From contig MTMB02000001.1 of NCBI GenBank assembly GCA_002011085.2, forward strand, positions 477,820 to 541,819: a stretch of DNA of 64,000 nt, read 5' to 3'. Origin of the DNA: Candidatus Geothermarchaeum rappei. Lineage in GTDB: Archaea > Thermoproteota > Nitrososphaeria > Geothermarchaeales > JDFR-13. Position 1 is the stretch's first letter. The number at the start of each line of letters is the position of its first letter. This document shows, piece by piece, positions 1-64,000 of this stretch. The position numbers and the translations under genes were made by a program. The notes under the pieces are model-generated. The model was not told where the DNA came from. It did no database searches and was given only the letters and a program-made list of their open reading frames with translations.

Positions 1-336
1 AACCTATGGTCGATGCCATTATGCATCACCGAATACCTGACCAAAATTAATATTTCTGGCTGGAAACTGATAAATAAGTAATTAATATTGATAGATATCA
101 GTAGATATTTATTTTTATCAAAAAAATATAAAAAACAAGATTTACCCTAATAACTAACTTTCAGATTTTGGAATAATATTTAAAATATTAATTTTGTTTC
201 AATCAAAAAATAAATTTAGTCTATTGTCTTCATTGACTTAGGCCATAATGTTATGAAAATTAAAATAAGGATATTCATCAATAAAAATTTGTGATAGATA
301 GGGGAGAGGGTTAATAGGTTCAGAGGTTGGTTATAC

Positions 337-2367
337 ATGGTATACAATAAACTTAAAATTATATTCTACTTATTCATGATAACTTTATTAGTCCTTCCCC
401 TAGTCTCGTCCTTACATGGAGGTTTATCCACAGTATATGGCTCTAGCGGATTCTCCTATTCATCTAAAAAGACATCAAACGGATTTTATGTAAATATGTA
501 TTACAATGGAGTAGCAATAGGATTTGTTGAGGTATCTGTTGAGAGATTATTTATCTATCCTAGGGAGCCTTATGACATAATCATTGAATTCGGGATATAC
601 ACAAGCACCTTAAAATCCATTTTAGGAGGGGGCAATGTAGATATCCATATAATTCTGGACTACACGTTTACAATAAACGATGAGGAATCCGTGTCGGGCA
701 GTAAATTAATAGTTCATGGAGATATAATAAGATTATCTCTTATAACCGACCTCAATGATTTTGATAAAGTGGCTATTGATGAGCTATATTTCACTTTCGT
801 CTCATATGCTGGGGATAAGGGGATTTCTGGAGTCGTTGATCTGTTGAGTGAGTTCAACAAATATGATGTGCCACGTTACTTCATTAAGAACCTGAATTAC
901 TATGCTCTATATACTGACTTTAAACTAGTTGATCCAGGATGGGCAAACTATTATATATATCTCTTAGGCAGACGAGTCGGTATACTAAAGATATCTGCCT
1001 CATACTGGTTCAACTATACACCTGCTCTCAGGATATATCTCGATATCTATGACAGAGACCTAGCTAGAATGTTAAACACCACGATTCTCCTCAAGGCTAA
1101 GGCAGATAATCCTGGGGATGAGATAATAGTTACAGCCAATATAACACCTGGCGAAGACTTCATTATTCCTAAGGAGGCTCCCGAGCTAGAGGCTCATGAG
1201 AAGCTAACCATAACAAGTATATCTATTTTATTTAAGATATCCAAGCTGGACATCATGTTAAATGTCTCAAGAGATATTGGAACAATAAATATTGTGAGGA
1301 AAGAATATGAGTACTCTCTCCCATTCAACGCGACTCTATTGGATGTTAAGGAGCTGGGTAGGGGCTGGGTGGAGGCGGATATTGCCGTTGAAGGTAAATT
1401 TGATTATGGAAGCCTATTTATAGACTATGAGCCTTTCGACGGCTATCCATCTCCAGAAATTATAAAGGCTTTTGTCGCTAGGAATGTCGAGGAACATGAT
1501 CTCCTTATAAAGGTCTTAATGTGTTTCAAGGATACGGGTAGGATCATAGGATACGTTAAATTGGGTGAGTTGGCTCCAGAGAAAAGAGTGAGGGTAACTG
1601 ATGTTCCTATTGACATCATTCTATCAACAGCTAATATGATACGCGCATCGGATATCCCCTTAAACTATACAGCTTTGGAAGTCAACATGTCCTGGTACCT
1701 TGAATTAAGTAAATTATTGAGGTGGATCAGGCTAGGTATAGGTAGTGATGAGGAGATTCTCAAATATAGTAAGGAGGCTGCTATATTATCATCTCTCATA
1801 TCTAACTATAGATATTTAAGAGAGTATCTGGTGGAGATACCTATCTCCACCCAGCTGGATATAAGTGATAACATGCTCATCAACACGACGCTATGGATAG
1901 ATGTAGATGATCCAGATAGGCCTGTTGTAATATATATTGAGCCAGTTTATAGCGAGGAGTTTACTCCTTCACCGACAAGCTACAGACAGATGTATAACGG
2001 GTCTTCATGGGGTATTTACGTCTCTATGATCGGATATAAGGAGTTAACCAAGAATATCCTCATTAATCTCGGTCCAGCAGTATTCTCAACATGTGGCGAT
2101 GGAGAGGGTATAGAGACAATTCAGCTGAAGGCGTTGAGGATATATGTTGTAAATGCTGATAAGGTAAAGGTATTAAAGCTAAAATCAATGTTATATGAGG
2201 CGGATCCCCCTATAGATACACCCTCGCTATGTACCGAGCTTATTGTTGAAGAGGCTGAGGAGCCGTGGAAGAAACTTGTTGAGTTTATTCTCAACCTCAT
2301 ACTCCCGACTATATTTATAGTAATCGCCTTGTTAGCTGGCATAGTAGTAGCTATATACAGATTTTAA
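337..2367 (+). CDS. Large secreted/membrane-anchored protein of unknown function (N-terminal signal/TM, C-terminal TM helix)
   Basis: 676-aa ORF; hydrophobic N-terminus (IIFYLFMITLLVLPLVSS) and C-terminal TM (FILNLILPTIFIVIALLAGIVVAIYRF). Confidence 0.7.
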   Translation: MVYNKLKIIFYLFMITLLVLPLVSSLHGGLSTVYGSSGFSYSSKKTSNGFYVNMYYNGVAIGFVEVSVERLFIYPREPYDIIIEFGIYTSTLKSILGGGNVDIHIILDYTFTINDEESVSGSKLIVHGDIIRLSLITDLNDFDKVAIDELYFTFVSYAGDKGISGVVDLLSEFNKYDVPRYFIKNLNYYALYTDFKLVDPGWANYYIYLLGRRVGILKISASYWFNYTPALRIYLDIYDRDLARMLNTTILLKAKADNPGDEIIVTANITPGEDFIIPKEAPELEAHEKLTITSISILFKISKLDIMLNVSRDIGTINIVRKEYEYSLPFNATLLDVKELGRGWVEADIAVEGKFDYGSLFIDYEPFDGYPSPEIIKAFVARNVEEHDLLIKVLMCFKDTGRIIGYVKLGELAPEKRVRVTDVPIDIILSTANMIRASDIPLNYTALEVNMSWYLELSKLLRWIRLGIGSDEEILKYSKEAAILSSLISNYRYLREYLVEIPISTQLDISDNMLINTTLWIDVDDPDRPVVIYIEPVYSEEFTPSPTSYRQMYNGSSWGIYVSMIGYKELTKNILINLGPAVFSTCGDGEGIETIQLKALRIYVVNADKVKVLKLKSMLYEADPPIDTPSLCTELIVEEAEEPWKKLVEFILNLILPTIFIVIALLAGIVVAIYRF

Positions 2368-2399
2368 TAAAAGATGGATATGGTTTGGTTATGAAAGTG

Positions 2400-2843
2400 C
2401 TACGTTAGCGTATTGTTTACAGTAACTATCCCTACGTATTTCGAGACATAGGTTTTACCATCACTAGCTACTACCCTTATATAATACTCCCCGTTACTGA
2501 CTTTGGTTGTGTCCCACATATATGTACCAATGTTGTCAATACCATATGCAATTGTATGCCAAGTGGGTGGTGGACACGATGGACATAGCTGAGGATGGTC
2601 CGATGTATAGTCAATAAATATTATAAGCTCCTCATTATCAGGATCCGAGGCAATCCATCTTATCTCTACAGTACCATTTAATACATCACCCTCCTTAGGT
2701 GATAGGATCTCTATAACTGGAGGATTATTATAAGCCCCCCAATACCCTTGGATAGAGGAAAAAGTATTAATTATAACCCAGCCGACCAGCATCGTCATTA
2801 TAAGGCCTGCTGCAACAGCAATCAACAAATTCGTCCTATTCAA
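2400..2843 (-). CDS. Small membrane-anchored extracellular protein with Ig/fibronectin-like region
   Basis: 147-aa ORF; N-terminal TM followed by PPVIEILSPKEGDVLNGTVEIRWIASDPDN..., typical of Ig-like domains. Confidence 0.65.
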   Translation of the reverse strand: MNRTNLLIAVAAGLIMTMLVGWVIINTFSSIQGYWGAYNNPPVIEILSPKEGDVLNGTVEIRWIASDPDNEELIIFIDYTSDHPQLCPSCPPPTWHTIAYGIDNIGTYMWDTTKVSNGEYYIRVVASDGKTYVSKYVGIVTVNNTLT

Positions 2844-3067
2844 CTTTTAACACCGTTTTTCTCAATATATGAGTCTTTCACAAACTATATAACTCTATCC
2901 ATGTTATCTTAAGATTTTGATCGGCTTGAATAATCCCAAGTTTATATCCCTTATATCTATACTTTATAGTCTTCTATGTTTACAATATATTATCATTTTT
3001 GTATTAGGTAGGTGTATATATTAGTGAAATATCACAATAGCAAATTGGTATGTGGACGGTGATCTGA

Positions 3068-5191
3068 TTGCCAATACATTACAATGCATCCCTATTTGTA
3101 GTAGCCATATTGGCTCTTGCATATGATACATACCTCATGTGGAAAAAGGGATACAAATCTACATTAGTATATTATGTAGGTTATGCAGCCACCATACTCG
3201 GGTCAATTGTATTTATACTGGCTTTCCTACTAGATGAGTTCTCTCTTGTCGAGGTATATAACTATTCCGCTAGGTCCATGGATCCCTATTTAAAGCTCGC
3301 CTCATCTTGGAGCGGTAGCGGGGGCTTCATAATATGGTGGCTCCTCTTCTTCTCGGTCATCGCCCTTATTCACAGGTATAGTGTTACACGGTCAGAGGTG
3401 GGTGATAAAGAGGCTGAATCATATAAAAAACATTTTATTATGTACAACCTCGCTGCCCTCGTGTTAGTAGTGTCTCTCTTCGTGGCAGACACGTTTCAGA
3501 CATTTAAAGTTGCACCTATTGATGGTGTCGGTCTCAATCCATTGCTAAAGAACTTCTGGAACTACTTCCATCCACCCAGCGCCATATTAAGTTACGCGTT
3601 ATCATTGGCCGTGGGTATATCGGCTATATCAAAAGTTCCGAAGAAATTTACCAATTTAATGGCGTCCCTTGCATGGCTTATGGTGACTATTGCAAATATC
3701 CTGGGGGGAATATGGGCTTATTTCACATTAGGTTGGGGTGGATACTGGGCTTGGGATCCTGTTGAGACGGCATTATTAATGCCTTGGCTCTCCCTAACAG
3801 CATATTTCCACGCAATATACCTCAATAGAGAATTTAGAGATTCCCTGCTGAGTTTAACCGGTTTCTCAGTGGCTTTCGCTGCCTATATTACCAGGGGAGG
3901 CGTATACTCTCCTCTACATGGATTTGGAGGAATATCCATGTCATCGGCTCTTCTCCTACTAATGGGTCTCCCATTCTTAGGATACGCTATTTCGGAGATG
4001 AGTAAACTCTCAATGGAGGCATTTTATAAGAGTCTTAGGTCACTGTATGAAATGACAATGTCGTTATCATCTCTCGCTATACTAGGAATATACTTCGTGT
4101 CCTTTATTACACTGGCTTCACAGAGCCTATATACTGTCTTTACAGGCGGTCAACTGGCTTTAGATGTGTCTCTATATAATTATCTAAGTGCACCGTTTAC
4201 ATTGATATTCATAGCGTTACTACCGGGGTGCTCTGCCTACTTTATCTTCCGTGATAGTAAACGTTTCCTTCTATACTCGATTCTCCCCTCTGTTATTTGT
4301 GCAATGGCCTTGACCATATTTACTGTTTATATGGGTGGATTCTGGTCTCCTCTCTCCTCAACAATAACCAATGCCCTGATCTCAATATTCATACCGTTTT
4401 CACTCGTCGCGTTGGTTGCCACTACAGCAGGGCTGATATACACTATCTTTAAGAAGGAATATAGGGATATAGGTCTCAAGATACTTCATCTATCAATTCC
4501 ACTTATGCTGATTGCAATAGTATTAAGCGGCCCCTTCGCATATAACCAAGCTTATTTCAGAAACTATAAGGTTACCAACGGTGATATAATCGACTTCGGC
4601 GGGTTAAAGCTCCAATACACTGGGGCTCAATTCATCGGTCCAATTGGTGAAATAGCTATTCCTGGAGCGGCTAATGTGCCAAGCCTACCTACAGTGCCTG
4701 AGGAGGTTGAGGCTATCCTAAAGTTTAGAGTCATAGATGGTGCGCCGACGCAGGAGGTTACTATGAGGGTAAGGTTTAACTTCGGGTCCTTTTTCCGGGG
4801 CCATGGGGGGATTGTGGCCGAGCCGATGGTTGTAGATAGTGGTCTAGATGAATATTATTTCGTATTCACTCCTACTTCGGGATTAGACCTATTATACATG
4901 TATGCCAAGGTGATTCATGACAGGATACAGCGGACTGAGCCAGGGCCTACTCAAATGATATATGTCCATGTAATAGCGTTCATCGCTCAAAATATAGGTA
5001 TTGAGCCACAGCAGTTCTATAACGCATCTGCAGCCTGGTCTCCGGATACCGCTGATCTACAGAACTATTTTATAATGAGTTTTAAGAAAGTTCCAATTGT
5101 TAAACTCTTATGGATATCCTCTGTAATAATGATTCTTGGTGAAGTGTTCACCATTATAGTTAGGAGGATACCATGGAGAAGGAGGGATTGA
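3068..5191 (+). CDS. ccmF: Cytochrome c-type biogenesis protein CcmF-like (heme lyase)
   Basis: 707-aa polytopic protein; tryptophan-rich WGGYWAWDPVETALLMPWL (WWD-type) and GSGGFIIWWLLFF motifs; followed by other ccm genes. Confidence 0.88.
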   Translation: MPIHYNASLFVVAILALAYDTYLMWKKGYKSTLVYYVGYAATILGSIVFILAFLLDEFSLVEVYNYSARSMDPYLKLASSWSGSGGFIIWWLLFFSVIALIHRYSVTRSEVGDKEAESYKKHFIMYNLAALVLVVSLFVADTFQTFKVAPIDGVGLNPLLKNFWNYFHPPSAILSYALSLAVGISAISKVPKKFTNLMASLAWLMVTIANILGGIWAYFTLGWGGYWAWDPVETALLMPWLSLTAYFHAIYLNREFRDSLLSLTGFSVAFAAYITRGGVYSPLHGFGGISMSSALLLLMGLPFLGYAISEMSKLSMEAFYKSLRSLYEMTMSLSSLAILGIYFVSFITLASQSLYTVFTGGQLALDVSLYNYLSAPFTLIFIALLPGCSAYFIFRDSKRFLLYSILPSVICAMALTIFTVYMGGFWSPLSSTITNALISIFIPFSLVALVATTAGLIYTIFKKEYRDIGLKILHLSIPLMLIAIVLSGPFAYNQAYFRNYKVTNGDIIDFGGLKLQYTGAQFIGPIGEIAIPGAANVPSLPTVPEEVEAILKFRVIDGAPTQEVTMRVRFNFGSFFRGHGGIVAEPMVVDSGLDEYYFVFTPTSGLDLLYMYAKVIHDRIQRTEPGPTQMIYVHVIAFIAQNIGIEPQQFYNASAAWSPDTADLQNYFIMSFKKVPIVKLLWISSVIMILGEVFTIIVRRIPWRRRD

Positions 5192-5192
5192 A

Positions 5193-5864
5193 ATGAATGG
5201 TTTTGGCCAGAATCTCTCGAAAATACTTTATGTGGTATTTGGACTTGATATAGCCATATTAATTTACTCCGTATTGGCAGGTAGCTACCCAAGTTATCTC
5301 CCGAGTGGTGGAGACCCTACTTCATATTTAATACTCTATATTCATGTGCCGATATCATGGAATATGTATGTAGCATTCACGGTCTCTTTTGTAGCATCCC
5401 TATTATATTTGCTTAAAGAGGATGTTAAATATGATGTCTTGGCGATGACCTCTGTAGTAATTGGTGTAGTATATGGCGTAGCCAGCATAACTACAGGAAT
5501 GTTATGGGCAAACGAGGTGTGGGGTGCTCCGTGGAACTGGGATCCTAGGCAGACCGCTACACTAGTCCTATTCCTAGCATATGTAGGATACATTGCTTTG
5601 AGAGGTTCTATATCAGATGTTGATAGGATGAGGGTCTTTTCAGCTACATATGGTATCGCAGCCTTTGTCACCCTACCGATTAGCTATATATCTGCTGTAT
5701 TATTCAGGAGTCTCCACACTCAGTTACCGGGGCAACCTTTAGGTCCGGAGGCCCATATCCTATTAGGAGTTAGAGTTATAGTATCTTTTACTGTATATAT
5801 CCTCCTACAACATCTATATTATACGAAGGTGAAGAATAGAGTGGAGTCTTCAATGGAGGTGTAG
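5193..5864 (+). CDS. ccmC: Cytochrome c-type biogenesis protein CcmC-like (heme exporter)
   Basis: HVPISWNMYVAF and WGAPWNWDPRQTATLVLFLAYVGYIALR WWD-type motif; position in ccm cluster. Confidence 0.88.
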   Translation: MNGFGQNLSKILYVVFGLDIAILIYSVLAGSYPSYLPSGGDPTSYLILYIHVPISWNMYVAFTVSFVASLLYLLKEDVKYDVLAMTSVVIGVVYGVASITTGMLWANEVWGAPWNWDPRQTATLVLFLAYVGYIALRGSISDVDRMRVFSATYGIAAFVTLPISYISAVLFRSLHTQLPGQPLGPEAHILLGVRVIVSFTVYILLQHLYYTKVKNRVESSMEV

Positions 5865-5868
5865 ATGG

Positions 5869-5973
5869 ATGTACTGGGGTGTTTTCGTCGCTTTATTGAT
5901 ATATGTGGGGGCGTTGACCTCGATCTACTACCTCTCCTCTAGGGGGGTGGATATAAGTGGTAAAGGGGAGTAA
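5869..5973 (+). CDS. CcmD-like single-TM small protein (not in supplied ORF track)
   Basis: 34-aa reading MYWGVFVALLIYVGALTSIYYLSSRGVDISGKGE between ccmC and ccmE; one TM helix, short polar tail, overlaps ccmE start. Confidence 0.65.
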   Translation: MYWGVFVALLIYVGALTSIYYLSSRGVDISGKGE

Positions 5974-6349
5974 GGGGAAGCTGGTATTAATAGCGATTCC
6001 CCTTATGATTGCATTTGCAGTATTAGGATATATCACTCTATTCTCCTCAAGTTATTTAGAGGTATCTGACCTAGCGAGGTATGATAAGCCGGTAAAGGTC
6101 TCTGTAATCGGTAATGTTACAAAAGGGAGTGTAAGGCTATCTGGAGGTTTTATGGAGTTCACTATCACCGATGGAAAAAGCTATGTTAAAGTTGTTTACC
6201 CGGGTGTGTTGCAACTTGATAATGCAACAAGTTATGTCCAAGTAACCGTTGAAGGCGTTTATTATCCAGATAGGAATGTAATTGAGGCATCTAATGTGCT
6301 TTATAAATGCCCCTCTAAACAGGAGTTCAAGTCCACACAGAATCAGTGA
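5957..6349 (+). CDS. ccmE: CcmE-like heme chaperone with Cys instead of His
   Basis: 130 aa; N-terminal TM, OB-fold-like core, C-terminal ASNVLYKCPSKQEF; GTG start; in ccm cluster. Confidence 0.78.
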   Translation: MVKGSKGKLVLIAIPLMIAFAVLGYITLFSSSYLEVSDLARYDKPVKVSVIGNVTKGSVRLSGGFMEFTITDGKSYVKVVYPGVLQLDNATSYVQVTVEGVYYPDRNVIEASNVLYKCPSKQEFKSTQNQ

Positions 6350-7028
6350 TCCGGTGTTTGATGTGGATACGGTGGTTCAGGCAATAGATATATGGAAGCG
6401 GTATCGGGGGAGATGGGTTCTTAAGAGCTTATCTCTAGAGGTTGGAGATTCTTCTCTAACAGCTATCTTGGGTAGGAACGGCGTCGGTAAAACCACGTTT
6501 ATAAAAATCCTATGTGGTCTAGTGAGGCCTACTAAGGGAAAGATTTTTATTTACGGTGAGAACATCCATAGGGGCCAGGGTGATTATAAGGCTACTCTTG
6601 GTGTCCTGATGCATGAAAACATTCTATATGAAGAGTTGACTGTGGAAGAGAACCTAAATTATTATGCTAAAATGTATGGGGTAGATGATCCACTTTCCTC
6701 AGCCCCTGCTAAAGAGGCGTATGAACTACTGGGTTTGGAGAAATATAGGGATACTAAAGTCGGCCATCTTTCATTTGGTTGGAAGAAGAGGGCTAATATA
6801 GTCAGATCCCTAATAAATGACCCTCTACTGGTTATAATGGATGAGCCTACGTCTGGCCTCGATGAGCAGGCTACCGGAGAGGTTGCCCGTCTCCTCGAGA
6901 AGCTATCCTCAAACAAGACAATTATCTTCACTATATCAAATAAAGAAGACCTCGATATTCTACTTGAAAAGGGTATAAAGCCAGATATCTATAGGCTTGA
7001 GAATGGGAGGCTGATTGAATATGTCTAG
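6282..7028 (+). CDS. ccmA: ABC transporter ATPase, CcmA-like (true start probably near 6354-6363)
   Basis: Walker A GRNGVGKTT, signature LSFGWKKR, Walker B LLVIMDEPTSGLD; N-terminal part overlaps ccmE so start uncertain. Confidence 0.8.
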   Translation: MRHLMCFINAPLNRSSSPHRISDPVFDVDTVVQAIDIWKRYRGRWVLKSLSLEVGDSSLTAILGRNGVGKTTFIKILCGLVRPTKGKIFIYGENIHRGQGDYKATLGVLMHENILYEELTVEENLNYYAKMYGVDDPLSSAPAKEAYELLGLEKYRDTKVGHLSFGWKKRANIVRSLINDPLLVIMDEPTSGLDEQATGEVARLLEKLSSNKTIIFTISNKEDLDILLEKGIKPDIYRLENGRLIEYV

Positions 7029-7674
7029 TCTCAACAAGATATACCACTTTCTAATGAAGGATATTCAAGTTGAAGCTAGAAGAGGGTTTGAAGTTTTGGC
7101 CTCCATTGGATTTATATCAGCTGCATCTCTCATCTTGGCTGAAGTAGCTGTAAAATCATTTACTCCACAGTTTGTCATCCCCGGTCTTTGGATAATAGTT
7201 GTCTTCATCGCGATTTTTACTGCGACAACTACTTTCGTGAGGGAGATGGATAAAAGGACTATATATGGCGTGCGCCTATTACCAGTTTCACCATCGATAA
7301 TATTCCTATCTAAGATGATGTTCAGCTTTATATTGATATTGCTCCAAGGAGGCGTCTCTCTCTTTATAATAGCAGTATTCTCTGGGCAACTCTATATGTT
7401 ATCTGTCAATGTGATCTTTGTACTCATCGTCCTCGCCTTACATGTATCTGCTATTGCATCTTTTACCTCTGCACTAGTCATGTATTCCGAAGGCAGAGCC
7501 TTCCTAATACCTATGCTTGTATTCATACTTACAATACCGGTAATTCCTTTGGCTACAACAATATCTGATCCAGCTATACCGTCTTATATGACTGAATATG
7601 TAATGTTCTTGGGTCAGGTGGCTGTAACGCTTATTGTGATGACTATTCTATCGGAGTATATCTTAAAAAGTTAA
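7015..7674 (+). CDS. ccmB: ABC transporter permease, CcmB-like (start 7015 or ATG 7021)
   Basis: 219-aa, about 6 TM helices; FVREMDKRTIYGVRLLPVSPSIIFLSKM typical of CcmB; directly after ccmA. Confidence 0.78.
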   Translation: MNMSSLNKIYHFLMKDIQVEARRGFEVLASIGFISAASLILAEVAVKSFTPQFVIPGLWIIVVFIAIFTATTTFVREMDKRTIYGVRLLPVSPSIIFLSKMMFSFILILLQGGVSLFIIAVFSGQLYMLSVNVIFVLIVLALHVSAIASFTSALVMYSEGRAFLIPMLVFILTIPVIPLATTISDPAIPSYMTEYVMFLGQVAVTLIVMTILSEYILKS

Positions 7675-8012
7675 AAGCACACTCCAGCATCATCTAGTGC
7701 AGCGGCCAATGATCAGCTAAGTATAATCCTTTATTCCATCTATGGTTTTCACCCGCTATAATTAATGATCCTGACTAGCTCCCTGAGACCTGATTCCCCC
7801 GCCTATTAGAATATATTAAAATAACATATCCAATATATACCAGATATATAAAACGCTCCTTCCAATATGTAAAGGTTATTTTTATCGATTTATAATATGA
7901 AATATAGAATGTTTTTATTGGGTTAAAGCCATACATAGACACATGTCTGCTTTTAACCTATGTTGTTCAAGGCTGGAACCAGTAACTAAACATTTTCTTT
8001 GGAGGTGGGGAG

Positions 8013-8774
8013 ATGAGGACGGCGGTTGTCTTAGCTGGGGGTCTAGGTAAGCGTCTAAGGTCGATTACAGGAGGCTATCCAAAATATACCATGAAAATCC
8101 TAGGTCACCCTCTTATCATGTATCCAATAAATACTCTACGGATGTTTGATTTAGACCGACTCGTGATTGTGGTGGCTGAGAGATATGTTAAACTCGTTAA
8201 AAATGATATTAAGGCTTATTTAGATGATGGTCTGGATGTTGTTTATGTAAGTAACCCGTATCCTGAGAGGGAGAATGGATATAGCTTGATGCTCGCAGTT
8301 GACTATGTAGATACGGATGTTTTCCTATTATCTGTTGCAGACCACATATATACGTATGGAGTGGTTAAGAAGCTTGTAGATGACTATAACTCATCGATAG
8401 ACTTCCTCGTAGGAGGCGACTCGTCCCCCAAATACATTAATATAGATGAGGCTACCAAGATAAGGGCCGATGATAATGGGAGAGTTCTAAACATAGGCAA
8501 GAAGATTACTAGATATACCCATATAGATATAGGTGTTTTCATTGTTAGGCGGTATGCGGTTGAAGACGTCCGGTATCTAATGGATACTGAAAAGATAAAG
8601 TTATCCGATGTTATAATGGAACTAGCGAAGAGAGAATACGGGGTATATGTCTCTGATGTAGTAGGCAACGTATGGACCGATGTGGATACGGTTGATGATG
8701 TCCAAGAAATACTATATGGCGAGCGTAGAGCCGTTGTAGAGACTGTTCTCCAGGAGCTGTTGGAAAATGGATAA
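8013..8774 (+). CDS. Sugar nucleotidyltransferase family; probable inositol-1-phosphate cytidylyltransferase (IPCT)
   Basis: MRTAVVLAGGLGKRLRSITGGYPKYTMKILG; NPYPERENGYSLMLA; overlaps downstream CDP-alcohol phosphotransferase. Confidence 0.75.
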   Translation: MRTAVVLAGGLGKRLRSITGGYPKYTMKILGHPLIMYPINTLRMFDLDRLVIVVAERYVKLVKNDIKAYLDDGLDVVYVSNPYPERENGYSLMLAVDYVDTDVFLLSVADHIYTYGVVKKLVDDYNSSIDFLVGGDSSPKYINIDEATKIRADDNGRVLNIGKKITRYTHIDIGVFIVRRYAVEDVRYLMDTEKIKLSDVIMELAKREYGVYVSDVVGNVWTDVDTVDDVQEILYGERRAVVETVLQELLENG

Positions 8775-9390
8775 AAGAGTTAGAGGTAAGCCGACAGACG
8801 GAATAGTCTCCAGATACATAAATCGAAAGATATCCATGAGGATAACTAATTTACTCCTTAAACATACGCCAGATATCCATCCATTGACAGTAACTGTTCT
8901 CACAACTCTCCTTGGTTATCTATCCTTCCCATTTTACTTTATAGGCAACTATATAATCGGCGGCTTAATAGCCCAGCTAGCATCTGTTTTAGATGGGGTT
9001 GATGGGGAGCTGGCAAGAGCTAAAAACATGGTTAGTGATCGAGGGGCATTTATAGACTCCATCCTCGACAGAACTGTTGACCTAGCCATTTTATTTGGGG
9101 CATCTTATTATTCCATGATATACTTAGGGTTCCACTCCCCAATAGACACGTTGATCTACTTATTCACTATATCAGGCTGGATAATGGTAAGTTATTTACA
9201 TGCTAGAATAGAACTTAACCTAGGTAAAGAGACTGCTGCTGAGGTTCCGAGATTTGCATCCAGGGATGTCAGGATATTCATCTTATTCATCGGTAGTATA
9301 TTTGGATATGTCTATTATTCACTTATCGCCACGGGAGTGTTATGCTACATATATATATTGATTAGGTTTTTCAAATCCATCCACAAGTAA
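8767..9390 (+). CDS. CDP-alcohol phosphatidyltransferase; probable di-myo-inositol-phosphate-phosphate synthase (DIPPS)
   Basis: DGVDGELARAKNMVSDRGAFIDSILD matches the CDP-OH-P-transferase motif; coupled to IPCT-like gene. Confidence 0.75.
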   Translation: MDKRVRGKPTDGIVSRYINRKISMRITNLLLKHTPDIHPLTVTVLTTLLGYLSFPFYFIGNYIIGGLIAQLASVLDGVDGELARAKNMVSDRGAFIDSILDRTVDLAILFGASYYSMIYLGFHSPIDTLIYLFTISGWIMVSYLHARIELNLGKETAAEVPRFASRDVRIFILFIGSIFGYVYYSLIATGVLCYIYILIRFFKSIHK

Positions 9391-9531
9391 ATAAACCGAG
9401 GAAGTATATAGAATTCATAGAATCGTCTAGGCTATGGTTTAAACGAAGTACATCCTTTATATGCGAAAGTTATTTAGTATCTTAAGCATATTTTGAAAAC
9501 AGAATTATATATTTCGGCTGGTTTTTAAATA

Positions 9532-9552
9532 TTGTATAACTAGGTTATACAA
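9532..9552. promoter_or_regulatory. Perfect inverted repeat TTGTATAAC-TAG-GTTATACAA, candidate operator
   Basis: 9-bp perfect arms, 3-bp spacer, just downstream of a TTTTTAAATATT TATA-like element and upstream of the 9620 gene. Confidence 0.55.
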
Positions 9553-9619
9553 GTTTTGAAGGAGGTGTTCCACCATATCTTATAAAGAACTTCCTGGCCC
9601 AAAAAGTAGAGAGTATCTC

Positions 9620-10921
9620 ATGAAGTCCCTTAAGCTGTATCCGGGTGGTGCTTCTCCCGATGCGGAGAAAAAGTTTACGACAATGGCGACTTTCATTACA
9701 GCCAAGGCGGAGGGCTCATGGCTAATCGATGTGGATGGCTACCGCTATATTGATTTCTCGAGTGGATGGGCATCTAATAACGTGGGTAATGTCCATCCCG
9801 AGGTATATGATGCTGTGGTTGAGGCCTTATCTAGATTTGGGTTTGTATATAACCATCTGTTGGCGCTTGAGCTGGCTGAAAAACTTGTTGAGATAACTCC
9901 CCCAAACCTCACTAGAGTGAGTTATGAGGTTTCTGGGACGGAGGCTGCTGAGGCCTCGGTATCATATGCATTGACCCATACTAAACGTCCTTTGATAATA
10001 AGCTTCATCGGGCAGTTCCACGGCGACTCTATTGGAGCCAGGAATATTGGCTCGGAGACGGCTGAACGTAAGAGTTATTTCGAGGCTATGCATGGGGGTG
10101 TAATATTCGCTCCATATCCCAGGAACTATAGAATACCGCTTAATATGACTGAGGAGGAGTATGCAGAACTTTGTTTATGGTATATTGAGGATAATATTCT
10201 CAAATACATAGCTGAACCGAGTAGAATTGCTGGTGTCTTATTCGAGCCTATGATGGCGGAAGGTGGAAATGTCATTCCACCCAAAAGTTTTGTAGAGGGT
10301 CTTAGGAAGATGGCTGATAAATATGGATGGGTATTGATCAACGATGAGGTTCTAACTGGTTTTGGTCGCACTGGAAGGATGTGGGGTATCGAACACTATG
10401 GTATAAAGGTGGATATACTGGTTACGGCTAAGGGATTGACAGGGGGCCTCATACCGATTGGAGCCGTTGTAGGTTCGGAGGAGATTATGGGGCCTACGAA
10501 GGCATACTCGGGAAGTACGTTTGCGGGGAACCCAGCTGGGTGCGCTGCTGCATTAAAGACTATCGAGATCATGTATAGAGATAAGTTGATGGATCGCGCG
10601 GCTAAGCTGGGGGAGGAAGCCCTTAAGGTGATGAAGGACTGGATTCCTGAATATGATATTATAGCAGATGCAAGGGGTGTAGGTTTCCTCCTAGGCTTTG
10701 AAGTAGATTCTGGCCAGGGTGAACGAGTTGATGAGGAGCTTGCTAGGAGGATATTTGTGGAAGCCACTAAGTTTGGGGTAAGGGCTGTTTGGGATGAGGA
10801 GACTACCGTGAGGCTGTATCCACCGCTCACAATAGAGGAGGATGTATTATTCCAAGGCCTTGAAAGGATGGAAATGGCTATAAAGAAAGTAAACAATGAA
10901 TTTAAACAGAGTGGGCTATGA
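9620..10921 (+). CDS. Class III PLP-dependent aminotransferase (translation probably begins further upstream, near 9575)
   Basis: WASNNVGNVHPEV, INDEVLTGFGRTG, TAKGLTGGLIPIGAVV (PLP Lys region); upstream in-frame residues SYKELPGPKSREYL look native. Confidence 0.9.
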   Translation: MKSLKLYPGGASPDAEKKFTTMATFITAKAEGSWLIDVDGYRYIDFSSGWASNNVGNVHPEVYDAVVEALSRFGFVYNHLLALELAEKLVEITPPNLTRVSYEVSGTEAAEASVSYALTHTKRPLIISFIGQFHGDSIGARNIGSETAERKSYFEAMHGGVIFAPYPRNYRIPLNMTEEEYAELCLWYIEDNILKYIAEPSRIAGVLFEPMMAEGGNVIPPKSFVEGLRKMADKYGWVLINDEVLTGFGRTGRMWGIEHYGIKVDILVTAKGLTGGLIPIGAVVGSEEIMGPTKAYSGSTFAGNPAGCAAALKTIEIMYRDKLMDRAAKLGEEALKVMKDWIPEYDIIADARGVGFLLGFEVDSGQGERVDEELARRIFVEATKFGVRAVWDEETTVRLYPPLTIEEDVLFQGLERMEMAIKKVNNEFKQSGL

Positions 10922-11634
10922 AGATAAGTATCCGTAGAGCAATATTGCTAAAGGCACTGGACTATGCAAGTGTAAGTAAGGAGTTTAGAGACGGTATACT
11001 CGAAGGCTTTAGAAACGCGTATAAGGAGCATGGTGGGAAATCGGGTGATGATGTTAAAGTAGGCTTTTTAACCAGGTTCAGGCTTAGAGGAAGCAAGGTT
11101 ATTCCCGCATTAGATAATGCAAGGAAATATATTTTAAGACGTAAATTTAGAGAGGCTGGGAAGTATCTAGGAGAAGCAATTTATTATCTCTATATCATAG
11201 TATTATCTCAAGTTTCTACTGATGAGTTGAGTGAGAAGAAAATATTGTCTCACATTAAGAGCCTTAAACCTAGTTATGATGATGATCCAAAGGAGCTTCC
11301 AGTAAGGTTTATAGGCCACTTAAAGTCTATAGATATGAGTTCACTTGAGAAAGCTGTCTCAGGCCTCGCCGATCTAACCCTCTATATGATAGAGGGTACG
11401 TTTGTCCCCTTGAACCGGAGGGAGCTGGAGGAGCAGTATAAGCGTGAGAGGAACCTCCATTACTTCCTATATCTTCCCATGGCTATATTCCTGGCAGGTG
11501 TTATTCTCTACATATCGATCTTATTCGAATCGCCCCTATTATCATTTCTCGCCCCGCTTGCAGGTATAGTTATCCTCCAGCTACATAGAAAGTATTTCAG
11601 GCTTAAGAGGATGCTGGAGTGGGGCGCTAGATAA
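10918..11634 (+). CDS. Hypothetical protein with two C-terminal TM helices
   Basis: 238-aa ORF overlapping the aminotransferase stop; C-terminal YFLYLPMAIFLAGVILYISILFESPLLSFLAPLAGIVIL. Confidence 0.65.
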   Translation: MKISIRRAILLKALDYASVSKEFRDGILEGFRNAYKEHGGKSGDDVKVGFLTRFRLRGSKVIPALDNARKYILRRKFREAGKYLGEAIYYLYIIVLSQVSTDELSEKKILSHIKSLKPSYDDDPKELPVRFIGHLKSIDMSSLEKAVSGLADLTLYMIEGTFVPLNRRELEEQYKRERNLHYFLYLPMAIFLAGVILYISILFESPLLSFLAPLAGIVILQLHRKYFRLKRMLEWGAR

Positions 11635-11639
11635 TATTA

Positions 11640-12920
11640 TCACATATTACTACCTGTCATGAGTCTGGATGGGGAGAATATCCCGATGTCTATGACTGTC
11701 TCTTCACCCGCTATGAGTTGCGACACAAGTAACCCTGTTAAACCAGAGAATGTCAAGCCGAATCTACAATGCCCCCCTGCAACAAGCACCTTATCAGATC
11801 CCGGTAGATATCCTATCACCGGCAGTTCATCTGGTGTGCATGGCCTGAAAGCAGTTTCCATACTGATAATCTCCAAATCCTTCAGAATAGGGACTTGACT
11901 ATAAACCCTTGTCAACAGCTTCTCTAGTCTCCCGTGTGGAATCCTCGTGTCATAACCCACGAAGTCCATGATCCCTGCCAACCTAATAGTACCTCCTAGT
12001 GGTAGTGCCACGACCTTCGCCTCCTCAACCATCAGAGAATACTTGAGAGTATCGCTATTTTTCACCTTAAGTGTAAGGATATATCCTCTAGCCGGATGTA
12101 TCATAATATCATAGCCTGTTCTATTTAACAGATCCCTTATCCACGGTCCATTGGCTAGAACCAAGTAGTCACTTTCAAATACTCCTTTTCTAGAGAAAAC
12201 CCTTACACTCGAATCTTCATTAAATCCCAGTACCTCTATTCCCTCAATTATCTTGATGCCCTCTTCCACGGCTAGCTTCTTCAATCCAGCGATATACGCC
12301 TGAGGATCTAGTGACGCGTCGTAAACATATCTTAATCCACCTATTACGCTGGTGCTTAGACTAGGCTCTATCTCCCTCAATTCATCGCCATCTAGGATCT
12401 CGATCCTGAGTCCATCGGCTTCAACCTCCTCCGCATGTTTAACAGCCTCAGAAAGATAATCCCTATCCGTATAAATCTCGAGGATCGATCCCTCTCTATA
12501 TCTACAGTCTATATCCATCTCTCGTACGAGGCCCCGTATAATTTCTATGGCCTCCCTCCCTTTTCTCCTAAGGCTCTTCCATCTGGCATCCCTCGCTAGC
12601 CTCCGTCTATTTCCCAGTATATGCCTTATCCACCTGCATCCCATTCTCACAGGAGATATCTTAACTGGGCTAGCCTTGCTGGTCATCATCCTCATGACTT
12701 TTATATAGTCTATTGAAAGAGGGTATGGACTGTACATTGCTGGAACCACCAAGCCGGCGTTCTTCGAAGAAGCTTCACAGCCAACTTTATTCCTCTCGAT
12801 AACCATGACTCTATATCCTTTTCTAGATAGGAATATGGATATGGATAAGCCTATGACTCCACCACCAACAACTATGATCTCTTCGTGAGTAGCTTTCCCA
12901 CACATTCTGACCACATACAT
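11640..12920 (-). CDS. FAD-dependent oxidoreductase, DAO/glycine-oxidase-like family
   Basis: EEIIVVGGGVIGLSISIFLSRKGYRVMVIER Rossmann motif; C-terminal PVIGYLPGSDKVLVAGGHCRFGLTFSGLTG. Confidence 0.85.
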   Translation of the reverse strand: MYVVRMCGKATHEEIIVVGGGVIGLSISIFLSRKGYRVMVIERNKVGCEASSKNAGLVVPAMYSPYPLSIDYIKVMRMMTSKASPVKISPVRMGCRWIRHILGNRRRLARDARWKSLRRKGREAIEIIRGLVREMDIDCRYREGSILEIYTDRDYLSEAVKHAEEVEADGLRIEILDGDELREIEPSLSTSVIGGLRYVYDASLDPQAYIAGLKKLAVEEGIKIIEGIEVLGFNEDSSVRVFSRKGVFESDYLVLANGPWIRDLLNRTGYDIMIHPARGYILTLKVKNSDTLKYSLMVEEAKVVALPLGGTIRLAGIMDFVGYDTRIPHGRLEKLLTRVYSQVPILKDLEIISMETAFRPCTPDELPVIGYLPGSDKVLVAGGHCRFGLTFSGLTGLLVSQLIAGEETVIDIGIFSPSRLMTGSNM

Positions 12921-12925
12921 AGAAA

Positions 12926-14179
12926 TTATCTGGAGATCTCTTCTTCTACATCGATTACCTTACCCCTTGTCTCGGGTAGGAGCCAGCATACCGTACTCAT
13001 TAGTGTAAATCCAATTAATGACAACCCTACTATAGCGGGAGCGAGTCCGATGGAGCTAGATAAAATGCCTACTAGAAAGCCGCTTATGGATAGGCCTCTA
13101 GCTACACTGAATACGAATGAAGTGCCTGTAGCCCTTACTCTCGTTGGGAACATCTCACTCGACCAGACTCCATATAAGGCATGTGCGCCGAATCCTAGGG
13201 GGAGTATGAATAGCGACGTTATAGCCATCTCTCTATTCATTGTTATTATTGTATAGTAGCCCAGTGCAATGGTACCGAGTAATCCTATGAGTGATGATGC
13301 GGCGAATGCTGCTCTTCTCCCTATCTTATCACTGATGAACCCTATAAATGGGAGAAAGGAGACTATGGCTAGGGATATTAGTAGGACTAGGTCACTCGCC
13401 TCAGTCACCCCGAATCCAAATAGCTCTACCAAGAGGGTTGGTGCCCAGTCCACTGAGGCATGGTAAGCGAATTCCGAGCTCCAGAAGAGGAGTGAGCCTA
13501 AAATAGTTAGCTTTAAAATACGTCCCTTAAATAGTTCCTTGACACCGACTTCCCTCTCCACCTCACCCATTTCTTCAAGCTCTTTATATTTCCTCCATAT
13601 CTTTGATTCCGGCATGAATATGGCTAGTATAGCTATTATGGGTATGGGGTATAGGGCTATCAGGAATATCGGGCGCCATCCATAGATCGGGTATAGAATA
13701 CTTACGGATGCTGCGCTGATAACGTACCCCAATACAAACATGGCGTGTATTAGACCTCCGAATAACCCCCTGTATCTAGGTGAATACGCCTCGCTTAGTA
13801 GTGCGAATCCAATTCCCCAGGATACGCCCATACCCGATAATATCCTGAGTAGAGCCAGTATCTCATAATTTGGGGCGAGTGATGATAAGGCGGTTAGAAC
13901 CGCGTCCCATGCAATGGAGTAGAATAAGGCGTTTCTCCTACCGAATCTATCCGCTAGTTCTCCGAATATAACTGCACCTAGTACTGTAGCCATATACTGG
14001 GCGGAGAATATGAGGCCTATAGCCCCCTTATCCACTCCAAATTCCTGCATAATGGGTACAGCTAGGAAATTTGTAATCGTCAGGCCTACCGCATCATGGC
14101 TCCATGCCAATACGGCTGCAACAAATATCAAAAGCTTATCCATTAGAGAATAATCCCTATCCATAAGCTCATCCTTCAT
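12926..14179 (-). CDS. Major facilitator superfamily transporter
   Basis: 12-TM-like; GELADRFGRRNALFYS and GFISDKIGRRAAFAASSLIG MFS loop motifs. Confidence 0.88.
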   Translation of the reverse strand: MKDELMDRDYSLMDKLLIFVAAVLAWSHDAVGLTITNFLAVPIMQEFGVDKGAIGLIFSAQYMATVLGAVIFGELADRFGRRNALFYSIAWDAVLTALSSLAPNYEILALLRILSGMGVSWGIGFALLSEAYSPRYRGLFGGLIHAMFVLGYVISAASVSILYPIYGWRPIFLIALYPIPIIAILAIFMPESKIWRKYKELEEMGEVEREVGVKELFKGRILKLTILGSLLFWSSEFAYHASVDWAPTLLVELFGFGVTEASDLVLLISLAIVSFLPFIGFISDKIGRRAAFAASSLIGLLGTIALGYYTIITMNREMAITSLFILPLGFGAHALYGVWSSEMFPTRVRATGTSFVFSVARGLSISGFLVGILSSSIGLAPAIVGLSLIGFTLMSTVCWLLPETRGKVIDVEEEISR

Positions 14180-14231
14180 AACCCTTATATAAAAATGATA
14201 TATCCCCAGAAATTATTTAAAAATTAGGATA

Positions 14232-15278
14232 TTATGAGATGATCCGCTCGATCAGTTTCTTAGCTAATGCAGGTCCCCTCATCAGCCCACGACCCCCTAA
14301 ACCATCTATTATATACAGGCCCCTAACTTCATCGATTTCTCTGCAAATCGGCTTGTAGTCGTGTGATATAGATATTGGCCCGCTCCATGAGTCTATAAGA
14401 CGCCACTGACTGAATTTAAATCTATACCTAAATCCCTCGAGGATTCTTTTTACTGCCTCATCATCGGGTTTCCTAAAGCCGTCATCCGCCTTCTCAATGG
14501 GGAATGAGTCGTACACCCCACCTATCCAGTGGCTATTCTCTGGCCTCCAATAGGAGTATATGTTCTCGTCCCAGACACCAACCATCTTAGTCCTATCTAC
14601 TTCAAACTTGAAAATTGGGACGCCTATTAGCCATACATTTAAATCTATTCCATGAGACTTCAGTATCTCCCTGTTCCATGGCCCCGAGGCGAGGACAACC
14701 TTGTCTGAATAATACCTATCTCCCTCATGGGTCTCAACGCCACGAACCCTATTCTCCTTGATGATGAGGCGTGTGACACGCTTCCCAGGCTGTAGATCAA
14801 CCCCCCTATCCATGAGCCTATTCCACATATATTTCAAGAGTTTGAAGGGGTTTAGGGTTAGGTCGCTGGGAGAGTATAGGCCTACCTCATCATGATATAA
14901 TTTTATATAACTCCATCTAGACATGACTTCCGCCGCATCCATTATCTCTATATCTGGAATAAGCTCCTTAAACTTCTCTAGATCCCTCTCCGCATCATCC
15001 TCATCCTCTATAGAGATGTATCCATCATTAATTATCTCACTATCACTTCTCAAGAACCCCCTGATAATCTCGATGGATTCGGCGGCCAGCTCTGAATCAA
15101 GTGGGTTATCCATCATCCTAGTTACAACGCCGCCGGATCTCGGGGTAGCCCCATCTGGAGACCTGTCTTTTTCAAGGAGTAGCGTCTTAAACTTCTTCTC
15201 CGTCGCGAAATACCCTGTGAATACCCCGGCAACACCAGCTCCAACTATGATAAGCTCATATTCCTCTTCGACGGGCAT
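14232..15278 (-). CDS. FAD-dependent oxidoreductase, DAO family
   Basis: YELIIVGAGVAGVFTGYFATEKKFKTLLLEKD; C-terminal GLYIIDGLGGRGLMRGPALAKKL. Confidence 0.85.
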   Translation of the reverse strand: MPVEEEYELIIVGAGVAGVFTGYFATEKKFKTLLLEKDRSPDGATPRSGGVVTRMMDNPLDSELAAESIEIIRGFLRSDSEIINDGYISIEDEDDAERDLEKFKELIPDIEIMDAAEVMSRWSYIKLYHDEVGLYSPSDLTLNPFKLLKYMWNRLMDRGVDLQPGKRVTRLIIKENRVRGVETHEGDRYYSDKVVLASGPWNREILKSHGIDLNVWLIGVPIFKFEVDRTKMVGVWDENIYSYWRPENSHWIGGVYDSFPIEKADDGFRKPDDEAVKRILEGFRYRFKFSQWRLIDSWSGPISISHDYKPICREIDEVRGLYIIDGLGGRGLMRGPALAKKLIERIIS

Positions 15279-15300
15279 AGCCCTATATACACCCTAGTAT

Positions 15301-17088
15301 CTACTGGAGGAGGTGTCGAAGTAGGAAATCAACCGTCTTTTTAACAGCATCCTTATTATTCTTCTCTTTTGTGAATCCATGCCCCTCATCTTCATACAAG
15401 ATATACTCGACTTCAATACCCTTCTCCCTCAATTTATCGACGATCTGCTCCGACTCCTCCTTAACAACCCTGATATCCCTGGCGCCCTGTACAATCATCA
15501 TCGGCACCCTTATATTATCCACATATGTGATTGGGGACCTCTCTTCTAGCATCTTCAGGTCCTCGGGGTCATCTGGGTCGCCCACCCACTTTTTCATGTA
15601 TCTCTTCCAATATGGTGGGACTGACCTTGTAAATGTGACGAGGTTACTGGGCCCAAACCACTCTACAGCTACTCTCCATAGGTCAGGGAGCCTCGTTACA
15701 CATGAGAGGGTTAGGAATCCGCCGAAGCTCCCCCCGACTACGCCGATTCTATCTTTGTCAACCCACTTCTTCCTAGAGAGGTATTTAATTAGATACTCCA
15801 CGTCCTTTAGTTCACCGCCTCCCCAGTCTCTATTAATCAGGTTTCTAAATGTCTTTCCAAATCCTGTTGATCCTCTGAAGTTTGGCATGGCTACAGCGAC
15901 TCCCCTACTAACGAGATACTGTGTAAGAGGTGAGTATCTAGGTCTACTCTGGCTCTGCGGCCCTCCATGGAGATATATAACAACGGGGAACGGCCCCTGG
16001 CCCCTAGGCTTGTATATAATTGTGTGGATACTCCTCCCATCGAAACTCTTATAATACTCTATCCGCGGCCTAGCCATATCACTCTTCGGGATATCCCCGT
16101 AGAACACGTCCACAACCCTCTTAAACTCATCGGTATTATAGTTACAGAGATATATCTCACTAGGCCGGTAAGGCGTAGACATCTGAATATAATACTTGTC
16201 TTGGGCCCCAGCCGACTGGATATCCTCTACCACGCCTTCAGGGACATAGATCCTCTGTGTAGCCTTTGTATGTAGATCCATTATATACAGCCGGGAATAT
16301 GACTCTACATTCACGCTGAAGAGGAATGTTTCCTTACCGATCGCAGCGAACTCAACGTCATAGTCACCGGCCCACAGGGCCTTCATAACCCTCCTCTCAA
16401 GATCATAGTATGCTAGGTAACGATATTCACGGTTTAGATCTGAGGCTAGGAAGAATCCATTCCTATAGGGCGCCAGCGGCTGGAAAACGGCTTCCCCCTC
16501 ATGGGGAGTCAGGTCTGAGACCTCCTCCTTTGAAAGGTCAAGTAGATAGAGATTTGTGTCTTCATGACTACGGATATCCTGTATAACTATCTTATCAGGG
16601 AAATACCAGTAGGCCACCTGGTATCCACCGAATCCATTCCATATCAGCTTACCCTCCCCACTAGTAATATCATGTAGATAGAGGTCGAAACGAGTCGGGT
16701 CATCTCTATTTGCGAAGTAGATGAGGCTCTTATTATCCCATCCCCAACAGTACCTAGACGTATAATGCACTATATCATCTTCGAGTATAAGTTCTCTAAA
16801 CCACCCCTCCCTCGATGAGTATAGGTAGAACTGCCATATCTCATTACCCTTATCGTCAACATTAAACAGGAGCCGCTCCCCATCAGGTGACCAGGATATT
16901 GGGACGGCCCTCTCATCTACAAATGTGGTTATCCTCCTGGGATTGCTATTCTCCTTATAAATCCATATGTTTACCTGGCCAGACATATTGGTTGATACCG
17001 CCAGGACTTCGTCAGTTGGATGTGGAGCAAAGCCCGTTAATATATTATAGGCCAGATACCTATCCATAGGATATCTCTTCACGGTCAT
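15301..17088 (-). CDS. S9-family serine peptidase (prolyl oligopeptidase/acylaminoacyl-peptidase-like)
   Basis: N-terminal beta-propeller; GVVGGSFGGFLTL nucleophile elbow, VIYLHGGPQSQ oxyanion region, QGARDIRVV and EDEGHGF catalytic D/H. Confidence 0.9.
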   Translation of the reverse strand: MTVKRYPMDRYLAYNILTGFAPHPTDEVLAVSTNMSGQVNIWIYKENSNPRRITTFVDERAVPISWSPDGERLLFNVDDKGNEIWQFYLYSSREGWFRELILEDDIVHYTSRYCWGWDNKSLIYFANRDDPTRFDLYLHDITSGEGKLIWNGFGGYQVAYWYFPDKIVIQDIRSHEDTNLYLLDLSKEEVSDLTPHEGEAVFQPLAPYRNGFFLASDLNREYRYLAYYDLERRVMKALWAGDYDVEFAAIGKETFLFSVNVESYSRLYIMDLHTKATQRIYVPEGVVEDIQSAGAQDKYYIQMSTPYRPSEIYLCNYNTDEFKRVVDVFYGDIPKSDMARPRIEYYKSFDGRSIHTIIYKPRGQGPFPVVIYLHGGPQSQSRPRYSPLTQYLVSRGVAVAMPNFRGSTGFGKTFRNLINRDWGGGELKDVEYLIKYLSRKKWVDKDRIGVVGGSFGGFLTLSCVTRLPDLWRVAVEWFGPSNLVTFTRSVPPYWKRYMKKWVGDPDDPEDLKMLEERSPITYVDNIRVPMMIVQGARDIRVVKEESEQIVDKLREKGIEVEYILYEDEGHGFTKEKNNKDAVKKTVDFLLRHLLQ

Positions 17089-17172
17089 CTCCCTCCTAAA
17101 TACTATTCTCTATTAAACCCCTATATCCTCTGTCGCTATTAAGAAAATATTATTAGAAGGCGTGTTAATTAA

Positions 17173-17757
17173 CTAGGTATCCAGAAACCTGTTATAGATA
17201 AACTGTGTTATCCCACTCCATTCTCTAAATCTTATAATACGCCTCTTTTCAATATATTCATCTGCATCTGGAGGTAGCCTCATATTCCACGGCTGTGAAT
17301 AGACTATTGATAGGCCGCCTCTCATTGCAAACCCTGTTATAGCATGGGGATTGTCATCTATCAAGACATCGATATTCAACAGTGTCCGGTCGACGGTGTT
17401 ACCCACAAGGAGTGTATGAAACTGGAAGCCGTTTTTCCTCAGCCAGTTATACGTCTCCCCCGCTGTTGATGCCGGCCGTGCAGTAACAATTATTACATGG
17501 AATTCCTTAACAAGCCTATTAACCCCCTCCACCGCCCCCTCTATAACCGGCATGTTCCTGAGGAAGTCGTCGTATTCAAGACATTTCTCAAAGATCGTTT
17601 TAAAACTATACCCGCCTATCAATGTATCCCAGCTATCCACATCCTCCTTCGTCATCTCCACATCCTTGAGTATCGTGCCCCGGATAAATTCCAGCATATA
17701 GGTGACGTGGTCTGTTAAGACCCCGTCGATGTCCACCGCTATCCTAGTCATAATCAA
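17173..17757 (-). CDS. HAD-like phosphatase / 5'-nucleotidase-like protein
   Basis: IAVDIDGVLTDH motif I; HVIIVTARP; NIDVLIDDNPHAI. Confidence 0.75.
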   Translation of the reverse strand: MIMTRIAVDIDGVLTDHVTYMLEFIRGTILKDVEMTKEDVDSWDTLIGGYSFKTIFEKCLEYDDFLRNMPVIEGAVEGVNRLVKEFHVIIVTARPASTAGETYNWLRKNGFQFHTLLVGNTVDRTLLNIDVLIDDNPHAITGFAMRGGLSIVYSQPWNMRLPPDADEYIEKRRIIRFREWSGITQFIYNRFLDT

Positions 17758-17785
17758 TATAGAATATTATTATCATAGATAAAAT

Positions 17786-18442
17786 GTGGAAAAGCTTATA
17801 GCACAACGGAGCCTATTGAATATGCTTGAGGTCATCCCGATGATAGATAATGTCTTCATCGAGGACTTTATATATGGAACGATACTCTTCATCTTCATCA
17901 TAATCGTTGTCTACTCCACCAAAAAATATAGGAATATATGGATAAACAGGAAAATCATCCACCTCAGTAGCGTCCCAGCAGTGTTATTCTACATGTATTT
18001 CTTTAGAGAACCATATGTCTTCCTAATCTACTCAATAGTATTCACAGTCATGCTCTTCTCAAAGCATGTGAAGAAATCGTTGGATGGCTGGTATCAGGTT
18101 GAGGGGAACCTTGGAGAGGTGTATTTCACGTTATCATATGGAGTTTTAAGTATCGTGGCATGGCCTGAATACAAGATACTCGCTGGGGTGGCGATGCTAT
18201 ATATGGCAGTCGGGGACTCAGTTACGGGGATCGTGAGAAGTAGATTTGTCGATAGATGGCAGAAACACTGGACCGGCTCCATAGCAATGCTTATAGCCAC
18301 ACTATTTATAGGCATATACCTCCTTGGATACCGCGGCATACCACTGGCTCTAATCGCTACGGTGGCCGAGGCACAGCCATACATAGATGACAACCTGATA
18401 GTTCCACTACTAACCTTCCTAGTAGGATTACTCCTTGTATAG
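17786..18442 (+). CDS. Polytopic membrane protein, dolichol kinase/phosphatidate cytidylyltransferase-like
   Basis: NRKIIHLSSVPAV...; VGDSVTGIVRSRFV...KHWTGSIAMLIATLFIG typical of CTP-transferase/dolichol kinase family; start may be 17822. Confidence 0.65.
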   Translation: MEKLIAQRSLLNMLEVIPMIDNVFIEDFIYGTILFIFIIIVVYSTKKYRNIWINRKIIHLSSVPAVLFYMYFFREPYVFLIYSIVFTVMLFSKHVKKSLDGWYQVEGNLGEVYFTLSYGVLSIVAWPEYKILAGVAMLYMAVGDSVTGIVRSRFVDRWQKHWTGSIAMLIATLFIGIYLLGYRGIPLALIATVAEAQPYIDDNLIVPLLTFLVGLLLV

Positions 18443-18470
18443 TAATAAAGAAATGGAGGTGACGCGGCCT

Positions 18471-19832
18471 CTACAATATCTCTGAGAACCTAACTAAAGT
18501 CAGTGCAACATGTTTCATGCTCTTAACAAAGTCCTCAACCCTGATGTTCTCGTTAGGAGCATGGCTCTTAGAGCCATAGTAGCCTACACCCGCGCCTGTC
18601 ATAGGTATCCCAAGCAGGTTGGTAAACATGTATATAGGGCCTGATCCACCTGACAAGGGCGTCACCTGAGGATCTGAGCCGTAGACATCTACGGCGGCTG
18701 ATATAGACGCCTTCACAATAGCCTCATCAGGCTTTGAATATCCAGATGGATACATGCTATGAACCTCTATATCAACATCGTCGAACCCGTTTTCAACAAG
18801 ATACTTCCTCGTCTTCTCAAGCAGCTTCCCAGGATCCTGCCCTGGGACAGGCCGTATATCTATCTTGGCCATAGCATATGAAGGAATAACGGTCTTAGAA
18901 CCCTTACCTATATACCCTGAGTAGATGCCACATACATTCAGTGAGGGAGAGGTTAACAAGGCCTTATATGCATCAAATCCCTTAAGCCCCCCGACAAACT
19001 CCTTGATACCCAGGTCGTCCTTCATCTTCTCAAGCTGACTCGGGTCCAGCTTCTGAATAAGTTCATCAGCCATCTCCAGAAACTCCTCATCGATATCGTC
19101 ATAGAATCCTGGGATAGGGATGTATCCATCCTCCCTCTTCAGGAGAGTTAACAGCCTAACTAGCCTCCATATGGGATTCGGTATCAGGGGAGCGCTCCCA
19201 CTATGGGAATCCCTATTAGCACCCTTTACAGTCAACTCCAAATAAAGCATACCCTTAAAACCCAATGTAATGCCTAGCCTCCCAGTTCTCCCCACATACC
19301 CTGTCTCCCAAATACCTCCCTGGGCAACCAAAAAGTCTCTCTTCTTCTCTATCGCGTTTAGAAAGTTGGGGGAGCCTATCTCCTCCTCACCCTCTACCAC
19401 AAACTTCACCTTAAGCCCAAGCTCATCGAGATAGGGCATTAATGCATCTAAGGCACCGATCCTCGCGGCAATATTACCCTTATTATCCGCCACTCCCCTA
19501 CCAAATAAGAAGCCGTTTTTCCTAGTCATCTCAAAGGGTGGAGACTCCCATAGATCCAGTGGCTCAGGAGGCTGGACATCATAATGATTATAGATAAGCA
19601 CGGTCTTATCACCGGAACCCACCTCACCGAAAACCACTGGATGCCCTCCAAAGCCCTCAACACTAACCTTCACCCCTCTCTCCCTGAGGAGTGATGCGAC
19701 AAGCTCTGCACCCTCATCCATGTGTTCACCAACCGCCGAGACCGTAGGAACACTGATCAGGCTTCCAAGGACATCAACATAATCCTTATAATGAGAATCA
19801 ATAAACCCAAAGACTTTATCTACATCAACCAT
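18471..19832 (-). CDS. M20 family metallopeptidase (ArgE/DapE/dipeptidase-like)
   Basis: VLIYNHYDVQPPEPLDLWESPPFE, GRGVADNKGN, EGEEEIGSPNF metal-site motifs. Confidence 0.9.
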   Translation of the reverse strand: MVDVDKVFGFIDSHYKDYVDVLGSLISVPTVSAVGEHMDEGAELVASLLRERGVKVSVEGFGGHPVVFGEVGSGDKTVLIYNHYDVQPPEPLDLWESPPFEMTRKNGFLFGRGVADNKGNIAARIGALDALMPYLDELGLKVKFVVEGEEEIGSPNFLNAIEKKRDFLVAQGGIWETGYVGRTGRLGITLGFKGMLYLELTVKGANRDSHSGSAPLIPNPIWRLVRLLTLLKREDGYIPIPGFYDDIDEEFLEMADELIQKLDPSQLEKMKDDLGIKEFVGGLKGFDAYKALLTSPSLNVCGIYSGYIGKGSKTVIPSYAMAKIDIRPVPGQDPGKLLEKTRKYLVENGFDDVDIEVHSMYPSGYSKPDEAIVKASISAAVDVYGSDPQVTPLSGGSGPIYMFTNLLGIPMTGAGVGYYGSKSHAPNENIRVEDFVKSMKHVALTLVRFSEIL

Positions 19833-19948
19833 TGGAAACCACCGTCTAACAAAATCCTAATTCCAAAGAAGTATAATAATGTTGCTAATTCAACAGATGT
19901 AATAAATAAAAAACATGTGGTAACCTCATATAAGAAACATCAAAACAT

Positions 19949-20062
19949 CTTTAGGTGTCCATTGACATTGTTATTTTGACGGGTTGTCTTTTGTCACACA
20001 TACAAAATTAAAATATCCAAAAATATCATCCTATTAAATAGAAAAACCCAAAAACAATAACG
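19949..20062 (+). promoter_or_regulatory. CRISPR leader 1
   Basis: AT-rich sequence CTTTAGGTGTCCATTGACATTG...CAAAAACAATAACG directly upstream of array 1; same sequence precedes arrays 2 and 3. Confidence 0.9.
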
Positions 20063-22585
20063 GAATCTCACATAGAGAGTTGAAAGTCAATTCAACTGAA
20101 ATAGCACAAAATTACTACTCTGTTGTGAATCTCACATAGAGAGTTGAAAGTCGACCTCAACCTTCTCCACGAGAATATCGTTATACCTATATGAATCTCA
20201 CATAGAGAGTTGAAAGATTTAATCTATAATGTTGTTTAACTATACGAATTATGTTATGAATCTCACATAGAGAGTTGAAAGTGATGATCCGCTTCTCCTT
20301 GACACTATACTTTAGATGGTCTATGAATCTCACATAGAGAGTTGAAAGAAACTGATAGAGATAGAGAAATATTCAATCGTATTGTAAGAATCTCACATAG
20401 AGAGTTGAAAGTTATATGCTACTCCATCGTTCCCATTCCCGCTGAGGTCTGGAATCTCACATAGAGAGTTGAAAGTAATCATAGAATTTTATGCCTTGGA
20501 TTGGGAAAGAGACTGTATAGAATCTCACATAGAGAGTTGAAAGCCAACGCCTTCTCAATATTCGTCTCAGGCAACGGAATAGGAATCTCACATAGAGAGT
20601 TGAAAGTTTTTGTTCTACCGTGGAAACCGCCATCTTATCGCCAAGAATCTCACATAGAGAGTTGAAAGTGATGATCCGCTTCTCCTTGACACTATACTTT
20701 AGATGGTCTATGAATCTCACATAGAGAGTTGAAAGAAACTGATAGAGATAGAGAAATATTCAATCGTATTGTAAGAATCTCACATAGAGAGTTGAAAGTT
20801 ATATGCTACTCCATCGTTCCCATTCCCGCTGAGGTCTGGAATCTCACATAGAGAGTTGAAAGTAATCATAGAATTTTATGCCTTGGATTGGGAAAGAGAC
20901 TGTATAGAATCTCACATAGAGAGTTGAAAGCCAACGCCTTCTCAATATTCGTCTCAGGCAACGGAATAGGAATCTCACATAGAGAGTTGAAAGTTTTTGT
21001 TCTACCGTGGAAACCGCCATCTTATCGCCAAGAATCTCACATAGAGAGTTGAAAGACCCCTAAGAGATCCAATATCTCTTTTATCATCTTTAACTTCAGA
21101 ATCTCACATAGAGAGTTGAAAGCCGAGATAAACCCCTATTCCAAAACTCAATATTATAAACAGAATCTCACATAGAGAGTTGAAAGGAAACGGTATTTAC
21201 ATATAAATAATATGTTGTTCCACTTTTGAATCTCACATAGAGAGTTGAAAGTTATCCCTATAGCCCCTGGTGTATCGGTAATGATAGAGTGCGAATCTCA
21301 CATAGAGAGTTGAAAGGGTATTTCCCCACCTTCTCCCCATGCTTGGTTATCAAGAATCTCACATAGAGAGTTGAAAGTGTTCACCAACCGTCTTAGTGAA
21401 CTCGGCTCCGTCATCAAGAATCTCACATAGAGAGTTGAAAGCGCTGATTATCCATAGTATATAGGCGAAGACACTCTTTGTGAATCTCACATAGAGAGTT
21501 GAAAGTTTACGGACGTCTTTGGGTATTGTGATTTTCCCTTGTTGAATCTCACATAGAGAGTTGAAAGTTAAGGCGTAGGGTAACAATGTATTTTGTAAGA
21601 CCATACTGAATCTCACATAGAGAGTTGAAAGCAGTATTGGCGTCTCTAAATCTGTGTCTGTTGCCGCTGAATCTCACATAGAGAGTTGAAAGTTTCCTAT
21701 TATTGAAGCCTGCCAATTTAAGATACCTGCTAGAATCTCACATAGAGAGTTGAAAGTCTTCTAACTCTAAGGCTATTTGTCTATCCGCACCAATTTTGGA
21801 ATCTCACATAGAGAGTTGAAAGTCTTTACAATCTCATCTCTCAGTTTTCTCCTCAGTATGAATCTCACATAGAGAGTTGAAAGTCAGTATCTCATGCCAC
21901 TTTATCTTTCTTCCGAACAAATCGGAATCTCACATAGAGAGTTGAAAGGAATGCCAGACTGCCATCGACGCTGTTTACTACGAAGTTCGAATCTCACATA
22001 GAGAGTTGAAAGGGAAAAGTATCATTCAAATATTCATGAAAACTCTCCCATGCTCTGAATCTCACATAGAGAGTTGAAAGACTCAAGCCCCTTGATTTCA
22101 AAGACATGCGTCCACTTACGAATCTCACATAGAGAGTTGAAAGATAAAGAGGACTATGAAGACCCCGCCCTCGAAAACATTATGAATCTCACATAGAGAG
22201 TTGAAAGTTTTAACCTCGATTTCAGAATAGGGATTTATCCTTCTCCTAAGAATCTCACATAGAGAGTTGAAAGAAGCGAGGCACAACCAAGACGCCAGTC
22301 GGGACATGATGAGAATCTCACATAGAGAGTTGAAAGAGATGGCTTTAATTGGTTTACCCTTACGAAGTAACTCCTGAATCTCACATAGAGAGTTGAAAGT
22401 TATACTCGATGCTCCGTTCCCACAGCCGTCTGAAGAAATGAATCTCACATAGAGAGTTGAAAGCACGACTGTTAGGATTGGTTCATTCATTTTTTATTCA
22501 CCTCTGAATCTCACATAGAGAGTTGAAAGGCGCTGATTTCGATGCCTCTGCGTATGAAATGGAATCTCACATAGAGAGTTGAAAG
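20063..22585 (+). CRISPR. CRISPR array 1: 40 copies of 24-nt GAATCTCACATAGAGAGTTGAAAG, 39 spacers
   Basis: Direct reading of regularly spaced identical repeats with unique ~35-45 nt spacers. Confidence 0.99.
20282..21055 (+). repeat. Tandem duplication of a 387-bp block of six spacer-repeat units inside array 1
   Basis: 20282-20668 and 20669-21055 carry the same six spacers in the same order. Confidence 0.95.
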
Positions 22586-22752
22586 AGATTGTGAAGAGGC
22601 TTAATTTAAGTAATTTCCTGTTTTCTTGATTTGGTGTAATCGATTAAGTTTTGGAAAAGGACGTTTTAAGGTTTGATATTAATTGCTATGAGCGCATTGG
22701 TTTGAAAAAATTCAATAGATTCTCTATGGAATTATATATTATTGGTGGGTAG

Positions 22753-23691
22753 ATGTTTTATGTAGATCCCTTTGAGCTTGATCGAATGTTACGATATATT
22801 AAGGATCTACATAAGGACGAGGTTATTAGTGACGAGTATAGGGGATGGAATTGGTCTCAAGGTAGGTTAACTCCTATTTCAACAGGCTTATATCTTTCAG
22901 TAAGTGAAATTGCCAATAGATATTGTTCAAATTATAGGGATATCTATCTGAGGAGAGTAGCTAGGGTCTATCCTCCAAAAACTTATAAGAGTGTACGAGG
23001 GCTATTCCTACATCAACTTAGTTCTGAAACTCTTATGTCGTTTAAGTCTTATCTCTATTCTAAAGGAATAGTTAGCGGATATAAGCTTGTTAAGGATATG
23101 CTGGATAAAGGTCCCACTATTATTGATGAACTTTCAAAGAAAATATCAATTAGGAAATACTTAACTTCTAGGGAGACTAAAGCCCTAAAGATGGAAGGCC
23201 TATCACTATATAGGTATCTAGTGATACAAGCCGCTTCAGCGTTGGATAAAGCAGTAAGCTCATCAAGGATGTTGGCTTTAGATGCTATTGTTCATAAAGT
23301 TATTCCAGATGTGGTTGAGATGGGAATCAATGGCCAAGAACTGGGTCTCTCAAAAGAGCTCCGCATAGATGTGTATCTAGGAAAGTTGATTGCTGAGTTG
23401 AAGACAGGGAGTAAAAGGGACTTCCACAAGTATATCTTAGCTGGATATGCTTTGGCTATTGAGGCTGATAAAGAGTTTCCAGTAGACTATGGAGTCGTTA
23501 TATACATATCTATAAAAAATGGGATGGTCAAAGTTGATAAAGATATGTTTTTTATAGGAGATGAGCTTAGAGAAGAGTTTCTTCAGATGCGTGATGAGGC
23601 ATTTGAGATCGTAGAGTCGGGTAGAGATCCCGGGATACACATCAACTGCCCTGAATATTGTATATATTATCATACATGTAGAGGAGGGTAG
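22753..23691 (+). CDS. csa1: Csa1 / Cas4-family CRISPR adaptation protein
   Basis: WNWSQGRLTPISTGLYLSVSEIANRYCSNYRDIYLRRV (Csa1-like N-terminus); C-terminal CPEYCIYYHTC cysteines; precedes cas1. Confidence 0.82.
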   Translation: MFYVDPFELDRMLRYIKDLHKDEVISDEYRGWNWSQGRLTPISTGLYLSVSEIANRYCSNYRDIYLRRVARVYPPKTYKSVRGLFLHQLSSETLMSFKSYLYSKGIVSGYKLVKDMLDKGPTIIDELSKKISIRKYLTSRETKALKMEGLSLYRYLVIQAASALDKAVSSSRMLALDAIVHKVIPDVVEMGINGQELGLSKELRIDVYLGKLIAELKTGSKRDFHKYILAGYALAIEADKEFPVDYGVVIYISIKNGMVKVDKDMFFIGDELREEFLQMRDEAFEIVESGRDPGIHINCPEYCIYYHTCRGG

Positions 23692-23697
23692 TGTAGC

Positions 23698-24714
23698 ATG
23701 AGACTTGTATTAAGTGGATACGGCTATTACATAGGCAAGAAGAGTGGGATGATAGTTATAAAAAAAGACGGTGATAGAAAGATGTATAGTGTTGGAAATA
23801 TAAGTGAACTTGTTGTTCATAGTAGAGGCATCCATTTTTCTGGTGAGGCGTTGGCCTTACTGATGAAACATGGTGTGAAAGTATATTTTATCGATAAACT
23901 AAGGATCCGTGGTAAACTAACACCCTTTAAAAAAGGATCCACAATCTTTATAGTTAAGCACCAGCTGAAGAACCAGGGAAGCCCCCGTGGAAATTATCTG
24001 GCGAAGCGTTTTATAGAAGGTAAAGTGTATAACCAAATTAGTTTTTTAAGGCTTCTTAGAAGGAGGTTTAGAAGGAAGAAAGATGTGGTCACTTCTCTCT
24101 CGACTAAAATCGAGTTGTTAAAGAATGTAATTGGAGAAATCGGAGAAATAGATTTATCCAGTAACATGTTTCGTGAACAAATTATATCTAAGGAGGGAGA
24201 GGCCTCGAGAATCTATTGGGATGCATTGTCGAGTCTACTCCCTGAAGAATATGGGTTTAAAAGACGTATGAAAAGATTTGACAAGCCGAAGGATCCTATA
24301 AATATTTCGTTAAACTATCTCTATACCCTCCTCGCTTCACAGGTTTGGATTGAGACGGAACTATGTGGATTAGAACCGTATATCGGGCTTCTTCATAAAG
24401 ACTCGACTAGGAGACCTGCTTTGGTAATGGATATGATGGAAGAGTTTCGTGTGTCTATTGTCGACAAACCCCTATTTACATATGTATTTAAGCATACTAA
24501 AAAACCGATGTCATGGTTAGAGAACGATGGTAAGCTAACTAGAAAGGCGGTTGAGACGCTTGGTGGATTATTCTTTAAAAGGATAGATGAGTCGGTGACA
24601 TTTCTAAATAGAAGTTATAAGTTAAAAACCCATATAGGGCTTCAATGTAGACGTCTAATCAAGTATCTGATGGGATATTCTGATGAATATATACCGTTTA
24701 AACTCACTAAATAG
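23698..24714 (+). CDS. cas1: CRISPR-associated endonuclease Cas1
   Basis: ISELVVHSRGIHFSGEALALLMKHGVKVYFID; SLNYLYTLLASQVWIETELCGLEPYIGLLHKDSTRRPALVMDMMEEFR. Confidence 0.97.
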   Translation: MRLVLSGYGYYIGKKSGMIVIKKDGDRKMYSVGNISELVVHSRGIHFSGEALALLMKHGVKVYFIDKLRIRGKLTPFKKGSTIFIVKHQLKNQGSPRGNYLAKRFIEGKVYNQISFLRLLRRRFRRKKDVVTSLSTKIELLKNVIGEIGEIDLSSNMFREQIISKEGEASRIYWDALSSLLPEEYGFKRRMKRFDKPKDPINISLNYLYTLLASQVWIETELCGLEPYIGLLHKDSTRRPALVMDMMEEFRVSIVDKPLFTYVFKHTKKPMSWLENDGKLTRKAVETLGGLFFKRIDESVTFLNRSYKLKTHIGLQCRRLIKYLMGYSDEYIPFKLTK

Positions 24715-24732
24715 GATGTATGGGATTGGATT

Positions 24733-25017
24733 ATGAATACTCTAGTTATATACGATATATCAGATGATGACCTGCGAAGTAGGGTGGCTCAGACATGCAT
24801 GGATTATGGCTTGGTAAGAATCCAGAAGAGCGCCTTCATAGGAAGGATAGACAGTCAAAAAAGGAAGGGGCTAGTCAGGATATTAGAGAGACTTATTAAA
24901 TCTCAGAATGATAATATACAGATATTTGTGATCTGTGATGCTGATATAAGGCTTAGGAAGATATTAGGTTTCTCTATGTATGGGGATAAAGAAGGAGACA
25001 CGGTATTTTTTAAATAA
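24733..25017 (+). CDS. cas2: CRISPR-associated endoribonuclease Cas2
   Basis: 94 aa, MNTLVIYDISDDDLRSRVAQTCMDYGLVRIQKSAFIG; follows cas1. Confidence 0.95.
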   Translation: MNTLVIYDISDDDLRSRVAQTCMDYGLVRIQKSAFIGRIDSQKRKGLVRILERLIKSQNDNIQIFVICDADIRLRKILGFSMYGDKEGDTVFFK

Positions 25018-25026
25018 GGTGGTTCT

Positions 25027-25620
25027 ATGTCGGAGGATCTAATTTATATCACCCCATCTGATGTTAAGGATTTTCTATATTGCCCATATATTATGTACTT
25101 GAAGAAGGTCTTAGGTGTTGATGAACCCTTAACAGAATTAATCAAGGAAGGGAGAGAAGCATATGAGCTTCAGAGGCAGAGATCCAAGAGGAGGAAGACC
25201 CTCTTGGGTCTCAAAAAAATAAAACCAGATAATATATGGTTTTCGGTTAAGCTTTATAGTAAGAAATATAGGATATACGGCGTCGCAGACGCCATTTACA
25301 AGGAGGGTGGCAAATACTCCATCCTAGAAATAAAATATGGTGAATATCGGGGAAGACTATCTAAAGACCATTTTTATCAGGCTATGTCATATGCCATGAT
25401 GTTTGAGGAGGAGTATTACAAGCCCGTTTACAAAATAACTGTTTATTACTTGAAAGATAATATCATGGTATCGAGGAGGATAACACAGTATCATAAAAAA
25501 CACTGGCTGAATATTATCAAAGATATCTGGAATATAGTTGACGGAGTATACATACCTAGCCCTATCGACATGGGAGGAAAATGTAGAGTATGCTTTTACA
25601 AGAAATACTGCTATAAATAG
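25027..25620 (+). CDS. cas4: CRISPR-associated exonuclease Cas4
   Basis: ITPSDVKDFLYCPYIMYLKK; ILEIKYGEYRGRLSKDHFYQAMSYAMM; C-terminal CRVCFYKKYC Fe-S cysteines. Confidence 0.93.
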   Translation: MSEDLIYITPSDVKDFLYCPYIMYLKKVLGVDEPLTELIKEGREAYELQRQRSKRRKTLLGLKKIKPDNIWFSVKLYSKKYRIYGVADAIYKEGGKYSILEIKYGEYRGRLSKDHFYQAMSYAMMFEEEYYKPVYKITVYYLKDNIMVSRRITQYHKKHWLNIIKDIWNIVDGVYIPSPIDMGGKCRVCFYKKYCYK

Positions 25621-25670
25621 TTTATACACTGCCAAGCCTTAATTATCTCCACTGTATATCAAATTTATTA

Positions 25671-25688
25671 GAATCTCAAATGGAGAGG
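25671..25688 (+). promoter_or_regulatory. CRISPR-repeat-like element overlapping the putative cas6 ribosome-binding site
   Basis: GAATCTCAAATGGAGAG matches repeat GAATCTCACATAGAGAG at 15/17; TCTC/GAGA stem retained; starts 26 nt upstream of the TTG start at 25697. Confidence 0.55.
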
Positions 25689-25696
25689 TAATCAAG

Positions 25697-26599
25697 TTGT
25701 CTATATTTGAGGTGGAGATAGGGATCTCCCCTAGGGAAGAGTATCGACTTCATAGATATACAGGTTATAGCATCCGATCCCTAGTATATACTCAGATTTT
25801 AAGGGCTTCTAATGCTTCAGTGGATATACATAAGGAGAAGGGTCTAAAACCTTTTAGAGTGACTCCGATATTCATTAAAGGAAATTCTGGGGAGGTAGAT
25901 AAAATAATATATGCGGGGAAAATAGACCCCAATAAAACATATTTCTTTAAAATAACATTATTAGGGAACAAACTCTTCTCCAGGTCTTCAAAAAACCTTT
26001 TTAAACTCCTATCTGAAGACACCATTACTCTAGATAATCATGTATATAACGTTGTAAGTAGGGAGTTTAAAATGATCTCAATCGAGGGCATAGCCTCTGA
26101 AAGTGATGGAGAAAATAAGATAACAGTAAACTACTTAACCCCTACGTATTTTAGAGCCCCAAGAACCTACAATATGGAGTATCGGGTCAATCAAATCCAC
26201 CGATGTAAATGTATATATAAAGAGAATCAAGATAGTATTTTCATACCCCTGCCATTACCAACGCTATTCCTCAAAAATATACTGAGGATATATCATAAGT
26301 ACATAGAAGAAATCAGTGAAGAGCAGCAATATAAATTGAGACAGTATATTAATGAAGACGGGATGGTCATCTCAGGTTTCCCGAAAGGCATTCGTACATG
26401 GGCTATAAAAACCTCAAGATATGAATTCAACATCGGGTTCACAGGTAGAGTTAACTATCATCTAAGAAGATTGAGTTTTATTGAAGATGTTAACATAATA
26501 ATAAATAACCTAAAAAAATTGATCCTAACAGCTCAATATACAAACGTGGGCGGGAACCGAACTGCTGGTTTTGGTTGGATAAAAACAAATATAAGATAA
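25697..26599 (+). CDS. cas6: CRISPR repeat endoribonuclease Cas6
   Basis: 300 aa; N-terminal YRLHRYTGYSIRSLVY; C-terminal G-rich loop NVGGNRTAGFGWIKTN; located in cas cluster next to arrays. Confidence 0.85.
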   Translation: MSIFEVEIGISPREEYRLHRYTGYSIRSLVYTQILRASNASVDIHKEKGLKPFRVTPIFIKGNSGEVDKIIYAGKIDPNKTYFFKITLLGNKLFSRSSKNLFKLLSEDTITLDNHVYNVVSREFKMISIEGIASESDGENKITVNYLTPTYFRAPRTYNMEYRVNQIHRCKCIYKENQDSIFIPLPLPTLFLKNILRIYHKYIEEISEEQQYKLRQYINEDGMVISGFPKGIRTWAIKTSRYEFNIGFTGRVNYHLRRLSFIEDVNIIINNLKKLILTAQYTNVGGNRTAGFGWIKTNIR

Positions 26600-26645
26600 A
26601 AACAGTTTCAAAACCGAACAATAAAAATACGCTTCCCTAACCCGG

Positions 26646-26759
26646 CTTTAGGTGTCCATTGACATTGTTATTTTGACGGGTTGTCTTTTGTCACACATAC
26701 AAAATTAAAATATCCAAAAATATCATCCTATTAAATAGAAAAACCCAAAAACAATAACG
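26646..26759 (+). promoter_or_regulatory. CRISPR leader 2
   Basis: Same 114-bp sequence as leader 1. Confidence 0.9.
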
Positions 26760-27863
26760 GAATCTCACATAGAGAGTTGAAAGTGGTATAACAACCTCAA
26801 TAGTATAGCTATCCCGATAACTCCGAATCTCACATAGAGAGTTGAAAGCCATGGCTTACCAGTCGTCCTCCAACGCCAATAGACATAGAATCTCACATAG
26901 AGAGTTGAAAGCGTGAATAAAATGGATCTGGATGTATATAGATGTTAAATGCAGAATCTCACATAGAGAGTTGAAAGTCTCCTCATCAACCCTGATAAAA
27001 ATTTGAAAAGGAAGTTTGAATCTCACATAGAGAGTTGAAAGTGCAAGGGGACATATCGGATAAAGATTATAGAGAAACAGAATCTCACATAGAGAGTTGA
27101 AAGAGCAGGACTTTCGAGCCAATGTTGTTTATTGTCAGTATTTTGAATCTCACATAGAGAGTTGAAAGTTATCTATCATCCACCTGGTCGTAAAAGGCAA
27201 ATTAGCCTCAGAATCTCACATAGAGAGTTGAAAGATTATGCTTGCAATCGGTTGAATAGCAAATGATCTTGACTGTGAATCTCACATAGAGAGTTGAAAG
27301 TTGTTCACCTTAGAAGCCTTTGCTCCAATGATATATCAGAATCTCACATAGAGAGTTGAAAGTTGTGATAGTTGACTTATTACCTGGCTAGTCTTCTTCG
27401 AATCTCACATAGAGAGTTGAAAGATTATGCTTGCAATCGGTTGAATAGCAAATGATCTTGACTGTGAATCTCACATAGAGAGTTGAAAGTTGGAGATAGC
27501 TTCAGAGCCATTGAAACAAACAATCAGAATCTCACATAGAGAGTTGAAAGTGCTATTGACTTCTCCCTTCTCTATAAAGGCACAGGAATCTCACATAGAG
27601 AGTTGAAAGACATATAAGTAAGGGGATAATCTCATATAGAGAGGCTAGTATGAATCTCACATAGAGAGTTGAAAGTAGCTGGATATGTAGCCCGTGTTAT
27701 CACTTGATACGGAATCTCACATAGAGAGTTGAAAGTTGGGACGTTTATCACGGTTCGGTCCTTCACTTCCCAATCACGAATCTCACATAGAGAGTTGAAA
27801 GGTATTTGGTTATCTCAGTCTCATCCAAGACATGGTAATGAATCTCACATAGAGAGTTGAAAG
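26760..27863 (+). CRISPR. CRISPR array 2: 18 repeats, 17 spacers (one spacer present twice)
   Basis: Same 24-nt repeat as array 1; spacer ATTATGCTTGCAATCGG... at 27235 and 27424. Confidence 0.99.
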
Positions 27864-28148
27864 CTTCTGGGTTGGCACATTAGGTTTCAGAGCATTATTA
27901 AGGTTATGTGGAAATCTATTAGTAATAATTTGGTTATTAATGGTTTCATCATCACCATAGATTCTATACAAACTAATATGTTAAGGTTATTTTATGTCTG
28001 AGATGGATAAAATAAAATGTGTTTAAGTTGGAAATAATATCGTTTTTATTTTATTCTTTAAACGATATTAATCCTTATTTTTTTTATTGTTTAAATATCT
28101 CTAATCACAATATAAAATTTATAGTGATTAATCCTCAGGTGGTTATTA

Positions 28149-28529
28149 ATGATATCTGGGGAGGCTATACCTAAAAAAATTTATGATATGGCCGTTGAAG
28201 CCGGGACTTCTCTGAAGAAATATGGTGTTAAGAAGGATCAGTTAGAGAAACTTATTCAAGTATACCTAAACTCCTCCGATAGGGTTAGTAGCCTAATGGA
28301 TCTTATTGTGTTCGTCTCTAGACAGGTGGGTAGGGGTCCGATGAAAATGGATCCGGCTAAGATTATTGTTAAACACCTTAATGAATTCAGAGAAAAATAT
28401 GGCCATGACCCAAATCTCCTCGATTTTATAGTTCAAAAATACCTTTATTTGACAAAATGGGTTTACGAATCTGAGGTTAAGAGATTCATTAGGAAATTTG
28501 ATGAGTTCGTTATTGAGGTATTAAGATAG
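28149..28529 (+). CDS. Putative type III small subunit (Csm2/Cas11-like)
   Basis: 126-aa predicted mostly helical protein; first gene of the type III operon. Confidence 0.5.
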   Translation: MISGEAIPKKIYDMAVEAGTSLKKYGVKKDQLEKLIQVYLNSSDRVSSLMDLIVFVSRQVGRGPMKMDPAKIIVKHLNEFREKYGHDPNLLDFIVQKYLYLTKWVYESEVKRFIRKFDEFVIEVLR

Positions 28530-28546
28530 GGGGTTGGTGATTATAG

Positions 28547-29266
28547 TTGACGTATGGGGATCTAGATACTTTGGATATTCTGAATATTATTAAGCTGAAG
28601 ATCGAGGTTATATCTCCTCTATCCATAAAGGCGGGAAGCAGCATTGTAGGTCCTATTGATAACCCCATTGTACGGTTGGGAGGGAAGCCTTTTATCCCTG
28701 GTAGTAGTTTAAAGGGTGTATTAAGAAGTATTGTGGAGAAAATCGCCGGGTCAATGGATTTAGAGTTGCCTGATAAACCATGTAACATTTTAGGTGAGGT
28801 TGATACCGAACGTAATAGAATGGATAAAATGGGGAAGGAATATCGTCCATGTGTAGTATGTAGGATCTTCGGTGGTCCCACATACGCTTCACATATCTAT
28901 GTTTATGACATGCTACCTGTTAACTATAATGTTGAGGAAAGGGTCCGAGTAGCCATAAGTAGGGTTACTGGTAGTGTAGAAAAGGGGCCTTTCAAAGAGG
29001 AGTATGTAACTCCCGGGTCAGTTTTTAGGGGGGAGATACATATAGTAAATATCGATCTCACTTCCGACTCTATTGAGGCCCAATTGTTTAACAGTGCTAT
29101 TCAGATGTTGAACAAAGGCTTGGTTTCTTTAGGAAGTAACAAGAGTATTGGCATGGGTAGGATCAAGGTCTCTATTGAATCTGTGAAGAAAGCCTATTTA
29201 TCTAAGGGTATGGTGAGGGAAGAAGATATTACAGATGAATTCCTTAGGTGTCTTGGAAATGGATGA
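28547..29266 (+). CDS. csm3: RAMP protein, Csm3/Cas7-like, putative catalytic Asp retained
   Basis: GPIDNPIVRLGGKPFIPGSSLKGVLRS; CRIFGGPTYASHIYVYD; GxGR loop GMGRI. Confidence 0.82.
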   Translation: MTYGDLDTLDILNIIKLKIEVISPLSIKAGSSIVGPIDNPIVRLGGKPFIPGSSLKGVLRSIVEKIAGSMDLELPDKPCNILGEVDTERNRMDKMGKEYRPCVVCRIFGGPTYASHIYVYDMLPVNYNVEERVRVAISRVTGSVEKGPFKEEYVTPGSVFRGEIHIVNIDLTSDSIEAQLFNSAIQMLNKGLVSLGSNKSIGMGRIKVSIESVKKAYLSKGMVREEDITDEFLRCLGNG

Positions 29267-30122
29267 GATAAACTGGTATAGGCATGACATCATCTATAGA
29301 CTTTGTATGATGTCTTTAAAACTGAGGAACATATCTGCAATACGCATTGGAGCCAGTAAGGAGGATGTGCTGTTCTCACCTGTCAACCTACCTATTATTA
29401 GGATAATGTTGGGGGATAATATAACTCCATATATTCCAGGCAGTAGTATTAAGGGTGTCTTCAGGAATGTTATAGAAAACATATTAGTGGATAGTGGCCA
29501 CAGAGATGGAAAACTTGAGTCTGAAGATCATGTTATGAAAATCTCCCAAATGATTTCAAGCCTTTATAAGGAGAACCGATCGTATTCTACCGAGGAGGTC
29601 TTGAAGCTGGTTTCTAGATTCGGCTTAGTGTCAAAAGTATTTGGAGCCCCCTCTTACTCGTCGCTGATAGAATTTAGTGACTTTTATCCTGCGAATAATG
29701 TAAAAATAAAAACAGGGGTTAGAGACGGGGTAGCTATAGAGAGGAGGTATGGGAGTGTGAAACATTTTTATAAAGTAGAGTATATCGAGCCAGGTTCGGT
29801 TTTCGAAGGAACAATATTGATTAAAAATCCTCCCAATTACGTTATAGGTATGGTATTCGACGTAATCCATAATTATATTAACACCGGCTTAGTAAGGCTT
29901 GGCGGTTTTAAGAGTAAAGGTTTTGGAAAAGTGGAGATGGAAGTATATTCTGTGGATATCAGGTTATTAAAGAATGCCGTGTTATCCCAGGTGGATAAAG
30001 AGACTCTAAACCCGCTTGATAAATTCGATAAAGAGATATTTTTTGATAGAGAGGATCTGGAGTCCTTTATAGATTCTTCAATAGAGGTTTGGCGTAGCTA
30101 TGTCGAGGAAAATCGAGATTAA
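29235..30122 (+). CDS. RAMP protein, Cas7-like (Csm3-like family)
   Basis: SPVNLPIIRIMLGDNITPYIPGSSIKGVFRN; SKVFGAPSYSSLIEFSDF; GGFKSKGFGKVEM; overlaps previous ORF so start uncertain. Confidence 0.78.
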   Translation: MNSLGVLEMDEINWYRHDIIYRLCMMSLKLRNISAIRIGASKEDVLFSPVNLPIIRIMLGDNITPYIPGSSIKGVFRNVIENILVDSGHRDGKLESEDHVMKISQMISSLYKENRSYSTEEVLKLVSRFGLVSKVFGAPSYSSLIEFSDFYPANNVKIKTGVRDGVAIERRYGSVKHFYKVEYIEPGSVFEGTILIKNPPNYVIGMVFDVIHNYINTGLVRLGGFKSKGFGKVEMEVYSVDIRLLKNAVLSQVDKETLNPLDKFDKEIFFDREDLESFIDSSIEVWRSYVEENRD

Positions 30123-31068
30123 AAGGATAAAGCCTAAGGACAGAATAATATCCAGTTTAGACGGTAAAGTTCTGTACATTGATATAGGAGCTGTAGTGGC
30201 CGATGAGAGTGTTGTCTCCGTTGGAGGAGTATCCGAATATCTTTCCCCCGAAGCTGTCAAAGAATATATTTATCGTGGCGTTGAGAGTAGAAAGATTTTC
30301 GATAAGAGCCCTGAATCCATAATACATGAGATAAGAAGGCTTTTTGAGAGAATCCCTAGGAGGAGGGTGGCCTCAGGTTTTTTCAGAACAGGGGGGCGAT
30401 ACGCTATTCCTGGGACTGCTTTTAAGGGTGCGGTCAGGTCGAGAGTAGAATATAAGTTTATTCCTAAATCATGTGGAGAAGGTGTCTATAAGAGCCCTTC
30501 ATGTTACTCTGTTTTTGGGAATGTACGGACTAAATCCAAGAGGCACATGAAGTTTTATAGGGTCGATGAATCTATAAAAAGATATCCCTGTAGATACGAC
30601 AATAAACAATTTAGATCAGTCTGTCTAGTTTGCGATCTATTTGGGGCTCCTAAATTAGCTTCCCGAGTACTTTTCTCCGACCTTATAATGTCCCATGGGA
30701 AGGTTGAGAGGCTTGATGTAGGTAGGTTTATAAAAGATGTTGAAGTCGCTCTTCCAAAGTCGGAGTTTAAAGGATCCATAGTAGGCTATAACATGAGCAT
30801 GGAAGATGCTGGCATATTATTTCTGGGGTTGGAGGCCTACACCAATCGAAGAATACTGTTGGGTAGATATAAATATAGGACTCTCGAGACCCCTATCCAA
30901 TATAGAGGCAAGAGATTTCGATTCGGCATTGTGGAGATTAAAATTAACAAAATTGTATATGGGGGGAGAGAGCGGGGAGTAAATAAATTTATCGAAGAGG
31001 CTAGGAAGGAGATTATCAAGTATGTTGATGAAGGTTTTCTAGACATAGATATAGGTGTTGTCTCATGA
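30100..31068 (+). CDS. RAMP protein (Csm5/Cas7-like)
   Basis: RYAIPGTAFKGAVRSRVEYKF; CLVCDLFGAPKLASRVLFSDL; in type III operon. Confidence 0.75.
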   Translation: MSRKIEIKRIKPKDRIISSLDGKVLYIDIGAVVADESVVSVGGVSEYLSPEAVKEYIYRGVESRKIFDKSPESIIHEIRRLFERIPRRRVASGFFRTGGRYAIPGTAFKGAVRSRVEYKFIPKSCGEGVYKSPSCYSVFGNVRTKSKRHMKFYRVDESIKRYPCRYDNKQFRSVCLVCDLFGAPKLASRVLFSDLIMSHGKVERLDVGRFIKDVEVALPKSEFKGSIVGYNMSMEDAGILFLGLEAYTNRRILLGRYKYRTLETPIQYRGKRFRFGIVEIKINKIVYGGRERGVNKFIEEARKEIIKYVDEGFLDIDIGVVS

Positions 31069-31373
31069 GCGCTACTAGAATCGATAAAGATGAATTAAAT
31101 AGTCTTTTAAAGAAGGGATGTGGTAAGGCACTAGTATATTCTGTGGATCTTAGTGTAGCAATTAAAATGGTTGGGGACATAGATCCGGACAAGGATTTCC
31201 ACATGGTAATATTCCTAGATAAGGATGATGTAGGACATGCCATCTATAAATATAATGGGCTATTCTATCATGTCATTTTAAGTAGTGAGTTCCTAAATGC
31301 TTTTGTAAACAGGTCTTTTATAGCCGGTAAAGGTAAAAACATGAGGATTAAGGAGTTTTTAAGGGAGGGGTAG
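31065..31373 (+). CDS. Unknown 102-aa protein in the type III operon
   Basis: ORF overlaps upstream RAMP stop and ends 2 nt before cas10; no recognised motif. Confidence 0.7.
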   Translation: MSATRIDKDELNSLLKKGCGKALVYSVDLSVAIKMVGDIDPDKDFHMVIFLDKDDVGHAIYKYNGLFYHVILSSEFLNAFVNRSFIAGKGKNMRIKEFLREG

Positions 31374-31374
31374 A

Positions 31375-34203
31375 ATGAGTGCAATAACTATTCACCCGAC
31401 TTATTTGGTAAAAGGGTTTGTCATCCCTATTAGAGAGGATAAAAAGCCCAGCTATACCTATGTATTTGATGGAAATAGACGTAAAACGTTATATAACGCC
31501 TTGTCGAAAATCCTAGAAACACTCCTTAAATTCTATGTTGATAAGAAGAAGGTAGATGGATTATCATCCGCAGAGGAGCTTGTTGAGTTTACAAACCTCG
31601 TCTACCTCGTCCTTAGAAATTCATTATATAAGGGAATACAGGGAGGCGTCATACCATCGCCCTCGACAATATTCATCGGGTGGTATATATATAGGGCCGT
31701 CGAAGGGGCTGACGCCCCTCCCTTATACACCTCTGAGGGAATCAGACATTTAATTGATACGAAGAAGGGCGATATTTTTCTGGTCGACATATTATATAAA
31801 AAATATGATGAGCTTATTACTCTACTGAATAACTCGATAGATACCTATAAAGATCTCGATTCTCTCCTCGATGACCTTCTATTCTTTCCTGCCGACTCTA
31901 GAGTAGGATCTAATACATCTAGTCTATTGATCCACACTATAATGGTGGGAGGCCTAGCGTTATCCCTTTATCTCGAGAGTGTTTCCTCTCCAGCTAATAG
32001 AGATCTAGCTTATCTAAAGGTGTTATCCCTATTCCATGATGTAGGTAAGTTATTGAGCATTAGACATCACGAGTCTATATCCGCAGGGTTTATAAAGAAG
32101 CTTTTTGGAAATGTGGTCAAAAAAGGCTCAGAAGCTGATGCTGTAATCGAGGAAGTTGTTGAGACCCTGGCTAACAAAGATTCGTTGTTTAGGAGGAAGG
32201 AACTATATAAGTTCTATAAAGATGCTGATCGAATGGCTGCGGCAGCAGATAGGATGAAGAATCTAGTCAAGATACTATTAAGTGATAAAAGTAAGAAGAG
32301 GCTATATGAGATGATTAGCCGCAAGCTCGGTGGTGACATAGGGTTTGACGAGGGTTTTGAGAAGATATTTACTGACATGAGTTTCTGGGATGAGATTTCA
32401 CGTGATGTTGATCTTTATCGGGAGTTGACAGAGGACTTTTGTCTAAACGCCTCTAAAGTAGGGGAGGTCCATGGGTATGTAGATAAAGATGTATTATCCA
32501 ATGATGTAGAGGCAGTTTTCATAGATATCCAGTCGATACAGAGTTACGTTAGGAGTAGCGATATACGCAGCATGATAGGGGGTAGCTTCCTCATAGATAT
32601 GATAATATATGCCTCCATACCTGAGTATATCATGGACAATCTGGATCTGGGTATTGAAAATATATGGCTTAACGGAGGTGGGAACCTTCTATTAACCGTC
32701 CCCAAAAAACTTGTGGATATGCTAAGCGATAATCTAGCTAAAATGATTAGGAATGCGTATTATATAGATCTCTCTATAGCATCTTCTCCTTTATATAGTG
32801 ATTTAAGACTTATATTTGATACTCTCGGGACACGGCATAAGGAGTTGAAGCACACAAAAATCAGTGGAGTAGGCATATATCCCTCTTTTGAGGAGAAGTG
32901 TGGATTATGTGTAAATAGACCCGCTACAAAACCATTGAAAAAAGATGTTGAAATATATGTGTGTGATACCTGTAAGCTTAAATACGATGTGGGAAGTGTT
33001 TTACATTTTTGGTCTAAAGTAGGGAGAATAACCACCCTATTTGGTCAAGAAAATATATTTGAACAACTTAAATCTCTGGATGAGGCACGTAGACTAGACT
33101 TTATGGAGTTAATCGCTAATGGCACTTTAGACCCAAAGAATCTATCCAGGGAGGCCATGAACATTGCGATGGTCAAGTTTGACGGGGCTTTAATAGGTCT
33201 CTTAAGCTCTTCTTCCCTATCTCTCACAGACTCTTTTGAGAGAAGCGTTAGGATTGATATGGCTGTTAAAGAGAGTATAAATAAGTTTCTAGACTATGTA
33301 AGAGATAATATAGACGGTGGTCTATATGCTTCAATACTCCTGGGTATCATATATGTAGGTGGAGATGATGGGGCCATTATTATGCCTTCATATATCGCTC
33401 CCTTCTTTACAGTCTATGTTGCCAATGAATATTATTTAAACATGGGAGGTAAGTCGGTATTATCCTTCTCCATCATAGGTGTAAAATACAAGCATCCTGT
33501 TTATCATCTTTATCAAGCAGCTTCATACCTACTTGATTCACACGGTAAAAAATTAAACAGAGGAGAGTTGGAGCTGGAGCATGTGTATGATATAAGATAT
33601 AAGGTATACAACGAGTTGTACAATGAAAAAATACTTGAATACGGTGGGTTCAGAGGGTCGCTTGCCTTCTACGCGTCAGACACAGGCATAGTATCTACCG
33701 AAACTCTAGAAAACATCCTTCTTTCACTAGAAAAGGATAGATCAAGTATCCAATACTCTACACCCTATTTAATATCTGATGATGAAGTTAGAAGTATATT
33801 TAAACTGTTTACAACGGTATCAAAGGCAATAGATGCAGATAGTGTCATCGACAATATACAGGAAATAAGTTTAGATAAAATAGGTAGGTTGATAAAAAAC
33901 CTACAAAGATCATTCACAAAGGTTAAACATGGGCGTGCGGAGCAAGGGGCTTTAAAGAGACTCAAAGAGGTTAAAAAAAGGTTGTTTAACTCTGTAAGTA
34001 TTAGGATTGCTTATTCAAAAGATATTAGAAGTAGGGTGATCCACTCGATCTCATATGTCTCTAATGTTGATGACATCGAGTCGGTGTTTGGAATCAACGA
34101 TCTTAAAAACATCATCATAAGCCACAAGGATTTTCTAGGGCTATGCTCTGCCGACCTGCTTTTAATGCTTAAACTTACCGGAGGTGGGTTAGGTGGGATA
34201 TAA
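31375..34203 (+). CDS. cas10: Cas10 (Csm1-like), HD nuclease plus Palm/cyclase domain
   Basis: HD motif LSLFHDVGKLLSIRHHES; zinc-finger CGLC...CDTC; IYVGGDDGAIIM (GGDD cyclase motif). Confidence 0.93.
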   Translation: MSAITIHPTYLVKGFVIPIREDKKPSYTYVFDGNRRKTLYNALSKILETLLKFYVDKKKVDGLSSAEELVEFTNLVYLVLRNSLYKGIQGGVIPSPSTIFIGWYIYRAVEGADAPPLYTSEGIRHLIDTKKGDIFLVDILYKKYDELITLLNNSIDTYKDLDSLLDDLLFFPADSRVGSNTSSLLIHTIMVGGLALSLYLESVSSPANRDLAYLKVLSLFHDVGKLLSIRHHESISAGFIKKLFGNVVKKGSEADAVIEEVVETLANKDSLFRRKELYKFYKDADRMAAAADRMKNLVKILLSDKSKKRLYEMISRKLGGDIGFDEGFEKIFTDMSFWDEISRDVDLYRELTEDFCLNASKVGEVHGYVDKDVLSNDVEAVFIDIQSIQSYVRSSDIRSMIGGSFLIDMIIYASIPEYIMDNLDLGIENIWLNGGGNLLLTVPKKLVDMLSDNLAKMIRNAYYIDLSIASSPLYSDLRLIFDTLGTRHKELKHTKISGVGIYPSFEEKCGLCVNRPATKPLKKDVEIYVCDTCKLKYDVGSVLHFWSKVGRITTLFGQENIFEQLKSLDEARRLDFMELIANGTLDPKNLSREAMNIAMVKFDGALIGLLSSSSLSLTDSFERSVRIDMAVKESINKFLDYVRDNIDGGLYASILLGIIYVGGDDGAIIMPSYIAPFFTVYVANEYYLNMGGKSVLSFSIIGVKYKHPVYHLYQAASYLLDSHGKKLNRGELELEHVYDIRYKVYNELYNEKILEYGGFRGSLAFYASDTGIVSTETLENILLSLEKDRSSIQYSTPYLISDDEVRSIFKLFTTVSKAIDADSVIDNIQEISLDKIGRLIKNLQRSFTKVKHGRAEQGALKRLKEVKKRLFNSVSIRIAYSKDIRSRVIHSISYVSNVDDIESVFGINDLKNIIISHKDFLGLCSADLLLMLKLTGGGLGGI

Positions 34204-34828
34204 CATTAAATTAACAGTAGTCGGAAAGACTAGAAAGCTATTAAATATAGGGGGGCCAGTAATAGATCCTTCTAGAGGGGACAATCCATTCTATAGAATA
34301 ATAGATTCTGAAGGAGAATCTTATTTATATATACCAGGGAGTACATTAAAAGGCGTTCTTAGAAAGTCTGCTTTGAAAGTCGCTGGGTTATTGGGTTATA
34401 AAGTGGGGTTTAGTGTACATCCGGATATTATGGATCACGAGGATATTGTCTCAAAGGTTTTTGGAGCACCGGGGCTAAAAAGTAAGATAATAGTGTCGGG
34501 AGCATTATTAAGTGAAATGAGTATAGTGCCGGAAATCTATACACATATCAGAGTCGATGAAAAGACTGGTATTGTAGACGAAGGAGCCTTGTTTGAACGT
34601 GAGTATCTGCCTATAGGTACATCTTTTGAATTCGAGATAAATGGTTATGACATGGATATTGAGGAAGCTAGGCTATTGCTGGCTGCTTTATATGAGATGC
34701 GATACGAGAAGCTGGGTAGAGGGGGTTTAATTGAAGTCTCACTTAGGAAGACGGGCTGCCATATCCCAAATGAATTGTTGGGAGATGATGTTGTGAGGAT
34801 GATATATGATGAACTTGCTAAGGAATAA
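34193..34828 (+). CDS. RAMP protein, Cas7-like
   Basis: GDNPFYRIIDSEGESYLYIPGSTLKGVLRK; SKVFGAPGLKSKIIVSGA; 211 aa. Confidence 0.75.
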   Translation: MGYNIKLTVVGKTRKLLNIGGPVIDPSRGDNPFYRIIDSEGESYLYIPGSTLKGVLRKSALKVAGLLGYKVGFSVHPDIMDHEDIVSKVFGAPGLKSKIIVSGALLSEMSIVPEIYTHIRVDEKTGIVDEGALFEREYLPIGTSFEFEINGYDMDIEEARLLLAALYEMRYEKLGRGGLIEVSLRKTGCHIPNELLGDDVVRMIYDELAKE

Positions 34829-35891
34829 TATAGATGATCTCTCTCTCTATAGGGTTGAGATTAGGGTAAGAACTCCTCTGATCTTGTCGGGAGAGCCTCT
34901 TGGCAGGATCTGGGCTACAAACATTAATTTTATACCTGGCTCGACATTTAGGGGAGCTCTATTATCATATATGTATAACCATAGTCATCTATCTAATAGG
35001 GTCGTATCCGAAGCATTTTCACCAACCGTATATTTTCAACCCTTACTACCTGTGTATATGGATAAAGAGTGTAGACATGCTGATCCACTTATATATAAGT
35101 GTAAAATATGTGGAGAGACTGTATTCTATAGACCCCCTCTCGATGACTATATATCATTCCCAAGTGAATGCAACAATGGTCACTATGGAACGTTAAAGAG
35201 TGTGGGAGGGGCTTTGATAGTTGACAAGGATGTTGTGAATGTGATAAGATATGTGTATATCGAGAGTGTAGGGATAAACAAAGTCACCGAGACATCGGAA
35301 AAAGGGATGTTATATAGCTACTCAGCAATCGCTCCCAACACTAGATTCAAAGGCCTAGTCTTAGATAGAGGAGGTCTAATACAAGAGTATATAGATAACT
35401 ATGGTTATCCATCTACAATATATTTGGGAAGAGGGATCTCGAGAGGCTTTGGATGGTGTGAGTTGAATATAAATCAGATAGATGTCGGAGACTACATTAA
35501 TAATCGGGGGTCTCAAATCCATTCATACCTAGAAAAGTCGAATTATCTAGTATTGAGGGGTAAGTCCCCTCTTGTCTTCATGGATAGTAAAGGGTTTACG
35601 CCTAAACCAAAGCTGGTTGTTAAAGGTTTAGAAGAGCATATCCCGTTTAAATATGTAGATAAAAACTATTTACTTGTTAGAGGACTGTACCATTTAAGGG
35701 GTTTTGGGGCGAATAATCTGCCAAAAGCTCACATCTCGGCTGTAAAGCCTGGGAGCATATTCTTTTACAAAATTAAGTCACATGATAAACTAGATGATCT
35801 CGTGGATCATCTAGTTGAATTGGAGTTGCTAGGTCTCCCGCCTTATAACCATATAGGTTTAAATTATCTTGAGGTGCTGGTATGGTGTTAA
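34806..35891 (+). CDS. RAMP protein, Csx10/Cas5-like (type III-D)
   Basis: TNINFIPGSTFRGALLSYMYN; internal CKICGETV zinc-binding-like pair; YLGRGISRGFGWCEL. Confidence 0.65.
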   Translation: MMNLLRNNIDDLSLYRVEIRVRTPLILSGEPLGRIWATNINFIPGSTFRGALLSYMYNHSHLSNRVVSEAFSPTVYFQPLLPVYMDKECRHADPLIYKCKICGETVFYRPPLDDYISFPSECNNGHYGTLKSVGGALIVDKDVVNVIRYVYIESVGINKVTETSEKGMLYSYSAIAPNTRFKGLVLDRGGLIQEYIDNYGYPSTIYLGRGISRGFGWCELNINQIDVGDYINNRGSQIHSYLEKSNYLVLRGKSPLVFMDSKGFTPKPKLVVKGLEEHIPFKYVDKNYLLVRGLYHLRGFGANNLPKAHISAVKPGSIFFYKIKSHDKLDDLVDHLVELELLGLPPYNHIGLNYLEVLVWC

Positions 35892-36787
35892 AATATAAGG
35901 AGTCTCTCCAAAATAGATGGATACTAATCATCCGGTTTAAACTGGCTTCCCCACTACATGTAGGACGTGGGCAGGAAGGTATTTACAATAGAATAGTATT
36001 TTCTAATGTAGAGGGAGGACTTCATCCTATTGTGCCAGCGTCAAGTATTAAGGGAGTATTTAGAGACTTGTCAACTAAGATAGCTAAGAATTTGGATTTT
36101 AGAAAGCCTCTAACTAATAAAATTGTGAATAATCACGTTATAGACAGTCATTTTCCAGTAGAAAAGGCTGATGATGATACTAATAGAGTTAGGGTCTATA
36201 GAGAAACCTATTTCCAAGGATATGATGGCATCGATGACGATGAATTTAAGCTGGCATTGGCCAGGGAGTTGTCATCGGGCCTAAATACCTCTCTAGACAG
36301 TTTTCTAGAGCTGCCGGTTGAAGAGATTATAGAACTTTATCTATCTATGAAGTGTCCGATATGTCGGTTATATGGTGCTCCCGGCCTTTCTTCAAAGACA
36401 ATTTTTTTAGACGCTGTAGTCAAAGGTTCCTATCAAGTCGGGTTATATACGGGGACCGCGATTGAGAGGAAGACGGGAATCGTAAAAGCGAAGCATCTAT
36501 ACAATGTAGAGTATGTATATCCTAAGGGAGAGACCTGGGTCGACATACATATATATATCGATAATATGGATGAAGATGAGGAGCTTCTAATAAAAAGTCT
36601 GATAGGCCTAATTAAGGCAACTGGATTGAGGCTAGGAGGATTGAGGTCAAGGGGATATGGCCTTCTGAAGCTGGATATTGAAAATTCCTATGCTGTCAAG
36701 ACTATTTTTGACGGAGGGCCCGAGGAAAACATCACCAAGCTCCTTAGAGGGGGGACTAGAGTCTCACTAGAAAGTTTATTAGGCTAA
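35882..36787 (+). CDS. RAMP protein, Cas7-like
   Basis: LHVGRGQEG...HPIVPASSIKGVFRDLS; CPICRLYGAPGLSSKTIFLDA; GGLRSRGYGLLKL. Confidence 0.77.
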   Translation: MVLKYKESLQNRWILIIRFKLASPLHVGRGQEGIYNRIVFSNVEGGLHPIVPASSIKGVFRDLSTKIAKNLDFRKPLTNKIVNNHVIDSHFPVEKADDDTNRVRVYRETYFQGYDGIDDDEFKLALARELSSGLNTSLDSFLELPVEEIIELYLSMKCPICRLYGAPGLSSKTIFLDAVVKGSYQVGLYTGTAIERKTGIVKAKHLYNVEYVYPKGETWVDIHIYIDNMDEDEELLIKSLIGLIKATGLRLGGLRSRGYGLLKLDIENSYAVKTIFDGGPEENITKLLRGGTRVSLESLLG

Positions 36788-36791
36788 TATT

Positions 36792-38381
36792 TTAATCCTC
36801 TCGCGTATCTACCATCTCTCTCCAGTTTTCAACCATTATCTCGATATATTCTCTTAATAAGCCTATATGGGCTATAAAATTCCTTTTTGTATGATCTCTA
36901 CTTCTACTATCCTCCACCAGACTTACAAAATCCCTAGGTTTGAAACTATCTACATACCGGAGTCTAATACTCTCCTTTATTTTCTCGATAGTCTTATCCA
37001 TACTGATATCTTTTTTCCACCTATCCTTTTTTATCATATCATTTAATATTCTCCATCTATCCATATTTGAAAGCACGACACTTTTATAGTTTTCATAGAC
37101 GACTCTTCCAATCTCGCCATATAATTCTCTCTGTACAAATGAGGAGACAACATTTGAAAACTTAGACAAAACCTCATCTGTAATAACCTCGATATCTGAG
37201 AAGCTGACGCCCTCAGACTCCACATCTCTTTCGATATATCCCTTCTCATTTAGAAAACATTTTATGCCTAACCCAACTGACAATGTCTTTAGGATATCTA
37301 TATATTTGAGGGCAACGCCTTTTTCAAAGACATCTCTAGTCTTAAGAAGAAGGGTGTCATCATCTATTTTTATAGGCTTGGCTTTATCAAGCATCTTATC
37401 AATAGTTGAAATCATGTTAGTAATATATCTTAAATTCGCCTTAGAAGGGTCGAGCTTTTTAAAATACCTTGGGATCATATCCAATAAGCCTAGGGGTAGA
37501 GAATGCTTTAGGCTATAATAGACAATTCTTACATAATTCGTGTAACCCTCACCGACTTTATCCAGAGTTAAAATATTCCTATAAAATCTTTTCTCATCAT
37601 TGGATAATCCCCTAATACATGACTCGGGTTTACTAATCACCTTATCTGGAATCTCTTTTGGAATCATCTCCGAGATATTTTCAAATCTTGAGCTCTCAAT
37701 AGTTACAATCCTATTTATCCGCAGCATTTTAATGCCATATGTATGTGGGTCTGAATTGAATATTCTCAGAATGGTGTTTCTCCTATTCAATTTCATTAAC
37801 ACGATACTCTCATACAAGTCTCTAGCCGCCATACTGATTATAACAGGCATATAATTTATCCCATGTGTCAAGTCCAGCCAAACTTCATCTATATCTGGAT
37901 TCTCAATACATATTTTAAGGGTATGTAGATATACGTATAGCCTCACAAGCTCTAAATCACCGTCAAAAACGATATTTATATCCTTTTTTTTCAAAGTGAA
38001 CCTCCCTATCCCGGGAGTAACCACAACATTCAAGGCTTTTCTCAGAACCTTACTAATATCCACCCCAGGATTCTTATTTCTGAAAATTTCGTTGAATTCC
38101 CACATCTTCTCACAGATATAGTTTCTGACTCTATCCCTAATCTCATTATAGCTCAGTTTAACCAGATCGCCAGCATTAGTGACTCTATCAACTATTAAGC
38201 TCTCAGGGACAACAACACAGATTCTGGTAACTTCATATCCGTTTCTTATAGCATGATATACAAGTGGTAATATCGTAGTTTTAGATATAAGTCTATCTCC
38301 TGTATCCTCTACAAGATAAGTTACCTCTTCCCAATGCGGTTTTCCCCAAGGAGCTATTATCAATACCTTATTTCTCATCAT
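36792..38381 (-). CDS. csx1: Csx1-family CARF-HEPN protein (putative cOA-activated RNase)
   Basis: N-terminal VLIIAPWGKPHWEEVTYLV CARF-like; WLDLTHGINYMPVI; C-terminal RNFIAH (R-x4-H HEPN motif). Confidence 0.78.
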   Translation of the reverse strand: MMRNKVLIIAPWGKPHWEEVTYLVEDTGDRLISKTTILPLVYHAIRNGYEVTRICVVVPESLIVDRVTNAGDLVKLSYNEIRDRVRNYICEKMWEFNEIFRNKNPGVDISKVLRKALNVVVTPGIGRFTLKKKDINIVFDGDLELVRLYVYLHTLKICIENPDIDEVWLDLTHGINYMPVIISMAARDLYESIVLMKLNRRNTILRIFNSDPHTYGIKMLRINRIVTIESSRFENISEMIPKEIPDKVISKPESCIRGLSNDEKRFYRNILTLDKVGEGYTNYVRIVYYSLKHSLPLGLLDMIPRYFKKLDPSKANLRYITNMISTIDKMLDKAKPIKIDDDTLLLKTRDVFEKGVALKYIDILKTLSVGLGIKCFLNEKGYIERDVESEGVSFSDIEVITDEVLSKFSNVVSSFVQRELYGEIGRVVYENYKSVVLSNMDRWRILNDMIKKDRWKKDISMDKTIEKIKESIRLRYVDSFKPRDFVSLVEDSRSRDHTKRNFIAHIGLLREYIEIMVENWREMVDTRED

Positions 38382-39192
38382 ATCCCCCGGATCTTACTAT
38401 TATATCCTTATACCACATTCCTCTTTCACCGAGTTTTAGGATGAAACCTTCTCTCACTCTCCGCTTCTCAATTAGGCCACTTCTCTCCAATTCAGATAAG
38501 TACATCCTGTATTTATCAACATCTTCTGGAGATAGAGAGCCCTCTAAAACTTTTACCAATACTTCTATATAGTCTCGTGGATAGGGTATCAATGGAATTT
38601 CGATAACACTTAAATCTTTAAGAGGAGGATATAGAAGTCTTAAAAACTCATCCCTATGTTTAGAGAAATATTCATTTTTCTCATTCTCTGTTTTCATCAT
38701 TGAGAACATTCTTATCTTGTTCTCCAACCTAACAAGCATATCATTATATAAAGCTACCCTCTTGTTTATCACATGGAAAACCCTAGAAGGTCTTATAAAC
38801 ATGGCGGTCAAAGTACATATAACCACCATTGTTTTTCTACCACCAGCGATATTTATAAATATCTCATCAGTATCCTCTGAGTTAACCATATTAACTAATG
38901 TTGTGAAAACAGTCTTTAAGAAATCCCTACTTGACTCTTCATCATAAATGTCAGGATAATTCACGATCAAACGCCTAATCCTCACCTTCGGATCTATGTA
39001 TTTAACAGCCCTATCAATTATCTCCATCCCGCCTAGAACTAAATCATCCATCGAGCCGATCAAAACTATACTCGAAGGATAGTAACGGGTTCTCTCTCTA
39101 ATAAACAAAAAAAACTCGGTGACAACTGATGGAGTGAGGCCCAATGGGCATATAATAATAACTTTATCTTTCATACGAACATCCCTCAACAA
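38368..39192 (-). CDS. CARF-domain protein with C-terminal winged helix (Csa3- or ring-nuclease-like)
   Basis: IIICPLGLTPSVVTEFFLF; IFINIAGGRKTMVVICTL; C-terminal YLSELERSGLIEKRRVREGFILKLGERGMW. Confidence 0.65.
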   Translation of the reverse strand: MLRDVRMKDKVIIICPLGLTPSVVTEFFLFIRERTRYYPSSIVLIGSMDDLVLGGMEIIDRAVKYIDPKVRIRRLIVNYPDIYDEESSRDFLKTVFTTLVNMVNSEDTDEIFINIAGGRKTMVVICTLTAMFIRPSRVFHVINKRVALYNDMLVRLENKIRMFSMMKTENEKNEYFSKHRDEFLRLLYPPLKDLSVIEIPLIPYPRDYIEVLVKVLEGSLSPEDVDKYRMYLSELERSGLIEKRRVREGFILKLGERGMWYKDIIVRSGGYDEK

Positions 39193-39284
39193 AAATTTTA
39201 GCTACCATGAAAAGCCAAAATAAACCATTTCAACATATTATAAAAATACTGAAAAAGTTAATAAAATTCCCTTTTCAAAAACAT

Positions 39285-39398
39285 CTTTAGGTGTCTATTG
39301 ACATTGTTATTTTGACGGGTTGTCTTTTGTCACACATACAAAATTAAAATATCCAAAAATATCATCCTATTAAATAGAAAAACCCAAAAACAATAACG
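39285..39398 (+). promoter_or_regulatory. CRISPR leader 3
   Basis: Same 114-bp leader as arrays 1 and 2 with a single C-to-T difference (GTCTATTGAC). Confidence 0.9.
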
Positions 39399-39814
39399 GA
39401 ATCTCACATAGAGAGTTGAAAGTGTGAAGAAAGAGGGAGAATTCTTACGGGCATAATAGTTTCGAATCTCACATAGAGAGTTGAAAGGAACCGCCCAACA
39501 TAATTCATCACGAGATTAACTATATCCTAAGAATCTCACATAGAGAGTTGAAAGGAAGACTGGACAGCCTATTACTTCTCTACAACCAAATCTCTTAGAA
39601 TCTCACATAGAGAGTTGAAAGTAGTTTCGATAATCATACTCGGACGGACGGTCTTCAGAATCTCACATAGAGAGTTGAAAGATAGATTTTTATTGTAGTA
39701 TTGTCATTAACTTCTAACTCTGAATTTCACATAGAGAGTTGAAAGTCTAACGCTGTGGACTTCTCCCATCTCCCTCAGGATTTTCTCCATGAATCTCACA
39801 TAGAGAGTTGAAAG
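39399..39814 (+). CRISPR. CRISPR array 3: 7 repeats, 6 spacers; sixth repeat carries a substitution (GAATTTCAC)
   Basis: Same 24-nt repeat; variant copy at 39722-39745. Confidence 0.98.
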
Positions 39815-39943
39815 TTAATACACGGAATATCTCTAGCTACTGTTCATCGGCTTATCAAAGATATGAAATATATTGGGTTAATTGACGATAAATTAAAATT
39901 AACTTCTTTAGGAAAGGCGTATCTAAGTATCTATAGTTCATAG
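39815..39943 (+). pseudogene. 5'-truncated winged-HTH regulator remnant abutting array 3
   Basis: In-frame reading LIHGISLATVHRLIKDMKYIGLIDDKLKLTSLGKAYLSIYSS* starts immediately after the last repeat, with an in-frame TGA inside the repeat. Confidence 0.55.
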
Positions 39944-39951
39944 GCCTCAAG

Positions 39952-40755
39952 CTAAGATGATAGGAATCCCCCGTCTACTGGTATTAATGCGCCTGTTATG
40001 TATGTTGATAGATCGCTTGCTAGGAAGAGTGCTACACGAGCTACTTCATCAGGGTCTCCAAATCTCCCTAGTGGGAGTCTGGCTTTGAAGTCATAAGCTG
40101 TTTTAATCATGTCTATCCTCAGACCCATTATGGCTTTTCTCCTGAGTTTCTTAACTCCCTCCGTCTCTATCCCCCCTGGTACTAGGGCGTTTATCCTGAA
40201 GCCTTTCCCACTATATTCCCTGGCCAGGGCCCTTGTTAAGCCGATGACACCTATCTTACTGATGTCGTAGTGAACTAGGTTTCTGGCGAAGGGCATTATA
40301 GCCTCGATAGAAGCTACATTTATTATTACACCGCCGCCTTTCTCGAGTCTTCGTCTAATCATGTGTTGACACATCCAGAGGACGCTATACAGGTTTATCT
40401 TCATGATCTTCTCGAGGAATTCTTCATCTATCTCCAGGGTGTCTCTAAACACGTATATCCCCGCATTATTAACCAGAATATCTATTTCCCCGACTTTATC
40501 CCACAAGGCATCTACCTCAGCCTTATTCTCCAGATTCACCTTATGTATATTTATTTCAACATTGTATTCAGATAGCTCTTTCTCGGCCTCTAATAGTTTT
40601 TCGTGGTTTATGTCGACAAGTTCTAGGTCGGCCCCGGCCTCGGCGAATCTACGTGCAATGGCTTTCCCAATGCCCATTGCAGCCCCGGTTATAAGCGCCC
40701 TCCTCCCTCTTAGTGAAATCAACTCGATTAACGGTTTATAACTCATGTTCATCAA
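39952..40755 (-). CDS. Short-chain dehydrogenase/reductase
   Basis: GRRALITGAAMGIGKAIARRFAEAGA; NNAGIY; YDISKIGVIGLTRALA; ITGALIPVDGGF. Confidence 0.9.
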   Translation of the reverse strand: MMNMSYKPLIELISLRGRRALITGAAMGIGKAIARRFAEAGADLELVDINHEKLLEAEKELSEYNVEINIHKVNLENKAEVDALWDKVGEIDILVNNAGIYVFRDTLEIDEEFLEKIMKINLYSVLWMCQHMIRRRLEKGGGVIINVASIEAIMPFARNLVHYDISKIGVIGLTRALAREYSGKGFRINALVPGGIETEGVKKLRRKAIMGLRIDMIKTAYDFKARLPLGRFGDPDEVARVALFLASDLSTYITGALIPVDGGFLSS

Positions 40756-40759
40756 CTCC

Positions 40760-41641
40760 CTAAATCATCCTAAGAATATCATCTAGAGTAGTCTCTCCCC
40801 TCCTATATTTATCGATGATGCATAGGCTTTCCAAGGCTGTCTCCACCATCTTACCCTCAACCTCAGTAAGCTTATCCATGTTCATCGGGGCTGTCAACGT
40901 AGTTAGTATTGCACCTACATATAGTGAGACAGGCCTACCCATCCTCCTATACCTCTCCCTAAAATAGTCTCTGTATATGGGGAGTATACTCGCCTCCATC
41001 TCACTAGCCAGGACACCCATCTCCATCAACGCCTCAAACCTCCTCCTACTCCCTTCTCCAACCGGGCTATTATGGAAGCCCTCATAGAAGTATAGATCGT
41101 CTTTAGACTGTATCTTCCCTAGGAAGAGGTCCTCCCCATATTTAAAGCCCTTATCCACAGCGGCCTTCAATAACGATAGATATATTATTGGATCCATATT
41201 AGCCGGATACTCTGGGAAGACCACCTTGGATGAGGTGGATTCGTCCCTCACGACAGAGTCGGCGACCACCAGTGAATAGGGCTTGATATACTCCTGCATA
41301 GCTCCTGAAGTACCGATTCTAATTATATATCCTACTCCCCCTCCTTCACATATCTTGTACATGACCTCAGCCAGGGTTATGGCCATGCTGGGAGGCCCCA
41401 TTCCACTTGTAAAGGCGAATACTGGAATACCTTTATAGATGCCTTTCACCCAGGTTAACCCCCGTCTAGGCACATAAGCCGAGGCGTCCTCCAGATACTC
41501 GGTGAGCATCTCTATTCTTTTAGGCGAGCCGGCGTTTAGGATATATGGTGCCACATCCCCCTCAGATATCTCGAGGTGATATGCTTTTCCATTTTCCCAC
41601 TCAAATATCAGGCCTGGGAAGAACTGCTTCAAATACACCAC
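40760..41641 (-). CDS. Nucleoside phosphorylase (uridine/purine phosphorylase family)
   Basis: IRIGTSGAMQEYIKPYSLVVADSVVRDE; GVLASEMEASILPIY. Confidence 0.85.
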   Translation of the reverse strand: MVYLKQFFPGLIFEWENGKAYHLEISEGDVAPYILNAGSPKRIEMLTEYLEDASAYVPRRGLTWVKGIYKGIPVFAFTSGMGPPSMAITLAEVMYKICEGGGVGYIIRIGTSGAMQEYIKPYSLVVADSVVRDESTSSKVVFPEYPANMDPIIYLSLLKAAVDKGFKYGEDLFLGKIQSKDDLYFYEGFHNSPVGEGSRRRFEALMEMGVLASEMEASILPIYRDYFRERYRRMGRPVSLYVGAILTTLTAPMNMDKLTEVEGKMVETALESLCIIDKYRRGETTLDDILRMI

Positions 41642-41737
41642 CTACAAATAATATTCATGCCATATGTGATTTAACCATATTGTAGTCCTCATGTATTTAG
41701 GAAGTTTTTTAACTGTGTTATACAAAACATATTTTTC

Positions 41738-43105
41738 ATGAGCCGGATTAGGCTGCACATGCTCATCGCATTTACATTGGCTGTGGCTATAATAGGGTTT
41801 GGTATACTCCTATCTCCCCCGTTCAGAGGATTTAGGTCCATGATTGGTCTTCCAATAGACCTATACGGCTCTAGATACAACCCGGCTGTAGGGGCGGCTG
41901 AGATAATCAATCCGGATCCAGAGGCTGCTGAAGCTTTTCTATCTAGAATAACGCTCTACTACCATAGTGTTTTCTTAACCCTCCTATACGCTACTTTAAT
42001 CTTATTCATCTCAAAGTATATGGGGGAGAGGGGGAGGGACATACTGGATCTGATGCTCATATCAACTATCTTCACGGTGTCAGGTGGCATTATTTATGCC
42101 TACCTATATAGGGACTTCTTCTGGCACGGTGTCTTCATCTCCGGCCTGGCATTCGGTTTCCTTGCAGGATTGTTACTCCTAATAAGGTTTAGGCCTAACA
42201 ATATCTTGGGATATAATATCCAGCTATCCGGCTTTCTCCTACTACTTGGCGGGGCGATTGGCGGATGGCTGGGGTCAAGCTTCATGAATCCTGAGAACCA
42301 CGAGTCGTTTATAGAGGCTTTAATCGCCTCAAGGTTTAACCCGGATCTCGGTGAGGAGAATATATTCTGGAGGAGTCTCACAAGCCATGAGCATGCAATG
42401 ATAGCTGTAGCCCTTACACTAGTATTCCTCCTAGCTGTCTCAAGGCTGAAGCTTAAAGAGGGTCGCTTGACGAAGGCCACACTATATCTTGTTTACTTTG
42501 GGCAGCTGATAATGGCCCTAGCGTCCTACTCAGTATGGTTTATAGGTAAGGTGGCCCATCTAGCTATTACACCTGCTGCACTCCTCCTCATCTTCGCGAC
42601 ACTATTACTGAGCTTTAGAGTTGAGGGTTGGAGGGTCCTTAGAACAGCCTTAGTCGCTGGCAATATAATCATGTGGATAGGCGTCGCCATACCCGGGGCT
42701 CTGGTCGCCGTCAGCCTAAGATCACCACGTTTCTTTACACCGGCATTCAGGGATCCATTGTGGGACTGGGCTGAACTAGCGTATAACATCGGGCACTGGC
42801 ATATTCTACTCACGACGTGGGGCGTAGTCCTCGCCATAATCTACCTAGGGGAGGTTAATAGAGGGACGCTGTCTAAAATAGCTGGATACCTAACAATAAT
42901 TGGGTATATAGGAGCCTCGCTCGGGATAAACCTGTATATGCTGGGTAATCCACCGGGATACTATATCCCCAATCCATATGACAATATCTATCTGGCCTTT
43001 ATAGTGGAGCCTATGCTAGGTATAATGGCTATGGGAATCGCGTTGACCTACATACTATTTTTAAGGGGAGTAGCGAGGAAAGGCCTTCTTATGAAGCGGC
43101 AGTAA
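41738..43105 (+). CDS. Polytopic membrane protein with multiple TM histidines, function unknown
   Basis: 455 aa, about 12 TM; YYHSVFL, FFWHGVF, TSHEHAMIAVAL, VAHLAI, IGHWHILLTTWGV. Confidence 0.7.
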   Translation: MSRIRLHMLIAFTLAVAIIGFGILLSPPFRGFRSMIGLPIDLYGSRYNPAVGAAEIINPDPEAAEAFLSRITLYYHSVFLTLLYATLILFISKYMGERGRDILDLMLISTIFTVSGGIIYAYLYRDFFWHGVFISGLAFGFLAGLLLLIRFRPNNILGYNIQLSGFLLLLGGAIGGWLGSSFMNPENHESFIEALIASRFNPDLGEENIFWRSLTSHEHAMIAVALTLVFLLAVSRLKLKEGRLTKATLYLVYFGQLIMALASYSVWFIGKVAHLAITPAALLLIFATLLLSFRVEGWRVLRTALVAGNIIMWIGVAIPGALVAVSLRSPRFFTPAFRDPLWDWAELAYNIGHWHILLTTWGVVLAIIYLGEVNRGTLSKIAGYLTIIGYIGASLGINLYMLGNPPGYYIPNPYDNIYLAFIVEPMLGIMAMGIALTYILFLRGVARKGLLMKRQ

Positions 43106-43130
43106 AAAAGTGTGGGTGGAAAACGGGTTG

Positions 43131-43310
43131 TCATGGGACGGCGTAGTAGCATCGCTTGGGGACTATCAGCTTACCCTCGTTCTTAAGCTTCTTAATTATC
43201 TTTGAAACCTCCTTCTTGTCGAGGCCAGTCATCTTAACGACGTCTCCAGGTCGTAGTGGTTTACCTGCCTTTACAAATGCGTCTAAAACCATCTTCTCCT
43301 TCTCATCCAT
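43131..43310 (-). CDS. Small winged-helix DNA-binding protein (not in supplied ORF track)
   Basis: 59-aa MDEKEKMVLDAFVKAGKPLRPGDVVKMTGLDKKEVSKIIKKLKNEGKLIVPKRCYYAVP. Confidence 0.8.
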   Translation of the reverse strand: MDEKEKMVLDAFVKAGKPLRPGDVVKMTGLDKKEVSKIIKKLKNEGKLIVPKRCYYAVP

Positions 43311-43402
43311 AGCATCTTCACCACATTGAACAAGTTATTTCATTGCTATATTACTATTGATGATAAGCAGATAGAATATATAAATCTTAACACTGTTAAT
43401 AA

Positions 43403-44155
43403 CTATAGGTCAGTTATGGTATCGAGGACAACCTCAACGCCCTCCTCCTCAGAATACTCCAGTTCTTTTGATCCCCATCCCTTCCTCCATTTTTCATGAT
43501 ATAATTCATCGGATATCACAACCAGCATGCCAAACTCTATCCGCCTATAGTCCGCAACTGCCATTAAAGCTGTGGCCTCCATATCTACACAGAGCACTCC
43601 CTTGTTTCTCATCTCCATGACCTTGTCTCTAGTCTCCCTGAAAATAGCGTCTGTACTCCATATTCCCCCTTCTAATACCTTCCTCCTATTTAGAGCTCCA
43701 CCTGCCTTTTCAACAATCTTCTTAACTATCTTTTCACTGGGCCTTGGGATATATTCCGGGGGCATATAATGGTAGCTGGTGCCCTCTTCTCTAACTCCCC
43801 ATGTTGGAACCACATAATCCCCAATCTTAAGCTCCTCGGATAATGCGCCAGCTTCCCCATATGCAATCACCTTCTCCGCACCTGCTTCAATAGCCAGTTC
43901 AAATGCTATAATGGTAGCCGGTGCACCAAAATATGGTTTCAACACGAATATTTCTACATTATTGTAGCGGCAGGTGAAGGCGGTATGTCCAGGGATCCAT
44001 TCTAATTCCCTTATATTATCAACCTTCTCCTTGATTGCCTTTAACATTATCTCCGTAAATATAATCAGGCCCTTCTCAGGGACATATTTATCCCTGGTAA
44101 ACATTTCTGGGCTTAGTAGAGGCTCCTGTTTACCTAGTTTTATGAATCTTCCCAT
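43403..44155 (-). CDS. Nucleoside phosphorylase (PNP/UDP family)
   Basis: GAEKVIAYGEAGALSEELKIGDYVVP; VLCVDMEATALMAVADY. Confidence 0.85.
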   Translation of the reverse strand: MGRFIKLGKQEPLLSPEMFTRDKYVPEKGLIIFTEIMLKAIKEKVDNIRELEWIPGHTAFTCRYNNVEIFVLKPYFGAPATIIAFELAIEAGAEKVIAYGEAGALSEELKIGDYVVPTWGVREEGTSYHYMPPEYIPRPSEKIVKKIVEKAGGALNRRKVLEGGIWSTDAIFRETRDKVMEMRNKGVLCVDMEATALMAVADYRRIEFGMLVVISDELYHEKWRKGWGSKELEYSEEEGVEVVLDTITDL

Positions 44156-44210
44156 AGACTACTCCACCAATATATCCCCTCTCCATATCTATAGGAATAT
44201 TGGTATTAGG

Positions 44211-44363
44211 TTATTTACGTTCTCTAAGGATCCTCTTCATCTCCTCAGGTAGCTTAATTATTCCATGTCGGTCTCTAACATGGGCTTCAAACCTCTCTAT
44301 CAATTCATCATGCGACGCTCCAGTTATCTCGTCTCCGCACATCTCACAAATATAACTCGGCAT
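44211..44363 (-). CDS. Small zinc-finger-like protein (not in supplied ORF track)
   Basis: 50-aa MPSYICEMCGDEITGASHDELIERFEAHVRDRHGIIKLPEEMKRILRERK; CxxC plus HxxxxH. Confidence 0.6.
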   Translation of the reverse strand: MPSYICEMCGDEITGASHDELIERFEAHVRDRHGIIKLPEEMKRILRERK

Positions 44364-44481
44364 TTCAATCAACTATTCCGCTTATATAAAAGAACATAAG
44401 CTTATTATGGTGGAGATATATAATTTTGAAAAATAATTCATATAAATATATATATTTCATAGCTAGGTCGGGAAATGGGGT

Positions 44482-44928
44482 GTGTATCAGAATTTGTGGA
44501 TGGATAAAATAGAGTTTACCCCCATAGGTATAGTCAGGCGTGAGGACCCTAATAAACAGGGTGATATGGAGGTTTTAAGACGATCTATTGCCATAATAGA
44601 GGTTTTTCCAGAATATGTGGATGGCCTAAAGCATATTGAGGAAAACAGTTTTATCTGGGTATTATGGTTTGCACACCTGTCTAGAGATACGGATATACTG
44701 GAAGTGCATCCGATGGGCGATGTATCTAGGCCTAAAATAGGCGTATTCGCTTCTAGAAGTCCTTTGAGAGTAAATAATATAATGTTATCCCTAGTCAGGT
44801 TGATCGAGAGACGAGGTAGCATACTCAGGGTTGTGGGCTTGGATGCATATGATGGTTCTCCCGTGATTGACATTAAGCCATATTCGCCTAGTTTAGATGA
44901 TCCAGGGCACCTGTGTTTCGATGACTAA
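44482..44928 (+). CDS. TrmO/TsaA-like tRNA methyltransferase (UPF0066)
   Basis: FTPIGIVRRED...; FASRSPLRVNNIMLSLVRL; VVGLDAYDGSPVIDIKPY. Confidence 0.83.
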   Translation: MYQNLWMDKIEFTPIGIVRREDPNKQGDMEVLRRSIAIIEVFPEYVDGLKHIEENSFIWVLWFAHLSRDTDILEVHPMGDVSRPKIGVFASRSPLRVNNIMLSLVRLIERRGSILRVVGLDAYDGSPVIDIKPYSPSLDDPGHLCFDD

Positions 44929-44976
44929 TTGGAGACTAGTTCATCTAATTAACCCGAGGACTTCTTTATAATTTAT

Positions 44977-45249
44977 ATGAGTAACATTGATGAGCTAATT
45001 AATATGTTTGAAGATGCAATTAGAAACAAGAGCCATATAGTTCTGGATCCATATGACTTTAATCTAATCCTGAAGCTCTTGGATGTTACGGATGCTGTTA
45101 AACTATATAATCTATTGGCTACCCTTGAGGAGGAGCATATTGAGGAGGGTGTGGGTGAGCCTTTTGAGATAATTGTCCTATATAATGGGAGGCTGTTTAA
45201 GAGGATCCTCAGGATCTTATCAAAATACGCTGGTGTGAAGAAGACCTAG
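44977..45249 (+). CDS. Hypothetical protein, 90 aa
   Basis: Intact ORF between two conserved genes; no recognised motif. Confidence 0.55.
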   Translation: MSNIDELINMFEDAIRNKSHIVLDPYDFNLILKLLDVTDAVKLYNLLATLEEEHIEEGVGEPFEIIVLYNGRLFKRILRILSKYAGVKKT

Positions 45250-46058
45250 TATGTTATCAATGTACCCTTTACATCCTTATTCTTTAACGCCTTCTTCAGC
45301 CTTCCCTTGGCTAATCCACTTATAATTAGAGTCTCAATACCCTCTCTAGCCAATTCATATAATACCTCAACCTTATGTTTCATACCTCCGGTGACGTCTA
45401 TGCCATGAGAACTACTAAGGTAGCTCATCACAGTACCTATGTTCTCTCTGGAGACAACCTTGATGAACCTTGCGTCAGGATATTTTAATGGGTCTCTTGT
45501 GTATATCCCATCTACTTCTTCGCACATAATTATTCGGATGCTATACTCGTCCTTTAGAGATAATGAGAGGAACCTAAATATTTCTTCGGTCGACATTATA
45601 CAGCATCCCTGGTCTAAATCGATGCCGACATCGCCGTAAACAACCGGGATCATACCATATTCCAATAGGGTCTTTATGGGTTTTATATACATCTCCACTA
45701 TCTTGGATTTCCTGGCTAGGGATATGCTTGATGGCTGGATTGGAAACGCCTCTAAACCATTTTTGAGAAGTTCTTCCATCAGTATCATATTGAGTCTAGC
45801 AGCATCATGATGGACAACTGCCATTCCATACCTGCTTTTACTATTGATGAAGCCTTTATGCGTCTCATATTTTGAGGCTGAGACATGTGGGAAGCTGCCT
45901 CCGCCATGTCCAATTATAATCCTCTTATTTGGTGAGACTGAGTCTCCTATTTCCTTGATTAATCTCCTAATCACTTCATATCTAGGTGTATATGGCCTTC
46001 TCTTGTCCGTTATCAGGCTTCCACCGAGTTTAACCATATATAGTCTCTTCTCACTCAT
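45246..46058 (-). CDS. Isopentenyl phosphate kinase (amino acid kinase fold)
   Basis: VKLGGSLITDKRRPYTPR; IIGHGGGSFPH; clustered with other modified mevalonate pathway genes. Confidence 0.85.
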   Translation of the reverse strand: MSEKRLYMVKLGGSLITDKRRPYTPRYEVIRRLIKEIGDSVSPNKRIIIGHGGGSFPHVSASKYETHKGFINSKSRYGMAVVHHDAARLNMILMEELLKNGLEAFPIQPSSISLARKSKIVEMYIKPIKTLLEYGMIPVVYGDVGIDLDQGCCIMSTEEIFRFLSLSLKDEYSIRIIMCEEVDGIYTRDPLKYPDARFIKVVSRENIGTVMSYLSSSHGIDVTGGMKHKVEVLYELAREGIETLIISGLAKGRLKKALKNKDVKGTLITY

Positions 46059-46626
46059 TCTCTCCCCACCTATTATAAAGGCTGTTCTCTATACCCAGGA
46101 TATCCAGTATCTTACCAACTATGAACTTCTCCATCTCCTCTATCGAGCTCGGCTTGTGGTAGTACGTCAATACTGGGAATAGTATATACACGTTGCATAA
46201 CGATGATAACCTACGGAGGTTCTCAAGATGTATGGGGCTCAACGGGGCCTCCCTAGGTATAATAACTAGCTTCCTCTTCATTCTTATATGGTTGTCCGCG
46301 GCTCTCAGGAGTAGATTATCCGAGACTCCATTTGCAATCTTCGCGACAGTATTCATCGAACACGGTATGATAACCATCCCATCCGTCAAATAGGATGTAG
46401 ATGCTATCGGCGCATCTATATCATCCTCATAATATAAATTCTCTGCATAATCCCCTAGTTCTCCTGCTAGGTCTATACCCATTTCATGGTAGGCGACTTT
46501 TTCAGCGGCCTTGGTTAAGACCACATGCATTTCAATATCTAGTGATTTAGCCTCTCTAACGAACTTCAGGGCCAATGGAGTGCCAGAGGCACCTGAGACG
46601 CCTACAACTATCTTTTTTCTACCCAT
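46051..46626 (-). CDS. ubiX: UbiX-family flavin prenyltransferase
   Basis: VVGVSGASGTPLALKFVREA; VIIPCSMNTVAKIANGVSDNLLLRAADNHIRMKRKLVIIPREAPLS. Confidence 0.92.
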   Translation of the reverse strand: MGRKKIVVGVSGASGTPLALKFVREAKSLDIEMHVVLTKAAEKVAYHEMGIDLAGELGDYAENLYYEDDIDAPIASTSYLTDGMVIIPCSMNTVAKIANGVSDNLLLRAADNHIRMKRKLVIIPREAPLSPIHLENLRRLSSLCNVYILFPVLTYYHKPSSIEEMEKFIVGKILDILGIENSLYNRWGENE

Positions 46627-47024
46627 CTCAATATACCTCTATCCCCATCCACCTCGACAACATCCCCATCTTCCAATAAATCAAATATCTTTTCATCCAC
46701 TTTATCAATCATGGGGATCCCCGATATAATTGCTCCTACGGCTACTATTGGCTCCGCCTCTATATTCACGATCGCATTAGGAGCCATATGGTTCTTAGCA
46801 AGCCTATATATTATGTATGACCCGACTGTCGACCCCTTTCCCCTGGGGAATATAAGTATTTTGTCCTTAATCGATTTCCCTTCAAGAGGGTGGTTCTTCT
46901 CGACGATGACCCCTGTGTTTGGATCTACTCCACCATAGAAGGATATTGGCTCCCTACTCAGGAGCACCTCCCCCTTTGCGAATCCCTTGGATATGCTTCT
47001 TCCTCTAAACTCCATTATACCCAC
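46608..47024 (-). CDS. Aconitase X swivel (small) subunit; probable phosphomevalonate dehydratase small subunit
   Basis: FRGRSISKGFAKGEVLLSREPISFYGGVDPNTGVI; FPRGKGSTVGSYIIYRLAKN. Confidence 0.87.
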   Translation of the reverse strand: MGIMEFRGRSISKGFAKGEVLLSREPISFYGGVDPNTGVIVEKNHPLEGKSIKDKILIFPRGKGSTVGSYIIYRLAKNHMAPNAIVNIEAEPIVAVGAIISGIPMIDKVDEKIFDLLEDGDVVEVDGDRGILRWVEKR

Positions 47025-48208
47025 TCTCCCCTCACCGCCGCATCAATACATTTCTCTAGGTTTGCCACCTTTACTCTAAACCTATTGACTCCACGTGAGT
47101 AGTAGAATGCTTTAGCGGAGTTTGTGACTAGAGTCTTAAATTTACCTAGGAGCGGAGCTACGGCAACACAGGTATCTATAATGACCTTCGCACCCGATTT
47201 TTCAATGGTCTCTATATATCCTAGTTCCTCAGCCATCCTCTTAACCTGCCTGGACGTGGTTATCCATAGCTCAGCGGCTACCTCTTTATCTTTGAGCAGC
47301 CCTGCAATCTCCTCAAGTTCCTTGAGTGAGGTGTGTGGACAGCCTATCCATACCATATCGACTTCCCTAAACTCATCCCTAAGGTACTCATATCCCTCCT
47401 CCAAATCCCTACTTGTAATCTCGATAGTCTCCCCGGGGGGCTCGAAGTCCATCCACTCAGCAGTTACCCCCTTTATATGGAATATCGCCGCACCAGCATA
47501 TGTCGCTATCGAGGCTGCAAATAGTTTCAAGGCCTCTAAATCCGCCTTCCCCATCCCCTCTATGTATGGAATGCTGTGCCCCGCTTTACTTGCAATAGCG
47601 TATCCTAGGACACTATAGTCGCTCCTGTAATTCAACTCTGTCTTTAGAACCACTCTCACCTCAGGCCTCCTATTCTCCTTTAGATGTAATCCATACATCG
47701 GTGTCTTACCTATTATGGCCGCGGCTAACGCTGATATGCCGCTCTCCCTATTTGTATATGCTCCTAATACTGAGTTGGCGTATGCAACTGCTGAGCTCTC
47801 GCTCCAAGCTATATGCTCACCTTTCTTAGGTAGGTTGCCTACTAGATAGGGGGTGCATGTGAGGGTTGGTTCAACACCCATAGACATAAATATCTTGATT
47901 ACTTCCCCTTGCTTCTCCATAAACTCCCTGTCTATCTTCATCTCACGCCATTTACCAAGATCTACTCCTCCAGGGTTCAGTGTTGCCTTAACCCTCACTC
48001 TAGCTCCTCTGGAGAAGTCCCAGAGGAATTCTAGGCCGGCGTCACCAATGTTATGGTATGAGACGCCTGATATTTGGGCTGAGGATATTGGTATGAGGCG
48101 CTCAGCATCATATATCTTTCCTATAGCCACGAGTATCTCCATCGCCTTCCGCATACCCTCTCCATATTCACCTGCGAGTATCCTCTCCTCCTCAGGCGTT
48201 AGATACAC
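47015..48208 (-). CDS. Aconitase X catalytic (large) subunit; probable phosphomevalonate dehydratase large subunit
   Basis: MYLTPEEERILAGEYGEGMRKAMEILVAIG; TCTPYLVGNLPKKGEHIAWSESSAVAYANSVLGAYTNRESG. Confidence 0.88.
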   Translation of the reverse strand: MYLTPEEERILAGEYGEGMRKAMEILVAIGKIYDAERLIPISSAQISGVSYHNIGDAGLEFLWDFSRGARVRVKATLNPGGVDLGKWREMKIDREFMEKQGEVIKIFMSMGVEPTLTCTPYLVGNLPKKGEHIAWSESSAVAYANSVLGAYTNRESGISALAAAIIGKTPMYGLHLKENRRPEVRVVLKTELNYRSDYSVLGYAIASKAGHSIPYIEGMGKADLEALKLFAASIATYAGAAIFHIKGVTAEWMDFEPPGETIEITSRDLEEGYEYLRDEFREVDMVWIGCPHTSLKELEEIAGLLKDKEVAAELWITTSRQVKRMAEELGYIETIEKSGAKVIIDTCVAVAPLLGKFKTLVTNSAKAFYYSRGVNRFRVKVANLEKCIDAAVRGEWV

Positions 48209-48211
48209 TTC

Positions 48212-49468
48212 TTAAATCACCTTCTCGAAATCCCCTCTTCTCTCGGGGTTATGGATGGTGGCGTCTATCCCCCATTTAGCCGTCCTTCTAGTCTTTTGGT
48301 CAGCGGATGGATCCAATGAAGATCCTATTTGATCAGGATAGATGTATACATCTCTATTGGGCTGTACCCTCGTCGCTATTGCCCACTCGACTTCGTTAGG
48401 GTCATAAATGTCTATATCTTCCTCCACTACAATAGCTAGCTTTAGGGAGGAGTGTCCTCTAAACGCTGCCTCAATAGCCTTTCTACCATCCTCTTCACTC
48501 CTCTTCCTTATCTTAATCACACAATGTAGCCATGATGAGCCGCCTGGAGTAAGATATACATCTAGGCAATCCACGCCAGTTTCCCTCACCGCCTTGAGGA
48601 TAGTCGGCTCCCTCGAGAGTCCCATAAGGAGCTTATGTTCATAGTCACCTGGTAATATAGCGTGGTAGAAAGCGTTTTCTCTAATGTAGATCTTCTCTAT
48701 CTCTACGACAGGCTGCTTCCTCACTATATCATATGTACCCGTCAAGTCTACGAAAGGCCCCTCGTCATGCTCCTCACCCGTCAACTCTCCAATCATCACA
48801 ATCTCCGCCATCGTCCCTACTACTCCGTCGAAATCCACCAGCCTAATCTCTTTGATGGCGTTTGCAATATCTAGTTCGCTGACTCCCAATTCCGGTGACA
48901 TTGCACTGGCCACCAGGACTTCAACTGGGTTTCCAATGCATATCGCGAACCTCTTTAGACCTCTTTCTACATACTTATGTAGGTGTCGGGGGACGATTCT
49001 AATAGCTAGCTTATTCCTATCTATCTGCATCATCCTATGATATGACGTGTTGAATCCATATTCCTTGTCATACGCAACTACAATACTTGATGTTATATAT
49101 GGCCCACCATCTCTAGGATAATGTTGGAGTATTGGTAGCTTATTTAGATCAGGCTCCACCTCCATATACATATCGTTATCAACTATACTAGGCCTCTTCC
49201 TCCTATTCATTATCTCCAGTAGATAATGTATTACCATATTAGGTGGGACACCTAGGTAGCTTGCAAGCCTCTCTCTCGTACTTACTATATTTGCCAGTAT
49301 TGGTATAGATGACCTCGTCCCATTTCTTAGGATGACATTCTCAAATAGTATGGGCCTTCCCTTAGCCTCTCTAATTTTCTTAGCGACTTGAAAGTCTACT
49401 GATAGCTCATCCTCTACTCTAATCAACTCATTCTCTAGGAAGCTATACTCATCACGAAGTCTATACAT
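48212..49468 (-). CDS. UbiD-family decarboxylase; probable anhydromevalonate phosphate decarboxylase
   Basis: UbiD-like sequence (AICIGNPVEVLVASAMSP, EIVMIGELTGEEHDEGPFVDLTGTYD); next to UbiX and aconitase X genes. Confidence 0.87.
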   Translation of the reverse strand: MYRLRDEYSFLENELIRVEDELSVDFQVAKKIREAKGRPILFENVILRNGTRSSIPILANIVSTRERLASYLGVPPNMVIHYLLEIMNRRKRPSIVDNDMYMEVEPDLNKLPILQHYPRDGGPYITSSIVVAYDKEYGFNTSYHRMMQIDRNKLAIRIVPRHLHKYVERGLKRFAICIGNPVEVLVASAMSPELGVSELDIANAIKEIRLVDFDGVVGTMAEIVMIGELTGEEHDEGPFVDLTGTYDIVRKQPVVEIEKIYIRENAFYHAILPGDYEHKLLMGLSREPTILKAVRETGVDCLDVYLTPGGSSWLHCVIKIRKRSEEDGRKAIEAAFRGHSSLKLAIVVEEDIDIYDPNEVEWAIATRVQPNRDVYIYPDQIGSSLDPSADQKTRRTAKWGIDATIHNPERRGDFEKVI

Positions 49469-49540
49469 TTACGTTCCACCATATATGTATTCGGCCATGT
49501 CTAAATATTCATACATACACTGTTGAATATAATAATCTTC

Positions 49541-50143
49541 CTAGTCTCCCGATTCATCTCCTAATTCTAGTTTGAAGAATCCTGCTGTTGCTGTTACCGA
49601 TGAGAGAAGTAGAGGAAGTATACCATATCTAAGCATCTCGGTGTTTGACCCTGGTATACCGAACGCCACTATTAGGATGACTATTATACCTACCAGACTG
49701 ACCTGGGCTACTGAGAACATCTTTGTGTATATCCTCAACCTATGATATGCTCTTAACTCAAATAGAGAGTATACCGCCCATAATATTATTGGAATGGCTA
49801 GGTTGCTTAAGGCGCCTGACGACCCCCATACATCTAGAATATCAGACTGGGGAAGGAATATCAGGAATACAATGGCTCCTAATATCAGAGTAACTATACC
49901 CGTTATCCTATAGTATCCCTCGTGCGCCTCACTACCTAGTTTTATCCATGCCAGTCCCCTAAATAAAATGCTTACTGGATATGTGAATAATGCATATAAA
50001 GCAGTTATTCCACCCATTACAAGAATGTTTGTCATCGCAGAAAGGATGAACCCTAATGAGCCAAATATCCTGGTAATACGTGCCATAGAATCTTCCCCAA
50101 TATAAAAAATGTATGGATGTATTATATCTAGTATGGATTCCAA
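49541..50143 (-). CDS. Polytopic membrane protein (DUF996/DUF973-like), start probably at MARITR...
   Basis: About 6 predicted TM helices; no catalytic motif. Confidence 0.55.
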   Translation of the reverse strand: MESILDIIHPYIFYIGEDSMARITRIFGSLGFILSAMTNILVMGGITALYALFTYPVSILFRGLAWIKLGSEAHEGYYRITGIVTLILGAIVFLIFLPQSDILDVWGSSGALSNLAIPIILWAVYSLFELRAYHRLRIYTKMFSVAQVSLVGIIVILIVAFGIPGSNTEMLRYGILPLLLSSVTATAGFFKLELGDESGD

Positions 50144-50201
50144 AAATTAAGCGTCTTCCTACTAGTGAGGATGATGTTGATCACTGTTCTATACATGCCC
50201 T

Positions 50202-50621
50202 CTATTCTCGATATTCTGCAGATTCAATTACCTCTGCATAGAACCTAGCTACATCCCTAGATGACAATATCCCCATTAATTTGTTTTCTTCATCGACTAC
50301 TGGTAGGTGCCTAATATTATTCTCGCTCATTAGATAAGCGGCTTTACTCAATGGCTTATCTATACCTATTACTATGAGGTCCCGGGTCATAACCTTATCT
50401 AGTTTCTCATCCATAGATGTGTTTTCAGAGACACACCTAACTACATCTCTCTCAGTAAATATTCCCAGCAGCTTATCTCCATCTGTGACCAATATTGATC
50501 CCACTTTCTTCTCAATCATCTTCATAGCAGCATCCCTTATTGTGGATGAGGGGGATAAAGTAACAAGCTTCTCCCTCGGAGTCATCACATCTTTTACGCG
50601 TTTACCTAAATATGAACTCAT
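50202..50621 (-). CDS. CBS-domain pair protein
   Basis: VKDVMTPREKLVTLSPSSTIRDAAMKMIEKKVGSILVTDGDKLLGIFTERDVVR ... MTRDLIVIG ... NIRHLPVVDEENKLMGILSSRDVARF. Confidence 0.9.
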   Translation of the reverse strand: MSSYLGKRVKDVMTPREKLVTLSPSSTIRDAAMKMIEKKVGSILVTDGDKLLGIFTERDVVRCVSENTSMDEKLDKVMTRDLIVIGIDKPLSKAAYLMSENNIRHLPVVDEENKLMGILSSRDVARFYAEVIESAEYRE

Positions 50622-50875
50622 AAAATAATATTATAGTAAAACGATTATATTAACAATTAATATGTATAATTAAAAGGATTACATTTATAACCACGTTATT
50701 GAAAAATATATTAAACTTCATAAATCTTTTGATGTTTTCTCATGTTATTTTTAATTTGGACTATACATTTGACGTCTCTTAGTCGGTTTAAACATATGTC
50801 CTATGAATAGGATCCAGCCTAGGGGTATCTTCCTTTGGGTGTAGTTTTTATAGTATCCAATGATGTTTCTAATAT

Positions 50876-52198
50876 TTGATGTATCAGAAATACCGAGAAA
50901 ATTGGATGGAATATGTTGTCTTATTTCTCACAATATTCATAACTATAATATTCTATATCAGCATAATTACTAGGGGCGGGCTCGCCGTCGGTATCGATGC
51001 ACCGTATTATATGATACAAGTTAGAGAGATCTTGCGAAGTGGCTTCATGAAATACGGTGATCCTCCCCTAGTATTTTATATCCTAACAGTATTCGCCTTA
51101 TTATCGGGAAGCATAGAAACAGGCTTTACCGTCTCTGTTCCTCTCTTGGCGGTTTTAGCGGGAGTCCCCTCCTATTATCTCGTAAAGGAAGTGACCGGAC
51201 AGCGTCTACCTGCCTTCCTCACCCTACTACTAATCCTCTATTATCCCAGTTATATACGGATGCTAGGCGACTTCGTCAAGAATCAGTTTGGGATAGTGTT
51301 TATTGGTTTCACTCTACTATATTTGTTTAAAAGGGATTTAGGGAGAGGGAGATACATCTATATCACATTATCAACTGTATTAGCTGGCTTAACACATATA
51401 CTGGATTTCGGCTTAACTCTCCTGGTCCTAGGGGCATACCTCATTCACGATATCCTGACTACTAGGGATGAGGTTCTGCAACTACTTCTCTGTATACTGA
51501 TTCCATCTCTAGTCTATCTAGTGGGCTTTTTCCTCCTACCATTCTATTTCGGGGACTTAGGTAAGGGAGCTGGCTTCGTAAGTGACGTGGTTGAAGTCGG
51601 AGGAGAAACCATTCTCCCGATGGGCCTCAATATATATCTCCCTGCATTTGCATCGGCGTTGGTAGCTGGAGGGCTATTCATAGCATTATATAAAGATAGG
51701 CGGGTTAGAGAGTCGAGACTCCCATTCATACTATTAATCCTACAGATATTCCTAATCACACCCTGGAGGCCGGAGTGGCTCTTCAGGATAATGCTCATGT
51801 CCTTCATACCGATCAGCCTCATAACCGGATACTTAATACACTATATCGAGAAACTCCTGCCCCAGTTCTTAATAGCAGTCCTTATACTCTCATACCCCAT
51901 ATCAGCCGCAGTACCATTATCAGCCAGGCTACACCCAACCATAACACCATCACAGTACCATGAGCTATACACAATCAAAGATATAATCGGAGACAAGCCC
52001 GCCGAGATAATCTACGTTGGACACCCCGGGGAGAAATACTGGGCTGAATACATACTGGATAAACCCATCTTAAGACCAGGATCGAAACCAAGCGACCCCA
52101 CCACCCCCCTATACCTAATAATACCAACCGGCATGAAACCCCCTCCAACAGCAAAGCCCATCTACAGAGGGGAAGAATATAATCTATACAGGCTCTGA
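50876..52198 (+). CDS. Polytopic membrane protein, GT-C glycosyltransferase-like
   Basis: Many TM helices; GIDAPYYMIQVREILRSGFMKYGDPPLVFY and THILDFGLTLL, ArnT/PMT-like layout. Confidence 0.55.
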   Translation: MMYQKYRENWMEYVVLFLTIFITIIFYISIITRGGLAVGIDAPYYMIQVREILRSGFMKYGDPPLVFYILTVFALLSGSIETGFTVSVPLLAVLAGVPSYYLVKEVTGQRLPAFLTLLLILYYPSYIRMLGDFVKNQFGIVFIGFTLLYLFKRDLGRGRYIYITLSTVLAGLTHILDFGLTLLVLGAYLIHDILTTRDEVLQLLLCILIPSLVYLVGFFLLPFYFGDLGKGAGFVSDVVEVGGETILPMGLNIYLPAFASALVAGGLFIALYKDRRVRESRLPFILLILQIFLITPWRPEWLFRIMLMSFIPISLITGYLIHYIEKLLPQFLIAVLILSYPISAAVPLSARLHPTITPSQYHELYTIKDIIGDKPAEIIYVGHPGEKYWAEYILDKPILRPGSKPSDPTTPLYLIIPTGMKPPPTAKPIYRGEEYNLYRL

Positions 52199-52251
52199 CA
52201 TAAATATTTTTTATTTTTAACAAAACCTATGATTTTTTTAGAAAAAATTAA

Positions 52252-52328
52252 TGGTAGCGGGGCGAGGATTTGAACCTCGGACCTCCGGGTTATGAGCCCG
52301 GCGGGCTTCCTGGCTGCCCCACCCCGCT
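52252..52328 (-). tRNA. Initiator tRNA-Met (CAT), 3' CCA encoded
   Basis: Reverse complement AGCGGGGTGGGGCAGCCAGGAAGCCCGCCGGGCTCATAACCCGGAGGTCCGAGGTTCAAATCCTCGCCCCGCTACCA folds as cloverleaf; three G:C pairs next to the anticodon loop; A1:U72. Confidence 0.95.
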
Positions 52329-52392
52329 GTCTCCATATTATTTTGTTTTGTTGTGTTATTTATATTTTTCTTCCAGTGTTTTCCGTTGTTTT

Positions 52393-53565
52393 TTATTGTT
52401 TGTCAATCTCTTTTAGTCTGTGTATTAGTTCTTCTATTTCGTCTTTTGTGTTGTAGAAGTGTGGTGATACCCTGATTAGACCGGGTCTTGCGGAGACCTC
52501 GATTCCCTCCTCGAGTAGTTTCCTCGCGGTTTCCTGTGGGTTTTTATGTCTGAATGTCGTGATTGGCGAGTGTCTCTCTATGTGGCTGTATAGCTGGTAT
52601 CCATTGTCTATTAGGGCCTCGGCCAGATAGTCTGCTATCCTCTTGGTGTGATACCCGTATTTCCCTGGTGCATCGTATTTTATCAGGAATTTCAGCGACT
52701 CGTCTAATGCGGTGAATGCGGTTAATGCAGGTGTCCCCAGTTCAAACCTGGATGCGTCGCTAGGGTATCTATAGTTGAGGGCGTTGAAGGGTCTCTGGAA
52801 CTCGTCTTCACCCCTCTGTCTCCTTTGGAAGACTGAGTCGTCGATGGATAGCCAGCCCATATACCTAGGCTCTATATCCCCGAGTATATCGCTGGATACG
52901 TATATCATCGCTGCCCCGTATAGGCTCATCAGCCACTTATAGGATCCGGTGAATGCGATATCCACCCCTAGTCTCTTGACGTTCACAGGCATTACACCGA
53001 CTGCATGGAACATGTCGCTGACCAAGAGCCCTCCCTTGCTATGCACTAGGTCGGATAATGCCTTGAGATCCTCGATATAGCCTGATAACCAGCCTACGTA
53101 GTCGACTATGACGAGGGATGTATTCTCATCCACCAGCTTCTCATAGTCACTATATTCCGTGTATCCCCCTCTATCCCTAGCCACCCTAACCTCCTTGACC
53201 AAGCCCCGTCTCTCCATGGCCTTAGCCATAGCGAGGGAAGTAGGGAAATTATGCTGGCTAACCACTATATTAGAGTCTTTATCAATGTCTAGGGAGGAGA
53301 GTATGACTAGAAACGCGTAGGTGACGCCAGGGGCATAGGCGACCTCATCCTTAGACGCGCCTATAAACCTAGAGTACCTCTCCTTCAGCTCCATAATCTT
53401 GTCAAGCGCATATTCCCATGGGTCCCCATATTCAGCTCGATAATCCACTAGGTTCTTAACAGCATTGGATACGGGCTGGGGAAGGGGCCCGGTGCTGGCG
53501 TTATTAAGATATATCTTGTTTCTAATGGAGGGAAGACAATCCCTAGCTTCATCAAGCCATGACAT
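52393..53565 (-). CDS. Class V PLP aminotransferase (cysteine desulfurase/isopenicillin epimerase-like)
   Basis: NKIYLNNASTGPLPQPV; VSDMFHAVGVMPVNVKRLGVDIAFTGSYKWLMSLYG. Confidence 0.87.
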   Translation of the reverse strand: MSWLDEARDCLPSIRNKIYLNNASTGPLPQPVSNAVKNLVDYRAEYGDPWEYALDKIMELKERYSRFIGASKDEVAYAPGVTYAFLVILSSLDIDKDSNIVVSQHNFPTSLAMAKAMERRGLVKEVRVARDRGGYTEYSDYEKLVDENTSLVIVDYVGWLSGYIEDLKALSDLVHSKGGLLVSDMFHAVGVMPVNVKRLGVDIAFTGSYKWLMSLYGAAMIYVSSDILGDIEPRYMGWLSIDDSVFQRRQRGEDEFQRPFNALNYRYPSDASRFELGTPALTAFTALDESLKFLIKYDAPGKYGYHTKRIADYLAEALIDNGYQLYSHIERHSPITTFRHKNPQETARKLLEEGIEVSARPGLIRVSPHFYNTKDEIEELIHRLKEIDKQ

Positions 53566-53625
53566 AAAAAATATGTTTATGTCCAGTGCTTTTATTGTTT
53601 CCCATATTCCCCGAATAAAATAATA

Positions 53626-54150
53626 TTATAGGCTATTTATTGCCTGGCCTGTGAAACTCATAATGTCTTCTTGGCTGCCAGTTATACTGATCCATATGAC
53701 CTTATTATCCTTGTTATAGAATATGTAGTACATGTTATTCCCCGTGCCAGTATAGACAACTATGCCATTTACAACAGTCTCCTCCGGCGGGGTATAGGGT
53801 GTATCTGCCTGAGTCATCTTACTATACATCTGCTGGGTCATCATCTGGGCCTCCTCCGGTGTCTCATATGCAACTGCCCATATATGAGCCACGTCATGGT
53901 TCTTAGCATAGATCGCTACCAGGCCATCGACTATAGACTCCTGGGTTGTCAGGAAGAAGTGTATCTTCGCTAGGCTCGCCATAGCCTCCTCGCCAGACCT
54001 ATATTCAACTAGAATATAGTTGGCTATCTCCTTAGGAGGCTCTTGAAACACGTTTTTACCAGAGTTATATCCCTGGAGATACATTATTCCTACTGTGGCT
54101 ACAGCCAATCCCGCTATAATTAGAATTATGATACGCTTATCCAACTTCAA
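53626..54150 (-). CDS. Membrane-anchored/secreted hypothetical protein
   Basis: N-terminal TM IIILIIAGLAVATVGIMYLQGY followed by soluble domain. Confidence 0.6.
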   Translation of the reverse strand: MKLDKRIIILIIAGLAVATVGIMYLQGYNSGKNVFQEPPKEIANYILVEYRSGEEAMASLAKIHFFLTTQESIVDGLVAIYAKNHDVAHIWAVAYETPEEAQMMTQQMYSKMTQADTPYTPPEETVVNGIVVYTGTGNNMYYIFYNKDNKVIWISITGSQEDIMSFTGQAINSL

Positions 54151-54247
54151 CTCAGATCAGCCTGCTATGGATTATATATTGGACTAGGGATAAAAATTAT
54201 TCTAAATACAGGTTGATATTATCCAACGGTATATTGACTATGGATAA

Positions 54248-56317
54248 GTGGATGAGGATGTCATGAAGGGGCTTAGGGTCGGGATAGATATTGGAGGGAC
54301 ATTCACCGACTTAGTGGCTTTGGATGAGGAGACTGGGTTAATAACTCATCGTAAGATCCTCACGACGCCTAGAGACCCTACTAAATGCTTTATAGAGATT
54401 CTCGAGCGCTTCAGCAAACCGGTTGAAAATATTAGTATGATTATCCATGCCACAACCCTGGGGACAAATATGTTCCTAGGCCAGATGGGGCTGGAGCCTC
54501 CTAAAGCAGCGTTAATTACGAATAGGGGGTTTAGGGACGTTATAGAGATTGGGAGGCAGAATAGGCCTGAGCTATACAACCCGTTTTTCACGAGGCCCAG
54601 GCCACTTATACCTAGGAGGCTTAGAATAGGCGTCTCAGGCAGATTAGATCATAGGGGGAGGGAGCTGGAGCCGCTCGATGAAGATGAGATACGGATGATT
54701 GCAAAACGTCTGAGGAGGGCAGCTGATGTAATTATCATATCCATGCTCCACAGCTATGTAAATCCGGTTCATGAGAAGAGGATAAAGGAGATTATACTTG
54801 AGGAGTATCCAGAGGCCATTGTAGTCGCGAGTCATGAGGTGGATCCCCAGCCCAGGGAGTATGAGAGGACTGTGACTACTGTGGTGAACGCGATTCTAAA
54901 ACCAGTTTTATCAAGATATCTCATTAGGCTAAACACATTGCTCAGTGAGAAGGGGTTTGGGGGACGTTTCCTGGTTATGAAGAGCAGTGGAGGCGTAGCG
55001 AGTGTTGGGAATGCTGTTGAGAAGCCAGCTGCATTCATCGAGAGTGGACCGGCTGCAGGCGCTGTTGCAGTAGCCTATGTATCTCGTCTACTGAATATAG
55101 AGAATGCCCTAGGCCTAGACATGGGTGGCACGACTGCAAAGGCCTCAGCCGTCTTAGGTGGAAAGCCGCATATAGTCCCAGAATATGAGGTTGGTGGGAA
55201 GGTTCATATGGGGCGGTTGATGAAGGGCTCTGGATACCCCTTGCGTATTCCCCATATCGATCTGGCTGAGGTGAGTTCGGGAGGCGGTACAATAGCCTGG
55301 GTTGATGAGGGAGGCGCCTTGAGGATAGGCCCATTAAGCGCGGGAGCCGATCCAGGGCCAGTATGCTATGGTAGAGGAGGCGCTCAACCGACTATTACGG
55401 ATGCAAACCTCGTCCTAGGTAGGCTGCCGAGGGTCCTGGGAGGGGGAGAGATAATTTTAGATAGGGATGCGGCTTATGAAGCGGTTAAAGAGCTGGGTGA
55501 CCAGCTTGGGCTTGGGCCTGTGGAGACCGCCTTAGGCATAGTTAAGTTATCTAATCAGGTTATGATGCGCGCCATAAGGCTTGTATCTATAGAGCGTGGG
55601 CATGACCCTAGGATGTTCACAATGTTCGTATTCGGCGGCGCAGGCCCGTTACACGCCGCCGAGCTCTCTGAAATAGGTGTGGAGGAAGTCATTATACCTC
55701 CGTATCCCGGAGTCTTCTCCGCCCTCGGCTTACTGGCCACAGACTTTAGATATGAGGCCGTGAAGAGTATCGTTAAGGAAGCTGCTGAGTTGGATGATGA
55801 CGAGCTGAACAATATCTTTATAGAGCTTACCAGCTATGTGGTGGAGAAGCTCATCGAGGATGGTGTGGATAAGGATAGGATAACGACCCTTAGATACCTG
55901 GATATAATGTACTGGGGGCAGGCGTATCACCTCACGACTCCATATATGGGTAGTGTTAGGGAAGCAATCATGGAGTTTCATGAGATGCATGAGGCTAGAT
56001 ACGGGTACTCCATGAGGGACGAGCCAGTAGCTATAGTCTCCGCTAGGGTTGAGGCGCTGGGGAATATGGAGAAACCCAGTCTCCCCCATTCAACTATGGA
56101 GGAATATCGTCCCCGGCCTGTGGAGGAGAGGGATGTCTATTATGAGGATACGGGTTGGGCAGCTACTCCCGTATATCTGAGGAGTAGCCTAAAGCCAGGG
56201 GCGATTCTAGACGGCCCTTCTCTAATCACCAGCGACGAGAGTACGGTGCTGATCCCGCCTGAATACCATGGATATGTGGATGAGTATCACGCTATACACA
56301 TTAGGAGGGGAGGGTAG
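54248..56317 (+). CDS. hyuA: Hydantoinase/oxoprolinase subunit A (HyuA family)
   Basis: [69 protein letters not shown]. Confidence 0.92.
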
Positions 56318-56319
56318 GG

Positions 56320-57981
56320 ATGTATAGGGATAGAATCACTGTAGAGGTAATTAGAAACGCATTGATATACGTCTCTGAAGAAATGGGTATAGCGCTGAGA
56401 AACACAGCTTATAGCCCCAATATAAGGGATAGACTCGACCACACGTGTGCGGTTCTCACATTTAATGGGGAGTTGGTCGCCCAGGCGGAGCATATACCGG
56501 TCCACATAGGCAGCATGGCTGTGGGAGTGAAAAACACACTGGAGTATCTTGACAAGGAGGGTGTCGAACTTGGAAAGGGAGATATCGTGATTGTAAACGA
56601 CCCATATATCGCGGGGACGCATCTCAATGACATAACCCTAGTAAAGCCGGTATATTGGGGGAATAGAATTATTGGCTTAGTGGCTAATAAGGCGCATCAC
56701 GTGGATATCGGCGGCTCGGTCCCGGGTAGCATTGGAGGCGATGTAGAGACACTTATGGATGAGGGGATAGTGATAAAACCATCTAAGCTAGTTGAAGAAG
56801 GTGTGTTCAACAAGGCCCTCGTCGAGAGCCTCGCTGGGAGGGTCAGGACCCCTAGGTATCTAAAGGGTGATCTAATGGCTCAGGTCGCGGCTCTCCACCT
56901 AGGTGAGAAGAGGATCCTCGAGTTGGTTGAGAAATATGGAGTTGAGGCGTTCATTGAATCGATGATGGAGACCCTGGACTATATTGAGAGATATACGGTA
57001 AATAGGGTTAGAAACCTCGGGGTATATGGACGGTATACAGCCATTGACCATATGGAGTTGCCGGGTGAGGAGTTGGCGAATATCAATGTCGCTGTGGAGA
57101 TTAGCAGGGAGAAGATCGATATAGATTTCCACGGGTCATCGGGTGAGGTTCCATATCCAGTCAATGCTGTATATGGTGTAACAGTGGCAGCGTCAACATA
57201 TGCATTGAAGAGCGTCATTGACCCGGATATGCCTATAAACCATGGTTTCTATAGGATTGTGGATATAAAAGCGGATAAAGGTTCTATTGTAAACCCCATT
57301 CCCCCATCGCCAGTATCAGGTGGAAACGTTGAGACGACCCAGAGGATTGCGGATGTAGTTTTTAAGGCCCTTGCAGAGGCCTATCCAGATAGGGTGCCTG
57401 CAGCCAGCTGTGGAACGATGAATAATATCATGATAGGGGGCATAGACAATACTTGGGCGTTCTACGAGACGATTGGGGGTGGAAGCGGTGGTAGACCGGG
57501 TTTAGACGGCGTCGACGGCATACATACGAATATGACAAACACTCTAAATACGCCAATTGAGGTCGTGGAGAGGGAGTATCCAATCCTCTTCCTCCGTTAC
57601 GAACTTAGGCCGGACAGCTGTGGCGCGGGTGAATATAGAGGCGGCCTAGGTATAACAAGGGCTTTTAAAGTGAGGGAGCCTGCTATACTCACCATAATGG
57701 CTGAACGGGTAAAGCTAAGGCCATGGGGATTAAGAGGGGGATTAGAGGGGCTGCCGGGAAATCATTATATAGTTAGACGGGGTGGGGAGACTGTCATTCT
57801 GCCTAGTAAAGCCACGGTCAGGCTGGAGCCAGGGGACGAGGTATATATTAATACCCCCGGTGGAGGAGGCTATGGCATACCCAGTAAGAGGGAGATTAAT
57901 ATGATAAGGAACGACTTGGAGGAGGGTAAGATAACCATCGAATACGTCAGGAAATACTATGGTGACGTCTCTCTAGTTTAA
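56320..57981 (+). CDS. hyuB: Hydantoinase/oxoprolinase subunit B (HyuB family)
   Basis: TVEVIRNALIYVSEEMGIALRNTAYSPNIRDRLDHTCAV; IVNDPYIAGTHLNDITLVKPV; ELRPDSCGAGEYRGGLG. Confidence 0.92.
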   Translation: MYRDRITVEVIRNALIYVSEEMGIALRNTAYSPNIRDRLDHTCAVLTFNGELVAQAEHIPVHIGSMAVGVKNTLEYLDKEGVELGKGDIVIVNDPYIAGTHLNDITLVKPVYWGNRIIGLVANKAHHVDIGGSVPGSIGGDVETLMDEGIVIKPSKLVEEGVFNKALVESLAGRVRTPRYLKGDLMAQVAALHLGEKRILELVEKYGVEAFIESMMETLDYIERYTVNRVRNLGVYGRYTAIDHMELPGEELANINVAVEISREKIDIDFHGSSGEVPYPVNAVYGVTVAASTYALKSVIDPDMPINHGFYRIVDIKADKGSIVNPIPPSPVSGGNVETTQRIADVVFKALAEAYPDRVPAASCGTMNNIMIGGIDNTWAFYETIGGGSGGRPGLDGVDGIHTNMTNTLNTPIEVVEREYPILFLRYELRPDSCGAGEYRGGLGITRAFKVREPAILTIMAERVKLRPWGLRGGLEGLPGNHYIVRRGGETVILPSKATVRLEPGDEVYINTPGGGGYGIPSKREINMIRNDLEEGKITIEYVRKYYGDVSLV

Positions 57982-58992
57982 GAGGCTTTTTATCCTCATA
58001 CTTATCTCCTTTGAAGCATCTTTAAATATAGGTGGGTCGGCCTCCTCAGACAAAACCTCTTTTATAGCCTTGTATAAGGCTTCTCCACACAGCTCCTCCA
58101 GCGGAATCACACGATAGCCACTCCTGCCCATGAATAGCCTGGCGTTGTCCCTCTGCTCAAAATGATTACCCAGTGGTATTATAATGCCCCTTTTACCATA
58201 CCTGGCTAACTCTAGTAGACTCCCATATCCCCCGAGGGTTATGACTAGACTTGCCCCGGCGATGGCATTAATAGGGTTCGGTGTAAACCCGTTGCTTCCC
58301 CCTATCGTCTTATATTTTAGGCCATGTTTCTCTAGAACTGGGTGGATGAGGTCTAGTATGGGTTTACCTACATCCGTGCCTCCAATGTTTAGTAGGATGT
58401 ATCCACCGTCGAAGGATGCGGCTTCATGGTCGTGGGTGAATATCTGCCCATAATATTCGAAGCCCTGATAATCCCTCCAATCAAAACCTACATATATCCT
58501 TAGGCTAAACCCCCTCATCCGCCTATGGATCCATCTATTTACAAATGGAAGAAGGATCCTCTGGATAATACTCCCGCCAATGGGTTTAAACCTGATGAAG
58601 TCGGTGATGAATACACTGGGTATATTAAGCCTCCTATGCATTAGAAGCTCCCAAAATTCATCGACAATCAAGAGGTCAAACTCCTCAATATCGACTTCAC
58701 TCTCCACGATCCCAGCGTTAGTCTTTATAACTTCATATACCTTCCTGAGGTTCCGATAACTGCCCTTTACATATCCCTCTGAAAACACGTGGTCTAGGGC
58801 GCGACCCAAGTCAATAAGCCTGTGCGACACATCCAGTACATCGAGGTTCCTAGACTCTAGATATTTAAGGGCTTGGCCAGCTGATAACCATATGATATCT
58901 CCCCAATCAATATATTTAGATAAATGAACATCTCTCGTGACATGTCCTAATCCAACACTCGAGGACGCATAGAGGATCTTAGGTCTAGACAT
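57973..58992 (-). CDS. Glycosyltransferase, MurG/GT28-like
   Basis: KILYASSSVGLGHVTRDVHLSKYI; ASLVITLGGYGSLLELARYGKRGIIIPLGNHFEQRDNARLF. Confidence 0.75.
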   Translation of the reverse strand: MSRPKILYASSSVGLGHVTRDVHLSKYIDWGDIIWLSAGQALKYLESRNLDVLDVSHRLIDLGRALDHVFSEGYVKGSYRNLRKVYEVIKTNAGIVESEVDIEEFDLLIVDEFWELLMHRRLNIPSVFITDFIRFKPIGGSIIQRILLPFVNRWIHRRMRGFSLRIYVGFDWRDYQGFEYYGQIFTHDHEAASFDGGYILLNIGGTDVGKPILDLIHPVLEKHGLKYKTIGGSNGFTPNPINAIAGASLVITLGGYGSLLELARYGKRGIIIPLGNHFEQRDNARLFMGRSGYRVIPLEELCGEALYKAIKEVLSEEADPPIFKDASKEISMRIKSLLN

Positions 58993-59098
58993 TGGAATAA
59001 TACAAATACTTCAAGACATATTTATTTTTTAACATTGTTAATAGACAATACTATATTTAAGATACTCAGAAGGATGTTGTTTCAGGGGTAGAAGGGAG

Positions 59099-60037
59099 AT
59101 GCCTAAATACTGTAGACGTTGTAGGGTGAACAAGGCGGATGTGTATCTAACATACTCTAGAGAGTATCTATGCCTAGATTGTTTCAATAAGTTCTTCGAG
59201 AATAGGGTTAGGAAGACTGTGGAGAAGTATAGGATGTTTAGGGGAGATGTAGTGGGTGTGGGGCTAAGCGGTGGAAAGGATAGCGCCGCCCTTTTATACA
59301 GCCTTAAAAAGCTATATCCAAAGAAGAAGTTAGTAGCTATACACCTGCATCACGGTATTGGAGAATACTCGAGGGATAGTTATGAACAGGCTAGGAAGCT
59401 GAGCGAGATGCTGGGCGTGGAGCTCCATGTCTTCGACTATAAGAAGGAGCTGGGTATCACCATACCTGATGTAGAGTACACTCGGTATAAGAATAAAGTC
59501 TGTTCTGTATGTGGGATTATACGGAGATGGGCATTATCCAGGGCGGCTAAGGAGGTGGGTGTAGATGTACTGGCGACGGGCCATAACCTCGATGACTTGG
59601 TAGAGGTCATGTTAAACCTATTTATCACAGGTGAATTCGATCAGCTTAGGAGGCTTAAACCCGTGTTGCCCCCAGAGCATCCATCTCAGGTCTGGAAAGT
59701 CAAGCCCCTATTTAGGAGCCCTGAAATGGACAACTTCTTCTATGCCATGTACAATGATTTACCTGTTAAACGGGTAAGTTGCCCATATTATAATACCGCG
59801 CGTTCCATCAGGAGAAAACGCCTGCTTGATGAGTGGGAGAAAACGGAGAGAAATATAAAATTCCAGCTGCTATCGACTTTTACAAAGAAACTTATGCCAC
59901 TTATAAATGGAAAGGGGGATACGCCCTATAAAACCTGTAAGATATGTGGGGGGCCAAGCATGGGAGATGTTTGCTCCGCATGTAGAAGAATATCCATGAT
60001 AAAAGATGCTCTGGAAAGTGATGGAAAAGAGGGTTAA
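59099..60037 (+). CDS. tRNA 2-thiolation protein, TtcA/TtuA/NcsA family
   Basis: N-terminal CRRC...CLDC and C-terminal CKIC...CSAC; PP-loop VGVGLSGGKDSAALL; ATGHNLDD. Confidence 0.9.
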   Translation: MPKYCRRCRVNKADVYLTYSREYLCLDCFNKFFENRVRKTVEKYRMFRGDVVGVGLSGGKDSAALLYSLKKLYPKKKLVAIHLHHGIGEYSRDSYEQARKLSEMLGVELHVFDYKKELGITIPDVEYTRYKNKVCSVCGIIRRWALSRAAKEVGVDVLATGHNLDDLVEVMLNLFITGEFDQLRRLKPVLPPEHPSQVWKVKPLFRSPEMDNFFYAMYNDLPVKRVSCPYYNTARSIRRKRLLDEWEKTERNIKFQLLSTFTKKLMPLINGKGDTPYKTCKICGGPSMGDVCSACRRISMIKDALESDGKEG

Positions 60038-60092
60038 ATAAGAGTCATATATATATCAATACCCCACTATATACGCATCAATCCAGTCAAAA

Positions 60093-60182
60093 ACTATTCT
60101 CCCAGAGAATAGTAGGTTGCCCCAGTTCATCTGGCAGCCACTTCAATAGCTATACCTGTGCGAACGGTAGCCCCAGGCTATC
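60093..60182. other. Cluster of three hairpins in an intergenic region (candidate structured RNA)
   Basis: 60093-60113 ACTATTCTC-CCA-GAGAATAGT; 60115-60139 GGTTG(CC)CCAG-TTCAT-CTGGCAGCC; 60166-60182 GGTAGCC-CCA-GGCTATC. Confidence 0.35.
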
Positions 60183-60286
60183 ATGGGGGGGTTAAGCCTA
60201 TGCATGTGTCCAAGGAAAATTATATTAACCATATGCATATTTCTTTCTTTAATTCGGTGGTAAATTAAAACCCGTGAAGGAGGCGG

Positions 60287-61189
60287 TTGGAGATAGTGGG
60301 ATTGGAGCCCCTTTATATCGGTGCGAGCTTCGCGTTTACAGCAGCAATTTTCTTTTCATTAAGTAGCGTTGCTACGAGGAGAGGAGTGCTACACGGATAT
60401 GTATATTCTACAGTACTGATATCAATCCTGATAGGTATCCCCATGTACTTATTTGCTGCATTACTTTTCCATGAGATAGATAATGTACCTATGCTTACCT
60501 TAGAGACTATCCTACCCTTTATACTGGCTGGGATAATCCACTTTGTAATAGGGAGATATATCCTGTATTCCTCTGTTCACTATATCGGGGCCTCATCAAC
60601 GATGCCTATAGTTGCTACAAGCAATGTATTCTCAGCATTTATCGCGATACCCATTTTAAGAGAAACAGTTACCCCATTTAAGGTTCTAGGCTTGGTTACA
60701 GCCGCCATTGGAATCGGGTTAATCGCCTCTATGAGTCTAAATATAAAGGGGTTTAAGAAGGGAGTTGTACTAGCATTCTCATCCGCCTTAGTATTTTCCT
60801 CCTCGGCATTAATCGTGAGATACGGTCTAATCGTATTTAACTCTCCGATACTAGGAGTACTAATATCCTATCTATCCGCTTTACCAGTATACATCTCACT
60901 ACTATCGACAAAGGTCATGAGGAGGGAGATGAACGATATTCCACGTAAGACCCTCACCTATATTCTCGTCTCAGGAGTCCTCGTTAACTTCGGGCAGTTA
61001 TTTAGATATCTCGCTCTCAACCTGATAGAGGTTAGCGTCGCCTCGCCACTGATCTCAACTATCCCTATATTGACAATCATATTCTCATATCTGATAAACA
61101 GGGACATTGAAATAATCAACATTAGAAACTTTCTAGCGTCGATCATAATATTCATTGGGATAATTCTGGTAATAATGGGCTCAACATAA
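60287..61189 (+). CDS. EamA/DMT-family transporter
   Basis: About 10 TM helices in two repeats; GRYILYSSVHYIGASSTMPIVATSNVFSAFIAIPILRE. Confidence 0.85.
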   Translation: MEIVGLEPLYIGASFAFTAAIFFSLSSVATRRGVLHGYVYSTVLISILIGIPMYLFAALLFHEIDNVPMLTLETILPFILAGIIHFVIGRYILYSSVHYIGASSTMPIVATSNVFSAFIAIPILRETVTPFKVLGLVTAAIGIGLIASMSLNIKGFKKGVVLAFSSALVFSSSALIVRYGLIVFNSPILGVLISYLSALPVYISLLSTKVMRREMNDIPRKTLTYILVSGVLVNFGQLFRYLALNLIEVSVASPLISTIPILTIIFSYLINRDIEIINIRNFLASIIIFIGIILVIMGST

Positions 61190-61225
61190 TTAAAATATGA
61201 TAGTGGAGGGTTTCCACCATGAAAA

Positions 61226-62338
61226 CTATTTACTCGCTAGTTTCTCAAGGCTTCTCCTCAAGGCATATATCGTGGGAACAACAAATCTCTCTCTAGCCGT
61301 ATATCCCATATGACCAATTCTAATCCCATTTATCTTGATAAGCCATGTAGATGATATTAATATCCCATATTCCTCCCTAATGTTCTTGATAACTTCAACG
61401 AAGTTGATGTCCTTAGGCAGCTCCGCCACAGTCACTGTTGGGCTGGCGCAATCTTCATCTGGTATGAGCTTCAGGCCCATGTCAGCAACTTCTTGTTTAA
61501 CCAATGTAGAGATCCTATAATGACGTTTCTCAACGTTTTTAATACCTTCCTCTAAAACTATGTCAGCAGCTTTTTCAAGGGCTATAACCAGGGGTGTCGA
61601 TATTGATATCGGATAAGGATGCATAGGCCATAGATCAATGTAGTGTCTCCACATACCTAAATCAAGGGCGAATGACTTTGGCTTTCGTCTCTTAAGATCA
61701 GAATAATCCCACAGTTTCTCGCTGACCATGAATGGGACGACGCCATTTATCGCCCCCAACGCCTTTGAAGAATACCCTATACATAAGTCGACGTTCCACT
61801 CGTCACATTTTAATTCCAACGCCCCGTAGGAGGAGATTGCATCTACAAAAAAGAATGTATCCTCCGGTATAATGCTAGATATTTCCCCTATGTCCTCCAA
61901 AACACCTGTCGAGGTCTCATTGTGTACAACCATAACCGCCTTCGGCTTGATGGCTTTAATAGCATACTCTATCTCCTTCAGGTCGGTTCTCTTTCCATAT
62001 TTCTCGGGGGCAACTTGATATGTCTTCGCCCCATGTATCTCAGCGATCTCCCTAAACCTATCTATGAAGAAGCCCTTGTTTATAACTAGGAAGTTGTCCC
62101 CAGGTTCAAGCACAGTGCTTATACCCATCTCCACGACAGACGTCCCTGCCCCAGGATAGATATGTACCTGTTGCCTAGTTCCGAATATCTTCTTTAGCTT
62201 ATCAATCACCCTAAAGTATATTTTAACCCATTCATCTCCATAGTGTGCCATGATCTTTGATGTAAGACTCATCTGCGCCTCAGGATACGGCTCAACAGGA
62301 CCGGGTATCATTAGAAAAGGAGGGTCGAACTCAGTCAT
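61226..62338 (-). CDS. Class V aminotransferase (alanine-glyoxylate/serine-pyruvate-like)
   Basis: MIPGPVEPYPEAQMSLTSKIMAHYGDEW; FFVDAISSYGALELKCDEWNVDLCIGYSSKALGA. Confidence 0.88.
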   Translation of the reverse strand: MTEFDPPFLMIPGPVEPYPEAQMSLTSKIMAHYGDEWVKIYFRVIDKLKKIFGTRQQVHIYPGAGTSVVEMGISTVLEPGDNFLVINKGFFIDRFREIAEIHGAKTYQVAPEKYGKRTDLKEIEYAIKAIKPKAVMVVHNETSTGVLEDIGEISSIIPEDTFFFVDAISSYGALELKCDEWNVDLCIGYSSKALGAINGVVPFMVSEKLWDYSDLKRRKPKSFALDLGMWRHYIDLWPMHPYPISISTPLVIALEKAADIVLEEGIKNVEKRHYRISTLVKQEVADMGLKLIPDEDCASPTVTVAELPKDINFVEVIKNIREEYGILISSTWLIKINGIRIGHMGYTARERFVVPTIYALRRSLEKLASK

Positions 62339-62403
62339 TTTAAATCAAATTAAATAAATATGGTTACAACCCTTAATAAGGTAGATTATAACTGGTGGAG
62401 GGA

Positions 62404-63522
62404 TTAGCTTATCCTCTCCACCTTCACATCCATTTCTTCTAGATACCCCATGAACATCCTATAAAGCCTATCATCCATACCCACATATTCAGGTGGATAT
62501 AATCCAGATGAATCTATTTCTCCCCTGTATCCGAGTAGGATCATTGCTACGGCAGTACTCCCAGTCACGATAGACATTCCTGAAAACCTCCGCTTCTCAT
62601 CAAATGACTGCTGAAGTAGATATTCCCGTTTCATATCATCCTTCTCACCGAGTATATAGAGGATCACCCTGTCTCTAAATCTATTCTCCATAGATGTCTC
62701 CAAGATTTCTGCAAGAACTTCTATGGGCTTAACGACAGTTTCTCCAACCCTAATATCTTTATAGCTTAGTAGCCCGAGCCATTTGAGGAACCTCATTAAA
62801 AATACATGGCCTCTATATCTTAATGTAAACTCCTTCATATTAGGGACATGCGACATGGTCTTTAATAGACTTCTTAATCCATCACTGGCGAAATACTCCA
62901 TCTCACCAACCCCAGGTATATGGATCATGCCTGTAGTCTCAAGTGGATCGACTTCAGCGACTTCCCCATCTATGATTATCCTAGCAGGCCTGATATACTC
63001 CTCAAGTAAGTCTATGGGAGACCATGTCAAAGCCATGCCTAGGAATTCGTCTGGCTTATATGATATCCCCCCGACGTATATCTCTATCTTATCCGCTCCC
63101 CCTAAATCTCTATCTAGATGTGCTGCTATGACGTTTGATAAGCCTGGGGCGACTCCAGCATCAGGCATATACAAGACATTATGTTTTTCAGCGATCTCTC
63201 CAAGCCTCCACATATCTTCTGGATAGAATGATATGTCAATGATATTCTTACCATTCTCCAGTATGTTCACAAGCCCCCTGTAGGCTATCGAACCGGGTAA
63301 CGCGGTTAGAACCCAATCAACATCCCTAGTCATATCACGAACATCGTTTTTATCAAGTATATCGCCCCTCCTCGTCTCAAAACCATCTTTGAAATACTCC
63401 AGTTTCCTTGGGTCGATATCTGCTATAGCTATATTAAGCCCAGCATCCCTCAGTTTCTCCGCCATATAAATACCTATCCTCCCAGCTCCCACCAGTAATA
63501 TATCGGCCATAAGAATCCCCAC
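62404..63522 (-). CDS. Saccharopine dehydrogenase-like oxidoreductase
   Basis: ILLVGAGRIGIYMAEKLRDAGLNIAIADIDPRKLEYF; MPDAGVAPGLSNVIAAHLDRDLGGADKIEIYVGG. Confidence 0.87.
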   Translation of the reverse strand: MGILMADILLVGAGRIGIYMAEKLRDAGLNIAIADIDPRKLEYFKDGFETRRGDILDKNDVRDMTRDVDWVLTALPGSIAYRGLVNILENGKNIIDISFYPEDMWRLGEIAEKHNVLYMPDAGVAPGLSNVIAAHLDRDLGGADKIEIYVGGISYKPDEFLGMALTWSPIDLLEEYIRPARIIIDGEVAEVDPLETTGMIHIPGVGEMEYFASDGLRSLLKTMSHVPNMKEFTLRYRGHVFLMRFLKWLGLLSYKDIRVGETVVKPIEVLAEILETSMENRFRDRVILYILGEKDDMKREYLLQQSFDEKRRFSGMSIVTGSTAVAMILLGYRGEIDSSGLYPPEYVGMDDRLYRMFMGYLEEMDVKVERIS

Positions 63523-63593
63523 GAAAAAATCAGTATAAAATATCTATTATCACAGGGGATTATAATTTAATAGAGGTTTTACGGTGGTCTCAG

Positions 63594-64000
63594 TTGCAGT
63601 GTAAAAGGTTTGGAAAAACCGATATGAAGTTTAGTGTTATTGGGTTAGGTGCTTGGCAGGCTGGTATGAAGAGCTGGGGGAAAAACTATACTATTGAGGA
63701 TGTTATGAAGGCAATTGAAACCGCGTTTGAGGAGGGAATAAACTTTGTGGATACCGCGGAGATATATGGCGGGGGTAGGTCGGAGGAGGTTCTTGGCCGT
63801 GTCCTTAGGGCCTGGGGAGACAGTATATTTGTAGCGACTAAGGTCTCTGGATATAATGCTAGGCCGGGTAGGATCGAGAAGTCTCTAAAAGCGAGTTTAA
63901 GGAGGCTGAATAGACGATGTGTAGACCTATATCAGGTTCACTGGCCTCCCAGCATATACACCTCTCTTCCAAAAGTTGCTAGGGAGCTAGAGATGCTTGT
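63594..64000 (+). CDS. Aldo/keto reductase, 3'-truncated by window end (not in supplied ORF track)
   Basis: Translation MQCKRFGKTDMKFSVIGLGAWQAGMKSWGKNY...GINFVDTAEIYGGGRSEEVLGRVL...VDLYQVHWPP; TTG start likely. Confidence 0.85.
   Translation, partial: MQCKRFGKTDMKFSVIGLGAWQAGMKSWGKNYTIEDVMKAIETAFEEGINFVDTAEIYGGGRSEEVLGRVLRAWGDSIFVATKVSGYNARPGRIEKSLKASLRRLNRRCVDLYQVHWPPSIYTSLPKVARELEML

Follow-up and report, generated by a model that had tools for sequence, protein, structure and literature searches.

Why does a solitary copy of the hairpin part of the CRISPR repeat lie over the translation start of cas6? The initial annotation had read it as a sign of possible Cas6 autoregulation, and this reading was followed up in the window (the whole 64-kb stretch of DNA that was analysed), in the genome to which it belongs, a single archaeal contig of 1.58 Mb, and in other genomes that carry this cas6.

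The CRISPR-Cas locus and the repeat-like element

The locus is arranged in the order array 1, csa1, cas1, cas2, cas4, cas6, array 2, type III-D effector genes, CARF genes and array 3, with the following features:

20063 to 22585, plus strand: CRISPR array 1, with the repeat GAATCTCACATAGAGAGTTGAAAG
22753 to 25620, plus strand: adaptation genes csa1, cas1, cas2 and cas4
25621 to 25696, plus strand: cas4-cas6 intergenic region, 76 nt, with the TATA-like TTTATAC (from 25621) and TGTATATC (approximately 25654 to 25661)
25697 to 26599, plus strand: cas6 (TTG start, 300 aa, invariant H45), the sole cas6 of the genome
26760 to 27863, plus strand: CRISPR array 2, directly 3' of cas6
28149 to 36787, plus strand: type III-D effector genes (small subunit, Cas7-type RAMPs, Cas10 and Csx10-like Cas5)
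39399 to 39814, plus strand: CRISPR array 3

Across the three arrays, the repeat is present in 64 exact copies and one copy with a single change, and nearly identical leaders (19927-20062, 26624-26759 and 39263-39398) stand one 5' of each array. Array 1 contains a 300-nt stretch of several repeat-spacer units (20258-20557) that is perfectly duplicated 387 nt downstream (20645-20944), and array 2 a smaller duplication (27211-27303 and 27400-27492). On the minus strand, the stretch from the type III-D operon to array 3 holds a Csx1-type CARF/HEPN gene and another gene of the CARF family (36792-39192). Because there is a single cas6 and the search for a type I system, which covered cas3, gave no match above the family cut-off in the genome, the CRISPR system looks like type III only. 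Self-targeting spacers with 16-nt matches were absent from the sampled 464 kb.

The element GAATCTCAAATGGAGAG (25671-25687, plus strand) is a solitary hairpin identical to the first 17 nt of the repeat at 15 of 17 positions; only position 9 (C to A) and position 12 (A to G) are changed. Its parts, and the Shine-Dalgarno (SD) sequence that follows, are:

25674 to 25677, plus strand: 5' arm of the stem, TCTC, the same as in the repeat (fold and sequence)
25678 to 25682, plus strand: 5-nt loop AAATG (ACATA in the repeat), which contains both mismatches
25683 to 25686, plus strand: 3' arm of the stem, GAGA, with the predicted Cas6 scissile position after 25686 (between A and G, as in the repeat)
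25685 to 25693, plus strand: SD sequence GAGGTAATC, 8/9 identical to GAGGTGATC, preceding the TTG start at 25697

The match, the retained stem and the placement of both mismatches in the loop were thus correct, in sequence and coordinates, as first reported. The element overlaps the translation initiation region of cas6, and its overlap with the SD sequence also stands. The SD sequence itself, which had been taken as GGAGAGG within the element, is better read as GAGGTAATC, so that only the 3' arm of the hairpin is touched; the placement follows the zone from -15 to -11, where GAGGT and GGTGA are enriched in this genome.

The similarity to the repeat ends at the predicted Cas6 site. Only 2 of the 7 nt after the 17-nt match, which overlap the SD sequence, agree with the repeat, and the 8-nt 3' handle GTTGAAAG is absent, with GGTAATCA in its place (agreement at G17 and at the same 2 of the last 7 nt); mismatches are accordingly distributed as 2/17 in the hairpin part versus 5/7 in the last 7 nt (hypergeometric probability of approximately 0.009). 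The predicted hairpin energy was -3.4 kcal/mol for the element and -3.0 kcal/mol for the repeat. When a longer leader was folded, the 4-bp TCTC/GAGA stem with the 5-nt loop was predicted, as in the repeat, and with the isolated 24-mer a register shifted toward the SD sequence was preferred; these folds were weak and no better than those of shuffled sequences (z from -0.04 to -1.21), and the same holds for the repeat itself. A hairpin-reading Cas6 uses a short stem and the A-G step at its base, which is the cleavage point (PMC4041471), and judging from sequence and predicted fold the element retains these features of the known hairpin mode of recognition.

Chance as an explanation of the match

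Throughout the genome (1.58 Mb), only two sequences outside the arrays' repeats were within two mismatches of the 17-mer, the element and a piece of a spacer, and both sit within the CRISPR locus. The second is:

27627 to 27643, plus strand: repeat-like 17-mer TAATCTCATATAGAGAG (15/17), inside the 42-nt spacer 27610-27651 of array 2

At exactly three mismatches there were 11 sites, and a backwards control pattern had 9 sites within three mismatches; from these counts, approximately 0.6 chance sites with two or fewer mismatches are expected in the whole genome. In the other intergenic stretches of the locus the best match to the repeat, on either strand, was 10/17, and among the regions upstream of approximately 390 genes (464 kb of this genome) the next-best match was 12/17. 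When upstream regions of this genome, SD sequences included, were described by a position-specific first-order model, the probability of a match of at least 15/17 was 1.5e-5 per gene; cas6 was included in the training of the model, so this value errs, if at all, slightly in favor of chance. The SD sequence therefore does not explain the match, which bears out the initial statement on this point, and the element is too close to the repeat for chance.

That an SD-overlapping hairpin came to resemble the repeat by accident is consequently unlikely. In favor of such a coincidence, the SD sequence accounts for part of GAGAG, generic GAATCTC-N4-6-GAGARV hairpins occur at the background level in these genomes (10 matches vs 16 for the backwards control), and the element was picked after the fact out of a 64-kb window, which weakens the probability; yet cas6 is the gene that one would name in advance. 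Against it, a probability of approximately 1.5e-5 for one gene leaves approximately 0.03 expected occurrences across roughly 1,700 genes, and the match stands upstream of cas6, the single gene that encodes a protein recognising this sequence.

Transcription and conservation of the element

For the first genes of transcription units in this genome, TATAT is enriched 35-45 nt ahead of the start codon. In the cas6 gap, TATAT falls inside this zone, at -41, and TTTATAC stands at -76. With the latter as the promoter the transcript would include the element, and with the former transcription would start inside it; the hairpin would then be present only on read-through RNA from cas4, and a role at the DNA level would be more plausible. 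Transcription through the element, since it could start inside it, is thus the main doubt about a model acting on RNA.

A role at the DNA level would be that of an operator, in which the imperfect dyad TCTC-N5-GAGA, lying between the TATA-like sequence at -41 and the predicted start, is bound by a Cbp1/Cbp2-like protein or by the CARF protein encoded at 38368-39192, and cas6 is repressed. The position of TATAT in the zone enriched for the TATA boxes of first genes agrees with this, and the element resembles the non-canonical sites of Cbp1, which binds repeat-like sequences outside the arrays in Sulfolobales (PMC10883916). Unlike the element, however, those are DNA sites defined by a 6-bp core motif at the repeat's 3' end (PMC10883916), which is missing here (GTAATCA follows 25687), and the dyad was not found upstream of the other cas operons. 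We regard such an operator as improbable.

For the comparison among relatives, Cas6 relatives were collected by whole-genome and contig searches, and the 250 nt upstream of cas6 was compared with the genome's own repeat in 16 genomes with a known repeat and this Cas6 subfamily (the window included). No repeat-like element was found upstream of cas6 in 13 of the 16 (shuffle P above 0.2). Of the relatives that have this cas6, Candidatus Scotarchaeum otlingeri (listed under Geothermarchaeota) is the nearest, and its genome is the sole one of the same family that carries the gene; the csa1-cas1-cas2-cas4-cas6 order is the same there, and the 49-nt cas4-cas6 gap has a TATA-like box and no copy of that genome's own repeat. 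An element conserved upstream of cas6 in relatives and tracking their own repeats, for which the initial annotation had looked to this region, is thus not observed. A 14/17 match of a Calditenuis sequence (L100, ~5893) to its own repeat at approximately -105 was not credited, as it apparently lies within the coding sequence of the gene that precedes cas6 (read by eye), and TTTTAGCGGGATGAAAAC, suspected to be a repeat upstream of the cas6 of another genome (G361), is present in a single copy and hence is not one.

Non-coding repeat-like copies upstream of cas6 were found in only one other genome of the 16 (G278), whose repeat differs from GAATCTCACATAGAGAGTTGAAAG by one base, so the window is not the only place where stray repeats occur close to cas6. 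In that genome, two degenerate copies, matching at 21/24 and 19/24 and 27 nt apart, stand just upstream of cas6 (contig L026, ~19270-19350, minus strand). The sampled downstream neighbors of that cas6 are non-cas genes, and the 27-nt spacer is partly complementary, with a gap, to DNA upstream of the first repeat (P of approximately 0.01), somewhat like a CreR module. Among the genomes compared, the repeat-like arrangement over the SD sequence is found only in the window.

These comparisons bear on a neutral origin, in which a repeat was left between cas4 and cas6 by off-target integration or by a lost array, GAGAG later became part of the SD sequence, and there is no regulatory role. The spacing of the genes, confirmed as first given, is 6 nt for csa1-cas1, 18 nt for cas1-cas2, 9 nt for cas2-cas4 and 76 nt for cas4-cas6, the last exceeding the syntenic gap of Ca. 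Scotarchaeum otlingeri (49 nt) by 27 nt, or about one repeat. The lack of conservation, the presence of arrays on either side of the adaptation genes and the decayed repeats near cas6 in the second genome would also fit a remnant. The changes are uneven, however, with the stem intact and all changes of the 5' part in the loop, and neither leader-like nor spacer-like sequence was seen beside the element. Even so, a neutral remnant is nearly as likely as Cas6 autoregulation.

Possible Cas6 autoregulation and known systems

The best explanation, to which we assign a probability of approximately 0.37, is that the element is a solitary repeat-derived hairpin in the cas6 leader, which Cas6 binds and at which it perhaps cuts its own mRNA, lowering cas6 translation. 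The leader would be transcribed, either as read-through from cas4 or with the upstream TATA-like sequence as promoter, and surplus Cas6 would bind the TCTC-N5-GAGA hairpin as it binds pre-crRNA. Bound Cas6 would cover the overlapping SD sequence, so that less cas6 is translated, and it may also cut after 25686, splitting or shortening the SD sequence; plentiful pre-crRNA would draw Cas6 away by competition and so lift the block. The further proposal of direct feedback, in which Cas6 acts on a repeat mimic over its own ribosome-binding site and its output tracks the amount of pre-crRNA with neither guide RNA nor effector complex, is somewhat less probable.

What is directly observed is the match, its statistical strength, the intact stem, the SD overlap and the single cas6. 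Together with the type III-D setting and the hairpin features, these are the parts of the first proposal of autoregulation that stood, and the missing conservation and TATAT at -41 are the parts that did not favor it. The 15/17 identity with an intact stem at so low a chance probability, a hairpin energy like that of the repeat, and conservation that stops at the Cas6 site suggest autoregulation, and by analogy so do the lone repeat-like site cut by Cas6-3 in ncRNA60 (below) and the degenerate repeats near cas6 in the second genome. On the other side, the element is lacking in the syntenic relative and in 13/16 genomes, transcription could begin from TATAT at -41, the hairpin is weak, and two of the five loop bases are changed. 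The confinement of the mismatches to the loop, although confirmed, is not necessarily harmless: Cas6-1 of S. solfataricus seems to read the loop sequence (PMC4041471), so the two changes could weaken Cas6 binding. The lost handle had been taken to favor binding without canonical cleavage; since the cut falls 5' of the handle, its loss is no argument against cleavage. A seed for a repeat-derived regulatory RNA, the other function first suggested, is disfavored, as the lost handle, the part on which effectors rely, speaks against loading as crRNA: the product would be without the normal 5' tag of a crRNA, which makes a mechanism based on a guide unlikely.

Ribosomal proteins that act on their own mRNAs are a known example of autogenous control by target mimicry; in the same way, although here as a proposal only, the RNA-binding protein Cas6 would recognise in its own leader a copy of the RNA that it normally binds. 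Degenerate repeats near cas genes, in cas-linked mini-arrays, are said (Shmakov 2023) to have been proposed or shown to regulate. The nearest precedent is ncRNA60 of S. solfataricus, which adjoins sso1421, very close to cas6-3, and has one repeat-like site that is cut by Cas6-3, the product being found in the CSM complex (PMC4041471). Like the element, it is a lone repeat-like site near a cas6 gene of an archaeon with type III systems; its RNA has a crRNA-like 5' handle and is loaded into CSM, whereas the element has no handle and lies on the cas6 SD sequence. The ectopic repeats of CreR and CreA are likewise degenerate solitary repeats near cas genes, for which regulation has been proposed or shown, and psi-R2 of CreA also lacks the 3' handle (PMC12737573, PMC9458426), its eight handle nucleotides being largely degenerate and the rest kept to an intermediate degree (PMC9458426). 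Those repeats make guides with which Cascade or Cas12a represses promoters, whereas the element comes with neither a guide nor a further repeat, and the search for a type I effector, by cas3, found none.

A CreR-like module, in which a crRNA-like RNA made from the repeat directs an effector to a cas promoter, would have a precedent in CreR itself, a crRNA-like RNA through which type I and V-A cas operons regulate themselves (PMC12737573). We consider it highly improbable here: the gap contains neither a 3' handle (the crRNA 5' tag) nor a second repeat, whereas in such modules a spacer partly complementary to a cas promoter lies between two repeats, and because the system is type III-D and RNA-directed, with a single cas6 and no cas3 match above the family cut-off, promoter silencing by Cascade with a crRNA-like RNA is unlikely. 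The Racr RNA anti-CRISPRs are also solitary CRISPR-repeat mimics, but they are phage-encoded and inhibit immunity (PMC10651486), whereas the element is chromosomal and in cis to cas6.

Ectopic repeats are thus already known as regulators, mainly of type I and V-A systems, where repeat-derived autoregulation of cas genes works through guides and effectors. The open-access literature that was searched gave neither a case of Cas6 regulating the mRNA that encodes it nor one of a repeat mimic placed over the ribosome-binding site of cas6; such a mimic, if real, would be a new form of this known regulation. Cas6 autoregulation, if true, would amount to a simpler loop, with the processing enzyme itself as the sensor of its substrate, and would illustrate how stray repeats can serve control in a genome where the only machinery in view is of type III.

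As for the second repeat-like 17-mer, searches for a viral source in IMG/VR with 25-mer and 20-mer probes gave no match, and one phage match and the results of degenerate viral searches were at the level of chance. The copy may have come from a repeat-bearing mobile element or from the CRISPR locus of another strain. The spacer that holds it is of normal length (42 nt), and TAATCTCATATAGAGAG stands there in the repeat orientation and is followed by G, as in the cas6 element.

Follow-up and report, generated by a model that had tools for sequence, protein, structure and literature searches.

The 14th spacer of the second CRISPR array in a 64,000-nt stretch of the Candidatus Geothermarchaeum rappei genome (the window analyzed here) carries a near-copy of the 5′ two thirds of the repeat that flanks it on both sides. 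Coincidence emerged as slightly the best among the explanations for spacer 14 that we weighed: somewhat probably, the repeat likeness arose by chance in a spacer that was acquired from ordinary invader sequence.

The window contains three CRISPR arrays on the plus strand, with 40 (array 1; positions 20063 to 22585), 18 (array 2; 26760 to 27863, enclosing 17 spacers), and 7 (array 3; 39399 to 39814) copies of a common 24-nt repeat, GAATCTCACATAGAGAGTTGAAAG; between them they hold 62 spacers, 55 of which are distinct. The leader of array 2 (26671 to 26759, plus strand) is identical to those of arrays 1 and 3 over ~90 nt. Also encoded on the plus strand are the adaptation proteins Csa1 (Cas4 family), Cas1, and Cas4 (22753 to 25620), a Cas6-like protein (25697 to 26599; TIGR01877, E = 1.1e-9, under the curated cutoff), which is the likely processor of these repeats, and effector components comprising RAMP (Cas7-like) proteins and a Cas10/Csm1-like protein (28149 to 36787), which we assign to type III only and to no finer subtype. 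Csx1-like (CARF/HEPN) and NE0113-family CRISPR accessory proteins are encoded on the minus strand (36792 to 39192). Array 1 includes six repeat-spacer units (20258 to 21055; 387 bp) in a tandem duplicate of 100% identity, such that spacers 4 to 9 recur as spacers 10 to 15, and spacer 8 of array 2 is present again as spacer 11. The sole imperfect repeat of the three arrays is the second-last of array 3 (GAATTTCACATAGAGAGTTGAAAG; 39722 to 39745).

Spacer 14 of array 2, ACATATAAGTAAGGGGATAATCTCATATAGAGAGGCTAGTAT (27610 to 27651, plus strand), was read directly as a 42-nt unit with a perfect repeat at either end, and its length falls within the local spacer range of 32 to 45 nt. It sits fourth from the distal end of the array and is an older spacer of array 2. 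Its core, AATCTCATATAGAGAG (27628 to 27643, plus strand), is identical at 15 of 16 positions to positions 2 to 17 of the repeat and keeps the TCTC/GAGA stem. The original prediction, which placed a near-copy of the repeat in this spacer, is exact in sequence, coordinates, and degree of identity. The match takes in the hairpin half of the repeat (16 of its 24 positions) and would end one base beyond the predicted Cas6 cut, as placed by the usual rule of an 8-nt handle. Where the repeat would go on with TTGAAAG, the spacer reads GCTAGTAT (27644 to 27651, plus strand), which bears no likeness to a crRNA handle. The TTGAAAG end is the most constant part among the related 24-nt repeats surveyed, and since it is replaced by GCTAGTAT in spacer 14, the likeness is not to a complete, working repeat. 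A mini-CRISPR array, whether or not it has a leader, has two repeats around a spacer, and spacer 14 holds only one partial repeat.

It is very improbable that spacer 14 is a double unit formed by merging, with a decayed repeat between two short spacers. The arrays do rearrange, as the 387-bp tandem block of array 1 and the recurrent spacer of array 2 attest, but the segments on either side of the core would measure ~17 and 1 to 2 nt, against spacers of 32 to 45 nt, and every other repeat of array 2 is perfect. This spacing and the perfect neighbors rule out a degenerate internal repeat; the earlier judgment that a degenerate repeat with short flanks is unlikely was borne out, there being no room for two normal spacers.

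To gauge the part played by chance, spacers were scored against the repeat in ungapped alignments (+1 for a match and −2 for a mismatch). Spacer 14 scored 13, with the runner-up among the 55 distinct spacers at 7, and 150 shuffled repeats gave a maximum score of no more than 10. In a more stringent control, the 55 distinct spacers were compared on both strands with 1,500 24-mers drawn at random from the window; 2 of these 24-mers scored at least 13 (p ~0.0013), so that chance would give such a match in one of every ~750 loci of this size. The match is above the chance typical of a single locus and within chance given the many loci and kinds of features that were read. By chance alone, a 24-nt repeat offers nine offsets at which a 16-nt match could lie, so the placement of this one over the hairpin half would be only weak extra evidence.

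A base rate was obtained from a survey of 102 arrays, with 3,437 distinct spacers and 76 repeats, located around cas1 genes of the phylum and in near relatives. Compared with an ordinary spacer of an archaeal array that has 24-nt repeats and lies beside a type III system, spacer 14 is the same in length, flanks, position, and AT-rich unique sequence; what sets it apart is that 15 of 16 positions agree with the repeat core, a score equaled by only one other of the 3,437 spacers. Two spacers tie for first place with an own-repeat score of 13 (spacer 14 and L002:956), whereas none of ~34,370 control comparisons with unrelated or shuffled repeats attained it. Own-repeat scores of at least 11 were observed 7 times, with about 1 predicted by the controls; this excess persisted upon removal of spacer 14 (Fisher p of 0.001 to 0.02, depending on the control) and upon removal of spacer 14 together with two spacers that have the look of slippage or end effects (Fisher p of 0.03). 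Some of the surveyed spacers may be truly repeat derived, with spacer 14 a leading candidate. If the likeness is a coincidence, the survey yields the base rate, namely, 2 of 3,437 spacers being this alike to their own repeat.

The tied spacer, L002:956-997, is an internal one that includes part of its own repeat (reverse complement, TTTTTATTTTTTATTTTTTGAATCTCAAAAAGGTAAGCGTAA versus GAATCTCAAAAAGAGAATTGAAAG); the AT-rich sequence ahead of the repeat part looks like a leader-repeat junction but corresponds to none of the leaders examined. In another surveyed array (L099:930-967), the reverse complement of a spacer, CCCTCCAAGGGTTTCTACAA, is identical at ~17 of 20 positions to its own repeat, CCCTCTAAGGATCTCTACAA. 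No convincing phage protospacer was found for the repeat-like spacer of either L099 or L158, and a search of the literature on spacers resembling repeats returned no match.

The search for a source of spacer 14 covered the host, its relatives, and collections of mobile elements. The host genome beyond the arrays contains no match to it, and a self-targeting reading was not upheld. BLAST searches of 60 relatives, extended to another 399 genomes of the phylum, detected neither a protospacer nor a variant-repeat source, and the phage and plasmid collections likewise provided no source. The exact core, with its variant T, is present in no array among 401 genomes of the class. An exact-match scan of the GTDB species genomes with the 18-mer ATAATCTCATATAGAGAG recovered only four scattered, unrelated bacterial contigs and no array. 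In IMG/VR, the core has 20 matches, the repeat core 15, and the left half of spacer 14 13, all with unrelated flanks; these counts are of about the magnitude that so large a collection would be expected to yield with a random 16-mer. No IMG/VR match was obtained with the right half of spacer 14 or with back-translated patterns of its two open frames. Hence, neither of the origins that had been proposed, a mini-array on a virus or plasmid and a variant source array, was encountered in the 401 class genomes, the GTDB 18-mer scan, or IMG/VR; the result that the original prediction had named as refuting, namely, a protospacer located in some ordinary gene of a virus, was likewise sought and not found. 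Phage searches with the spacers of array 1 (33 distinct) similarly gave nothing convincing, so the collections probably lack the viruses of this host, and the failure to find a hit for spacer 14 says little.

Two candidate matches were set aside. One relative (G001) matches the second half of spacer 14 with an E-value of 0.012, which is at the level of chance over 61 genomes, and the flanks differ. A second genome (G184) has two exact copies of the core, both of which continue as AGAACATCCAC and lie outside any array. In the latter genome, AATCTCATATAGAGAGAGAACATCCACA occurs twice on one contig, 11 kb apart (L070 and L071, at about position 1500, minus strand), in otherwise different surroundings, and may be a small repeat dispersed in that genome.

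Real descent of spacer 14 from a repeat-like element, be it an array end or a repeat mimic of a virus or plasmid, is a serious, if less probable, alternative to coincidence. Were it true, array ends or viral repeat decoys could become spacers without autoimmunity, and the targeting of RNA anti-CRISPRs by crRNAs would become testable; only a source in a viral stand-alone repeat or Racr-like decoy would be really interesting.

It is unlikely that the source was a virus or plasmid bearing a stand-alone repeat or Racr-like element in which the hairpin half was kept and the crRNA handle changed. Stand-alone repeats and mini-CRISPR arrays are reported in archaeal (Sulfolobales) viruses, and stand-alone repeats are also reported in plasmids (PMC6858448). 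Spacer 14 likewise presents repeat-like sequence, possibly of a mobile element, but in this case a host spacer encloses it, it spans only two thirds of a repeat, and no carrier virus is known. The RNA anti-CRISPR (Racr) RacrIF1 requires its stem-loop but tolerates changes to its 8-nt handle (PMC10651486); spacer 14 retains the stem-loop half to one base beyond the expected Cas6 cut and combines it with an altered handle of the sort tolerated there. However, no such element was seen in IMG/VR, phages, or plasmids, and type III has 0 occurrences in the main text of PMC10651486. Moreover, the coverage of 16/24 is below 90% of the repeat, under the full match of the published finder of solitary repeat units (SRUs), for which 50 to 90% coverage is a partial match only. 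If the source were such an element, the crRNA of the host would be directed against a decoy that imitates the host repeat. That spacer 14 records immunity against a virus- or plasmid-borne repeat decoy facing the type III system, a crRNA pitted against an RNA anti-CRISPR, is quite unlikely; the altered handle and flanks would then let the host target the decoy without a full-length match to its own repeats.

The leader-distal end of an array of another strain or species is a doubtful source. By this account, spacer 14 would consist of the final stretch of the last spacer in that array, a terminal repeat that had decayed and lost its 3′ end, and a bit of trailer. Decay of this type is found in a relative (L003) whose last repeat, GAATCTCATAAAGAGAATGCAGAG, retains the 5′ 18 nt and has lost the 3′ end, just as spacer 14 keeps the 5′ two thirds and lacks the remainder, and the variant core falls within the range of repeats of the group (e.g., GAATCTCATAAAGAGAATTGAAAG). 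Spacer 14 differs from such an array end in that the repeat part lies inside a spacer, and no matching array end is known. Against this source, the host's own arrays terminate in perfect repeats, the core is in no array of the 401 class genomes and the GTDB 18-mer scan gave no array, with the absence of a GAATCTCATATAGAGAG array applying to the searched genomes only.

The original prediction further proposed that the insert would create an extra Cas6-like hairpin and that the crRNA could pair with repeat-containing DNA or RNA. The hairpin can be drawn, and at 37°C, its energy equals that of the repeat (−3.0 kcal/mol for both, via the TCTC/GAGA stem). It fares less well in context: within the repeat-spacer-repeat unit, the core of spacer 14 prefers pairing with the next repeat (−9.0 kcal/mol), and at 70°C, without protein, neither the spacer 14 nor the repeat hairpin is stable. 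A role for the extra hairpin as a processing signal was rejected for want of distinctiveness, as eleven other repeat-spacer-repeat units disturb the hairpin of the next repeat more. The proposed pairing was judged too short for interference, with 16 of 42 nt alike and one mismatch among these. Given that only these 16 of 42 nt are able to pair with antisense host repeats, an attack on the host arrays would not be expected, and such an attack by crRNA 14 is implausible.

Frame +2 of spacer 14 is open and reads HISKGIISYREAS. Its codon score of 2.46 is equaled or passed by 63% of the coding 42-mers of the genome and by 24% of shuffled ones, so that the frame is a weak fit to an ordinary gene. 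When the 55 distinct spacers (20087 to 22561, 26784 to 27839, and 39423 to 39790) were assigned their best coding frame by codon usage, 40 fell on the minus strand and 15 on the plus strand (p of 0.001, with an uncalibrated strand call). RNA-targeting type III systems need crRNAs that are antisense to transcripts, and such a minus-strand bias would make most of the crRNAs antisense to transcripts.

Several lines of evidence speak for coincidence: the normal length of spacer 14, its perfect flanking repeats, and a handle end without likeness; the missing variant-core array in the 401 class genomes and the GTDB scan; and the open frame +2 with a typical codon score, together with the rate of ~1/750 for random 24-mers. 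Hints against it come from the small p of ~0.0013, the 0 of ~34,370 controls, and the excess at scores of at least 11, and the location of the match on the Cas6 hairpin half and the failure to find an ordinary protospacer also count against it. If coincidence is the right explanation, spacer 14 would be a normal single spacer whose source was an ordinary invader that has yet to be sequenced, and perhaps a coding region of it that reads HISKGIISYREAS; transcription would start from the shared leader, Cas6 would cut at the flanking repeats, and the crRNA would be loaded like those of its neighbors.

Another repeat-like element is situated outside the arrays, at 25671 to 25687. This sequence, GAATCTCAAATGGAGAG, matches the repeat core with 2 mismatches just upstream of the Cas6-like open reading frame (TTG start at 25697) and overlaps the likely Shine-Dalgarno sequence of the latter, GGAGAGGT. 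Nothing similar was found when a counterpart was sought before the Cas6 genes of distant relatives. The expectation for hits of this kind is at most 0.21 over the whole window, and GAATCTCAAATGGAGAG could be a putative Cas6-binding leader for autoregulation.
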